A stretch of DNA of 64,000 nucleotides, taken from contig CM073321.1 of NCBI GenBank assembly GCA_037043015.1, forward strand, positions 10,486,001 to 10,550,000, read 5' to 3'. The stretch is from Bryum argenteum (lineage: Eukaryota > Streptophyta > Bryopsida > Bryales > Bryaceae). The position numbers and the translations under genes are program-made. Positions 1-64,000 of the stretch are shown here, in pieces. Under the pieces are notes generated by a model. That model ran no database searches and was not told the DNA's origin. It saw only the letters and a program-made list of their open reading frames with translations. How positions within the stretch are numbered: the stretch's first letter is position 1; each line of letters begins with the position of its first letter.

Positions 1-1148
1 TCCGCACGGATTTGACCGAGCTCTCCATTGATTTTATTACGGGATTGGCACCAAGCAAAATGATCGTACAAATATCATGGTTTGTGATGGACCGTTTGTC
101 CAAATCTATCATTCTTTGTGTGCCTATGAAGACAATTCGTGCACTTGATGTGGCTCACAAACTTTTAGAGCAAGTTTTTCAAAGATCACGGGATTGCTGC
201 AGCAATTGTGTCGGATCGTGGTAGTCAATTTGTTAGTCCGCTTGGGCCAGTATGCAGATTGATGAAGATTACGCGTCGGTTGTCGGCGACTTTCCATCCG
301 AGAGCAGATGGTGCAACAGAGAGGGCGAATCAAGAGCTTGAAACATATCTTCGTATTTTCACGACATTTGAGCAAGAAGATTGGGCTTTTCGATTTGCCG
401 ATCGCGATGATGGCGTTGAATAATCGTGTGTCGCGATCTATAGGTATGTCCGCATTTTTATGACTCACGGTTATCATCATTCGGTCATGAATATTACTAT
501 ACCCAAGGAGGCGGGTTCTTCGTTGTCACCGGCGAAAAAGGACGCAAGCTTGTTGAGCATCGGCGCAATTCAAGTGAATCGCAACAACGGCAATGGCCAT
601 TGTGCAAGAGACTCAAGAACGTCCCGATCAAATACACGACGCCTTTCGGTGGCGAGGATTTTCGTCCGGGTGATCGTGTGTGGTTGAAGTTGAAGAACAT
701 CAACACGTCCCGCCAATCAAGAAGCTTGATTGGATTGCTCTTCCTTATCGTGTATTGGAGTGCGTAGGTACACATGCGGTTCGTTTGAATACACCGTCAG
801 GTATTCATCTTGTTTTTCATGTGAGTTTAATGAAGAAGGCAGCTGAGGATCCGTTGCCTTCCCAACTATCTCATGATAATGAGCCCGGTGTTGTTTTGAG
901 CAATCCCGCTTTCGCATCCATCCACTAGCGAGGACGAGTATGCTGTTGAACGAGTGTTGCAACATCGACGTCGTGGGCGCGGTTGGCAACTACTTGTAAA
1001 GTGGACAGGATGGCCGGAGCCTACTTGGGAACCTGTTTGCCAATTACAAAATGTCAAGGCCTTAGACGATTACGAGCGCTTGTTGCACGCGTCCCGATCA
1101 TCGATATTCCTTGAGCGCATTCTCTTGTATGACACTTGTTAATTCATC
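1..1148 (+). pseudogene. Gypsy (chromovirus) pol 3' end: integrase and chromodomain
   Basis: This is the end of a Ty3/gypsy polyprotein, cut by the window start. The first 60 bases read as the integrase core entry (SIDFITGLAP). After a frameshift comes a degraded DRLSKS stretch. A second segment (208-423) has SDRGSQF and ATERANQELE, carrying the second Asp and the Glu of the DDE triad. At 680-900 is the GPY/F-like C-terminal part (RVWLKLKN, then FHVSLMKKA). At about 918-1090 is a chromodomain (YAVERVLQHRRR, LLVKWTGWPEPTWEP), which in chromoviruses targets integration to modified histones. Several frames are needed to read the whole, so the copy is dead. Family assignment is secure; lineage within chromoviruses is not. 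Confidence 0.9.
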
Positions 1149-1152
1149 AAAG

Positions 1153-1174
1153 ACAGAGGAGGAGGAGGAGGAGG
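1153..1174 (+). other. Polypurine tract of the gypsy element
   Basis: An almost pure purine run of GAGGAGGAGG type lies just after the pol stop and four bases before the LTR start. This is the expected place for the plus-strand primer of reverse transcription. Confidence 0.75.
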
Positions 1175-1243
1175 CATTTGTCATGGGCCAAGGCCTCGTT
1201 GATAAGCTCGGATGTTCACTCGCTATTAATTTTATAAATAGAA

Positions 1244-1335
1244 CTTCGGCAGTAGAGCTAAAGTATAGCCTCGGCAGTAGAGCTAAAGTATAGCCTCGGC
1301 AGTAGAGCTAAAGTATAGCCTCGGCAGTTGAGCCA
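1244..1335 (+). repeat. 25-bp tandem repeats in LTR U3
   Basis: The unit CCTCGGCAGTAGAGCTAAAG plus TATAG recurs about 3.5 times, with the last copy diverged. It sits immediately upstream of the TATA box. In LTR elements such U3 repeats often act as enhancer units; that role is inferred here. Confidence 0.85.
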
Positions 1336-1344
1336 AGAGGTTAG

Positions 1345-1352
1345 TATATAAG
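1345..1352 (+). promoter_or_regulatory. TATA box of gypsy LTR
   Basis: TATATAAG lies inside the LTR, 3' of the 25-bp repeats and about 130 bp before the LTR end, consistent with the U3/R boundary. Confidence 0.6.
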
Positions 1353-1480
1353 GGACTCTTATTCATTGTAAACCTAAGTCTTGGATCAATATATTTCTTT
1401 TGTAGTTTTTGCTTGTTTTGACAGCTAGACTCTTACACTTATACATTTTACAATTACTCTCTAGGTCGACTGGTTCGACA

Positions 1481-2254
1481 AGGACGGAGTACTGGAGAAG
1501 ACTAGTGTTTGGATCAAATACATGTTTTTCTAACCAGAGAGAGGACTCATCAAACCCGAAACGAATTGCTAGCCAAGACTGAGTGACTTCTGCCACTCCA
1601 TCCACCCCGGGAGGAATGCAGATGGGAGGACTTAAGTCTTCAGACCTAATGGAAATGACGTCTACAGCGGGAGGTAAGGGAGTGGAGGATGCCATGATAG
1701 ACGTAGGCGAAGAAGACAACATCAGCAAGTGCGTGGAGAAAGAGAGTCTCTGGTACGTTTTCAATGTTCAAATATGAGACGTTGGTGTACGGTGTTCGCA
1801 TCCGTAGTGAATAATTATTATACGTAATTTCTTATAATAAAACGTACATATACTCGATACACTTAATCGTGACCAGGATCTTTTAAAAGCACCGTACTTA
1901 AAATACTTCAGCCATCTAGGCTGACATAATAGCATTAAGTAGTTAGGATTAAAAATACGAGATGTGCCGATAAAATGAGGAGGTGTAGAATGTAAAGAGA
2001 CGGCGGCAGTCATTGTCAGAGATTTAGGTGGAATATAGATGCGTTCAAAAGTTAACTTAATTTGGATTGTCAAACACGGTCATGGCGGGATGTTAGGGAA
2101 TACGCGTTGGCTACTTAGGGTTTCTTAGCTGCTTGGGGGAACGTATATAATAGAGTTGATACTCATAGTTCGACCTCTTCATTTGCAGTAGGAATGTAGG
2201 ATCACTTGGACTCATTAGGTGGTAAGTGTGATAAGTAATCTCATTGCAAGCAGT
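1481..2254. other. Unassigned stretch between gypsy LTR and first split gene
   Basis: No recognisable gene. An open frame at 1583-1751 (no ATG at its 5' end; internal Met-rich MQMGGLKSSDLMEM) ends at a good donor site (CTG then GTACGTT) and could be a lost or upstream exon. The rest, about 1780-2190, is AT-rich and non-coding in appearance. It is not known whether this belongs to element A or to older flanking DNA. Confidence 0.3.
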
Positions 2255-2981
2255 ATGGACCAAACTGGTAGCGGTAGTGAGAGAGGAAATGAAATAGGCC
2301 AGAGAAAGAAGAAGCGGAGGAGTGGTACGAAGTTCACAAATTCTATAGCACAAAGACGTAGTGCTTTGCGGAAGCGCGATGGGAGAAGCTTAAGCGGCGA
2401 TGGTTGGGAGCCAGACGGGTACGACATCTTGATTGACGATGATGTGCTACCGCCATTCAGGCGGACTATAAAAATGCGATCGCTCAACCTCGACAGTGTC
2501 TTAGAGAGTGTGGGGACGGATGAAGCTGAAGTCGACGAGGAGGAAGGGCATAGAAGGCAGTCTAGCGAGACTGTTTCCGGCGATAGAGATGACGATGGAG
2601 GTGTGGACTCTACAAATGAGGTAATAGGGTAATCTACTTTAGAATTATGTGATATTCGTAAATGTCTTACTATTACCGAATATGTGTATGGATTAATATC
2701 ACCACGTGCCCTGTCTTCAGGGTCGTAGAGGATCGGAAGATGAAGTTGATCGATCAGGAGAAGAAGTAGAAATGTGTGAGGACAAACAAGTCACTGATGT
2801 GGGCGAGAGAGAGGAAGTCAGTACTGATCAGGAAACACAGAATGATGTAGCGGATGGTTTTGAGAAAGGTGCTGAAGAATTAGAGGAGGTACATGAGAAA
2901 CCCTATTTCCTGGTTTACTGGGAGGATTTAGGGTTGATTAAGTATACAATCAACAGGAGTCCATTCTTCGGTTCGATGTAG
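2255..2981 (+). CDS. Small charged protein, two exons, function unknown
   Basis: I do not recognise this gene. Two exons are proposed: 2255-2620 (ATG at 2255, ending GAG before GTAATA) and 2721-2981 (after CTGTCTTCAG). They join in frame to about 208 residues. Exon 1 starts with a basic nuclear-type stretch (RKKKRRSGTK). Both exons then become strongly acidic (VDEEEGHRR, EEVEMCEDK, GAEELEEV). The C-terminus carries an aromatic patch (KPYFLVYWEDLG). Composition suggests a nuclear, partly disordered protein. It lies 0.7 kb upstream of gene 1 of element A on the same strand and could be part of the element, but no counterpart was found in element B. The gene model is a prediction only. Confidence 0.45.
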
Positions 2982-3695
2982 TTTTGAGTTTTGACATGGT
3001 ATAGTTGTATGAAATATATTGGACGCAATACTGAAGAATATATATTATATAGTGATATTATAGTGAAATCTTTGTTCTATGTTCTTCTTAAATGCAAGGG
3101 TTTCATGGTTCAATATTTCGGAGTGTCTCATAATTACCATGTAAATGTGAAAATGAGATGTCGATTTTTGCGAGTGTCATGAAAGAGTAATGGCATAATT
3201 TAGCATTTTCCGATGTAGATTAGATGTATTTAAATTAGACGGAAATGTGGATTGAGTACTCCGCTTGGTAGGGTCCGGTCAGGGAAGGGCGGTGCCGCCA
3301 ACCGCCGGGGTACCGCCACCGCCGGGGAACCGCCACCGCCGAACCGCCACCGCCGGGAACCGCCACCGCCGGGAACCGCGAGTTGCCGGTACCGCCACCG
3401 CGGGTACGGTAGAAGCGGCGCCGCGACTTCTTTGCCGCGGCTCGGGCCATGAGCATTCACCATGAGCGCGGGATCTTCTACGCCAGGGACGCCGCTCCTT
3501 GACTCTTCCTAGAAACAGCGATGTATAATTGGAAGATTCGTGTAGAAGAAAAGTTCGTGCTATGGTGCAATAGGACAAAGTAGGAACCGCCGATGCGCTC
3601 GGCAGGCAGTGTGCTTTTAGAAGAAGGAACAGAAAGTATTAGCAGAATGGGAGACGTACTTTTCATACTGTCAAGTTGTGCGAGGGAGTTTTTTG
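2982..3695. other. Non-coding spacer with GC-rich minisatellite
   Basis: AT-rich sequence to about 3240, then a GC-rich block holding a CCGCCAC-type minisatellite, then mixed sequence. Open frame 3593-3690 overlaps the possible 5' part of gene 1 but shows no known domain. Confidence 0.4.
3288..3412 (+). repeat. CCGCCACCGCCGGGAA minisatellite
   Basis: About six imperfect units built on ACCGCCACCGCCGGGA give a strongly GC-rich island of about 125 bp in otherwise AT-rich DNA. The several open frames crossing it on both strands (R/P/A or G/W/R-rich) are low-complexity products of the repeat. Confidence 0.85.
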
Positions 3696-6560
3696 ATGAA
3701 GTTGCACACCATTGTTGTCAAGAAATTGCAGGAAGAAGAGATCATGGCGGATCTTGTAGGGAAAGAGGTGGCAGTGCAAGGAGGCAGTGAGCACGTGGAA
3801 GAAGGCTTAGAAAATGTGAGTATCCAGTCCTCAGATTCAAGTCTGTTCGCCGAATTTTACAATGAATATTACAAGGCGCATCGTGTTGATGGTGAGGAAG
3901 ACAAAACAAGGGCGGAGTTGGAGGCATGGTACTCCCAGAAATTCACGGTAAGTCAGACAAAGCTTATTTCCACCTTAGATTGGAAGCAAACTAATAACCC
4001 TAATTTTGCATCCTGTGAAAGCTCGAATTTGCACTCCTCCTTCTTCTTCATCTTCGGGGGAGAGCAATGGCTCTGGCCATATTGGCTGGTTTTCTTTTGA
4101 ACCGTTCAGTTTGAGATTGCATTTTTTTCCCCTGATCCCTCAAGGGAGACCTGCGGTGCCGACGCTCCCGTTCGGAGTCTGGAGTGGAGGTCACGAAGAC
4201 GCAGCGAGCGGGCTGATGGACCCTCCTGTTGTTTTTTATGATCTATTTGAGCTAGCTTTTTTCTCCCCTGCTCCCTCGAGGGAGACCTGCGGTGCCGACG
4301 CTGTCGCTTGGAGTGTGGAGTGGACGTCACGAGGACGCTGCGAACGATCTGATGACCCCCTTCACGTTTTTTTTTTATCTGTTTGAGATTGCATTTTTCT
4401 CCCCTGCTCCCTCGAGGGAGCCCTGCGGTGCCGACGCTCTGGTTCGGAGTGTGGAGTGAACGTCACAAGGACGCTGCGAACGATCTGATGACCCTCTTGT
4501 TGTTTTTATGATCTGTCGATGTCTCAGAATGTTTCCTTTTTTTCTCCCCTGCTCCGAGGTCACGAGGACGCTGCAAACGATCTGATGACCCCCTTCACGT
4601 TTTGTGTTTGAATTTCGATGTCTCAGAATGTTTCCTATTCTTCTCCTCTGCTCCCTCGAGGGAGACCTGCGGTGCCGACGCTCTAGTTCGGAGTGTGGAG
4701 TGGAGGTCACGAGGACGCTGCGAGGGGGCTGATGGACCCTCCTTGTTGTTTTTTATGATGTGTTTGAGATTGCATTTTTCTCCCCTGCTCCCTCGAGGGA
4801 GCCCTGCGGTGCCGACGCTCTGGTTCGGAGTGTGGAGTGAACGTCACGAGGACGCTGGGAACGATCTGATGACCCCCTTCACGTTGTTTTTTATGATCTG
4901 TTTGAGAATGCATTTTTCTCCCCTGCTCCCTGGAGGGGGACCTTCGGTGCCGACGCTGTCGCTTGGAGTGAGGAGTGGACGTCACGAGGACGCTGCGAAC
5001 GATCTGATGGACCCTCTTGTTGTTTTTTATGATCTGTTTGAGATTGCATTTTTCTCCCCTGCTCCCTCGAGGGAGCCCTGCGGTGCCGACGCTCTGGTAA
5101 TAGGAGTGTGGAGTGAACGTCACGAGGACGCTGAGAACGATCTGATGACCCCCTTCACGTTTTTTGTTTGAATTTCGATGTCTCAGAATGTTTCCTTTTC
5201 TTCTCCCCTGCTCCCTCCAGAGAGACCTGCGGTGCCGACACTCTAGTTCGGAGTCTGAAGTGGAGGTCACGAGGATGCTGCGAGGGGGCTGATGGACCCT
5301 CCTTGTTGTTTTTTATGATCTGTTTGAGATTGCATTTTTCTCCCCTGCTCCCTCGAGGGAGCCCTGCGGTGCCGACGCTCTGGTAATAGGAGTGTGGAGT
5401 GAACGTCACGAGGACGCTGGGAACGATCTGATGACCCCCTTCACGTTTTTTGTTTGAATTTCGATGTCTAAGAATGTTTCCTTTTCTTCTCCCCTGCTCC
5501 CTCGAGAGAGATTTGCGGTGCCGACGCTCTAGTTCGGAGTCTGGAGTGGAGGTCACGAGGACGCTGGAAACGATCTGATGACCTCCTTCACGTTTTTTTA
5601 TTGATCTGTTTGAGTTTGCATTTTTCTCGCCTGCTCCCTCGAGGGACACCTGCGGTGCCGACGCTCTAGTTCGGAGTGTGGAGTGGAGGTCACGAGGACG
5701 CTGCGAACGATCTGATGGACCCTCTTGTTGTTTTTTATGATCTGTTTGAGATTGCTTTTTTCTCCCCTGCTCCCTCGAGGGAGCCCTGCGGTGCCGACGC
5801 TTTGGTTCGGAGTGTGGAGTGGACGTCACGAGGACGCTGCTAACGATCTGATGACCTTCTTCACGTTTTTTGTTTGAATTTCGATGTCTCAGAATGTTTC
5901 CTTATTTTTCCGTGCTCCCCTCAACGAGAGCTGTAGAACCGAAGCTTTGGCCATGCACTCGGATGACGGTCCGTCACGTTTTTATTTCTCTGTTCCGTTT
6001 GTCGATGGTTTGAGTTTTTTTCTGTTGGTCCCTCCAGGGAGAGTAGCGATGCCGAAGCTCTGGCCATGTTGGCTGGACTCTTTGTTCTTGATGTTAATTT
6101 TGTGCCGCACTTCTTTTTTAACCCGCATTGCATTTGCAAAGACTCCTTTCCTCTTTTAGATATCTAGTATTGTCTCATTCCTTATGTTGTTTTTTTATAT
6201 TGTCATTGTTATTTCTGATGAATGTTGTGTGTGTGAATGCAGGGCCGATCTAAAGTGAAGGCAGTTCAAGAAGACAAGGAATCCGATGCGGATAGTGACT
6301 TATCGACTTTGCGAGATAATGTCTTGGCTTATGTAGAGTCTCGGCGTTTAGAAATACCATTGTCCTCAATTCCCGAAACTCCGCCTCTTGCCCCACCTGT
6401 CAGTCACACTTCACGTGATGACTTTGATCGGTTTGCACGAGCGGTAAACTTGCGAATTAAAAAGAATGACGCCAAAACTAGGCGTATCGAAGCGTTAGCA
6501 TTAGCTAGACTTGCACCTAGACGTTCTCCGCGACTTGCAGCGAAGTTAAAATCCATATAG
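3696..6560 (+). CDS. Element A gene 1: charged protein with basic C-tail
   Basis: I do not recognise the family. Two exons are proposed: 3696-3947 (ATG at 3696; ends ATTCACG before GTAAGT) and 6243-6560 (after GAATGCAG), joining in phase 0 to about 189 residues. The N-terminal part is acidic (LQEEEIMADL, YKAHRVDGEEDK). The second exon has an acidic Ser patch (ESDADSDLS) and ends in a basic tail, ARLAPRRSPRLAAK, which looks like a nuclear-localisation or DNA-contact segment. Element B has a homologous last exon at 25,591-25,905 (SESDSDLS, ARLGPRRSKRIAAK), so this exon is conserved between two diverged copies. The start is uncertain: the N-terminal exons of A and B are not clearly alike. The 2.3-kb intron holds a 14-15 unit tandem array. 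Confidence 0.5.
4110..6060 (+). repeat. Tandem array, about 14-15 units of 136-146 bp, inside gene 1 intron
   Basis: Each unit contains the 14-bp palindrome CTCCCTCGAGGGAG or a decayed form, followed by CTGCGGTGCCGACGCTC, GGTCACGAGGACGCTG, GATCTGATGACC and a T-rich stretch. Palindrome centres fall near 4137, 4273, 4409, 4550, 4646, 4787, 4925, 5062, 5208, 5347, 5496, 5634, 5770, 5915 and 6030, so spacing is mostly 135-149 bp. The last two units are strongly diverged. The whole array lies within the intron 3948-6242. Long open frames across it on both strands are by-products. Confidence 0.9.
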
Positions 6561-6700
6561 TCTTAGGACAACGATACTTGAGACTAAAAACATTTATTTA
6601 TATTATGAGAGGCTTTATATTTGCTTTTATATTATGTTACTTTCTTGATTATCTCTTATGATTTTAGTGCGGTGTTATGTTTTGTTTCTTGATTTGTCAG
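6561..6700. other. Spacer between element A genes 1 and 2
   Basis: AT-rich, 140 bp. It ends in GATTTGTCAG directly before the gene 2 ATG, so the start may follow a 5'-leader intron. Confidence 0.4.
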
Positions 6701-9700
6701 ATGAGAATATCCGAGCTTCAATCTCTTCAAAATGAAGAAGACATCTCCCTTCAGTACGTTGAATCAAGTCCAGTTCCTAAAGAGGATGATAGCACACGCG
6801 TAGCACAAGATACTATCGAGCAGTTCTCCCCTGCAGCTTCTCCAGTTCCGCGTGATACTCCTATCGAAACCGAGCCTTCTCTCGAGGCTTTGCAAGATCC
6901 CGATGGACACGAGTCCTCATCGGATGACGAAGACTCTCCTTTGCCAGCGAGTGTTAACGTCGGCATCGTCCACAGCCACCCCATCTGCAAAACAAAGATC
7001 CTGATTGGAGTACGAACAAGATGCGCATGATTCACAAAAGTGATTCCATTGCAATCCTAAACAGGTTCCGTTACAAACCTGTGAATAAGTCTCGTATGCT
7101 CATTCCATTGTGCCGTTTGGTGTGTTACCCAAAAGTTCGGCCCATCTCGGAACAAGACGTCCGGAAACTCGAGAACGAGTTCAACAAAGGTTATCGAGAA
7201 GGAGATCGGGTAATGTATGTATCTCCATTCGATAGAAAAGGAAGAGAAAAAAAGGTTGATGCAGGAGATGGTGTGTGGGAGAATCCGCTATGGAGAGATG
7301 CCAATGAAGAGTTCGAGAAGACTTTGATGTCGGATCCTGATCTTCATCATCTCAGTGGCAAATACTTCTATGTATACGAAGGAAATCACCGTTTGACGGC
7401 GTGGATGCGTCATATACAGAGGTATCACCTGATGGATCCATCATGGTACATCTCAGTTGACTGCATCGTACTTGATGCTCGCGGTCAAAGCAATCTCCTT
7501 CTTGACGCCATGAATGACATCAATTGGTAAGTACTTCAAACAATATATTTCTTATTTAATTTCAATTCTTCGTAAGCTCGACGTATTCTCATATATAGGT
7601 CTACATGTCCTCTACATAGGTCTACCGAACATGACCACGTCGAAGACAGTTTAAGTGCAAAGCTCCAACGCATGCGAAAGTTTGGTAAGTTAAAACTTGA
7701 AGATTTCAAGGATCTCATTACCCCGGAGGATTACCAAATTTGCAAAAACGCTAAAGCAAAGAAAGAAACATGGTATCCTGTCACAGTGGACGTCTTTGTC
7801 AAGTTCTTGTACGCGGTAAGGCTACTTCATAAGTACTAAACTCTTCTATCTTGTACTCTTTTCATTATAGTTTCTTACTTCAACTTTTGTGCAATGTAGA
7901 GGAGGTTAGCGAAAGCTTCGGATCAGGCCGAGGCTACTTACTACGCCACTACTCCTAAAGAAAAGCAATTAGGATTTGGAGTTTGGACTGCTATGGATAA
8001 CGCCATCAAAGCCGAAATCAAATTGATCCGTGACAAACAGTTCAACAAGATGATTGCTGTGGCCAGTAATAAACTTGGGAAAGTATTCCCCAAAGAGGTA
8101 AACAATCTTCTCTACTTACTTTCTACTGAGACTCGATACTGTTATCGACTAATTATGAAATTAACTACTTCGATTTGTTCTATTTCCAGATCTATTCTCA
8201 CTACAACCAAAACCTGAAGCCCGATATGACAATCGAACGGTTGCACATGGTAGCCACCACCAATGTCCACTTCGATTTTTAGGGGAAGTGGCTCCAATGG
8301 TGGAATGCGCCAGATGATGTTCGTGGATTTGTCCACTTCCCAGTAGAGCGCCCTATGAAGGATAAAACATTGCTTGCCTTTTTGCATCGCGCTTCGCTTT
8401 GGGCTCAGGTATATTGTACTGTACAACTGTCATTACTGTATTCTTGTCATCGACTACCTACTTTTTCTAACGGGATCTACTTTATTGCAGTTACAACAAT
8501 CCCTCAAAAGTGAAATACAACAACTTGTAGAGGATGGCAAAATCCACATTGAGTGGTCGGATGCGGTACTAACGCCATCCGCGTATGTTGAGAAATGGAG
8601 AGTGCTTTTATGGGAAAAGGCCTTTAGCAACTACCTCGCTCAAAATGCCATCCCGAAGTTTATAAAAGGATCTGATATTCACAAGATTCGTGGTGGCAAG
8701 GTTACTATTAAATGGCTCTTATTCCGGTACGTATTTACTTAGCTTTTCATTCTCCTACTCAATTTGCGAAGTAACAAAATTTGTACTGCATACTACAGAT
8801 TGTCTTTCTAATATGTTTTCTCGACTGTAGGTACTTGAAACAAGAGCTTCTTAGAAAAGGAGCCTTGGCTTCATGGTCCATTCCCGTTGAGCTCGAGGAC
8901 ATAAACGTCTCAAATGATCCATCCAGCATCTTCTCCGTAGCCCAACAGAAACGGTTTTCCAACTCACAGTTGCTCACCGGTGGTTGGTTCCTTGAGTGCA
9001 ACGATAACTTTGTGCAGAAGGAAGAAAGACATCTGCTTCGCAACCTCAATTCAAACGCACCAGGCGATGCACCTATGGAGATCGATGACGATGACGATGA
9101 CGACGAAGACGTCTCCATTTTACCAAGCGCACCTGTCTCGCCCTCCGAACCTCCTTCACCCGTTGCACAGCCCAGAACCCGAGCTAACAGAAAGCGTCGG
9201 AACGGTGCAGCGGTGCCTGTAGTTGATCTTGAACAAGAACCCGATGAAATCGCTCCGCTCCATCAAGACATTACAGGTACAGCAGAAGCAAATTTGACGC
9301 AGGCTTCACATGGAGCGACTAACAATGCAGCACGACGCAGTCGACAATTGACTCAGGTTTTTGCAGGTGGTCTTACGAATGCGGAGTCCCCTCCTCAATC
9401 TTTCACAGTCGATCACAACTCCGGAAAGAAGTTTGCTTCACTCCCATTTCTTGAACCGAAACATGTTGGACAGTGCTTGTCTTCCGATATTACCATTTCT
9501 CTCCCAATGTACTTGGAGAAAGGGAATATCGGAGCTTCTGTTCAGAAGGCGGCTCATGAAACAAAAGACTGGGACACGCAAGTCATGGACATCATCAGCC
9601 ACATCAGAAAGGAGATATGTCTTCAATATTTTATTACTTAATTTTTTTCTGAAATTTACATTGGAACACATTGCTTACAACGTGGCTAACTTTTTGTGAA

Positions 9701-11016
9701 TTCTAAAGATTGGCAAGGACAGAAAGTACCCATGTAAGGAGATGGGCTCGAAACACCCGCATCCCGGCATTGATCTCATCTACGCAGACGTTCCCAAGAA
9801 CTTACCCGTGCCTGACGTGTCACCAGTCGAAATCCCTTCATGGAACAAGCGAGAGAAGAGCTACTTCGAGATTGTGTTCTTTTTTGCTTTCTACAACTTT
9901 ACAGACGAGGGTGCGATACTTGTAATGCATCCCAAGGACCGTCGAGTCGAGAAAGCTCTGGACGCCGAATCGAAGGCTTTTGATTTCCGAATGGTGCGAG
10001 ATTGGTGGGGATACAATCCCATGCCAATGGCGTCGACGAATCCTCACGTGAAAACGGTATGGTCTTCATTCTACATTCAAATCATCATTTATGAATATTT
10101 ACAACGGTTTCGTAAACTTCTGTCATGGATTGAATTTTGCAGACTCACAACTTCCACATCAAGGTGTTTGTTCGAAAGTCTTTTGCCACTAGATTCTCCA
10201 TAAGACAGGTTGCGAAAGAGTACGCAGGTGTGCCCATTCTTCCCGACGAGGAGGACCATGTCTTCAATTTTGCGAGCAATGACTCCATTCGTAAGAAGGA
10301 AGATGGTACTCCGTGGCGTGGCTCGCGAGAGAAGGACCCCTCCTTCATCCAATGTTTCATTGATTCTCTCACAGACGAGCGGGGAATCGTCTTTGACTGG
10401 AGCCCTAGTACAGGTTAGTTGTTGCTAATACCAACTTTCATTGAACTTATTCAATTCTGTAGTTCTGATGTTCGTTGCTGGTATGTAGGTGCTTCCGTGA
10501 TTGCCTGTGCGCGATCGAACCGTCATCTTATTGCTGTTGAAGCTGACGAAGAGATATTTGACGGACTTTTATCGACATACGTGGATGGTACCGCTTTTGA
10601 GGAAGAAAGTGGCGATTCGGATCTAGTTTATGACTACGACACTGACACTTCTGAACCGCTTCAGAAGAAGCAACGCCCAGCATTTTGTGCGTAATTATCT
10701 CTTACTCCCCCCCCCTTGTATTCTCACCTTCAGTGGCTAATAATTTATTGGTATTGACTTTTTCTATACTTTTAGGATCGCAGGTTCCAATCGACGCTTG
10801 ATTGGCGACGGAAGTCTCTACAGCAGCCCTCCGCAAACCTTCACCCTGCCATCTTATGCTGAGCGGATAGCCCAGGAATTTGTCGCTGCCCCTTCTCCCG
10901 TCTTATCGGACAGTAGTAGACGTAGACGCTTTAGCTCGAGAGTGCTTGCGTTTATAGACGATGAGGCTGATCAGTGTGACCAACACTTTAATGGTCGTTC
11001 ACCATCAGCTTCTTAG
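6701..11016 (+). pseudogene. Element A gene 2: ParB-like domain fused to DNA-methyltransferase-like domain
   Basis: Long split gene, about 1,170 residues. Proposed exons: 6701-7526, 7620-7815, 7900-8097, 8190-8408, 8491-8726, 8831-9611, 9709-10056, 10143-10413, 10489-10690, 10776-11016. Residues from about 7100 to 7700 resemble ParB/Srx domains: KVRPISEQDVRKLENEF, the GNHR box (YVYEGNHRLTAWMR), then a DAMNDIN...EHDHVEDSL segment like the ParB box after the fold. Exon 9709-10056 has DLIYADVP in the place of the DPPY catalytic motif of beta-class N4/N6 methyltransferases. Exons 10143-10690 give VFDWSPSTGAS and HLIAVEADEEIF, the AdoMet-binding motif I and its acidic ribose contact. The order (motif IV first, motif I last) is that of beta-class enzymes. 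A D/E-rich linker lies at about 9080-9110. Damage: frame change near 6960-6990, TAG at 8280-8282, and donor GT changed to GA after 9611. Element B carries the same gene. Domain calls rest on motif reading only. Confidence 0.75.
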
Positions 11017-11815
11017 TTGTTTTTATTTTCCTAGTTTGGTTTGGACTACGTAGGGTCATATAGAAGTTATACGACTATGGTCATACATGTGGTTTTATTA
11101 TATGTTTTTATATCTATATATGACGTTTACCTATTAATCATGAACGTTTAACGCTTTCTTAATTTATATCTAAATGTTTAAGTTTTAAACTCAATGCAAA
11201 CTAAAAGTTTCAAAACGTTTCTTTATTTTCAATTGAAGTGATTGACTCTAGCCAATGTTGGTAGGGGCTCTAGTTCAGTTTTTGTGTAGCTCAGGATAGC
11301 TGCTTTACGACGCACTGCAACGCTCAAACGAGCCGGAGGAGAATCGAACTCGAACTACTACAATGCTACGTGAATGTCTTTCTGTACACCTTACAAGGAG
11401 ACACGGAAAGACGACTTGAAGTTATAAACTTCAGATTATATATACGGAAGCATTTACATATAAATTTTATAAGTGTATTAGGAAATTGATGACGTCAGCC
11501 CTAATTATACTATACATATTGAAATAATTAGAGTAAATTTATTGATGTCCTAGCGGGCCATCCCAAATTTTGGTTAAAGTTTTGTATTTGAGAGTGAACG
11601 GGGCCAGTATATGATTTGAATTGTATGGGTTACATGTGATGATGTCAACCCTAATTTAATTAACTTTTACTTAAACTTACAAATGTGGAATATTTATGAA
11701 ATATTGTAGGACCTATATCCACGGTTTTGGGTACTTTTAGGCCCAAAACTAACCATTTCAAATTTTCAGAACCACACATTCCATGGTAATAGGACCATTA
11801 ACTTATAAATTTTTT
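11017..11815 (+). other. Element A right subterminal region
   Basis: No gene. It holds a tRNA-like block (11,286-11,370) and two copies of a short motif: GACGTCAGCCCTAAT near 11,487 and a diverged form, GATGTCAACCCTAAT, near 11,641. Both features recur at matching places in element B. Spacing and conservation suggest recognition sites for a mobility protein, which is inference. Confidence 0.6.
11286..11370 (-). other. tRNA-like conserved block of element A
   Basis: On the minus strand there is a box-B-like AGTTCGATTC (11,341-11,350), followed by GCTCGTTTGAGC and, further on, GCAGCTATCCTGAGCTA. Element B has the same arrangement at 30,875-30,955 with a canonical box B. It is not a normal tRNA gene: no convincing anticodon arm or acceptor stem could be drawn. 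It may be a tRNA-derived SINE relic present before the copies split, or an internal Pol III promoter. Confidence 0.5.
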
Positions 11816-11818
11816 TTT

Positions 11819-11896
11819 CTCACCGCTCAAACTTTACCGCTCACCGCTCACCGCTCACCGCTCACCGCTCACCGCTCACCGCTCAACGCTCACACC
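11819..11896 (+). repeat. Terminal CACCGCT repeats of element A
   Basis: About nine tandem CACCGCT(C) heptamers (GTGAGCG on the other strand) mark the right end. Element B ends in CTCTACGCTC-type versions of the same motif, and the left end of B has it in inverted orientation (GGCGTGAGCGTAGAG). Confidence 0.8.
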
Positions 11897-12042
11897 GGTG
11901 GTTTCCCCGCTTGTAGGGGGACCCTGACTTGGTATTTTGTGAGCAAGGGCACGGATGTTACCTTACCACTTGGGCAAGGCCTCGGAAAAAGGCTAGACAA
12001 AGAACAAGTGTATTAAGCATATCCCCCGAGTATTCATTTCAG

Positions 12043-12535
12043 AATGTAACTTGACTTGCGGTTGTTACGTTGAATGTGAAAACATGGTAGTCCAACGGGG
12101 AATGAAGGTGAAAGTGGGAGTATTTTGGGTTGGAGAAAAGGGCTTAGGGGTTAGGACATTTGAAGCCATCCCAATGGAGACTATCGTGCTTGAGTATGTG
12201 GGTTTAATTTGCAGCAATGTAGAGCTACTTACGAAGGTGGAAGAAACACCCAAACACGGATGTTACACGCTTGATCTAATTGCTGATTGGAACACTGAGG
12301 CTACTGTAACTAACGCAAATGCCTTGTGTATAGACGGAATGACTTATGGAAATGTGGCTAGATTTGTGAACCATTCATGTGAAGATGCCAACCTCATCGA
12401 CTTCCCAATCCGGATTGATAATGCGGAACTTCACATCTATCATGTGGCATTCTTTGCAAAACGCAAAATTCTCGCTCTTAACGAGCTCACATGGGTACTA
12501 TAACTGCTTCTCAATCATTTTTATTGGATTTCTTT
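12043..12535 (+). pseudogene. SET-domain histone methyltransferase fragment, SUV39/SUVH type
   Basis: One exon-like piece opens after ATTCATTTCAG at 12,042. It starts with the end of a pre-SET zinc cluster (ECNLTCGCYVECENMVVQRG). It continues with the SET domain: GLGVRTFEAIPMETIVLEYVG, then GNVARFVNHSC (the AdoMet and catalytic core motif) and the I/F motif ALNELTW. In this family NELTW is followed by D-Y; here an extra base at about 12,496 turns it into TWVL-stop, so the reading frame breaks in the last SET motif. The family methylates histone H3 lysine 9. Nothing upstream in the window supplies the N-terminal part. It lies between the end of element A and a giant LTR, so it may be a captured fragment or the remains of a host gene broken by insertions. 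Confidence 0.85.
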
Positions 12536-12739
12536 AGTTCCAACTCATTTTGATTGTAAGTCATTGCAAGTCTACCAAAGGAGGTGACTGAATTTGTAGT
12601 GCCGCCATCAGGACTACGGGAGCGCATTTTGGGAAGAAGCCGGGAGCCCTGGGTGAGGAAGCACCCACTGTCGCGTTCGCAGCACAGTTGCATCACCGAG
12701 ACCTCAAGAGAAAAATGCTTCTATGAAGACTAGGCACAG
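12536..12739. other. Short flank between SET fragment and giant LTR
   Basis: About 200 bp with no recognisable feature. Confidence 0.3.
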
Positions 12740-15700
12740 TGTCGGATGCCATTTATTCACTTTATCTTCCCTTACACGTTTATTGGTGTAATACCCGTGT
12801 TTAGGTGACTCGTATATCGTTCCAAGGATTCTATAAAGTGACCAAGACAAGTAGTGCTAAAACAACCAAACCCCCAAACGTTTCTAGTCCCAACTTATGT
12901 TTTAGCCTTGCATGGCAAGGGTATCCCTTTGCAAGAGGGGATGCACAAAGACTCTTTCCCTTATTTTTACCGTGGCGGAAACTTCCACACTTAGTCTCTT
13001 CCCACACACACACACACTAACGCACACATTACGTCCTCACAACTAATCCGTCCTCACCATCCGTACTAGCAGGTCACGCAGGCCGTCCTGGTTACCCTAT
13101 CACACTTACTACAATGACAGACTCTAAGAGCTCCGAATCCGGCTAGAAGACGTCTACATCTATTCCGGTCACGTACTGTGCTTGATCCGTCCTCTGAGAC
13201 CACAGAGGAACCCAAGTCCGTGGCAGTTGGAGGTCGGATTGGAATCCGGCCTCACACACTCTACTCCCAGACCCTCCCAGACCGTAAAGTGTTTACCACA
13301 GCAGTTTCCCTCTCTCGGACACCTAGACCAGTTCAAGACACAAGGCACTCAAGAATACGCCCAACCCGACCTCAACTCTACGGAAACGATCTAACAAAGA
13401 ATCCGGATTCCTAACTCCCAACTCATAACCCAAACACAGTAGATCCGACTTTCCAAGCACTCGACTGAAAAGGAGACGGGGAAATAATCACACCGAATAT
13501 GCGCATAAGAAGGTTTGATTAACACTCAAGCAAGGAAGGAATGTTTTAGGTGGCCAAATTTCCACCTATAAGGACTTCTAAGTCAACGACTTAGAAACCT
13601 AACTGGATTGCGGCGCCGACCTATAAGGCCTACTGCTCAAAAAGCGGCACGCATTCCCAAAAAAAAGATACTATACTGGCCTAGGCCGGATCCCGATCCG
13701 GCCTCCTAACCCTGGCCGTCCTCTGACTGCCAAACTCTAATTACGTCCTACCTCCTCCTCCGCGAACTAACTCCGTGCTTCGGCCGCTTCAGTGACGAGG
13801 CTGCTATCCGTCCTGCCTTGACCCTCTTACCCGTATCCGTTATCATGTACGCGTCCTCGCTGCAGTCCGTGTCGTCCCCGCTCTTGAACTCTTCTTCTTT
13901 TGGGTGCTCGAGGCCGATGTCGTGAAGTTTCTGAGCTCCAGGAGACTTCTCGTATTCCTCGGCCGTAAGCTTCCTCTTCGCGGTACGGGTGTTCTTGGCC
14001 GGAGAATCCGCTGGGACGGGTGCGTCTCCCTCCGTCTTCACCTTGGATTTGCCCTTCGTGTCGGTCGGACTGGAGGGTCCAGCATCCGTCCTCTCCGTCT
14101 TAACCGGATCCGGCCTCGGAGTCTTCGTCGGAGTAGAAGTAAAGGCCGGAGTTACTATCTCCTTTATCTGCTCCCGGACGGAGTCGAGCAACACCTTGAC
14201 TTCGGCATTGCTCTTCTCGATCTTGGTGGCGTACGTCTTCGCTGCCAAGAAAAACTTCCGGAAAGTTTCCGCCTTGAAAACCTCTGACTGCAAGATTCCA
14301 GCCTCGTACAGGTTGGCCTTCTGAAGTACGTCGGCCGGAGTCTCGCAGATCTCGACGAGCTTTACGACCTGCTCGTTCGCCGTAATTACGGCCTGCCGTC
14401 CGACCAGGAGTTCTTCCTCCCTTCTTCTTACCGTCTCCCGAAGACGCCTGTTGTCCAGGGTGAGCTTCGTTTTCTGCTTCTCCATCTGCCGGAACTGCTC
14501 CTCGGTCGGCTTGGAGTCCCACTTCTGCTTCACCTCCAACAATGTCTGCACTCCAAACTCTCTGCATAGCTGGGCCAATAGATCTTGGTAGAAAAAGTAC
14601 TAGCACCGGGCTTCCGCAAAGTGGTGCCATGCTTGCCTCATGGGATCCGGGTGGTTGGCGGACGGACTGAGGGGTGGGGGAAGTCTGGGGTCGTTCGGAT
14701 TCGTGGGGTTCACCCAGTCGGCCGTAACTTCCCCCTCATCCACAGCCTTCGAAGACTGTCCACGCTCGGTCTGGGTTCCGGCCTCGGTCGGGTTCCTAAG
14801 AGGGGACAGGGACGGAAGGATTATTACCTCTGGACCCGTCCGCGGTGGGGTTGCCTCGTGAGCCAGTTCTTGTGGTGCGTCCGGTTGGACGTCCCCGTCG
14901 TCTGATCCGACCTCGTCCTCTTCATCGTCGGAGTATACGGCCTTGCTGTCCGCGCTCTCCTCCGATTCGAACACGCCGTTGTTCTGAGATGACAGCGCGA
15001 TCTCGTAGTTCGACTCCTCCTCCTCCGTCAGTACTTCCTCCTTTTTGTATAGATGGTAAAGGAAGGGAGTGATCCGGCTAGGACGGGTTTTACCTACGTT
15101 CTCCACGAGCCGGGCGACTAAGTCTCGGATGATGATGCCCAGTCGACCTCCCGCTCTCCTCGCATGGACCCCAGGACGGTGTTGGCGAGCCGGACAGTGA
15201 TCCGATGCGGCTTCTCCGCGTGGATGATCGGTGCTAAGAATTTGATGAAGGCGCGCTCCCTCGGGTCCTTACAGTCTTCCACCAAATAGCCGTTATTCTT
15301 GTGCGGATTCCCGTGGAACACCTTCTTCGCCCATTTGTGTTTCCGGCCGCACAACCCTACTCCGCTCTTTACGACCCGGCCGTAAACAGCTCTCCAGTGA
15401 TCAGTCGTCCAGGAAGCCGGCTTCCCTCTGACCGTCCCCTCAAACTGATTTGGCGCACCGACCTTGATCTCGCGCACCATCTCCGCGTCGCGCAGTCCCC
15501 ACGGTGTGTCCAGCAGGCCGGAGAGTCCCATCTTGTCGAGGTCCTCCGCCAATGACTTCTTCTCTTCCTTGTCAACCGGAATGCAAGGGAGTACTAGCTT
15601 GATCGATATTTTGAGCTCCTCCTGCGCCTAAGCGGAAGCGGAAGCTGATCCTGCCATGGGAAAGAAGTGCGACAGAAAGTAACAAGTGGCCGGGCTGAGA

Positions 15701-16196
15701 TCGGCCAGTGGGCCGGATCGGAACTAAGGTACGGAAAGTGAAAGACGGAAGGCAGGGGCGCAAGAAGACAAGAAGGCAGAAAGTGAGGAGGCAGGTGACG
15801 ACAAGGGCGGACGGGTCGCTTTTTTATAGAGGGAGTCGGATTTAAATCCGACCATCATGACTTGTCCCGCCGCCATCATTGCCATCTCCGTACGGAGTCG
15901 CCTTCTGGATTGTTCTTCATTATTAAATTTCTCGCCACTCCGTCCTTGAGCCGCCGTATTAACTCCCATTCCGGCCTCTGACAGCACGTCCTTGCCGTAC
16001 GGGTGCAGAGTACGGATTGGCAAATCCGTCCTTATTATTACAGACTATATTCTAACTATAACATTTATTTGTAAAAACGTATTTGCCTTATAGTATACGG
16101 CCTAGCACATACTAAGGTCGGATTCTAGACTCTATACTTATTCTTAATGCGCATTAAAACATAGTGGCGACACAATCGAAAAAACAGGGTCCGACA
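12740..16196 (-). mobile_element. Giant LTR family 1, copy 1 (3.46 kb, 3' LTR on minus strand)
   Basis: Read on the minus strand, the unit starts TGTCGGACCC at 16,196 and ends CATCCGACA at 12,740, with TGTCGGA/TCCGACA inverted ends. Directly upstream on the minus strand lie a polypurine tract (GAAAGGGGGTGA) and the end of a gypsy pol ORF. This is the position of a 3' LTR. Copy 2 (37,792-41,244) and copy 3 (61,863-63,958) have equivalent ends and 5-bp target duplications, so this segment moves as one LTR. No internal second LTR was found. Copies 1 and 2 are very similar over their full length. Confidence 0.8.
13748..15657 (-). pseudogene. LTR-encoded coiled-coil protein, copy 1
   Basis: The ORF lies wholly inside the LTR, in the sense direction, starting about 540 bp after the LTR start. 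Segments: 15,657-15,118 (LPCIPVDKEEKKSLAEDLDK, then a Trp-rich block with WTTDHWRAVYG and HKWAKKVFHGNPHKNNGY), 15,106-14,600 (PFLYHLYKKEEVLTEEEESN, acidic) and 14,578-13,748. The last has a Lys/Glu/Arg heptad-rich coiled coil (LDNRRLRETVRRREEELLVG), then a Pro/Thr/Lys linker and a basic tail ending SSRRRR. Full length about 636 residues. An early stop near codon 10 and frame changes break it. No family is recognised. The layout is gag-like (globular, coiled coil, basic tail) but no zinc knuckle is seen. Confidence 0.7.
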
Positions 16197-16208
16197 TCAC
16201 CCCCTTTC
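16197..16208 (-). other. Polypurine tract before giant LTR copy 1
   Basis: On the minus strand, GAAAGGGGGTGA directly abuts the TGTCGGACCC start of the LTR. This decides that the 3.46-kb unit is a 3' LTR and not a separate transposon. Confidence 0.75.
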
Positions 16209-16233
16209 AATTGTGAAGCGTCCTCGCGAACAC

Positions 16234-16735
16234 TTAGCCGTAGTCCGAACTTTCCTCCGAAATCTCTTCCGGATTGTACTTCTTTACTCGCGATCCGTTC
16301 ACCCTTGTGTCCAGCATGTTTCCGCTTAGGTCGGCTAATTGTAGAGACCCGTTTGCGTAAACGTCCGGCACTCTATACGGTCCCATCCACCTGGTATGAA
16401 GCTTGCACGGAAACTTTTTGTAGCGGTTGTCATACAGCAGCACTAGCCCTCCCGGTCGGATTTTGTGGTCCTTGAAAGTCCGGCCGTCATGGTCCTCCTT
16501 GCTGTCTGTGTTTGCTCCAAGGCCTCCCTCCTTGCTTCTTCGAGATCTTCAATGGCCAACAGTCTAGTTTCCGGGATATTAGTCTTCGTAGCCATCACTA
16601 GGATATTAGTCTTCGTAGCCATCAGTACCCATGGTATTTCTACACCGGCAACCTTTCTTCTCATAGACATGCCGTATAGTAGTAATTTTCGGATGATTCT
16701 AGAACGACCTTGGTTACGAGACATGAATTCAACTT
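16234..16735 (-). pseudogene. Gypsy pol C-terminal end (minus strand)
   Basis: Two minus-strand frames give the integrase tail of a Ty3/gypsy element: ETRLLAIEDLEEARREALEQ (16,443-16,724) followed by LLYDNRYKKFPCKLHTRWMG and GPYRVPDVYANGSLQLADL (16,234-16,443). The GPY motif is the classic integrase C-terminal module. A 25-bp direct duplication (TATTAGTCTTCGTAGCCATC, 16,577 and 16,602) has duplicated MATKTNI. The element's upstream coding part is missing. It meets plus-strand gypsy DNA at about 16,735. Confidence 0.85.
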
Positions 16736-16739
16736 AATG

Positions 16740-18558
16740 ACTGGGCAAGGAACCAGATCAGAATCCGGAGATATGGGAAAACCATGATAATCCCCGTGGA
16801 TAGTTGTATCACTCGAGAGAAAGTCAAACAAATACGAAACCAAGCTGGCACATGATGGGGCAAAGGACTCACTCAAGAACAAGAGGCCTTGGTGTTTTCC
16901 GCCGACCCAGATCTAATTCTGTTAGTAGAGATTCACTTGGCCAGTGTGGTCTCGCACGAAGAGACGCTCGATATCCCGCCAAGGTTTACCAGAGAAGTTT
17001 CCAAGGGAGTCACCATTGATAATACTCCGGCAACTAAGGCCTTGAGTCAACAAGTGGTGATGGTATGGACGCATAGATCTAAAGAACAGGTGGAGTTGGT
17101 TAACCTTGGTACCGAACAAGAGCCAAAGAATGTGAAGATTAACGCCGACGCACCCAACACTATCAAATAAGCTACCATAGCTCTTTTCAAAGAATATCAA
17201 GATATCTTTGTTGGGACGCATGAAGATTTGAAAGGTGTACCGAGAACTATAGCCAAATGAACCATCGACTTGATATCGAACGCACACCCGGTACTGCAGT
17301 GCTGATACGAATAAACCCTCGCTACGCTCCCAAGATCAAAACTAAGTTGAACAACTTACTTAGTGCCAAATTCATATCCCTGGTAGACTCAACACCATGG
17401 TTATCCCAAATGGTGATCATCCCCAAAAAGAACGGCGTACTACGAATTTGTGTAGACTTTTGCAAACTAAGTGCGGCAACTAAAAAGGATCACTATCCTT
17501 TACCTTACATGGAGAAAATCATTAATGAAGTAGCTGGACACGAAATGTACTCTTTCCTAGACTGTTATTTAAGTTACTACCAAGTCGCCATGGCAGACCA
17601 AGACAAGAACAAAACCACTTTTTCTACAGAGAGGGGGCCCTATCAATTCGAAAGAATGCCAGTTGAGGCTAAAAATGCACCAATGACATTTCAACGTGTC
17701 TTGGAATTGATTTTTCGCCCATATCTGAAGAAGTTCTTCCGTATCTATCTCAATTATGGAACCGTATACGGCCGCATGCAGGACCATGTTGGCCAGTTAC
17801 GACAGATTTTCCAAGCCTGCCGGGAAAACGGAGTAAGTTTGAATGCAGACAAATGCATGTTCATTTTTTTTGCCAGGGTCATCTTGGGATACATTTTTTG
17901 CAAGTATGGGAAGCTCCTAGACCCATCCAAGATCCAAGATATCCTTGACATGACCCTGCCCACAGATCGAAAGGGTGTCCAAAGGTTGCTTGGCATTTTG
18001 CAATTCAATAGGATGTACATCGAGAAGCTAGCACATCTTGCTGCCTCGATAGCCGCCAACAATCACGCAGGGTACTCCTACCCAAGGGATTGGACGCAGG
18101 CCGCGCAAACTACCCTAGACAAAATCAAACAGACTTATTCGGAAGCCCCAATACTACTCGCCCGAAACTAGGCCAAGCTATTTAACGTTCACACAGAAGC
18201 CTCGAAGATCGCCGTGGGAGTCATGTTAGCACTGAACGTCAACGACAAACATGATCAACCAGTGGCTTACGCTAGCAGATTGCAGAACTAAGCTGAACGC
18301 AACTACTCAACCACGGAAAGAGAAACACTAGCCATGGTCTACGCTGTCAAGAAATTTTGGCATTACCTGCTTCGAAACAAGTTTCGTTTCATAGTTGACC
18401 ACCATAGCTTCTCTTACTTAGTAAACCAACCATTGATCAATGGACGTGTAGATCGATGGATCATGATCCTCGCGGAATATGACTTTGAGGTAGTCTTTGT
18501 ACTAGGAAAGCGGCACATAGTGGCAGATTACATGTCTAGGGACACCAATACCACCGAG
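16740..18558 (+). pseudogene. Gypsy pol: reverse transcriptase and RNase H, first half
   Basis: Ty3/gypsy pol on the plus strand. RT motifs include LSQMVIIPKKNGVLRICVDF, YPLPYMEKIINEV and YSFLDCYLSYYQV. At about 17,744-17,757 the catalytic YxDD box reads YLNYG, so the enzyme is dead. The tether (DPSKIQDILD, RLLGILQFNRMYI) and RNase H follow (HTEASKIAVGVML, ERNYSTTERETLAMVYAVKKF, HHSFSYLVNQP, HIVADYMSRD). The frame is interrupted exactly at DTNTTE by element B. The reading frame resumes at 31,596 once one copy of the 10-bp target duplication is removed. The protease part upstream is missing or unrecognisable. Confidence 0.9.
18549..18558 (+). repeat. Target-site duplication, left, of element B
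   Basis: TACCACCGAG, identical to 31,586-31,595. Removing element B plus one copy joins the gypsy pol codons of DTNTTE to EGIDDSF in frame. Ten bases is within the 8-11 bp range of Mutator-like transposons, though no transposase is seen. Confidence 0.88.
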
Positions 18559-18570
18559 AGACGTTACTTG

Positions 18571-18585
18571 GGCGTGAGCGTAGAG
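18571..18585 (+). repeat. Left terminal inverted repeat core of element B
   Basis: GGCGTGAGCGTAGAG starts 12 bp inside the element. Its reverse complement is at 31,559-31,573, also 12 bp from the end. Confidence 0.85.
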
Positions 18586-18659
18586 CGGAGAAATTTAGAT
18601 TGGAGAGCAGTGGTGAGAACATTTTTTTGGAAAAAGTTTCTAAAAATTAAAAAAATCTA

Positions 18660-19390
18660 ATTTTATACAGAATATTCTGTTGAATATTCGAATATTCCTA
18701 ACTTATTACCGTGGATTTGGAAACCAAACCCGTGGAAATGAGGGAAACAAATCTGAAATTTGGCAAACTTCAACAACATTGGAAAGACATTGTGAGACCC
18801 TTATAGTGTGACATGAGTCAAACAATTTTGTGGATATAGATAATAATATAATTATTTTCACAATATTGTGAAATCTTGTCACACAACGTGAGATTCATAT
18901 TTCTTCTAAGTCACAACCATCATTGCCCAACATACTTAGAACAAAGACTCCTTCAGACAAATAATCAATGTGCCAAAGCTTCTCGTTTACTTTAGTTTCT
19001 TTAACAAACGTTGTGCGTTGAAAAATGAAAATTGGTTCTAACAGATGTGGATGGTTCAAAGGTTTAGATCTTTGACTTCTTCTTTTTCATAGATAGTACT
19101 CAAATTCTTTGCACAAATTTGGGTAACCCTTCTCCCTATTCAAAGACGTGAGAAGTTCACGTAGTTTAGTTTATAAGTTTTGTGTTTAGATTCAATTGGA
19201 ACATCAAGCTTACAAAAAATCTCGTGTTGATGTTGCACTCCGTGCAGAATGTATTGCTTTGTGTGTTTTGCTGGGCACGCATGTCCATTGCTAAGCCCCA
19301 TGGGCTTAGTGATCCTATTGAGAATACTATACCCACGTAAATACTTGAAAGAGTAGATGAGATTTCTCAAGCTTCAATAGTTTAATTCTT
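18660..19390. other. Element B left arm, AT-rich, no gene seen
   Basis: About 730 bp of AT-rich DNA. Early bases (18,660-18,760) have weak inverted similarity to the right ends of A and B. A minus-strand open frame at 19,140-19,370 shows no known domain. Confidence 0.4.
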
Positions 19391-19412
19391 TATACTTATC
19401 AAAGACTCATTC

Positions 19413-19622
19413 CAGCCCTATGGAGGGATACCATGTCTAGTATCTTCAAGGAGTTAGTAACTAGCTAGAAAATAGCATAGTCATAGTGTCCATCCTCGAA
19501 AGGGGAGAGTAGTATTGTGCCAATTTCCCCTTATTCGGTGGGCATCGGGTCATTAGTTTTACCTACAGACACTTCATTCACGCTGGCCCCTTACAAAGGG
19601 ACCGAAATTTCTATATATATAT
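19413..19622 (+). repeat. SINE fragment (3' part) in element B
   Basis: It matches the 3' two thirds of the SINE at 48,718-49,074: GGAGGGATACCATGTCTAGT, CTAGTTACTAG-like core, GTCCATCCTCGAAAGGGGA, AATTTCCCCTTATTCGGTGG, and a TCTATATATATA tail. The tRNA-related head is missing, so it is a truncated copy. Confidence 0.8.
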
Positions 19623-19779
19623 CAAATGCATCATCAACAACAAGTGGAACTTACAGACATACATTTGAAAGAAGTGAGGAAAGAAGTTTTAACCTTCTGG
19701 CATTTTTATTCAATTGATGACTTTCTTGATTGTATTCATCTTTTACGTTGAGAGTTCTTTTTCACAATTTTATTTTGGA

Positions 19780-20480
19780 GGGTAACTCAAAACATCCATG
19801 CAATCCCCTACATCTTCCAGCACTCTTTCATTGGTGCTCTCGTCTTCTACAACAGTGAGACATGCATTGGAAGAAGATAAAGAGGAAGTTTACTTTTCTA
19901 TGTAGTTGGCTTAATTCTACTTACTCGCAATATTGAGTTCTTGTCAAGCTCGTATGTAAGGAAAATAGGCAAAGCTATGCAACCTTTAAGGACTTGAAGC
20001 ATTCTTCATGCAACTCCAACAACAATATGAGTTAGTAAACACCCATGAAAACAAGGTAAGAAAATTAGTTATAAGCTTTTAGTATTCTACTTTATTAATA
20101 CAGTGTTTAAATAGTATTAATCATTTTTTTTTGGTACTGTATTTTTTTAACTCTTTTATTTTGGTAGGAGAGTAGGCATATCAATAGATGAAACCGCCTA
20201 GAACTATCGGCACTCTTTCATTGATAAATCCATTTTCAACGACAACTAAAACAAGTAAAAATGCACTTACACAAGGTAAAAATAAATACTCTAAGCTTTT
20301 AGAAATTCTGATTTTCTAAGTGATTTTCATGATACCACTTAATATTTACTTTGGAAGTTATTTTTTATTGACATTATCTTTGGGAGGATAATAAACACAC
20401 CTATGCGATTGCCATTACTCTACAATTGATAAATGCATCTCCAAGAACAACAAGAATGTTTGAAAATAATATGGACTAGC
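19780..20480 (+). repeat. Three diverged direct repeats in element B left arm
   Basis: Segments starting near 19,775, 20,160 and 20,375 share a pattern: TTTGGGAGG-type start, a CATGCAATCCC-like middle, CACTCTTTCATTGATAAATC, and an ACAACAAG-like end. They are strongly diverged and unevenly spaced. They read as an old tandem or dispersed repeat. Confidence 0.5.
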
Positions 20481-21235
20481 TAAGGAATACTGTGTGTAAA
20501 ACTATACAAATGATCCGGGCTCAACTCATCAAGAGTTATCCTGAGCCAGTGATCAATACTAGAGAAATTAAAGCAAGGGTTATCTCATATCAAATCCAAG
20601 TCGAGGCAGAAGATTTCTCCAGAATATACCTCATTTTGAGAAGATTCTTCACAAGGTCGTCCAATCCAGTGCCCTTCCATTTCCCCCATAACGTTATCCT
20701 ACCTCCTCAATTTGAAGGATAAATGAGGAGACTTGTGGCATTGAGAATCTGATCCCTGCCACTTGTGCTACCAGCACCACCAACACGAAGACCAGGATAG
20801 CAAGGAACAAGAAGTTCTGAATCAGCAATCGTTGCGTAACTGACACAGAGGCTTTTAACATATATCCAAATTGCAGCACTTTAAAAGTGCATGACCATAC
20901 ACAAGGTGATTTAGGGATCCGATGTGTGAATCACATTAGAGCCCTCAGTGAGCGTGAAGTTGAGCGTGAGCGTAAAGCAAAACATTAGAGTTCTTATGGC
21001 CAACTGGGTAAAATAAGCTGCCAATCTAGAATGCAAGGAATTATTGAGAGACCTACTCACCTCAAAGCAGAGCTTAGTGAGTCAGTGCGAGTCGACCGCT
21101 CTCCTACCTCAAATCAGCCAAATCAGATGACCCTAAACACAAAAAACCCGACAACTTAGTTTGTCAGAGACCTTGTACGTAAAAGAGGGAAAAAACAAAT
21201 CTTACTCAAACAATATAACTCTTGGGCAAGGTTGT
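20481..21235. other. Element B left arm, no recognisable gene
   Basis: An open frame at 20,492-20,722 (76 codons) has no known domain. The remainder is mixed sequence. Nothing else is supportable. Confidence 0.35.
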
Positions 21236-22240
21236 GAAATCGGGCTTGTTGAGGTGATTGGGGGGGGGTGGCAAAATGGGCGTACGAGTTGTCCCGGACG
21301 GGCCGGCATGCCTGCCCACCGTGATTGTAGGAGGTGTGTAATTTTTTGTGGGTAACAAACTTTGCAGTAAAAAGCCACGTAGGATGTGACGTGTAAGTCT
21401 ATCGTGGCGTTGGGGCGGGTGAAATTGTGTCAAGGCGAGTGAACTTTTGTCAAGGCGGGTGAACTTTTGAAAGGGCGGGTGACATAGAAGGCGGGGCAGG
21501 AGAGGCAGGGGCGGGTGACTGGGGGGCAGGGGCGGGTAACTTGGGGGTTGGTACCAGTTTTTTAATTTATTTTTTTTTCTCCTAATGAGTAGGGCCGGTG
21601 CAAAAAGGGTGGGTCGGGTGCAAAATGAGGTAGGGCGGGTGCAAAATGGGATAGGGCGAGTTCAAAATGGGGTAGGGCGGGTGCAGAAAGGTTAGGGCGG
21701 GTGCAAAATGGGGTAGGGCGGGCGAGTGAGGGGGGAGGGGGGCAAGTGACTCGGGCGGGGGGGGGAGGCGGGTACCAATTTATTTTATTTACTTTTTTTT
21801 TTTTTTAACTATCAATATAAGGGTGGGTTCCAGGTTCGCAAGGCGGATATCCTAGTGGTGGGCGGGTGCAAAGGGGCGGGTGTCTTGGGGGTAGGTAGGG
21901 GAGGAGAGGAGTGCACAAACTCTCCCTTCTCTTCTTTTTTCTTCTTCGTAAACTTGGATTTTTCATTAAAATAGCAAGGGCCCTCGGATTAGCATGTGCA
22001 AATCTAAACATTCTCCGACAATATTTGGGAAACCAAAATCCCGGAATTCATGGAAGAATGTTAGGATTTGCTGACTTCAAAAATACCCTTGCTTTGTTCA
22101 AAGAAGGAGAAGGGTGGGGGAGATGACGAAAGCTCTGGCAAACTTCTTTCCATGGCTCTTGGGAGGGTAAGGGCGGGTGCCATAGTGAATGGCGGATTTC
22201 CAAGGGCAGGGTGGGTGCCATTCGAGCAGGGCGGGTGAAT
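21236..22240 (+). repeat. G-rich minisatellite-like region
   Basis: Degenerate units of about 20-23 bp, GGGCGGGTGCAAAATGGGGT and variants, recur from 21,420 to 21,760 and more loosely over the rest. G-runs on the plus strand are dense, with four or more GGG tracts within 40 bases at many places, so G-quadruplex formation is plausible. A stretch at about 21,905-22,140 inside it looks non-repetitive. Open frames here are compositional. Confidence 0.8.
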
Positions 22241-22241
22241 T

Positions 22242-22242
<1 letters not shown>

Positions 22243-22282
<40 letters not shown>
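22243..22282 (+). repeat. Poly(T) run of 40
   Basis: Uninterrupted T tract directly after the G-rich minisatellite. On the minus strand it would be a poly(A) tail, but no retroelement body is recognisable next to it. Confidence 0.95.
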
Positions 22283-22284
<2 letters not shown>

Positions 22285-22736
22285 TTTTATTCCCTCCTTT
22301 CTCTTGGAACCTTTTCAACTTCCAAACCCCGCACTTTTTCAAATTTGAGCTACCACATCCCAGTTCCCCCTTTTATTCAAAATTTGAGCTACTACATGGC
22401 AAACCTACCTCCCCCTTAGTATTTGCTGTCAAAATTTATATCTCATACTAGTACCAAGGTGATGGCAAGCGTATAGCAAACCAATATATACCAGAATACC
22501 ATAAACAATAAATATTTGAAAGAGCTTGTTCATAATGGAGAATGCATCCTTATCAAATATGTATAAAACAAAAACATTCTTTGGTACTGCATCCAAATAT
22601 CTGAGTTGTTTTAAATACACAAGTATCTAATTTGTCTTAAATACATGTATATCTTGAACATAGAAGGAGAGAAATTGCAAAAAAATAAAATAAATTGTAA
22701 TTATTTTATTTATTTTGGTTTCACAAATACTTATGT

Positions 22737-22915
22737 CCAATGTCAAAACCCACCTTAACATCTACTTCATGAAAAACATCTCATGCTCTAAACTTCACAA
22801 CTAAGAGCTACCATCACTAAATTTCATGCCATAAACTCATACCTTCTTCAATAGATTTGCAATGTGAAGCATACAAACTAGACTTGATTTGAGACCCAAC
22901 CCAAGTGATTTCGTC
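22737..22915 (+). repeat. Direct repeat copy 1 (about 180 bp)
   Basis: It contains ATGTCAAAACCCACCTTAAC, CTCATGCTCTAAACTTCACA and CCAACCCAAGTGATTTCGT. It is repeated at 23,105-23,286 with few differences, 368 bp downstream. Confidence 0.9.
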
Positions 22916-23104
22916 CAAATCGGATATTCTATGAAGAAGTCATGGCCCTTCAAAGTCACAGTCCCTGACCACATTCGTCAACGAAACTGACACCCACTTG
23001 GTCACTTTCAATCATGAATGCCATGTAACCTCATTGATAGAATTATCTCATGATTTCCTCTCACAAAACACAACATCATAATCGAGGTGAGGTTTCAAAT
23101 TTGG

Positions 23105-23286
23105 TGCCCTATGTCAAAACCCACCTCAACATCTACTTCCATGAAAAACATCTCATGCTCTAAACTTTACAACTAAGAGCTACCATCACTAAATTTCATG
23201 CCATAAACTCATGCCTTCTTCAATGGGTTTGCAATGTGAACCATACAAACTAGACTTGATTTGAGATCCAACCCAAGTGATTTCGT
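23105..23286 (+). repeat. Direct repeat copy 2 (about 180 bp)
   Basis: Second copy of the 22,737-22,915 repeat. It ends at CAAGTGATTTCGT immediately upstream of the gene 1 exon of element B, so the duplication sits in the likely promoter region of that gene. Confidence 0.9.
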
Positions 23287-23469
23287 TCCCCTCCACGTTC
23301 TTGATCTCTGGGTGGAAAAAAATGTATTGGGAAACGACTGGGAAGTTGGAGGTGACCGAAGATGAGATAATCGCTTCGACGGACTTTCGCATTCCTCAGC
23401 AGGTATGTGTTTGTTCTCTTCTCATAATGTCAGTTGGTCCTCATTTAGAATCCTTGTACGGAATCGTCG

Positions 23470-25437
23470 TTTGGGATCCTCGTTTTTGATTGTGGTGTTA
23501 TCAACATTCGTCAACGAAACTGCTTGAGCTCTTCCAGCTTGAACAGCTGATGTAGGACCACGAATTCGGCAGCCTCGTAGAGTTTTGAAATCCGCACAGT
23601 CTTTGATCAGCACGCTTAGAACCTGCTCACCTCGGTAGCATTCGTCAACGAAACTGCCTTGCGGTACTCGTGTGGTGGGCATGTGGAAGATCGGTGTGGT
23701 TAGAATCTGATCGGAGCCCTGTAGAAGCCGGCTCTGGGATCCTCGTTTTTGACGCGCGAGTTTGAATGCATAGCCCCGTTAGCAAGCGCACTTTGAGCGA
23801 GCGGGGTTCGGACCCATACAGGCATCGCCAAAGCTTGCGCTCTCACGCATGATTCTGTCTTCGATCACGCGGTGAGGCCCAGCAAGTTCGGTAAGTTCAT
23901 GGTGGACGCTGTGTGCATCCAATTCGGGTACTCTGCCAGGGTGTATCAGTGATCGATCGCCAGAACACTAGGAGAAGCTTGGTCGGTTTTGTCAACGAAA
24001 CTGATATTCTATGAGCTCCAAAACTAGCATTGAACTGGATGGTGCATGCTTCAATTCTGCTCGACTGTCCGTGGTTGGTATCTTATTTTTTGAGGAGGAA
24101 AATTCCGCATTTGGGATCCTTGTTTTTGATTGTGGTGTTATCAACATTCGTCAACGAAACTGCTTGAGCTCTTCCAGCTTGAACAGCTGATGTAGGACCA
24201 CGAATTCGGCAGCCTCGTAGAGTTTTGAAATCCGCACAGTCTTTGATCAGCACGCTTAGAACCTGCTCACCTCGGTAGCATTCGTCAACGAAACTGCCTT
24301 GCGGTACTCGTGTGGTGGGCATGTGGAAGATCGGTGTGGTTAGAATCTGATCGGAGCCCTGTAGAAGCCGGCTCTGGGATCCTCGTTTTTGACGCGCGAG
24401 TTTGAATGCATAGCCCCGTTAGCAAGCGCACTTTGAGCGAGCGGGGTTCGGACCCATACAGGCATCGCCAAAGCTTGCGCTCTCACGCATGATTCTGTCT
24501 TCGATCACGCGGTGAGGCCCAGCAAGTTCGGTAAGTTCATGGTGGACGCTGTGTGCATCCAATTCGGGTACTCTGCCAGGGTGTATCAGTGATCGATCGC
24601 CAGAACACTAGGAGAAGCTTGGTCGGTTTTGTCAACGAAACTGATATTCTATGAGCTCCAAAACTAGCATTGAACTGGATGGTGCATGCTTCAATTCTGC
24701 TCGACTGTCCGTGGTTGGTATCTTATTTTTTGAGGAGGAAAATTCCGCATTTGGGATCCTTGTTTTTGATTGTGGTGTTATCAACATTCGTCAACGAAAC
24801 TGCTTGAGCTCTTCCAGCTTGAACAGCTGATGTAGGACCACGAATTCGGCAGCCTCGTAGAGTTTCAGAATCCGCACAGTCTTTGATCAGTACGCTTAGA
24901 ACCTGCTCACCTCGGTAGCATTCGTCAATGAAATTGCCTTGCGGTACCTGTGTGGTTAGAATGTGGAAGATCGATGTAGTTAGAATCTGATCGGAGCCCT
25001 GTAGAAGCCGGCTCTAGGATCCTTGTTTTTGACGCGCGAGTTTGAATGCATAGCCCGGTTAGCAAGCGCACTTCGAGCGAGCGGGGTTCGGACCCATACA
25101 GGCATCGCCAAAGCTCGCGTTCTCATGCACGATTCTGTTTTTGATCACGCGGTGAGGCCCAGCAAGTTTGGTAAGTTTGTGGTGGACGCATCCAATTCCA
25201 CCGCGTGATCAAAGACAGAATCCGCGTCCACCACGAAGTTTGGTAAGATCGTGGTGGTGCATCCAATTCGATGTGACTCTACCAAGGTGTATGAGTGATC
25301 GATCACCAGAAGACAAGGAGAAGCTCGGTCGGTTTTGTCAACGAAATTGATATTCTATGAGCTCCGAAACTGACATTGAATTGGATGGTGCCTGCTTCAA
25401 ATTGCTGATGGACTGTCCGCATTTGGTATCTTCTTTT
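23470..25437 (+). repeat. Three tandem 640-bp repeats
   Basis: Units begin at 23,470, 24,110 and 24,750 with TTTGGGATCC. Units 1 and 2 are the same length and appear almost identical throughout. Unit 3 is diverged and carries a local inverted duplication. A short sub-motif, TTCGTCAACGAAACTG, occurs several times per unit. The near identity of units 1 and 2 points to recent expansion. The array lies wholly inside the gene 1 intron. Confidence 0.95.
25131..25222. repeat. Inverted repeat within third 640-bp unit
   Basis: GATTCTGTTTTTGATCACGC GGTG (25,131-25,154) is repeated in reverse complement at 25,199-25,222 with 22 of 24 positions paired. The arms could form a hairpin with a 44-base loop. 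The two intact units lack this inversion. Confidence 0.85.
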
Positions 25438-26111
25438 TTGGTGGCATATTGTTATCAGGGACGTTATGTAGGAAATTATGAGTTGATTTAAATCTTCCGT
25501 CATTTCATTATGAACACCAATATTTCTTCTCTCATCTCATTGAGAATATTATACTGACGCCCTGAATTTTTATTGTGTTTGCTCATGTAGGAATCGATTG
25601 ACTTCGAGCCAGAGGACTCTTATGTGGAGTCTGAGAGCGATAGCGATTTGTCTAGCATGTGAGCTAGAGTCATAGACGTAGAGGATAAACGCACATTGGT
25701 TCGGGCACTTCCAGCTGCTACTTTAGATACTAACACCGACTTTGCTCAATCAACATTGACTGCTCCTGTGACTGTTGTTGAAGATCAACGGGCTACTTAC
25801 ATGAAGTGGTGGAGGGCGCGTAATAAGCGATTGCGCTTAGAAGCTCAAGCTTGAGCTAGACTTGGCCCACGACGTTCTAAGAGGATTGCGGCAAAGTCTA
25901 GCTAGAATAATACATTCTACTTTTGTGACAATATTCTCACATGATACATTATCAGACCACATGACACAGTTCATGTGGTCTTCAATTGTAATTTTTTGTA
26001 CAACTCTATTTCTATATGATTTATCATTATTGATTACTGAATTTTATCGGTACTCTTGCGGAGACCCCACTATCAAATGCCTCGTTGTCATCTGAGAGCG
26101 ATCCTATCGAC

Positions 26112-29100
26112 ATGGCAACAACTAAAGGTCGTGATGGGGGACAGCAGTGAGGTTCGCCATCGACTACCGCTCAGACTCATACCGCGCAACGCCCTCAACT
26201 CACCTCACAATCTCCCATAGTCGAAGATGAAGATGACGATATTCAAGAGATAATTTCGGATACACAGCCTTCGTGCGATAATGTCGATGTCGACGAAGGG
26301 AATACATTTATGGTAGCAGCGTCTCCAATTGTTAGATCTGCCGGGAAACTCCTTCTTTCCCAGATATTGTGGAGGTTGGGGTTGTTGAAATGCCAAGTCA
26401 TTTGGCTGAGATGGATCCTATGTGGAGCGCCGACGAGTTACGAGCTCAACAAGAGGGAAACTCTATCAAACCTGTCGAGAAATCTTGACTTCATATCCCC
26501 CTTTGTCGCCTCTTCCGTTACCCCAAGGTCCGTCCCATTATAGAAACAGATGTTTGCAAATTGGCAAACGAGTTTGTTAAAGGTTATCGAGAGGGCGATC
26601 GCGTTCTATATGTTTCTCGCTTTAGCAAGAACGGAAAGCAACGGTTGGTGAAGGACGATGATGCGGTTTGGAATAACCCTCATTGGAAAGCGGCAAATGA
26701 TCGGTTCAAAATCTCATTGCAAGCCGATCCGGACCTTTGCCAATTCATTGGCAAATACTTCTACGTCTATGAGGGGAATCATCGCGTCACTGCTTGGATG
26801 CGGTTCATTGAGCAAATGCGCAGAGATGATCCGGATTGGTATTTCTTTGTCGATTGCATTGTCCTTGACGGACGTGCGGAATACAAAGTACTAATCAACG
26901 CGATGAATGACATCAACTGATTAGTTTAATTTGTATGATATTCTTTGACTGTAGTGTATTATACACACTATATATATTTATGAAATCACTTCATGAACAG
27001 GTCCACAGAGCATGATCATGTAGAAGATAGCCTGCCATCGAGGTTGCATCGCATGCGCCAGTTTGGCAAGATGCCACTTGAAGAATGAAAACCCCTGATC
27101 TTTGCTGAGGACTAGAATTATTGTTACACTGCAAAAGATAAGCTGAGGCAAATTTGGTACTTTGTGACTAAAGACGTCTTCATCAAGTTCCTCTACGCGG
27201 TACGTCATTAATCATATCTTCTATATGAATTCATTTTCAACTAGGCTTTTTACGTTCTCTAACATGCGTTCTTTGATCGTCCAGAGGCAATGTGCTGAGG
27301 TCGTCGACGAAGCCCAAGCCCAGTAGTACGAGGACACTTCCATAAACGAGAGGACAACGCAAGGAGTTTGGACGGCAATGGACGAGGCTCTCAAGGCTGA
27401 GATTAAACAAATTTGACAAAAGGATTTCGACAAAATGCTTGCCATTGCTAATCCAGAGTTAGGAAAAGCATTTGAGCAAGAAGAATGAATTCTGTCGACA
27501 AAACTTAGTGTTTTCTCACGATCCCTTGTCGACACCCCTCTATTTAAATTTTTAATCTCTTTGTTGTATTTCGATGTAGATCAATCTTCATTATAGCCGT
27601 CAGAAGGATCCCAAGATGTCTCTGGAGCGCCTCCAGAAGGTCGCCACCACCAACGTTTCGAAGGAACTCAAGTGAAAACCATATGCCTTTTTGGTGGAAC
27701 AACACTCCGGCATTCCGACGTAGTGTTCGCTTTCCAGATCCGGTCGAGATGAAAGACAGGGCCTTGGAGGCATGGCTTGCTTGTGCAGCACTGTGGTCGC
27801 AGGTACTTAATACCCACTCAATCACATTCCTTACCATTATGTCCATACCAATTTATGATGTATTTTACTAACTTCCATCGTTGACCGCAGTTAGCGACGT
27901 AGGAGGTGGACAAGTTCTTCAAACAAGAGATTCCCCAAATCCCGAACCTTGACGCAATTTTGATGCCCGAAGAGTAAGTCGAAAAATGGCGACTTCTTTT
28001 ATGGGATAAGACTTTTGATGCTTACGTAGGGCCCAAAGCCAGCCCTAAGTTCCTTAAAGGCTCCCACATCGACAAGATTGGCGGGGGTGCTCAAACTAAG
28101 AAGCGATTGATGTTCAGGTTCGAGCACGCCGTTTTGCATTGTCTATTTTCTTATCATCAAATTCTTCCAAGTGATTCTAAGTGATTATACTCATTGTAGG
28201 TAAATCAAACAAGAGCTCATTGCTAAGGGTGGTCTCGCTACATTGGGCATTCCATTTGAGTTCCAAGTCCCGTATTTGAAGAAGAAATCGATGTCGATTT
28301 TTTCCAATGATCGGAGGCAGCGGTTCAAGATGGCTTTACTGTTGACTGGTGGTTAGTTTCTAGAGTCTAAAAACCCACCATGATCACAAGGAAGAGAAGC
28401 ATCTTGTGCAAATTAGCGGAATCGGTCGACGCCGCTCCTGTGGCACTACAGGTTGATGATAATGACGACGACTTCTGCATGCTTTCGGGTGCTCCACCAC
28501 CACCACCCCCCCCCCCCCCGTGGCTGGACCAAAAGGTAGAGGACATGCAGGTGGCAGCCGCAAACGTCACAAAAAAGAGCCTACCCCTGAGCCAGAGGAC
28601 GAAGGACAAGGAGAGGAGGTGGAGGAGCACGAAGAGAATGACGAAGACAATGAGGGAGAGCATGAAGATGTTCCCATTCTCGATGAGCTTGCAGGTCGTG
28701 CAGATTGAAATGTATGTAAGTTACCTTTTCCTTGTGTACTTTGTTAATTATCTAACATGTGCGCTTCTGTATACATTAAAGTTCAAAGAGAAGTTGTTAT
28801 GACACAAGCTTCCTAAGGGACGGTTGTCAACAACGGTGGGCGTGGTGTAAGAGGTCCAGCTGCCTCAGATAGGCAGGCAGTTCTGCCACAAAGGCATGCT
28901 CGAGGGTGGACACAAGCATCTAAGGGTGGGGTTTTGAATGTGGGATCTACTCCTCCATCGTCGTCAGCCGCCTGTGAATCCCCTCTGTCACATGGACCGA
29001 CGCAATCTAATGGACCCATGCGTCCCGTAGTTATTCCCAAAAATGTGGGTAGTACCTCATCTTCTCCTACAACTGTGACGCTCCCTATGTTCCTAGAAAA

Positions 29101-30563
29101 AGGAGACACGGCCGCCTTGGTTGAGCAGTCTACAAAGGGTGCAGGCTGGGTAGACGCTATTCAGGCTATGGTTCAACACATTAAGAAGGTAAATCCCTCT
29201 CTAACTATGGATTGCTTTCTTACTAAAGTTACTCTATTATGTTTATTGGTTTCCAAATACTTTGTGTCTAATCCACAGATTGAAAAGGGTAGGGACTATT
29301 CTTGCGAGAAGATGGAGGTTAAGCCCAAACATCCCGGGATTGACCTTATCTTTGCAGACGTTCCCGAGATTTTGCCCGTGCTTGGTGTCTCGCCGGACGT
29401 AGTTCCCGTATGGAACAAGCGTGCTTCGTATTACTTCGAGTCCATTTTTGTCTTCGCCTCATACCATTTAACTGACCTTGGGACTATCCTTATTATGCAC
29501 CCCAAGGACGTCAAAATGGACCGCATCCTCCGCGAACATGCTAGTATTTACAATTTCCGGCTTGTGCGAGAGTGATAAGCCTATAACTTCCTTCCTTTGG
29601 TTAAACCTGGTGCTACCGCAAGAGAGGTATACTTCGAATATTGCACTTGGTTTAATCTCTCATTTCAACATTACCTTCTCTTATTTCAAATTGCTTATTG
29701 CAGACCCATAACTTTACCATCAAGGTCTATGCTCGTAAGGACTTTGTGAAAATGTTCAATGTACGACAAGTGGCGCAAGCATACGCATGAGTCGCAATCA
29801 TACCTGACAAGTATGACATGGTCAGTAACTTTGCTGACGCGAGTTCCATTACCTACCGCACTAACGCGAAGCCGTGGCGCGGCTGACGTGAGAAGGATCC
29901 ATCGTTTTTGCAGTGCTTTGTGGATTGCCTCACGGACGATGGGAGAATTGTGTTTGACTTCAGCGCTAGTACCGGTAAAACTTCAAGTTCCCATTATAAG
30001 CAGTTTGCAAATTGATATTTTCAATACTCATGTGGATTTCCAAATGTGCAGGTGCTTCAATCATCGCATGTGCACGCTCCAATCGTCACCTCATTGCTTT
30101 TGAGGCAGATGAGGAAATTTTTGATGGGCTTTTGGCGACCTTCAAGCACCCTAAACCGTTGGAAGAAGAGAGTGGGGAATCAGCCTCTGGTGACGATTAC
30201 GACTCCGATGAACCGTATCTGAAGAAACCTCGCACTTATATTGGTGTGTACTCCATTCAATTCATTGACTTTTTGTGATTTCAAAGTCCGTACTACAATT
30301 AGAGCATTCACTGGTTATGATTATTTAGCTATGCAGGCATCTCAAGACACTTGACCCAAAACGCTCATCTCATCAATAGCCCACCTTCTACACTTGCTCT
30401 ACCCTCTTATGCGGAGCATGTTGCTCGGGCTTTCGTCGCGGCTCCAACTCCTCCTGTACCGAATGCTTCACGCTGACGCTTTAGAGCTGGTGTGCTTAGG
30501 TACATTGATTTAGAGGCAGATCAGTGTGACCACCATTTTAATGGTGCTTCACCTTCATCGTAG
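26112..30563 (+). pseudogene. Element B gene 2: ParB-like plus DNA-methyltransferase-like protein
   Basis: Second copy of the element A gene. Exons by comparison: 26,112-26,919, 27,001-27,199, 27,285-27,483, 27,580-27,802, 27,891-28,117, 28,200-29,188, 29,279-29,626, 29,704-29,974, 30,052-30,243, 30,337-30,563. Intron positions match those of A one for one. The ParB-like part keeps KVRPIIETDVCKLANEF and YVYEGNHRVTAWMR. The methyltransferase part keeps DLIFADVP (motif IV place) and VFDFSASTGAS with HLIAFEADEEIF (motif I). Many stops occur (for example after GGQQ in the first exon, and in exons 2, 3, 5 and 9), and donors are lost after 26,919 and 27,483, so it cannot make protein. The ParB-like and motif I regions are better conserved than the linkers, which argues that both copies descend from a functional gene. 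Confidence 0.75.
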
Positions 30564-31540
30564 TGTGTTTATTTTTTTTACTATTTCAGAGATGACTATG
30601 TAGGACCAACTCTCATGAGTTGCCTTACCCTACAACTCATTACTTTCATATGATTTACATTATTTTACATATATGTGTGTTTGCCAGTATCGAAACCTTC
30701 AATCGTATTGAACAATTTCAGTGTCCAATTCTGTACTCGATCTATATGTTGGATTTACTTGTCACACCCTACTATTTCAAATGACATTTAAAATTCTAAA
30801 ACGTATACAAGTTCTTATAGGTCACTGCTACTCTATATTTGTCAATGTCTATAGAAGCTTCTAGTTTTTCCCTATTAGCTCAGGATAGCTGCCTTGTGCA
30901 CAACGCGATGCTCAAACGAGCCCAATGGGGATCGAACCCGGACCTCCGCTATGCCATCATTATGTCTAAACCGTCCACTACATTAAATTAAACGATGAGA
31001 CAGTTTCTATTACTGAAAATTGAATTATATATCTTATTGTTATTTATATTTTTTCCTTTATCAATATTGTTTCACAACATGCGCAGTATTCCTCGCCGGG
31101 CTTGTGTGAGCAGCGCGTTACACAAGAGGCAACTATCTAAGGATGTAGTATAGATCTCGAGGGTTCTTCGCTTTCGTTGAATTTTTGTTGTATTTTCATG
31201 ATGGCGTCAGCCCTAAACACTAAACCCAAAAACAATTTTTAGAATTACCTAAAATATATGTTCAATTTAACCTTTAAATAGTCATGCCTCCAATTTACAC
31301 GTTCATCAATATAATGACATCAGCCCTACTTTCAATATATTCACATAAAATCTTCAAGACAATACAAATGAAATATTTTTGGGAGGTGGGACCCACATTT
31401 AAAGAAGACCCAACACCACGGAATTAGGGACCTTAAACCCTAAAAATAGACATTTTAAGATAGTACAGTACAAAATTAAGTGGTAATAGGGTACTTTACT
31501 TTGAAAAAAATTGTTATAAAATAGTCAAAATTGTTCCGTC
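30564..31540 (+). other. Element B right subterminal region
   Basis: No gene. It contains a tRNA-like block (30,875-30,955), two copies of a GTCAGCCCTA-type motif (near 31,204 and 31,317) and AT-rich DNA. The order matches element A. Confidence 0.6.
30875..30955 (-). other. tRNA-like conserved block of element B
   Basis: On the minus strand, GGTTCGATCC (30,929-30,938) is a canonical Pol III box B, and a possible box A (GTGGACGGTTTAGAC) lies about 40 bases upstream on that strand. The part shared with element A is GCTCGTTTGAGC and GCAGCTATCCTGAGCTA. No full cloverleaf is drawn with confidence. Confidence 0.5.
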
Positions 31541-31558
31541 ACCGCTCTACGCTCTACC

Positions 31559-31573
31559 CTCTACGCTCACGCC
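31559..31573 (-). repeat. Right terminal inverted repeat core of element B
   Basis: CTCTACGCTCACGCC, reverse complement of the left core at 18,571-18,585. CTCTACGCTC-type repeats extend inward to about 31,540. Confidence 0.85.
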
Positions 31574-31585
31574 TCTACGCTCCCC

Positions 31586-31595
31586 TACCACCGAG
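31586..31595 (+). repeat. Target-site duplication, right, of element B
   Basis: TACCACCGAG, identical to 18,549-18,558. Confidence 0.88.
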
Positions 31596-33158
31596 GAAGG
31601 CATAGACGATTCTTTTAATGAACCATATATCCAAGCTGCCTCGTTGGACGACAGCCTTGCCACCACGAAAACCCAAAACGATTGGAGACAAGATATCATG
31701 GCCTACTTAGTTCAGGGCATCGTCCCCAGAGGACTAGCGGGCACACAAAAAATCAATTTTGTGCGAATCACGTTGTCATACACCGTGGTTGACGGCAGAC
31801 TGTATCGCAAAGGGGCTGATATCAAGATCAGACTCTGTGTACCTACAAAGGATACAGATCATCGCTACCCTCCACGATGGCCCCGCAGGCGAACACTAGG
31901 GACCTGATACTACTATTAAAAAGATACTTGCTTCCAAATATTGGTGGCCGACAGTACACAAGGATGTATTTGCATATATCAAAAATTGCCACGCTTGCCA
32001 AGTTGCCACCACCAATTTCCAACATCAAGGAAAGGTACCACTCAACCCATAACGCCATTGGGACCATTTTAGCGGTGGGGACTAGATTTTGTAAGGCCAA
32101 TGAAACCAACAACCAAACAAGGATACATATACATCCTTGTTGCCACGGATTACACCATCAAGTAGATAGAGGCTAAGCCATTACGCAACAACACCGCCAT
32201 GGTAATAGCCACATTCCTCTATCAGAACATCATTACTCGTTTTGGATGTCCCTTGGAAATCGTCTCAGATCAAGGCACGCATTTTGTGAATGCAATCATC
32301 GGGGATCTCATGGATAACCACCTCATCAAGCATAGAACAAGCACAGTATATTACCCCCAAGGAAACGGCCAGGCGGAATCCACAAACAAAACTATCCTTA
32401 CAATGCTGCACAAGTTTGTGATCACTACCCAGGTGGACCGAGATGACTGCTTGCCCACAGCATTGTGGTCCTAGAAGGTGGCGACTAAAGCAGCCACTCA
32501 AGTCAGCCCTTTTGAGTTAGTTTGTGGGACCCAGCCCTTGTTACCAACGGAATACATTGTTCCCACATTTAAATCCATGCAGCCACGGGACTACCAACCT
32601 TATCACGTTTTATCAGCCCGTGTGGAAGATCTTCACAGGCTCGAGGAATTCCAAGGAGACGCAAAGATGAACATCTTACAAAGACAGGAACTGAGCGCAG
32701 AATATTTCCAAGGCTCTAAACCCCCCTCGAATATTCCAAAAAGGTGATCAAGTACTATGGTGTCTAAGAGATCCAAAAATTCAGAAATCCAAATTGGGTG
32801 CAATTAGCTTTGCCAAACATTACGGTTCTCGTGGTAAACAGCAATAACTACAATGCCCACGCAACCATCATCAACACGATAAAACTCAAGAAGTATCATA
32901 CGAATACCCCCAACCAACATACATCAGTATGCTTAGGACAGCTGCAAAACCTCCAGTCCACAGAGGCGCAGGTGCATCACAGACTCCACAGATGCTAGGG
33001 AAATCGGCCTTCCGTTAGTATATCTAAGTCATGTCCAAGTAGTCCACAACACCGGCCGCAACAAGAGGTACAACTATCATCACCACGGAAATGCGGTCAT
33101 CATGGTAGATGAGGGGAACTCCATTGAATTACCCACGCTAGCCATGATAGACACTTAA
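31596..33158 (+). pseudogene. Gypsy pol second half: integrase
   Basis: Continuation of the pol at 16,740-18,558. After RRLYRKGADI-type lead-in (VVDGRLYRKGAD), the zinc-binding HHCC part is readable in a shifted frame (LHDGPAGEH, YWWPTVHKDVFAYIKNCHAC). The catalytic core follows: VATDYTIK (first Asp), SDQGTHFVNAIIGD (second Asp) and PQGNGQAESTNKTI (Glu), then ALWS-stop-KVATKAATQVSPFELVCG. Several frame changes and stops show decay. The likely end is the TAA at 33,156. Confidence 0.88.
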
Positions 33159-33428
33159 ATATCTATCACAACCGCCAAAATAAACTCCACCCAGTCCCCT
33201 CTGTCAATCAGTAGCACCACTCCGCCGTCTTTTAACTCCAGGGCCGCGGATAGCAAGGCATATTTAAAGATACCACCACGGCCTCAATGCCCTCACTTGC
33301 GCCATCACTCGCTACCACGCTGCCTCACTCCACGCTTTTACTCACTCCGCCCTCTCTACTCTTTGTCTCTCTCTTTGGTTCTTCTTTTGCGCCTCGCACT
33401 TTGCGCTTCAATTCACTCCACGGAAACC

Positions 33429-35681
33429 ATGTCTTCTCAGAGTATCACACCTCAGAAGAAACCGGAGCAGCCATTCTACCTGCCAAAACAAGTACTCGAT
33501 TGGCGCAGCATGGTCGATGGAGTTTGGACGCAGAACACCGGACTACATCGTTTTTGGGAGGATATGAAGAGCTGGAGACTCAACGTCGACCAGTGCATGC
33601 AGTTCGTGGATAGTATGGCGCCCTAGAGCTGTGGAAGAGGGTTCTCCACCGGCACCGTGGATGGAGTACAAGTCCAATTTGCTGCGGCCTATCTATGTCA
33701 CCACAACGGATGGGACGACACCGGTATCACGCAGTGGACGGAAACCTGTGGGTTTCCAAAACCCGACATCGCGCAGAGGCTACCAGGGATGCAGCCGGAC
33801 AGCAGGCGCGACTACAATGTCTTCGCAGTCGAAGCAGAGCTGAACAAACCTTGGTTTGTCCGAATCCGCGGTATCCTCAGTCAAATGTACTTTCGATGCA
33901 ACTGTAACAAGATATTAGAGTTGCTACTGCTAGCGGATGCAGGAGCAAAGATCAACTAGAGTATGCTCCTTGAGGACAACCTACCTGTAGAACTCCAAAA
34001 CTATCAGCGCTGGTTGGATTACTCCAGTCCCATTGGCCCATTCTTCTCTACATACATCTTGCGGTACATGAAGTACCAAAAAGAAAATAACAAGTTGCCA
34101 CCGCTTGCCAACTTCGTGGACTTCGTGGACTTCTAGGGTCGTAAAACCCCGTCACCTATGAAACCGGTCAAGGACGCCGCGGCAGTAAGTTCCAGCAAGC
34201 AATCAAGGACGGAGTACGAGGTTGTCTCCGGGGATACAGAACACTCACTGGCGGAACATTTGGGCAACCACTTGACGCCCATGGTAGCATGCGTGCAGAA
34301 AGTGCACTCATGCTGCACCAGCTGCAATCCACGAAGCCCCAACAACGTCAACTCCGCAGGAAAAAAGGCTTGATATGAGAAAACCATGCAGGATCTGCAA
34401 ACACTCCTACGCAAGATGATAAAAGAATCAGTGCATGCCAACCAACACATGGACGAGGCGAATTGCGCGGTTCAGACCCTTAAGAGTCAGCTCGCGGCAT
34501 GTCGGATTGACATGCAGGCCATAATGGCGCAGCTCAACGGGGTTAGCAAGGAGAGGGACAATGCAAAGGAACAGATTGCGTCCCTGGAAACTCAGAATGA
34601 CGAACTCCGTCTACAATGCCGGAACTTGATTGACACCAACCCGACCAATCTAGACGCACAGAGCCTGGAGATGCGACGCCGAGCGGTTGTCAGCGAGGCA
34701 GAGAACTTCGAGACCAACAAACACGCTTGGATCCATGATGCCGCAGCTTGCTTGAGTGACGTCTTGTTCAACGCTATCTGAAAACAGCCACCGTAGACAA
34801 ACGAGCTTGCATGCGACTTGGTGGCAGCATGCATCGAACAAACTCTTGCAAAACTGCAGTTGAATACGGATTATGACTGGGATTGGCGCGAGTCCAGCCA
34901 TGAAGACACTGACCTCAGCACAGACACCACGGTCACCATTCACGAGTAGCCACCAATGCAGGTCAGAGAAGTTTGGCATGAATCTAAGGTAGTAGCCATG
35001 GACGGATCAGCAGAAGGCACCGTAGGCGACCAGCAGGAGTATCAGAGTATGTCCATGACCGAAGATCAACCGGAGGAGCAAGTGCACATACCAAAACACC
35101 TAACTGATACCGAACAAACGCCCCAACCATCGCCGAGGACAACAAAAGGCAGAGACCAGCCACCAACTCGTCCGCCATCAGCCGCAACGCCACGACCCGC
35201 GAGGCCATCAACCACGGTAACTAAAATTTCTTTTGCGGAACACCGACAAGCTCTAATACAAATGTTGGATGATAATACCTAGGATGTAGGACCTGACGAT
35301 GACGGTGAGGTTGACGAGGAGTTCCAAGACGCTCACAATGAAGTCCAACAATACTTCACCGAGCACCCGGATCTTGCACAACGCTTCATGGATTCGACTG
35401 CCAACAATGCTCAATGTCCCGGTTGTAACAAGATGTTAGGCAAAACGGTGCATGCTATCTATGAACATGCCAATACAATTCCGAAGCAAAGGCTGCTGCA
35501 CAAGGGAATCGCTGCAGCTATCAGAGCACTGTACAACAACGAACCACCGCCGAGACGACCCAGTAGCTGCCACAGGAACAGAATCGTTCCGATAGGAGGC
35601 TTGCCGACTGACGATCCAAGCGTTGACCAATCTGGGGAAGGATTGCGCTTTCATAGGGAGGGCAAAATGTTAGGCAACTGA
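33429..35681 (+). pseudogene. LTR family 2-encoded coiled-coil protein
   Basis: Starts ATG at 33,429 (MSSQSITPQKKPEQPFYLPK). Sections in order: a Trp-rich globular part (VWTQNTGLHRFWEDMKSW; GWDDTGITQWTETCGFPKP), a segment with SSPIGPFFSTYILRYMKYQK, a coiled coil at 34,386-34,700 (SKERDNAKEQIASLETQNDE), an acidic region, a Pro/Thr linker, and a C-terminal part with CPGCNKMLGK. Stops interrupt it near 33,624, 33,958, 34,134, 34,374 and 34,779. The layout parallels the family 1 LTR protein (Trp-rich part, PF..-LY/RY segment, coiled coil, Pro-rich linker), suggesting distant relationship, which is unproven. Confidence 0.55.
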
Positions 35682-35689
35682 CGTCACAG

Positions 35690-36134
35690 GGCAACCACTG
35701 TAACCAAGGCGGGAGCAATAAAGGCAACAGGGCAACCACGGGACACTTGACGGAGGCCATAGCCACCAAACAGGGCACCATGGCGACCAAGGTGGAGGCG
35801 ATAGCTGCTGACCGAGGACACCACGACACTTTGGATAAGGGCACCGCCCGATTTCCAGGACCTCCACCGTGCGACATAGGATATAAGCAAGTAGAAAACA
35901 TGAGGTATTCGTTGTAGTCACAATAGAAGTACACTTTCAGGCTAGCTTAATCAATCCTCCAATGTACTCAGATTCCGTAGCGTGAAGGCCAAGAGCCAAT
36001 CACTCTCTCTCTCCTATTGAATCTCTCTTGCTTTCCCTCTCCCTCGGCCTGCTTACTGTGTTTGCTTAGTGGACATGGCCAGAAACCTAACCCCTCAACC
36101 TCCACTACGTGTCTTTGTCTTCACAACGTTCTCC
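35690..36134. other. 3' part of giant LTR family 2, non-coding
   Basis: GGCAACCACGG-like short repeats (about 35,690-35,790), then a CT-rich stretch with CTCTCTCTCTCC near 36,003. Probably R/U5 of the LTR. Confidence 0.4.
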
Positions 36135-36135
36135 A

Positions 36136-36147
36136 CGGTATCAGAAT
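36136..36147 (+). other. Primer-binding-site-like sequence (initiator tRNA-Met)
   Basis: CGGTATCAGAAT matches 9 of 12 positions of the usual plant TGGTATCAGAGC site complementary to initiator tRNA-Met. It lies 0.4 kb before gag. Confidence 0.55.
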
Positions 36148-37786
36148 AACCGCAACTTGGATTTTAGACGTCTACACCATACCTCGACAACCTCGTTCGC
36201 TCCGAGTCAGCGAGCCACCACCGACGCCTCCTTAGTACAGCGTAGCCTTCCTCACCTTCATCCTCGATATCTATATTCTACCCAAGATTCTACAGAAAGA
36301 AAGCAAGAACTTCTCCTCCCTGACTCTAACGGTACCGTCGTATTCCGCCAAAGCCCTTCTCTCGAGAACCAAGCTGCCCTCAGTCTTATTCCTTCTCTGT
36401 TGCCTTAAGAAACTATTCCGCTGTTCTAGATGAACTCGTAAAGCATTCCATCCACCCTAATCCATGCTAACATTTAGGCGACCATGTTGGGGATGGAATG
36501 TTGAGTCATCGCGAATAAGGATAAAACAACCTCAAAATGAGACACCATGGCTCCACGGAAACGTACAGAGAAGAATACGGAACCCGAGGAGGCCACACCC
36601 CAAGATGACTAAGATACCCCAAGATACCACAAAAGAACTACTCCAGTGGATGACACAACACATGACAAATTTGGCGGCAAAAAACGATGCCACCAATGCC
36701 AAGATGGAATTGCTAAATTCACACTATCTACAGGAGGTAGGAACGTCGACAACCATTCCAAACCCTCCCATAGTAACCATAGGACCATCAGTACTCCCGC
36801 CCATAGATTCCGCCGTTGTCGCTTCCATGGCGTCCTTGGAACGTGACATGCTCATTAAAGTACTAAAAATACCTTAACCAGTCTTTGATGACTCTGGCGA
36901 CTCGGATTGGCATGTTCGCAAATTTAAAGTTATAGCACGAACCAACGGAGTCACCAGCACTAAAGACTTGCAGAACATATTTGGAACTTTGCTCCAAGGC
37001 AATGACATAAATTGGTACATTGAGTTTGAGGCCAAACACATGTTGCCAACATGGAAAGAAATAAAGCGGAGTTTTTTACAGAAATTCCAAAAACCAAAGA
37101 CAAGCTCTGAAATACGATGGGCTATAGGAAACATCCAGCAAGAAAGAAACGAACTTGTTGACAAATTTTACAACTGATTTAAACAACTAGCAGACAAACT
37201 CAACCACCGGCCCGAGGAGGATTACCTGTTCGAAGGGTTCAAAAAGGGACTGTTGCCATGGATACAGCAGGGTATAATCATCCGTGGTGTCAAAACATTA
37301 CAGGACATACTAGCCGCTGCCAACGATATCAGCAGGGAGTTCACTTTTATCGATAAAACTCAAACACCGTTGTTGCTACTTCCAACATCTTGAGCGACGA
37401 CTTGTTCTACACCCGCACCTTGCACAATCTGTGGAAAATTATACGTTGGGCGTTGTTGGTTTTCCAACGCATCAGCAAGGACCAAAGACAACCGACCCAC
37501 GCGAGCTACGGCCGCAACCATGTTTTTGGATGAAATCAACATGGATGCTTTCCAACCTGGCATGAGCAACGGTTGCTGGGAATGTAGATCTCCTCATCAT
37601 AGACGGGGCCAATGCCTGAATTTGAAACAACGCTGGACCAACACCCGTACCTCCACAGACACCAAGGCAACCACGTGCAACTCTGAAGTAAATTCAACCA
37701 TTTAGAGAGGGGGAGTTACGCTCACCAAAGTCCACGGAACCAATCTGGCAACTATAAGCACTGCCGCGGTAACCACAAGATCCAAA

Positions 37787-37791
37787 GCTAC
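37787..37791 (+). repeat. 5-bp target duplication (left) of solo giant LTR
   Basis: GCTAC, repeated at 41,245-41,249. Deleting the LTR and one copy restores the gag frame. Confidence 0.85.
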
Positions 37792-40700
37792 TGTCGGATG
37801 CCATGTATTCACTTTATCTTCCCATACACGTTTATTGGTGTAATACCCGTGTTTAAGTGACTCCTGTATCGTTCCAGGGATTCTATAAAGTGACCAAGAC
37901 AAGTAGTGCTAAAACAACCAAACCCCCAAACGTTTCTAGTCCCAACTTATGTTTTAACCTTGCATGGCAAGGGTATCCCTTTGCAAGAGGGGATGCACAG
38001 AGACTCTTTCCCTTATTTTTACCGTGGCGGAAACTTCCACACTTAGTCTCTTCCCATACACACACACACTAAGGCACACATTACGTCCTCACAACTAATC
38101 CGTCCTAGACGTCCGAACTAGCAGGTCACGCAGGCCGTCCTGGTTACCCTATCACACTTACTACAATGACAGACTCCAAGAGCTCCGAATTCGGCTAGAG
38201 GACGTCTACACGTATTCTGGTCACGTACTGTGCTTGATCCGTCCTCTGAGACTACAGAGGAACCCAAGTCTGTGGCAGCTGGAGGTCGGATTGGAATCCG
38301 GCCTCACACACTATACTCTCAGACCCTCCCAGACCGTAAAGTGTTTACCACAGCAGTTTCCCTCTCTCGGACACCTAGACCAGTTCAAGACACAAGGCAC
38401 TCAAGAATACTTCCAACCCGACCTCAACTCCACAGAAACGATCTAACAAAGAATCCGGATTCCTAACTCCCAACTCATAACCCAAACACAGTAGATCCGA
38501 CTTTCCAAGCACTCGACTGAAAAGGAGACAGGGAAATAATCACACCGAATATGCGCATAAGAAGGTTTGATTAACACTCAAGCAAGGAAGGAATGTTTTA
38601 GGTGGCCAAATTTCCACCTATAAGGACTTCTAAGTCAACGACTTAGAAACCTAACTGGATTGCGGCGCCGACCTACAAGGCCTACTGCTCAAAAAGCGGC
38701 ACGCATTCCCAAAAAAAAGATACTATACTGGCCTAGGTCGGATCCCGATCCGGCCTCCTAACCCTGGCCGTCCTCTGACTGCCGAACTCTAATTACGTCC
38801 TACCTCCTCCTCCGCGAACTAACCCCGTACTTCGGCCGCTTTAGTGGCGAGGATGCGATACGTCCTACCTTGACCCTCTTGCCCGTATCCGTTATCATGT
38901 ACTCGTCCTCGCTGGAGTTTGTGTCGTCCCCGCTCTTCAGCTCTTCTTCTTCGGAGTGCTCGAGGCCAATGTCGTGAAGCTTCTGGGCTCCAGGAGACTT
39001 CTTGTATTCCTCGGCCGTAAGCTTCCTCTTCGCGGTACGGGTGTTCTTGGCCGGAGAATCCGCTGGGACGATTGCCTCTCCCTCCGTCTTCACCTTGGAT
39101 TTGCCCTTCGTGTCGGTCGGACTGGAGGGTCCAGCATCCGTCCTCTCCATCTTAACCGGATCCGGCCTCGGAGTCTTGGCCGGGGTAGAAGTGAAGGCCG
39201 GCATTACTACCTCCTTCATCTGCTCCCGGACGGCGTCGAGCAACACCTTGACCTCGGCATTGCTCTTCTCGACCTTGGTGGCGTACGTCTTCGCTGCCAA
39301 GAGGAACTTCCGGAAAGTTTCCACCTTGAAAACCTCCGACTCTAGGATTCCGGCCTCGTACAGGTTGGCCTTCTGAAGTACGTCGGCCGGAGTCTCGCAG
39401 ATCTCGACGAGCTTTACGACCTGCTCGTTCGCCGTAATTACGGCCTGCCGTCCGACCAGGAGTTCTTCCTCCCTTCTTCTCACCGTCTCCCGAAGACGTC
39501 TGTTCTCCAGGATGAGCTTCGTCACTTGCTTCTCCAACTGCCGGAACTGCTCCTCGTCCGGCTTGGAGTCCCACTTCTGCTTTACCGCCAGCAATGTCTG
39601 CACCCCAAACTCTCTGCATAGCTGCGCCAGTAGCTTTTGGTAGAAGAAGTACTGGCACCTGGCTTCCGTAAAGTGGTGCCATACTCGCCTCATGGGATCC
39701 GCATGGTTGGCGGACGGACTGAGAGGTGGGGGAAGTCTGGGGTCTTTCGGATTCATGGGATTCTCCCAGTCGGCCGTAACTTCCCCTTCATCCACAACCT
39801 TCGAAGATTGTCCTCGCTCGGTCTGCGTTCCGGCCTCGGTTGGGTTCTTAGGAGGGGACGGGGACGGAAGGATTATTACCTCTGGACCCGTCCGCGGTGG
39901 GATTGCCTCGTGAGCCAGCTCTTGTGGCGCATCCGGTTGGACGTCTCCATCGTCTAATCCGACCTCGTCCTCTTCATCGTCGGAGTATACAGCTTGCTAT
40001 CCGCGCTCTCTTCCGACTCGAACACGCCGTTGTTCTGGGATGATAGTGCGATCTCGTAGTTCGACTCCTCCTCCGCTGTCAGCACTTCCTCCTTTTGTAC
40101 AGATGGTAAAGGAAAGGAGTGATCGGGCTAGGACAGGTTTTACCTACGTTCTCCGCGAGCCGGGCGACTAGGTCTCGGATGATCATACCCCAGTCGACCT
40201 CCCGTTCTCCTCGCAGGGACCCCAAGACGGTGTTGGCGAGCCGGACGGTTATCTGATGCGGCTTCTCCGCGTGGATGATCGGCGCTAAGAACTTGATGAT
40301 GGCGCGCTCCCTCGGGTCCTTGCAATCTTCCACCGAATAGCCGTTGTTCTTGTGCGGATTCCCGTAGAACGCCTTCTTCGCCCATTTATGTTTCCAGCCG
40401 CTCAACCGTACTCCGCTGTTTATGATTAGGCCTTAAACAGCTCTCCAGTGGTCGACCGTCCAGGAAGCCGGCTTCCCTCTGACCGTCCCCTCGAATTGAT
40501 TCGGAGCGCCGACCTTGATCTCGCGCACCATCTCCGCGTCGCGCAGTCTCCACGGTGTGTCCAACATGCCGGAGAGCCCCATCTTGTCGAGGTCCTCCGC
40601 CAATGACTTCTTCTCTTCCTTGTCAATCGGAATGCAAGGGAGTACTAACTTGATCGAGATCTTGAGCTACTCCTACGCCTGAGCGGAAGCGGACGCCGAT

Positions 40701-41244
40701 CCTGCCATGGGAAAGAAGTCGACAAAAAGTACAAAGTGGCCGGGTTGAGATCGGCCACTGGGCCGGATCGGAACTAAGGTACGGAAAGTGAAAGACGAAA
40801 GGCAGGGGCGCAAGAAGACAAGAAGGCAGAAAGTGAGGAGGCAGGTGACGACAAGGGCGGACGGGTCGCCTTTTATAGAGGGAGTCAGAATTAAATCCAA
40901 CCATCATGACTTGTCCCGCCGCCATCATTGCCATCTCCGTATGGAGTCGCCTTCTAGATTTCTCGTCATTATTAAATTCCTCGCCACTCCGTCCTTCAGC
41001 CGCCGTATTAACTCCCATTCCGGCCTCTGACAGCACGTCCTAGCCGTACGGTAGCCGAGTACGGATTCGGAAATCCGTCCTTGTTATCACAAACTAGATT
41101 TTAACTATAACATTTATTTGTAAAAATGTAATTGCCTTATAGTATACGGCCTAGCACATACTTAGGTCGGATTCTAGACTCTATACTTATTCTTAATGCG
41201 CATTAGAACTTAGTGGCCAAAAATCGAAAAAACAGGGTCCGACA
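37792..41244 (-). mobile_element. Giant LTR family 1, copy 2: solo LTR (3.45 kb)
   Basis: Ends TGTCGGA/TCCGACA and a perfect 5-bp target duplication (GCTAC), inserted in a gypsy gag. The sequence matches copy 1 along its whole length with small differences. No pol or gag of its own is present, so it is a solo LTR, normally formed by recombination between the two LTRs of a complete element. This shows the 3.45-kb segment is a complete LTR. Confidence 0.85.
38800..40708 (-). pseudogene. LTR-encoded coiled-coil protein, copy 2
   Basis: Same ORF as 13,748-15,657, about 636 residues. The C-terminal two thirds are open over 331 codons (39,795-38,800): WHHFTEARCQYFFYQKLLAQ, coiled coil LENRRLRETVRRREEELLVG, VVKLVEICETPADVLQKANL, Pro/Thr/Lys linker, basic tail SSRRRR. 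The N-terminal third has stops (codons 12 and 14, and after DHWRAV) and a frame change near 39,995. Between copies most of the coiled-coil and EICETPADVLQKANLYEAG region is unchanged while the linkers vary, hinting at past selection. Confidence 0.7.
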
Positions 41245-41249
41245 GCTAC
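41245..41249 (+). repeat. 5-bp target duplication (right) of solo giant LTR
   Basis: GCTAC, as at 37,787-37,791. Confidence 0.85.
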
Positions 41250-41461
41250 CATAGATAATCATGTGGTAGAACATCACAAACCTTTCGCGGAGCAACATTG
41301 GGAAAAATTGCATAACCTCCAGACAGAGATTCAAGCTCACCTTGAAACACCTGTGGTCCCAGACCTACAACATGTCTTGGACAAAACTAACGTGCGGATC
41401 ACTTTAGCTAATTTACTGAAAATCAGTTCAGAACTGCAATCATACATACAAAATATTTGCA

Positions 41462-42649
41462 TATGGAATTATTTAATTAATAGATACTTAAAAACGCTTA
41501 AAGATTGCGTGAGGACATTCAAACATTCCCAAAGGAGCATTGTGGCAAGGTATCAACTGGACAAAACACTCGGGTTTTGTACAGAGTACTTGAGACAACA
41601 TCAAGCAACAACTTATTGTGTATATGACGCTAATAAAGAGGTCATCATAAATGACAAAATATTGCAGCAAAATCATCCACGAAATGCAGTTTGTCTAATG
41701 AGGTACGCAAATACCCACATGCATTCGTCATAGACAACAAACTGTGCTTGGAATCGTGGCGAGAGTGATTTTGCATGCTAGTATTTGACTGTAGGGGTAC
41801 CATGCCTAAAGTATGTACTTGTAGTAGTATGCTAAGTTATTATCAATGATTCAATTAAGTTTGCAGATACGTGGATGTGTAAATACTAAAAAGATGTCAG
41901 TAAGAACATATTTTTTGACATTCAGAAAATTTCATACATGTATTGGTGAAGTATTTGCAGATCTCTTATATTTCATCAAGATGGACAATACATCGTCTTT
42001 ATGACATCTAAGACAAATCGGCCATGAATACACGTGCTTTAAGTATTAAGCATGTATTTGCAATGTCTAACAATGGAGGAGAGGCGGTATACAAGAAAAA
42101 GTGAGAGGCATATCGAGTAGAGTCAAGGCGTCATTGATCTTCTAGAGCTCTGACGTACCCCGCCAAACTCAGAAATTTGCCATGCTTTGCAGATTGCCTA
42201 ATGGCACGAGTCATAGAAGGATAACATATTGGTGAGCGTCTAGAAAGAGACGTAATACAATACTCTTATTATTCGAAGCGATTTGCAAGCTTACATTGGC
42301 ATGCATTCGGAATGCATTTGCGTCTTTAGACTTCCCAAGGCACTTATCTTACACGAGTCTCATGTGTACTGGCAACCTACATACAACAGCTACGTTGGGG
42401 ATTCAGATTAGGAAGCCGATTGACCATACTGCATAGCATGTGGAATACATGTAGGAAATATTGGAGTTGGATTATTGTAATTACTATAGGACGATCTTGC
42501 GATGGGAATGGATACGACTCTCAGGAGATATGCGAGTGCTCAATATCAAGTGTAACATGTATAGTTTCGCATTGGCGAACTTCAAGCAAATAGATTGTTT
42601 AGTGCACTTGCATTTCGTTGCATTGTCAAAAAGTATTTTTCTTCAATGA
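41462..42649 (+). pseudogene. CACTA (En/Spm) transposase C-terminal remnant
   Basis: The first part, ICIWNYLINRYLKTLKDCVR with SIVARYQLDKTLGFCTEYL (41,462-41,620), matches the DUF4218 region of plant CACTA transposases. In that family it runs M-x-P-x-E-R-Y-L..LK..VRN...PEGSIAE.Y...E.L.FC..YL. The far C-terminal part at 42,450-42,649 reads EILELDYCNYYRTILRWEWI and FALANFKQID, matching the family's terminal domain. The DDE core lies upstream in intact elements and is absent. The DNA between 41,740 and 42,450 is frameshifted. By chance the first piece is in frame with the gypsy gag remnant. Confidence 0.75.
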
Positions 42650-43640
42650 CTCCACGAGAGGCGGATAGAAGGTTGTGTGTCGAAGTGATGTGTGCTGTAG
42701 GCGTACAACACTAAACAATCGACTGCCCTTGCGGAATTGCAATTGGTACGGCGCAAACTTCAAAGTCTTTAAACAGCAGATTTAGGAGAAAGAGGCGATT
42801 TTAAGAGCATCTACCATGGAAGGGCTTTTATGTTACTTGTGCGAGACATACAATCAATGATTCTCTAATTGAAGAGTAGTCATATATGAGCTTTTTATTA
42901 CCGATACTACTTTTTTGTACTCACATCTTGCAGTAGTGGACGTATGAATGGATGTCTTTGAAGGTATTCTCTAAGACATGTCTTTCAATGTTTAAGTTGC
43001 GGTATTACACGTATAAGACAATGTCTTTGAAGATGTCTTACAAGACATATATTTAAATGTTTACAAAGATAGTGCCAAAAACATGGTATTACATGTACTC
43101 TTGTGCGACGTGGACTTTTCTTTAGCATATAGATATACAGCTCTAAATTTTGAAATTAATTTTATGTCCTCATAAATTTTCATACATAAATATAAGAAAA
43201 TTGCCGTATATATTTAAAATACTGTAATTGCTAACAAATTTACTAACTAATTAATATTCTAATATTTATATATTAATATATTAATATTTAATGATACATC
43301 GGTAATTTTCAAATTGTTTCCCTTGATGAAACCAAAATTTCTTGTCAACGTGGCAATTTCATGTTTAACTCGATGTCTTTAAAGGCATCTTACAGAACAT
43401 CTACATATCTATGGATATCTTCAAGTCTTCTCCCATTCACGGGTGCTTCCATGCCCATCGTAGCTAAGGTCATCTCTGAAACAACAAGACATCTTCCGAT
43501 CATAGAAGACATCTTGCAAGACAACAAGACATCTCAGAAGTAAGTAACTTATTCTTAAATACAAGTAAAAACAACTCAACAAATATTGCTACAAATGTTT
43601 TCAACCTAAATAAGTGGATAATTTCCTATGGTATAGATGA
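42650..43640. other. AT-rich spacer with AAGACATCT-type repeats
   Basis: No gene. The motif GTCTTTGAAGG/ATGTCTTACAAGACAT recurs at about 42,955, 43,020, 43,375 and 43,490 in both orientations, giving weak dyads. Probably decayed repeat DNA. Confidence 0.4.
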
Positions 43641-43644
43641 TAAA

Positions 43645-43910
43645 GTGTGCAATGAATTTTGGACCAATAAACAAGTAATAGATTCCCAAAAAACATGCTT
43701 CTTCAAACCAAGACATGGTCAATATATTGGCGATGCTGCAAAAAAACTATTTTGTATCCGAGAATTATATCCATCAATTAAATGCTCAACATGCAACTTC
43801 CAAGACCCAAACACTAAGTTCCATGTATCGTGAAAATGAAACAATACCACATATATGCGCCTAGAACAAAAAGACACAACGAAGCACTTTGGGAAATTGA
43901 ATAACTATTA
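43645..43910 (+). pseudogene. Possible non-LTR retrotransposon zinc-binding C-terminus
   Basis: One frame gives CIRELYPSIKCSTCNFQD, the next RENETIPHICA, and the third RHNEALWEIE. Joined across frameshifts, this resembles the CxxC...ET.xHIxxC...R.N zinc-binding tail found after reverse transcriptase in LINE-type elements. Short and frameshifted, so only a suggestion. Confidence 0.3.
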
Positions 43911-44456
43911 GTCTCACAAAAAATCTCAAGATATTATATTCTCTAGAATGCGAGTACATATAATGATAAACTACTAGAGAATTATTGTCACCATGGCTAT
44001 TCCCATCTACATAATTAAACACAGATGCGAATGTGATGCATGACTAAAACCACACCTCTCATGCATATAAAGACTACCTTACCAATCAACCTTCCCCCTC
44101 TACATCTCCAAACATCAATTTAAAAGTATAATTCATAGAATTTGCATATTGTAACCACGGATTTCCACAAGATAACATTGAAAGAAAGTTAAAAGCATAT
44201 TAACCTCTTATCAACAATATTATCTACGAAGGTTGGAATGCTAAACCCACTTATATGTCTACTTATATATGTCTACCATTAGAAGGGTTAGTAGTCCTAT
44301 ACCACTATTGTTATGCCTTGTGTAGGAGTATCATCAAAGATAGGTTAAATAGACACTATCTTCACGCCAACCTGCAGGAGTATTATGTATTTTTTTATTT
44401 TTTTTTATTTTTAAAAAAAAATTCTTTCCCCCTAGATTTATGACTCTATTGCGCTC
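43911..44456. other. Spacer, no feature recognised
   Basis: AT-rich DNA with a T/A homopolymer stretch at 44,390-44,420. No supported gene. Confidence 0.4.
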
Positions 44457-44690
44457 TCAGGAATCTATCAACATTGACACGGTGTAATTTACATGGGACA
44501 ATGTCGTTGACTGTGATGGTCCCCCGACCATTTTGGGGCTAGGTACCACGCCAGAGATGGCTACGTCTTCTAGATTTTCATACTGGTAAATGTGTAATTC
44601 CAACTTTGTATCAGTAGCATCGTTTTTTGCAGGGAGGTTAGTGATTTGTTGCTTCATCCATTTTAAAATTCTCATATGGTATCAGGGTGA
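44457..44690 (-). pseudogene. Gypsy gag N-terminal fragment (minus strand)
   Basis: The minus-strand frame RILKWMKQQITNLPAKNDAT resembles the gag at 36,640 (LLQWMTQHMTNLAAKNDAT), so it is a related gypsy element in the opposite orientation. Only about 72 residues remain. Confidence 0.6.
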
Positions 44691-44699
44691 ACTAGAGGC

Positions 44700-45540
44700 G
44701 TGATCTCCTCAAGTTTGACGTTCTTTTCGCCATTATGTTTCCAAAAAGCAATAGTTTTTTTAGAAAGTCTCTTGAATCGCAAAATAACTTTAGACCCTAT
44801 CCTTAATATGGTCCCCAAAATGTTAGCGAAGGCACTAATTGGAGGTTTTTTTATGAATTTGTTCGGGTTGTTCGTAGTTTACTTGGGTATTATCATTTCT
44901 AAGCCAAAAACATGGGAGTTTGGATGAAAGTTGGTTGCAGTTAAGAGTGCTTTTTAATGAGCCACGAAGCCTTAGGATGAGTGCAAAAGTGCCATAAAGT
45001 TACAGTGGGAAGAATATTGTTCACAAGGAGATAAAGTTTTTAACGATTGTTTGCACCTTGCTATGTCGACTAACCACGAAGTCACCTTCGAGCCTAAGGT
45101 ATCGGTTTTAAGTGAAAGCTATGCACTAATTGAAGTACGGTAGGGTTTCAAGAGAGTGGATCTAGGAAACAAGCAAAGTGACGTGCTCAAGTCAACAAGG
45201 AATTCCCGTATAAGCGACCGAAGGAGCAACAGCCAAAGACAATAATCGACATTGGTACCTATAGAGTTAGCACAATGACAAAGTTTGTCAGCATTGATGA
45301 GAGGCTTAAAGGGAGAGAAGATAAGGGAGATGAATACAAATATGGATAGTAGTATATAAGACAAAATGTAGGGTGAAGTACTAGATCAAGGCTTTTTGTT
45401 TATAATGTAGAGTAAGAGTAGAACAGATGTTGTAATACTTTATTGTACGAATGCAACTACGGAGACTAAACAAGTGTTTAATTTTTGTTTTCTACACGTG
45501 TATATACCCTATTGTTGCGGTTAATTTTGTTGCCTAACCA
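44700..45540. other. Spacer, possibly decayed LTR
   Basis: No gene recognised. A TATA-like GTATATAAG at 45,352 followed by CT/AT-rich DNA resembles LTR promoter sequence, but no paired LTR or target duplication was found. Confidence 0.3.
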
Positions 45541-45589
45541 CAAATGCTATCTCTCCGCCTTCGTCGTCTAGTTGGGCCGGGTGACGTCA

Positions 45590-46590
45590 AATCGGTGTTC
45601 GTGTCCCTCGTTTTCCAAATCTTGGCCACGTGTCTTGTTCCCATTCTACGTCCATATGTCTCATTTTCCAATCAACGTCTATATCTCCCATTGCCCGTCC
45701 AGGTCCCCGTCTCTTGTTTCTTGTCAAAGTCCTCCGTCCTTGATCCATGTCTTCCGTTTCCCGTCCATAACCTCTGTCCGCCGTCCATGTCCCCTGTCCG
45801 CCGTCCATGTCCTCTGTCCGCCGTCCATGTCCTCTGTCCGCTGTCCATGTCCTCTGTCCACCGTCCATGTTCTCTATCCGCCGTCCATGTCCTTTGTCCC
45901 CCGGCCCTCTCCTCTATCCCTCGACAGTATCCTCCTTCTCTCGTTCATATCTTCTTTCCCATGTCCCCCGTCCCCGTCGTATCTTCCTTCCCATGTCTCC
46001 CCTCCCTCGTCTCCTATCCATGTCCCTCGTCCTCTTATCTGTTCTCCGTCATTTATCCCCTGTCCACTATGTCCCGACCCCTACCTCCCATCCATGTCCT
46101 CAGCCTCTAGTCCCACATCATTATCACCTTTCCGCGGTGTCCTAACCATGTACTCCGTTTTGATCGCCCATCCATGTCTTTTGTCCCCCATCCATGTCCT
46201 TCTTCCCCCCTCTCTAGTCTCCATCCACGTCCCCCGTCCACGGTCCCCCATCCATGTCTCAGTCCTCCATCTATGTCCCCCGTCCACGGTCCCCTATCCA
46301 TGTTTCGGTCCCCCATCTATGTTCCGGTTCCACATCCATGTCTTGATCCCCATCTATGTCTCGGTCCTCCATCCAAGTTCTGATCTCCCATCCATGTCTC
46401 GGTCCCCCGTCCATGTTCCGGTCCCCCATCCATGTTCAGGTCTTCCATTCATGTCTCGGTTCGCCATCCATGTCTCAGTCTCCCATCCACGTCTTCGCCC
46501 CCCATCCATATCCTTATGGGCCATCCATTTTCCGTCCCCCATCAATGTCCCCCATCCATATCCTCTCAAAAAGTCCTGGCCTCCCTCGAA
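45590..46590 (+). repeat. Minisatellite built on GTCCATGTCCxCTGTCCxCC
   Basis: About 50 imperfect units of roughly 20 bp (CCGTCCATGTCCTCTGTCCG and variants such as CCCCCATCCATGTCTCGGTC). Homogeneous units lie at 45,775-45,885; outer ones are diverged. Because TCCATG-type units avoid stops, one frame is open for 349 codons (45,572-46,621) with S/P/C/H-rich sequence. It is not considered a gene. Confidence 0.9.
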
Positions 46591-46859
46591 ACAAAGCAAC
46601 AAACGAAGATTGAAATCATGATGGGCTTAGCCGGGCAAGAGCAAGAGTGAGTGTTTCCTCTTCAAAACACTTGCAATGAAAATTTCTCTACCCCTCTGCA
46701 ATTGAGCGCATAGCAGCGATCAAATATCATTGATCTTCATGCATTGACCAGTTTGAGCTTGCAAACAACGAAGGGGGAAGAATATTCCTGAAGATACAAC
46801 TGCTGAAAAAGTTGGAACGAGCCCGAGGGGCTCAGAAGGACCTTCAAGGGTTAACTGTC
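46591..46859. other. Flank between minisatellite and small copia element
   Basis: Short mixed sequence with gag-like composition (GLAGQEQE) but no supportable call. Confidence 0.3.
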
Positions 46860-47689
46860 TGTTGAGATATTATCCATTCTTACTAGATCTACTAGTTTCT
46901 ACTTTTCTAGTCCTTATCTTTATAACATATCTATTCCTATTCCTTTACTTCGGTTGACTTGTGCTTAAGTGGTTGTATTTATACAATATATATGCATGGT
47001 GGAGCTCATGGCTCATTCCAATTCCTTCCTACTCATTCTCTATGTTCGCTCTTCCTTCTCCTTCTCAACACGTTATCAACACGGTGTCTCTTGTAATTTT
47101 GTCTACATCTCTCTCTCTCAACTCTCAACTCGTTATCAACACCGTTAGCTCTTTCTTATTCTTACTTTTGCTCCTCCACCAAAGCTTTTTGTAGCTTGTT
47201 GCTGACTTCGTTCTTGCTACTTTACACCCTCTGCTTATTCTTTTCTCGTTGTTTTAGATCATTTCTCCGCAAATCATTTGTTTTCATGCTTGTAGCAAAG
47301 TGCATTTTGTAATTTTTGGAGCTTGCGTAGGGTACATAGTTTTTTGTGAGGAGCTTGCTAAGAGTTTGCCAAAGACCTGAGGACATCACTGGACAACGCC
47401 TACATTACTTCTAAACAAGAGAGCTTCAACCAGGCTATAATTTCTCATCTTTAGTTTATATTATTTTACTCTTTTATATACTTATGATGCATTATACTTT
47501 ATATTCTAGTATTAAACTTATCGGTAAATATTTATATGACCTAAATAGACACAAATACCTAGTTTCTCACTATGTGTGTTCAGGCAAAAAAATAATATCA
47601 ATCAAGAGACACCTCATTTGAAGTTTAAGGTGAGGAGATAGTAAGCAGTGATCCTGCATAGTTGGAACTATCTTCCGATCCCAGACTTA

Positions 47690-47812
47690 TGTTATGGCAC
47701 TACATATTGGCACTACCTACTAGCACTACATATTCCCACTACCTATAGTCACTACCTACTGGCACCAGCTCCTAGCACTACCTACTGGCACTACTTACTG
47801 GCACTAGACTTA
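47690..47812 (+). repeat. CACTACCTACTGG short tandem repeats
   Basis: About nine imperfect 13-14 bp units (GGCACTACCTACTGGCACTA type) inside the small copia-like element. Confidence 0.8.
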
Positions 47813-48111
47813 TCTCCACAATACAAGCAAACAACTCAGGGCTCTATGAACTCAACATTTCACCGTACAAGAGTTGCTCATGCCATCTAACTGTGATGCT
47901 AAAAGCCTGGTTGTGACAACGACGTTTGGGACATCGGGGCAACACACTTCTTTGGAGAATGATTTCTCCATTGACTACTTACGCCCTATGTACGCGTGAT
48001 TTGAAGTATGCAAGGATGCGCGCCATGCATTTCAGGGAAGCTTTCTGAGCATTATATGGTATGTTACTCTAGATTACATGGAGTTTTTTTTTACATTGTA
48101 GGAAAGATAGA

Positions 48112-48372
48112 TAAAAAGATAGATAGAAACTCCGGTCCCTTTTTAAGGGGTTGTCGTGAATGAAATGTCCGTTCGTAATGCTAATATCCCGATGGGCATC
48201 GATCAAGGGGAGATTGGAACAATACTACTTCCCCCCCTCAAGGATGGACACTATAACTACGCTAGTTTCTAGCTAGTTACTAGTGCCTTGAAGATACTTG
48301 ATATAATATCCCTCCAAAGGGCTTTGAGGTACCTCAAAGTCCTTTGGAAGGATACTATATCAAGTATCTTCA
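48112..48372 (-). repeat. SINE copy, minus strand, ending in a head-to-head foldback
   Basis: The minus strand matches the 3' part of the SINE at 48,718-49,074, from the TATC-rich tail to the TACCTCAAAG core. At 48,331 it is followed by the same core in plus orientation (CCTCAAAGTCCTTTGGAAGG to CAAGTATCTTC), so 48,291-48,371 forms a near-perfect 40-bp foldback centred on GGTACC-like sequence. Confidence 0.8.
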
Positions 48373-48717
48373 CTAAGTTAATGTAAATTAGATAGCGGAC
48401 AGTGACTTTACTCTTTTCACTTCAAAGCATCATGAAGTGTTTCTAACAAGGAAGATCAACGTATGAGGGGGAGTATTGAGATATAACCCATTCTCTCTAA
48501 AACTAGTGGTTCCTACTTTTCTAATCCTTATTTTGATAACATATCTATTACTTTACTTCGATTAACTTGTGGTTAACTAATTGTATTTGTACAATGTATG
48601 TACATGGTGAAATGGAGCTCTTGGCTCATTCCACTCCTTTCTGCTCTTTCTTTATAATCTCTCTTCCCTCTCATTCTCAACACTATCCAAAGGAAGGGGT
48701 ATTGTGTATACTACGGA

Positions 48718-49074
48718 AAGCCTTGGCTTGGTGGTTAGGGCTTAGGCCCCTAATGAGGAGGTCGTGGGTTCCATTCCCCATGCCGACGTGGTGCTCACCA
48801 CTATAGTCCACCCAACTATTGTGGAAGGTCCTTGGACCTTGTTGTATGGGTACCTCAAAGCCCTTTGGGGGGATATTATGTCAAGGATCTTCAAGGCACT
48901 AGTAACTAGGTTAGAAACTAGCGTACTTATAGTGTCCGCCCTCGAGAGGGGAAAGTAGTATTGTTCTAATTTCCCCTTGTCCGGTGGCCATCGGGATATT
49001 AGCATTACGAACGAACACTTCATTTATGCCGGCCCCTTAGAAAGGACCGGAGTTTCTATCTATCTATAATGCGG
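48718..49074 (+). repeat. Full-length tRNA-derived SINE
   Basis: The head has Pol III box A (TGGCTTGGTGGTTAGGG, 48,724-48,740) and box B (GGTTCCATTCC, 48,768-48,778) at normal tRNA spacing. A unique body and a TCTATCTATCTA tail follow. It is flanked by 29-bp direct repeats (48,689-48,717 and 49,075-49,103) that agree at 26 positions, the mark of LINE-type target-primed insertion. Two further partial copies are in the window (19,413 and 48,112). The insertion lies about 390 bp upstream of the TBP start codon. Confidence 0.85.
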
Positions 49075-49103
49075 AAAGGAAGGGATATTGTGTATAATGC
49101 GGA

Positions 49104-49466
49104 GATGCGCTGGATCAGGGGTTGAGCTTGTCGGCTGGCCAGTGCATCCATCTACTGTATGCCCGGTTTATCGGAGCCCCCTAATCGTTCCCGTTCTCTC
49201 AACAATGACGTTCCCCTGCCATCCATTCAACGGCTGTAGATCACCATTGCTTCGATCGATCTTACCGATCGACGGTCCACGGTTCAGATCCCTCGAGCCG
49301 GACCATCTGCTGTGAGGGCCTCCCTGCCTCCCGCCTCGGTGTCTCTGCCGTCAATCTGCTTCACCTCCTCATGTGACCCGCCTTTGGGCGGATCGTCGTG
49401 TTCCGTACCCTACTGCCGGTTGTGGTCTTACCAGCCTGGGTTTAGCTCGCGCCATTCGCCTTTCAG
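49104..49466 (+). promoter_or_regulatory. Upstream region of TBP
   Basis: GC-richer DNA between the SINE and the TBP start. No clear TATA box is visible. It probably holds the promoter and 5' leader. Its composition differs from the AT-rich surroundings. Inference from position only. Confidence 0.4.
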
Positions 49467-51309
49467 ATGGCTGAGCCGGTGTTGGAGGGCACCCAGCCTG
49501 TGGACCTTGCCAAGCATCCCTCCGGTATCATCCCCACCTTGCAGTAAGTGTTTCTCTCACTCGCCGGTGCATGTTTGCCTTAGGAATTGCTTGTTCCGGG
49601 ATGCTTTTGTGGACTGATGTGTTTTGTGTAATGGTATTTGTGCTTCTTTCGCAGGAACATTGTTTCCACTGTGAATATGGATTGTCGGTTGGAATTGAAG
49701 ACTATTGCTCTTCACGCCCGCAACGCTGAGTATAACCCTAAGGTCTGAAGCCCCTCGTGGAAGATGTTTCCAACTTCTCTTCGTTCATGCGTTGACGGCC
49801 TTGAAACTGTGGTTGATTGTGAACGATCTTGTGGTTACACTCTGGTTTCTAGCTGAACTGCACAAGATGTCAGCGAGTGCTCACTATTTGTAGATCTCCT
49901 TGCCTGTAGGCTAACACCTTCTTTGGGCGCTGCTGTTTAACAGCGTTTTGCGGCTGTTATCATGCGCATTAGGGAGCCGAAGACGACTGCTCTCATTTTC
50001 GCATCTGGGAAGATGGTATGTTCCGTCGTCACTTTGGAACCCATGTGATACGTGTAAAAATTCTATGAATTTCGAGCACAGATATGTCATTCATTTAGCC
50101 ATCCTTACATATATGTCATTGTTTGTTCAAGCACCTGGAACGTGTTTTCACGTTTGCCATTTTTCCAGGTGTGCACAGGTGCCAAGAGTGAGCAACAGTC
50201 CAAATTGGCTGCCAGAAAGGTATGAACCTCAATGCTGACTACTTGCTGGGATTGGTCGATGGGACTACAACTAGTGCCCTCATCTGTTGTTTTTCAAGTT
50301 CGAGTGAAATAAGTTGGCAGCAGCTTTGCTTTAATGTCATATTTACTGCAATCGGTGCAGTATGCTCGCATCATTCAGAAGCTTGGGTTTCCGGCCCAAT
50401 TCAAGGTGAGGAAATTATAACCTTTATCAACGCTGTCCATATAACATGTTTCTCCTGCATTCTATTGTGGCGTCTCATACTCTGTGTGTAGATTTCTTCG
50501 CTTACTTTTACACCTCGTAATATTTTTTTTCGTAACTTCTGGAAAATTGGTCAACTGCAGGATTTTAAAATACAGAATATCGTTGGATCTTGTGATGTGA
50601 AATTTCCAATCAGGCTCGAAGGACTGGCCTATGCGCACGGTCATTTTTCAAGTGTGAGCTGTCCTGGCTAGCTTCAACGCAGTAGGTGTAGTAAAATATG
50701 TGATAATCTTGCATTGCCGAGATGTCAAGTCGAAATTGGCAGCCATTCGTTTTGAGATTGATGATTTTCTCACCTAGTAGATATTATAAGAGTTGTACTT
50801 GTCTTGTAGTTTGCGGCGAATGTCGTTGTCTAATCACTATAAGTGACAGATAGCTATATCTAATCATGGGGATCTATCATGTTGGCGAAGTTTTGGTGCT
50901 TACGTAGAGCATTATCATGTAAGCTTTAGCTTCGGGTAAGAACAGCAGCTGAGGGTTCATGTTTTGAGAGCTTTGAATGATGATCTTCTAACAGGTTTTC
51001 GGTCCATCTGCAGTATGAACCGGAGCTATTTCCAGGGTTAATCTACAGAATGAAGCAACCGAAGATTGTGTTACTGATTTTTGTCTCTGGGAAAATCGTG
51101 CTAACTGGTGCGAAGGTGCGGTTATGCTGAACTTTGGTGGTCGATGGTCGCACGCTTGTTGCCCTATAATCTGGTTTAGAATGTCGGAATGTTGAACTTA
51201 ATTTGTTTGTTCATGCGATGGTTATTGCTGGCAGGTGAGAGATGAAATATACGAGGCCTTTGAAAATATATATCCTGTACTGACAGAATTCAGGAAGATC
51301 CAGCAGTGG
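49467..51309 (+). CDS. TBP: TATA-binding protein (TBP), intact
   Basis: Eight coding exons join in frame to 200 residues: 49,467-49,543, 49,655-49,742, 49,944-50,015, 50,169-50,219, 50,361-50,405, 50,561-50,653, 51,014-51,115 and 51,235-51,308. The stop codon is split TG/A, so its last base is in a further downstream exon. All introns are GT-AG. A short plant-type N-terminus ([20 protein letters not shown]) leads into the two symmetric repeats of the saddle: VPTLQNIVSTVN-type start, [20 protein letters not shown] and [20 protein letters not shown] in repeat 1; [20 protein letters not shown] and [20 protein letters not shown] in repeat 2. TBP nucleates Pol I, II and III initiation by bending the TATA element in the nucleus. 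No damage seen. It is the one clearly functional host gene in the window. Confidence 0.97.
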
Positions 51310-53870
51310 TATGTCTTTTCTTTCTTATCAGTTACTCCGAGATATGTATCGCACCTACGTCGATCTGATCTTCCTGTGGCAATTGATCTTATCTCTCAGT
51401 GTTCGCCTTCAATATTGTTTGTCCAACCGGTCCTGTGTGAACAACTGTATTCCTTAATCCTGAAGTACGACCCCGACTGACATATTTGGACAAGCCTTGT
51501 AGTTGTAGTATCTTCTGAGGATGCCGTAATGAAATTGTAGTTTGGACCTCCCGTGTTGTAGCATTCTGAGGGGATTGCATCCGCGACGCCTTCCGGATTC
51601 TATATCTCAAGGACAAAATAGTTCTTTTCAGTATGCGTGATTCATGGTTTGGTTTGACGCAGATCGCGACAATTATTCCTGTGTTCGTCTGTATACGGGA
51701 TTGTGACTGCGTACCATCGCAGTACAACTTTCGTGGAGAGGTCCTTTATTTTGCTGCATCTGTAAGCGCAGACTTCGCGGCCGCTGTGGTGGACATTCGT
51801 GGTTTTTTTACCGGCACGCAGTTTTCCGACTTTATGAGGAAAGGTTGAAAATGATGTGACTGCTAGACCTCGGAAGGTTCTGGTTATCTATCTGGTTATT
51901 ATGTGCCAGTCATCCTTGGTCCTTTTATTTAAGAGAAGCACCGTTCCTTCCTTAATTCTTCTACCAGGAAGTACGAATTTGGAGTCGCCGATAGGCACCT
52001 GCACAGTGGGAGAATGATTATAAATATAGGATTGGGAGGATTTCAGAGTCGCAAGGTCTCATTTCAGGACTCATTTATATGTTTCGCTTTGATGACAGTA
52101 CCAATCAACAAGTGTTCGTCCATAGTGATAAGAGATAACATATCTTCAACCTTCAAATGACATGTCTGTGTTACGAATACAAATATAGAGTATGTAGGAA
52201 AGGGAATGCGTTTTATCCTGTCAACTTATAATAAATTTCAGAAGTATTCTCATAAGCGCGACTCTAAATACTCCTTCATAAACCTCTCTGATGCCCTTGG
52301 CATTTATGTTCCTGACATTTTCTAACCTTGATTTGAGTTGTTGCAAGAGGCCTTCACTTCCTTCGTATATTTTAAAGTGCTGGTGGAATCGTTATTCATA
52401 TGGCTCGGATTAGCATGTACAGATAGTTTTGATAATCAAATTATTGCACTGCAAACGATCCGGTGGTAGTTTTGTGTAATTCGGTTACTTGAGATGGTAG
52501 ATATTGTTACGTGAAGTTGTACTTGTTTATTGTGAGTTTTGAAAGGAAATTTTCAAATTATTTCATGTACCTGCGGTGCAGACATTATTATCTGGTAAAC
52601 ACCTTAGAAAATAGGAACATATCTTAGTTGCGCGTGTGCTCTGAACACCCTTGAAACGCAGGGACACTAACCATGCAGGAACCTAACCTAGGTGCGTGTG
52701 TCGTGTCCTCCAGACACCCTACTTGGTTGTGAGTGTCCTTTGGACACCTTGAAAAAGGAGGGACTTAACTTGGTTGTAAATCTTCAATATCCTAACCCCA
52801 CCAATCTCAGAAGTATGTACACTTGAACAATTTTAATTGGATCTCAGAATTTGATGTAATCCCTAAATTTTGATAGAAGAGTTCACATTTGGCAATCCAA
52901 ACATTTTTAATTTCAACCAATAGGATCGCCCGATTCTCTTAGATCTGGCCGAAGGGCTTTACATTTGGGGATGGCCATCTCATCCTACCTGTCGTCTTCC
53001 GGTGGCATGATTTTGGTGTCAAACCATCTGGCTCCAAGGGAGCAATTGGGAGGAGGTTTTTGGTAGCCCAATTTTCCATCTAGGGCTAGATGGTGGTCCA
53101 TTGTTGGATCATCCGAACCTCATATGTCAATTACTTGAAGTTTACTTGTTTTCATTTTTTATTTGTGATGCCCTTGTTCTTTCAGTCTTTTTGGCCTTCC
53201 CCCTTTTTTTACATGCCTCTGATCATACAGACTTTCCGGCCTTCCGGTTTTTATTTCTTCTCTTTTATTTTTGAAATTTAATTAATTTAAAAAAAACAGT
53301 CATTTTTAAAATAGAGAATTTCCTATTTTAATAAGAAAAATAATAAAGAGAAACCGAAAGAGATGAAAATTTCTCCGTAATTTCCAAACAAGTTTAAGAG
53401 TCCAAGAGCACATGCATTGCAAAGTTGGCCCCAAAATTTGGCTTTCAGGCTTTACATTTTGGGTCGTAGGGCTTAATTGGAAATTTGTCCCTCAATCCGA
53501 CTCCAAGGCTTTATATGACTTGAGGTTGGATGTGAGAATTTAAAGAATTTGGATCTAGATTTGGAGCCTAAATGAAGCCAAAGCCGGCCAACCTTCCATC
53601 CGGTGCCAGACTCAATGTAGACCAGACTCCTAACTTTAGCTATTTCTTGTATTAGGAATATCATTAACAATGTACAACAAAGACTAGTAGAGTTAGATCT
53701 TTAGCAATTCACAATTAAGTTATGTCTTCGTTTTTTAGGGTGTCTAGGACCTGGGTCCATACTCCTTATAAATAAGATTTTCTAAATCTTAGTGCTGAAG
53801 AAGACTATATTTAGGCACAAACTCATAATCTAGCTTATAGCATGTTGAATTTGTTGTGAAGCTATTCTCT
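51310..53870. other. Region downstream of TBP, no further gene recognised
   Basis: It begins with the probable TBP 3' end. An open frame at 51,633-51,848 on the plus strand and one opposite it show no domain. A stretch at 53,100-53,280 is TTT-rich. No supported gene. Confidence 0.45.
52615..52780 (+). repeat. Imperfect tandem repeats of about 55-65 bp
   Basis: Two and a half units share a TTAGTTGCGCGTGTG-like start, a GACACCCT core and AGGGAC/AGGAAC-TAAC ends, e.g. CCTAGGTGCGTGTGTCG and ACTTGGTTGTGAGTGTC. Confidence 0.5.
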
Positions 53871-53874
53871 GTTC

Positions 53875-54327
53875 ATGTCCGCGTTCATCAACTTTTCTTC
53901 ACTCTGTACAATTTCGCACTCATCAGTCACACATCTTAATTTGACATTCGTGATATCTGAGCCAAAGGATTCTATAATGTTTACGACAAGTGCTAAAAGT
54001 ATCTACGATAAGCTGTTTCGGAAGTTCCAAATCCTAGAAGTAAATAAATGTGGCATCGAGCTCATGAAGGAAGGGCTTATTTTTTGACCGGCCCGCAATC
54101 TTGCTCTATTTTGCAAAGCTTGTCTCCTCAGGCTACAATTGATGTCTGAATGAGCCAATTGATGAAAGAATCCGAATTTCAAAGCACGTTACTCTATGAT
54201 GATGAAGAAGAAAAGCAACACCGCAAGAATAGGGGTGGGCACCATGGCCAGAAGATCTTCATCGAATCCAAACACATTGTCACAACCTACATCGGTAGGA
54301 ATCCCGACCCATGCAAGGACTGCAATG
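53875..54327 (+). other. Flank of copia element with unassigned open frames
   Basis: Frames 53,875-54,087 and 54,150-54,327 (KESEFQSTLLYDDEEEKQHR, then DPCKDC) end at the copia insertion. A possible continuation after the element (IQQLKDLINQWISDLIM, 58,626 onward) suggests that the copia jumped into an older coding sequence, perhaps a gag-like gene. Not identified. Confidence 0.3.
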
Positions 54328-54495
54328 TGTTAGAACTCTACAATATTTGTATTATTTCATTATTTAAATTGATACCAATAGGTGTGACTCTTCACCTTTC
54401 CTTCTTTAGACTCTTTATTGAGAGTCTCTCTATTTACTTATACAACATTCATATATAAAACATATAAATGCTTCTCTCAATGTCTGATTACAACA
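54328..54495 (+). repeat. Copia 5' LTR
   Basis: 168 bp, TGTTAG to ACAACA; matches the 3' LTR at 58,458-58,625 with scattered differences, so the insertion is not recent. Confidence 0.93.
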
Positions 54496-54507
54496 TGGTA
54501 TTAGAGC
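54496..54507 (+). other. Copia primer-binding site
   Basis: TGGTATTAGAGC, one mismatch from the common initiator tRNA-Met site, directly after the 5' LTR. Confidence 0.85.
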
Positions 54508-54652
54508 TTGATTTATCATCTCGGAAGAGAAAACTTTTCCAATCCTATTATGAAGAAAACCTATTCAAATTGATTATTCAACTTAATATGTGGATAATTA
54601 CAATTTCATCTATAGTTATAAATTATTTCATAATCAATTGATTATTATAAAC

Positions 54653-57600
54653 ATGTCTTAGTTTAATACTTCAAATTTGAGAAATATAACCTAATTTGAT
54701 GGAAGCTACTTTCAAGTTTGGAAACCTATTCTGAAATTAGTTTTAAAATCTGAAAAAAAATTTAAAAGTGGTTGAAGGCAATGAACTTTGTCCAATTACA
54801 CCATCACCAACACCATGTGGTAGCATTCATCATATTTCAGCAAATTGTGCTGGTAGTAAAGAGCAATGACTCAAGAAAGATACCAATGCTCTTACATTTA
54901 TTACAAATTGTTTAGAAAACAACCAAATTTCTCATATAACTTCATCAACAACCTCCAAGGAGGCATGGCATGAGTTATCTTGATTATTTGAATCTCAAGA
55001 TTCAGTGACAAAGTTGTATATTAAAGATCAGCTTACAATATTGAAGGACAATGATAAAGCATGATATAGCATGTTATATCATATTCATACTTTTAGAAGC
55101 CTTTTAGATTAATTATCTGCAGCTGGTAGTCCCATGAGTGACAAAGATGCTGCTTTGGCATTAATGAAAAGTATGCTATCAAGTTATCAAAATTTTCTAA
55201 TTTCAATTAGGGGTCAAATATTAACCCTGCAAGTTTCGATTACTTATTTATTATAGTAAGAAATAATGTTGAAGAATTTCAATAAAGCATCTTCTTCTTA
55301 TTTACATGCCTATGCAATCAAAGGAAGAACTTGGCCTACTAAATCAAACGCCTTAAGAAATACTTATAAATCTACTAACAATACATTTAATCCAACAAAT
55401 AAATTCCAAAGTGGTCCTTCCACTTATCAACAGGCAAATTCATCCAACCCCTCGCATAATAACAAGAATACTATGAGACTTCTTACAATCGTAAACCTTT
55501 AGTATGCTTTTACTGTGGTAAACCCAATCTTCACATAAAAGAGTGTTGCAAACGAATTTACGATGGAAAACAACATTCTATTCCAATACCATTTCTTTTA
55601 CTAAAGAATTATTATATGCCAATAATAGCATATAACACCCAAGTAAATAGTTCGAAAAAATGGATTGTTGACACTGGCGCCACTAGCCACATGGCTCATA
55701 ATCAGAATAAATTTCTTGATTATAAACCCATTTTCTCAGATAGATTTGCATATACTATTGATGGCACATCACATGCCATTTTAGGTACAAACAATGTTGA
55801 AGTTCTCTTATTTACAGGAATACAAAAGATTATTTCTAATGTATTTCATGTTTCAAACCTTCACTGTAATTTATTTTCACTGAAAAAATTGGTACAATCT
55901 TGTGGCACATTCTCAATAAAAGGAAATATTGCTACTTTGACTAATTCTAGTCATTTAATTGCCTCTTGCCATCTAGATGATGACCTATATGTCTTAGGTC
56001 ATTCTGTTTCCTCTAATACTTTTGATGATGAGCTAATTGAAGGAAAACAAGTATTGTTTTCTACTACCAATAATATGATTCTCAACTAGCATAACAGGTT
56101 AGGACATATTAGTTTCTCTAGATTACAAGAATTAGTAAATAATCAATTAGTTGATGGTGTTAATTCAAATCATATGAAAACCAGCAACCCTTTTTGTGAA
56201 TATTGTATATTTGGAAAACAACACAAGTTTAGTTTTTTTAAATATTCTACAACTTGAGCTTCAAATTTACTTGATTTAATATATTTAGATATGAAAGGTA
56301 CAATCACCCTTACCCATATGGGTTTTCAATATTTCATTACCTTAATTGATGACTATTGTCGATATACTATAATTTATTTATTGAAATTAAAAGCTCATGC
56401 CTTCTCAAGATTCAAAGAATATAAATCCTCTGCTGAAAATAAATTTGGATGACATATCAAAGTTTTGCGTATTGATAATAGTGGCAAATACATTTCCGAA
56501 GAATTTAAATTTGTTTGTATTAAACATGGAATTGAACGAGAATATATTACTCCATTTACTCCACACCAAAATGTAGTCTCTGAAAGGAAGAATCAAACTT
56601 CATTTAATGTTGTTTTAAGTATGTTACATAGTTCCCAGTTTAACATTGCTTGTTGGGGCAAGCCAATACTTAGTGCTACTTACCTTCAAAACTAAATACC
56701 AACTAAAGCACTTATAATGTTACCCCTTATCAACTTTGGAAAGGACGAAAGCCTACTTTAGCTCATCTTTGTATCTTTGGATGTACGGCATATGCACTAA
56801 TTCCTAAGGAAAGCGGTTAAAATCTACTTCCCTCGAGAGAACTATCGAATGTTGGTTTTTAGGTTATGCCCAAGGTACTAAAGGCTATCGCTTACAAGAT
56901 CAAGTTAGTAAATCCATAATTATTTCAAGAAATGTGATTTTTCAAGAAAATGCCTTTAAAATATTAAAGAAAAAGTTTCTCGAGATGATTCCTATTATCA
57001 TGATTTAATATTATTACTTAATCTTTTAAACTGCATCATGGTTTTCAACAACAAAATCATAATCAAACACCAACGACTCTTCACAATCTGGGTCCTATGC
57101 ACGCCCCTATTGCCATTCGAATCTAACCTCCATCACCTAATATAATAGCCACTCCAAGCACGCCTTTTCAAAATCTTCCAAATGTAACTACACCTCCTAG
57201 TATAAACACTAATCAAATAACTTTTCATTCTAATCAAAGTATTATACCCGATCATCAATTTGATAGTCAACAAATACATCTAAATTTTGAATCTCCTACT
57301 TCTATTCCAACCTCTCCATCTTCTGTTTCTTCCTTGTCAAATACCCGTTCTAAAAAAACTCAAAAAGCTTCTCATTGCCTTATTGAAACCATGGAAGGAA
57401 TAACACAAACAAAGAAACCATGGACGTACAAAAGTTCACAATCATTTTCTGATTCATTACCTCAAGAACATGAATCCCAAACTTATGAGGATGCCTTACA
57501 AGGTTCCTATTCTTACAAAAGGGAAGATGCAATAAACATGACTCTTTAATCTTCATTAAACAATAATACTTGGGAGATACTTCCATTGCCTCTTAATCGA

Positions 57601-58400
57601 ACTACTGTGGGATGCAAATGGATTCCTAGAATAATATATGGTCCCGGTAACCAAATAATAAAACGCAAAGCCCGCCTTGTAGCCCAAGGTTACTCTCAAC
57701 AAGAAGGCACCAATTTTTATAAAAGTTTTTCTCCCGTCTCCAAGGGAACATGGTCTCAAAATGAGTAAAGCTGATTGTCCATACACTAATAAAGAAATAG
57801 TTGATATGAAAAATATTCCATATAAATCACTAGTTGGATCTTTAATGCATGCCATTCTGAGCACTCGACCTGACATATCTTACTCTACCAATTCTGTCAC
57901 AAAGGATCTCAACGGAATTTTATACCTCATGGCTATTCTGATGCCGATTGGGCACGAAATATTGACACGCGTTAGTCCACAACTGGATATTGTATCTTGC
58001 TTACTAATTGTGTTGTCAGTTCGGCGAACCGAAAACAACAGTCTATGGCACTTTTCTTCACAGAAAGTGAATATATGGCTATATCTAAGGCATCTAGAAA
58101 GGCAATATGGCTTCGTTGATTACAATGTAGCCTTGATTGTTCTTCGTCTGCACCAACAATTATTCACACACATAATCAAAGTGCAATAAGGTTAACTGAA
58201 AATTCTCGTATTCATGATCGAAGCAAACATATCGCTATCCAAGTTCATTTTGCTTGAGAACAAGTCCATGCTGGTAAAGTAGAGATGATTTATTGTCCAA
58301 CATTCAACATGGCAACAAATTTATTGACCAAAAGCTTATCTAAAGACAAACACAACTATTGTGTTAATTTGATGGGCTTAGATTTATCACATGATTGAAA
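54653..58400 (+). pseudogene. Copia gag-pol polyprotein, degraded
   Basis: Order gag, protease, integrase, RT, RNase H, as in Ty1/copia. Gag runs from about 54,653, with a stop at codon 3 and several later, to a zinc knuckle-like CFYCGKPNLHIKECC (one residue longer than usual) near 55,507. Protease: KKWIVDTGATSHM (55,660). Integrase: HNRLGHISFSRL with CEYCIFGKQH zinc ligands, LIDDYCRY, VLRIDNSGKYISEEF, and TPHQNVVSERKNQT. RT starts GCKWIPRIIYGP, KARLVAQGYSQQEGTNF, FSPVSKG. It then jumps directly to the late segment DMKNIPYKSLVGSLMHA-STRPDISY. About 200 residues, including the YxDD box, are therefore deleted near 57,760. RNase H is shifted in frame. The copy is inactive. Confidence 0.9.
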
Positions 58401-58457
58401 ATATGAGGGCATGTCATAGATGTTACACACCATGTAGATGTTTTTAATCACAGGGGG

Positions 58458-58625
58458 TGTTAGAACTCTATAGTATTTGTATTAGTTCATTATTTGGATT
58501 GATACAAATAGGTGTGACTCTTCACCTTTCCTTCTCTAGACTCTTCATTAAGAGTATTTGAATTTACTTTCACAGCTTAAATATACAAAATATGTAAATG
58601 TTTCTCGCAATGTCTGATTACAACA
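58458..58625 (+). repeat. Copia 3' LTR
   Basis: 168 bp partner of the 5' LTR, preceded by the CACAGGGGG polypurine tract. Confidence 0.93.
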
Positions 58626-61600
58626 TGCAATCCAACAGCTCAAGGATCTCATTAATCAATGGATAAGTGATCTAATAATGCTATACTTCAACCAATATAT
58701 CAAAGAAGCGATCTCATGAACGCATCGGAAAACGGGTGCGTGCCTAGTTTACGACATCAAATTTTGCTTCTAGAAGCAACCTTCACGGCTCCATCATCTC
58801 AATCATTGCCCATCGAAAACTTGATGCTCTTTTTGCTCCAGCCGGAGTAGAGTATCTAGAGTGTCAACACGAACACGGCCACCTCTGCTTCTAAGTATTT
58901 TGGCTTCTTTAGTCGAGTTGATTCTGTTCTGAAGAATCCCTTCATAGGCCCCTAAGCAAAATATTGTCTAGCTTGTCCTTCGCGAGCGCGTTCACGGCGT
59001 CAATGAGGTTAGCGGTTGATAGGCCGCGCACATGACGCCGAGGGAGGGCTCATGGAGGGCTTATCAGCCTTCTCCGCTAGCAGCGGAGGAGAGCGAGGCA
59101 GATCCGAGTGCTCATCAGCCAAGTCAAGCCGTTGGATGCTCTAACCTGCCCAAACACAAAAAAATAAAATGAAAAATGACTCACCATTCGTCACTACACC
59201 TTAACTACGACTTACGTGACTCTATGAACACATCCCATGACTCCACTCCATGATTCCACCCTCTTTTACTTTTCTTCTATTTATTCCCCTTCACTCCTTT
59301 ACTTTCTCTCCCTTCTACCTCATCCACCATAGCCCATTATCTCCTTTTCACTATAAATACAAACTAATTTTTAGATAGTTTTTTTGCTTTGATTTCAATT
59401 ATGTGTCATTAGTTTTTAAAGTAACATCTCAATTGTTATTCTTATATTTTTAAGTAATTTGTAATAAATTCACAAGTAAAAACCAAATTTTTAAACATAA
59501 AATTGAACATGTATAGTCATACTATTTTCAGCATTGGCTTACACCAAGTATTTTTCAAGAAAAATACTATATTTTTCAAGAAAAATACTATATTTTTCAA
59601 AATGGTATTTTTCAATAGTATTTTTCAATAGTATTTTTCAATAGTATTTTTCTTGAGTTACTAGTGGTTTTTCTATTTTATCATATAATATTCAATCTTA
59701 GCCAATCATATCCAATCTCAAGAACTAATGATAAAAATGTGATTTCTATTGATTTTCAAAGTTTAAACTTATTAGTTTATTTCAGAATAAATTCTTACTA
59801 GTTAAAGGAATCGAACCGTGTCGATCTAATGTAAGCCATTATGTCTTTATATTATTTTTATAAAATAACTTTATTAGAGTTAGGATACTCACATCTTATA
59901 CCGCATCTACTTTTATTCATATAAGTTGTAATAAATTTAAATCCTGATTTTACAAGTTTGAAGAAATTCTTACGTGTTATTTTGTTGTAAGCCCCATAAT
60001 TTACTCCTAATTATCTTAAATCCCACTCTTGCTAAATTTGTAATTGTAAAATCATGTTCAAAGCAACTTCAAGTTAGTTCTAGAGTATCTTTAAAACCAA
60101 TGTGTAGAAAAGTGATAGTAAAATAGAATTTGGAAAATTACAATTATTTTTATTATAATTGTATTGATATCAAAGCATATTAAATATATGTAAATTTTGA
60201 TGTTCTTTACGACTGTGATATAAAGTATCTCAATTTCTACTCAAATTGTAGGAAATTACTCAAATCTGAGTTAATTTGATTTTTATTGTACCTTACACAT
60301 TGCTTATTGAAAATGAGACCAATAAACAAAATTTAATTTCAGATTCTGCGGTTGAAATGACTAAGATAATCCTACATGGGTGTGATTACATTTTACTAAA
60401 GTTTAGGGGGTAAAGGGGTGATTAAAATTTATTGGAGTCTACGGAGTAATTAACTTGAGATATTAAGGAGCGATGGCTGACGCCCGCTAGCAATGTGCCA
60501 CGCCCATGAATGTGTAGCCGAGCTTTTTCGTAGCAACTTTCTACCATTTTCCACAACAAAATTGCAACTCTTTACCTCTCTGATGACGTCGCTCACCAAG
60601 TTCAATCCGTGTTCTAATTGAGAGGCCTTGTTTTAGCCGTCTTCCCGCGACTTGTGCCATGGAAAGAAAGATGTTATTCTCCCTCTCGCATGCGTGTTTT
60701 TCCCTCCTCTGCCACGTTTGTTTTCTGATACACCTCAACGTGTCTATCCGCCAAGAACACTATCGGTAAACGATACCACCAACCTCGCGGCTATCACCAT
60801 AGCCATTGTAGGGCCTACAATCTGATACTAGATTGACCCACCCGATACATTTCCTCCTCATGCGCATACGTGTACCTCCTGCCCCTCTCGCGTACCAATC
60901 GGTGGGACTCTGCCCGATAGGTTCCCTTTTCATCCAAACAATGTTATTGGCTACAAATTTCCATTCATCCATGATATCTTTACCAAGTATTCACATCAGA
61001 TGCGTTTGCAATGTGTGAGTATATGCGTATCCAAGGTCGGAAGGACACATTATGATGGCGATATGAGTCTATGGATTCAGGGCTGCTGCAGTATGCATGA
61101 TGATGACGAAATGATAAAAGTATTGGAATTTCTTCACGTCAAATGTTTGAACTGGCAACTATCAGGGACAAGGGCGGCGCTTGAGTTACGCCACCATCAT
61201 TGCGCCTATTATTTCGTCAATGTAGGGTTTAGTATGCTGAGATGGCAATGTTTGCCATTGGCGCACTGTTATCTTCATTTGGACACTTTGCGCATACGTT
61301 CAAAATTTCCTAGCGCTGCTCCTAGGCTTTACCGATCGTGGCAATTTTCCAAAATTCTTCGGTAAGTCCGCCATCGCTTTGCTGTAATTAATTTTGCTCT
61401 TGGGTCTGTAGCAATTTTAGAGTAGTATGCCGAACGAACAAGCAGATTGAGAAATTGTCTAGGTATTTTAGGGTTTAGCGCACATTTTCCGCATGGGAGG
61501 ATGTAAATTTCATGCAGTTTTGGGTTTGGGAGGAGATGTCGCGCATACGCCATTGCCGTGTTCTTTAAACTTTGTGTCTGTTCAATATTTGGTTTACCAT

Positions 61601-61862
61601 AAGAGTTTACATGGGATTTGGAGGATAGTCGATAATATAGCCTATAGTTATGTTTGCAAGAGAGGGATATCTTGTGCATTGTGTATCGTGTATTGTATAT
61701 CTTGTGTTGTTTTGTGTATAAGTTTTAGAGTAATCATGTATCTCTTTAAAGATATCGTGCATTGACCTTTGAGCATTTTTGAACCCCATGATATTGTAGG
61801 CCCGCAAATATCCTTTCGAAGGGGAAGAAATGCGAGTGCAAGGCCGTCTTAGAGGCAGAAGG
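58626..61862. other. Unassigned DNA between copia and third giant LTR
   Basis: No gene is supported. 58,626-58,720 may continue the interrupted frame upstream of the copia. 59,150-60,450 is AT-rich and non-coding in appearance. Open frames at 60,760-60,972 (minus) and 61,000-61,365 (plus, ending at a possible donor GGTAAGTCC) have no recognised domain. Confidence 0.4.
59550..59656. repeat. AT-rich tandem and inverted TATTTTTCAAGAAAAATAC repeats
   Basis: TATTTTTCAAGAAAAATACT is itself a palindrome and occurs in tandem twice. It is followed by TATTTTTCAATAG repeated three to four times and a closing ATAGTATTTTTCTTG. The left and right halves pair, so a long AT hairpin is possible. Confidence 0.9.
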
Positions 61863-62302
61863 TGGCGGAACCCATTTTTTTGATTGAGTACTTCATAAAT
61901 GTAATGGGCAATAAGAATACGTATTGTGTGTAAAATCCGACCTAAGTATGTAGTATACTATAAAGCAAAATAAAGTGTGGATATTGTACCAAATTATTAG
62001 ATAATAGTTTAGGATAAAAATGACTATTTCTAGGACCTGTATTTCTCATTTAAAATGCAAGGAAGGATTGTCAGAAGCCCGACAAGGGTTTTAAGTACGG
62101 CGGCAAAAGACGGAGAGATTGGAATACAACAATGACGGAAATGGCGAATGACGGCTCTGTACCAGGCTAGGATATGATGGCCGGATTCGAATCTGTCCGC
62201 GACCGGATCAAGGAGGACGGATTAGTTCCGCTATTCCGGCTCCCATAGAGACGCCAGCCCAGACTCCGGTAAACCATCTTCCTCCCGTTAATGTTCCTAG
62301 GA

Positions 62303-62562
62303 CGGATGCAGGGCCTTCCAATCCGGCTACTCCCAAGGACAATCCCAAGAGGGAAGCAAAAGCGCCTGTCCTACCCAACCCTCCGGCCAAGAACGATCCT
62401 TCTGTGGTCCGGAAACTTGTGATAGAAGACTGGGAGAAGTCGCCAGCAGCCCAAAAGCTTGACGAACTGGTCGGAGTCACCATCTCAGACAAAGAGGAGC
62501 TGCAAAGCGAGCCGGATGAGCATCTACATGAAAGCGACGAGGAGTACGAGGTGGTGGACTGA
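62303..62562 (+). pseudogene. LTR-encoded protein, C-terminal remnant, copy 3
   Basis: Frame TDAGPSNPATPKDNPKRE to LVIEDWEKSPAAQKLDEL, ending ESDEEYEVVD-stop. It matches the linker and KLTAEEYEKSPGAQKLHDIG region of the other copies, about 86 residues. The basic SSRRRR tail is absent, and upstream sequence is deleted. Confidence 0.65.
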
Positions 62563-63193
62563 AAAGCAGATTAAGACAAGCCGAATTTCAGCAACCACGG
62601 TAAAACAACGAAGGCGCGGTATCAACCGGCATGGTAGCAGGTAGCAGTACGGACTTAGAATCCGGATTGAGAATCCGGCCTAGACTTAGAAATCGGGATT
62701 GACACTCCGGCCTAGGATTGGGAAGCCGGATTAGAATCCGGCCTAGGATTGGAAAGCCGGATTAGGACAGTAGGTAGGATCTTTTTGGTAAAGCTAGCCG
62801 CTTTCTATAGTTTAGGTTTGGTAGATAGGCCGCGGCTAGGGTTTTAGATTTCAGAGGGTTTTGACTCTGAGTACATATAGGTGGAAGTTATCCCACCAAT
62901 CAGTCCTTACTTGTTAATCAAACAACCTCTTATGCGCATATTCAGTGTGATCCTTGTTTTGTCTCCCTTTAAGGTCGAGTGCTTAAAAGTTTGCATCTAC
63001 TATCTCTGAGTTGTAAGTGGGGTGAGGAATCTGGATTCCTTGCTGGATCGGATCTCTGGAGTTGGAATCGTGTTAGGCGTATTAGCGAGTGTTTTGTGTC
63101 TTAAGTTGGTCTGCAGTTGCTGAGAGAGGGAAACACTTGTGGCAAACACTTTAAGATCTAGGAGGTTGATGATAAAGTGGGCAAGGTTGGATT

Positions 63194-63451
63194 CAGGGTT
63201 GTCTTGTGCGACAAACTCAACACGACGTCAAACACAGCATGTCAGATAGACAACAGACCTTTTATTTAAGAATATACCATATTCCTAGAATATACTTAGA
63301 ATATTCTAGAATATGCCCACATATTCTTGGATATTCGAGCATATTTCATCCAGATTGTCTAACGTACGAGATACCTGACGAACACAATGAACACGACAAA
63401 CGCGACAACTCGACAGACATTGCCGAAAATGTGTCGAAGAAGACAACCCTC
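63194..63451. mobile_element. hAT-like MITE (258 bp)
   Basis: An insertion absent from giant LTR copies 1 and 2. Left end CAGGGTTGTCTTGTGCGACA and right end (reverse complement) GAGGGTTGTCTTCTTCGACA form inverted repeats with 17 of 20 matches. Flanks GTTGGATT (63,186-63,193) and CTTGGATT (63,452-63,459) agree at 7 of 8, the 8-bp target duplication length of hAT elements, whose ends are often CAGGG. The interior has AGAATAT-rich dyads and no gene. Confidence 0.75.
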
Positions 63452-64000
63452 CTTGGATTGCTATCCGTCCTTCTACTGTTACGGAGTTGGGTTCCTTAGA
63501 TGTCTCTGAGGACGGGTTAAGGGCAATATGTGATCGGAATACGTGAATCTGTCCTCTAGCCGGATTCGGATCTCTTGGGGTTTGTCGTTATAATAAGTGT
63601 GATAGAGAAATCAGGACTTCCTGCGTGACTTGTTGATTTGGCCTGGGCGGATTAGTTGTGAGGAGGTAATAAATGCCTAATGTGTGAGTGTGTGAGTAGG
63701 AGTTAGACGTGGAGGTTTCCGCCACATAAAACATAAGGAAAAGAGTCTTTGTTCATCCCCTCTTCCAAGGGGATACTTTGGTTAATCAAGGCTAAAATGT
63801 GGAGCTGAGGGTAGGACGGAGTTGGAGTTAGATGTCATAGCACTATTTGGGCATGGTTACTTCACAGAGTTCGTAGAACAATACACGAGTGACCGATACG
63901 CATTTATTACACTTATAAATGTAGAAGGGAAGACATAGGTAAAATATGTGTTCTGATAGAAAGCATCAAATTGAAGTCAACCTACAGGCACTACAACTCG

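Follow-up and report, generated by a model that had tools for sequence, protein, structure and literature searches.

The window analysed here, a stretch of 64,000 nucleotides from the moss Bryum argenteum, contains a TIR transposon of 13,027 bp (18559..31585, plus strand) that is a member of a family dispersed in the genome and carries one recognised gene, encoding ParB-like and beta-class methyltransferase-like domains, together with an array of palindromes lying mostly in the first intron of that gene (clade A). Between 3.7 and 11.9 kb lies another, distant element, which carries a clade B version of the gene and, at the corresponding position, a palindrome array of its own kind. We put at about even the chances that the protein is a self-targeting regulator, which would combine a parS-like layout with a VANC-like role. 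Transposon ParB-methyltransferase genes are already known from algae, according to the available text of a report on Ectocarpus (PMC12477816); new here are the ParB/sulfiredoxin fold of the first domain, the change of methyltransferase motif IV in both clades, the clade A palindrome array in the first intron, and the second element with its different array.

The clade A unit is inserted in the pol frame of a gypsy element and is flanked by a perfect 10-bp duplication, TACCACCGAG (18549..18558 and 31586..31595, plus strand), whose only two occurrences in the window, on the plus strand and also on both strands, are these. The unit ends have in common 15 identical bases from position 13 of each end, forming inverted cores located 12 bp inside the termini (18571..18585, plus strand, and 31559..31573, minus strand), and subterminal tandem heptamers (CGCTCTA; 31543..31582, plus strand) vary in number among copies. 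In the reconstructed empty site, consisting of the flanks and one duplicate, the gypsy pol frame is continuous and stop-free. The duplication, the cores and the restoration of the frame had all been put forward in the original prediction, which was correct to the base; its TIR transposon with exact ends is likewise borne out, since the DNA matches of other copies stop at the same termini, thus excluding a chance origin of these ends.

Further copies were recovered across the genome. The 5' terminus pattern GGACGTTACTTGGGCGTGAGCG, with at most two mismatches, was located at 80 places, as against none for the reversed control, and the 3' terminus pattern GCTCACGCCTCTACATTCCCC at 141, as against none for its control, yielding 35 end-paired units. 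Among the matches listed, at least 28 of the 35 contained the gene and seven had no copy of it. Perfect 10-bp duplications flanked nine of 13 units tested, the window unit being one of them; one further unit had a duplication with one mismatch, one with two, and two had none. The inverted core measures 15 bp in the window unit and 17 bp in the commonest ends of the family, and sister units of the window element are about 16 kb long, for instance C2:34499471-34515493 and C1:43583667-43599621. Among the matches listed, the methyltransferase exons of clade A had a 3' terminus on their own strand in the 4 kb downstream in 27 of 52 cases, and those of clade B in only 5 of 98; a 5' terminus lay within 25 kb in 23 of 52 and 0 of 98 cases, respectively. 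The clade B ends either differ or fall beyond those matches.

Because of the length of its duplication (10 bp), the family is probably of Mutator type. Mutator-like elements generate duplications of 9-11 bp, have ends that begin with GG and finish with CC, and carry additional genes. The present family resembles them in its 10-bp duplications, its GG...CC ends and its additional gene, but differs in that TIR homology is a core of 15-17 bp located 12 bp inside the ends, and in that the MULE transposase domain was found neither in the unit nor in the 35 paired units. A Pfam scan of 53 of the 75 stop-to-stop frames of at least 60 aa in the unit gave only stray matches (E 0.027-0.32), taken as chance, the ParB-methyltransferase-like gene being the only one recognised in those frames. 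The MULE transposase profile PF10551 matched 52 genome places, with none inside the 35 paired units; the PF03108 profile matched nothing in the genome and nothing in the controls either. No transposase was found in the scanned frames, nor in the paired units with PF10551. That the protein itself is part of the transposition machinery, where it would bind either the subterminal heptamers or the palindromes, the latter acting as an internal enhancer, and would aid a transposase made elsewhere, would accord with the heptamer arrays at the element ends, with its status as the only gene recognised, and with its conservation under selection and recurrence in the listed paired units. We nevertheless regard this explanation as unlikely, given that no transposase-like domain was found in the protein, that a long distance separates the palindromes from the element ends, and that seven of the 35 paired units have no gene copy among the matches listed.

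The original prediction had described a split gene for ParB-like and methyltransferase-like domains, and this is borne out: the parts form one plus-strand gene with some 12 exons, broken in the window copy. Exon 1 (23322..23402) starts with ATG, is followed by the donor GTATGT and is conserved in four other loci, while exon 2 (25591..25902, end uncertain) encodes an acidic and then basic N-terminal region and has two in-frame stops. The ParB-like exon (26390..26917), with the ParB/Srx fold and a GNHR motif, contains one stop codon and a small gap close to its start. Middle exons are located at 27002..27199 and 27285..27482 (two stops each), 27580..27802 (frame broken), 27903..28115 (one stop, start unmatched) and 28204..28709 (end approximate, broken). 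The methyltransferase-like region comprises an exon with ADVPEI at the position of motif IV (29288..29626, two stops), one extending up to motif I, DFSASTG (29704..29976, two stops), and one after motif I (30054..30242); the last exon, with the stop codon, spans 30336..30563 and has one internal stop.

Across copies and clades, the substitution pattern indicates that the gene is under purifying selection. Within a clade, dN/dS ranged from 0.026 to 0.164; for clade B, the window copy compared with locus L069 gave pN 0.083 and pS 0.742 in the ParB exon, and with locus L090 dN 0.239 and dS 1.23 in the methyltransferase exon. The original prediction had allowed for the gene being cargo. Domains of prokaryotic type would suit captured host or bacterial cargo with no role for the element, but this reading is now largely refuted and very improbable, because the gene recurs in the listed paired units and its within-clade dN/dS is low; its coupling with a palindrome array and with the element ends also stands against it.

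A fold search with the ParB-like exon assigned the first domain to the ParB/sulfiredoxin fold, and the exon matched phrog_1033 weakly. The methyltransferase-like region matched phrog_3008 (E 1.8e-5) and PF01555 (E 3.5e-4, below the gathering cut-off), its clade B version covering positions 48-217 of the latter profile; the two predicted domains are thereby upheld. No Foldseek match reached E 0.001 or lower, a sequence profile gave none in the PDB, and NCBIfam returned nothing for the ParB exon and two sub-threshold matches for the methyltransferase. Pfam detected no ParB N-domain family in the ParB exons, and a match to PF18064 (ParB C-terminal; E 0.2) in one of 81 members was taken as chance. 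Used as a query for whole-protein homologues, the spliced model of 1,089 aa recovered none. The ParB exon profile A1, searched only against proteins of length similar to the exon, matched 209, of which the best 120 were examined; 89 pattern stretches in viral contigs included no relative. ParB contacts DNA through a helix-turn-helix following the N-domain and carries the motif ENxxR, which by eye appears to be NDINW in the transposon protein.

Active beta-class methyltransferases have the motif IV consensus [DNS]PP[YFW], which is absent from the copies read in both clades. In the best-kept copies, motif IV reads ADVPEN in both clades, with ADVPKN as an alternative in clade B, and the glycine motif is DFSASTG or DWSPSTG in the copies read. 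Because motif IV is altered in both clades, the domain is likely a conserved pseudo-enzyme, and real methylation by the protein appears doubtful. A catalytically active methylase depositing N4-methylcytosine or N6-methyladenine on the element that encodes it, an idea published for the brown-algal Sola1 of Ectocarpus in the available text of PMC12477816, would be in keeping with the beta-class domain order and the PF01555 and PHROG matches, but the altered motif IV and the glycine motif make it distinctly improbable.

Ten palindrome-type sites with the consensus CAGTTTCGT-NN-ACGAAACTG are distributed over 22970..25349 on the plus strand (starts at 22970, 23503, 23637, 23984, 24143, 24277, 24624, 24783, 24917 and 25330), nine of them between exon 1 and exon 2, within 640-bp tandem repeats. 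Nine match 14-16 of the 18 arm bases and that at 24917 matches 12, the left arm being degenerate in this copy; control palindromes with shuffled half-sites gave up to five sites, compared with the nine seen. Genome-wide, exact palindromes are concentrated in clade A elements, although 16 of 50 lie more than 10 kb from any clade A gene, both among the matches listed. Clade A sites occur within the first intron or immediately 5' of exon 1; a strand-corrected tally of site position relative to the gene gave 76 of 91, and palindrome context was counted with a one-arm, single-strand test. This is also where regulatory sites would be expected, so the palindromes might instead serve a host factor as promoter or enhancer elements, with the protein's job unrelated; the concentration of exact sites in these elements, and the presence of another palindrome in the same place in the other clade, render that quite unlikely.

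The clade B gene (3744..11010, plus strand) has approximate exons at 3744-3947, 6270-6545, 6976-7527, 7621-7815, 7900-8097, 8190-8408 (one stop), 8491-8724, 8832 to about 9610, 9721-10029, 10143-10415, 10491-10676 and 10783-11010. Its first intron holds 13 plus-strand sites like GCTCCCTCGAGGGAGC (4134..6042; at least 13 of 16 bases matching), five of them perfect, within tandem repeats of about 136 bp. Conservation is 0.93 for the palindrome and 0.84 for the rest of the repeat unit, but other 16-bp stretches of the unit reach 0.966, so that the palindrome is little better conserved; the array was seen in one element. As candidate protein targets, CAGTTTCGTNNACGAAACTG in clade A would have GCTCCCTCGAGGGAGC as its clade B counterpart. 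The 3' end of the element (11820..11908, plus strand) consists of GCTCACC heptamers and the terminus ...CTCACACCGGTGGTTTCCCC. No perfect left duplication was present at positions 1-6000, where one match with a single mismatch lies at 3752, inside an exon.

The self-targeting regulator would operate as follows. A protein with a ParB/sulfiredoxin-fold and a beta-class methyltransferase-like domain, encoded by a putatively Mutator-type family, may recognise palindromes clustered in the first intron of its own element and load or spread at these sites through its ParB-like, presumably nucleotide-binding domain, so that the element would be kept from silencing, or marked. The methyltransferase-like domain would more likely provide a platform for binding DNA or chromatin than work as a methylase, and each protein might act on its own kin, since the subfamilies carry their own palindrome. 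Against this reading stand the helix-turn-helix through which ParB touches DNA, the apparent NDINW in place of ENxxR, the degenerate left arms and tandem-repeat setting of the window sites, the up to five sites reached by shuffled controls, the listed exact palindromes distant from clade A genes, the slight extra conservation of the clade B palindrome, known from one element, and the negative outcomes with Foldseek at E 0.001 and with the transposase profile PF10551 in the paired units. The original prediction had suggested an unfamiliar mobility or self-methylation system: its self-directed character holds in outline through the palindrome arrays, but methylation is doubtful. A fuller version is entertained more tentatively, at somewhat less than an even chance: a prokaryotic ParB-parS-like pair turned to transposon self-recognition, in which a pseudo-methyltransferase protein targets clade-specific first-intron palindromes and escapes silencing, as a VANC counterpart of separate origin in which sites and reader co-diverge. 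If the protein does protect the element, this would be an anti-silencing route built of bacterial plasmid-partition parts. Because the gene has a discrete, element-concentrated array and clade B a palindrome of its own, experiments can address directly whether the sites are recognised, whether specificity switches and whether catalysis is needed.

Sola1 elements are defined by a Sola transposase and a 4-bp duplication; the 10-bp duplications found here do not fit that identity. In the available text of PMC12477816, Sola1-1_Ec32 of Ectocarpus is likewise a large DNA transposon with one gene for a ParB-like and N4C/N6A methyltransferase protein (1,104 aa), suggested to bind and modify its own element; it encodes its transposase on the other strand. 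The present family differs in its plant host (as against a brown alga), its 10-bp duplications, its altered motif IV and its palindrome arrays, the available text mentioning no arrays for Sola1 and naming no target sites for the protein; that of PMC12695648, on adenine methylation, contains nothing on moss. In Arabidopsis, the VANC product of VANDAL21 exerts anti-silencing on its own family through clade-specific short motifs in noncoding tandem repeats, the VANC21 target being YAGTATTAY (PMC5735166; PMC10398659, available text). Clade-specific motif arrays in noncoding element DNA are the common feature, the clade B array coming from one element; the VANC21 motif differs from the palindrome here, and the likeness proposed is one of role and of motif arrays.

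The resemblance to ParB-parS lies in the ParB N-domain fold and in clustered palindromes beside the gene, and the differences in the eukaryotic transposon setting, the methyltransferase-like domain in the same protein, and no ParA or helix-turn-helix shown. The parS sequence is TGTTTCACGTGAAACA; both sites contain GTTTC...GAAAC, with a spacing of six bases here and four in parS.

The ends of the transposon at window 18559-31585, which carries a ParB-like and beta-class-methyltransferase-like gene, agreed with the original prediction. The claimed 10-bp duplication, TACCACCGAG, is found at 18549-18558 and 31586-31595 and nowhere else in the window, and comparing the terminal 29 bases at either end shows identity at positions 13-27, i.e. 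the predicted 15-bp inverted cores located 12 bp inside each end. Removal of the unit and one duplicate yields the open gypsy pol frame that had been proposed, and the ends are as exact as claimed, since homology in other copies starts and stops at the same bases wherever copy ends were read. From the duplication length and the end bases we infer the transposon superfamily. The interrupted gypsy element, at 17224-18548 and 31596-31900, includes a reverse transcriptase (PF00078, E 3.2e-16) and the RNase H-integrase region that the unit splits.

Searching the 258.8-Mb genome, in which the window lies at C1:10486001-10550000, with the termini and gene exons retrieved the further copies that had been anticipated. 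With the whole element as query, the best 12 of 4,298 candidates yielded 33 matching pieces. The best 40 of 490 candidates for a 302-bp 5' end query and the best 40 of 109 for a 336-bp 3' end query were scored as genome places. Allowing up to two mismatches, the 5' terminus pattern occurred at 80 places and the 3' terminus pattern at 141, vs 0 for either reversed control. Pairing 5' and 3' termini on one strand no more than 40 kb apart, with 100 of the 141 3' termini among the matches listed, defined at least 35 units ranging in length from 11.7 to 38.7 kb. Eleven of them measure 15.8-17.9 kb, and nested insertions probably account for the longer units. The 10-bp duplication was perfect in nine of 13 units examined, had one mismatch in one and two mismatches in another, and was absent from two. 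A 5' terminus variant, GGACGTTACTGTGGCGTGAGCG, is present in identical form at eight places genome-wide (C1:4832149, C1:37688498, C3:143289, C4:17804018, C5:18099526, C6:124229, C6:3981152, and C9:15693673), none with a 3' terminus or methyltransferase exon within 60 kb downstream among the matches listed; these places are perhaps another subfamily, gene-free or diverged.

The gene was modelled on a further genomic copy (L013), which splices into 11 exons with GT-AG borders. Most exons of the window copy are broken or contain stops. An extra small ATG exon (23322-23402), upstream of the 11-exon model, is also found in four other loci. Among the best 150 of 1,102 candidates scored for the ParB-like exon, the top 52 are 80-100% identical and form clade A, the subfamily of the unit, and the other 98 (62-69%) form the distant clade B; for the methyltransferase exon, the best 150 of 944 candidates comprise 52 at 77% or more and 98 at 63-69%. 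At least one of the two exons, among the matches listed, lies inside 28 of the 35 paired units. Pfam searches of 53 of the 75 stop-to-stop frames of at least 60 aa recognised neither another gene nor a transposase in the unit. The 44.1-Mb contig holding the window (C1) has 1.52 ParB-like exon places per Mb vs 0.29-0.53 on six other contigs (best 150 of 1,102), and may be a sex chromosome or otherwise repeat-rich.

Within clade A, dN/dS over the 143-codon ParB core ranged from 0.026 to 0.164 across the 24 pairs listed (dS 0.10-0.45), with 20 pairs at 0.03-0.1. Between clades, pN was 0.185-0.199 and pS 0.88-0.99, and dN was 0.23 with saturated dS for the methyltransferase exon. The low dN/dS within clade A, together with pN far below pS between clades, indicates that the protein was kept while the elements multiplied.

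Largely within the first intron of the gene lies an array of palindrome-type sites. A repeat search found a 19-mer nine times in the window, and its core, TTYGTCAAYGAAAYTG, occurs 10 times, always at 22974-25349 (expected 0.02). Counting against the array, the window sites belong to 640-bp repeats and have a degenerate left arm, and as many as 5 sites (mean 0.33, n = 300) arise with shuffled half-site palindromes vs the 9 seen. Sister copies carry a fuller palindrome, CAGTTTCGT-NN-ACGAAACTG. When sites on the gene strand were picked by the right arm alone and the left arm was then scored, 25 non-redundant contexts averaged 5.8 of 9 left-arm matches, nine reaching at least 7, vs a maximum mean of 3.75 and at most one such context for the 37 of 40 decoys with enough sites.

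Genome-wide, the exact 16-mer TTCGTCAACGAAACTG occurs 91 times vs 0 for its reversed control, with a same-strand clade A exon within 16 kb downstream in 76 (among the matches listed); an opposite-strand clade A exon and a downstream clade B exon were each found for 0 of 91 among the exon matches listed, and for 12 of the 15 occurrences lacking a listed clade A exon a 5' terminus is found upstream. The palindrome AGTTTCGTNNACGAAACT, when one mismatch is allowed, has 226 sites vs 17 for a control palindrome. Among the 50 sites listed, all exact, a listed clade A gene is no more than 10 kb away for 34 (random expectation 0.6%, with the sizes of two small contigs approximated) and a listed terminus no more than 20 kb away for 39. 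None of the 50 is close to clade B, and 30 are inside paired units, which represent 0.3% of the genome.

The gene with its first-intron array, the clade-specific sites and the selection on the protein together suggest a protein that would recognise its own element. The likeness to ParB-parS would be one of layout (gene and array), and that to VANC one of biology (motif arrays and action on the own element); VANC motif arrays vary among related VANDAL elements (PMC5735166, PMC10398659). The kind of gene, a ParB-methyltransferase on a transposon, is already known: one has been described on Sola1-1_Ec32, with self-modification proposed (PMC12477816). Among the matches listed, a title and abstract search, with subscription literature mostly outside its scope, returned no further publication on such a family or arrays.

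A second ParB-methyltransferase element, of clade B, occupies window 3744-11908, 7 kb left of the unit. Its nearly intact gene (3744-11010) follows the exon order of the unit's gene, with one stop in the exons compared, and its 3' end at 11908 is of the same kind as that of the unit; its left end was not found. Left of the gene, at 2250-2900, are acidic exon-like stretches that may belong to this element; Pfam gave no match for the single stretch scanned. The first intron holds 13 sites resembling GCTCCCTCGAGGGAGC, five of them perfect; at 12 or more of 16 matches, 14 occur in the window vs 2.0 on average and 10 at most for shuffled half-site palindromes (n = 297), but because these sites lie inside tandem repeats of ~136 bp, conservation of the palindrome is not distinguished from that of the repeat. 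The clade A unit itself contains a strongly GC-skewed (as high as 0.53), G-rich minisatellite (21225-21749), of which a 259-bp stretch (21225-21482) is 84% alike in an insertion interrupting another clade B copy (L069).

Other retroelement features were also observed in the window. One open frame is present in two copies, 13748-14599 (-) and 38800-39996 (-), each matching DUF6505 weakly (E 0.0036 and 0.014, respectively); both are probably gag-like parts of a single retroelement family. Integrase and chromodomain-like sequence at positions 1-1140 was read by eye as another gypsy-type element, and a copia-type Pol_BBD fragment (PF22936, E 4.3e-18) lies at 55463-56089.
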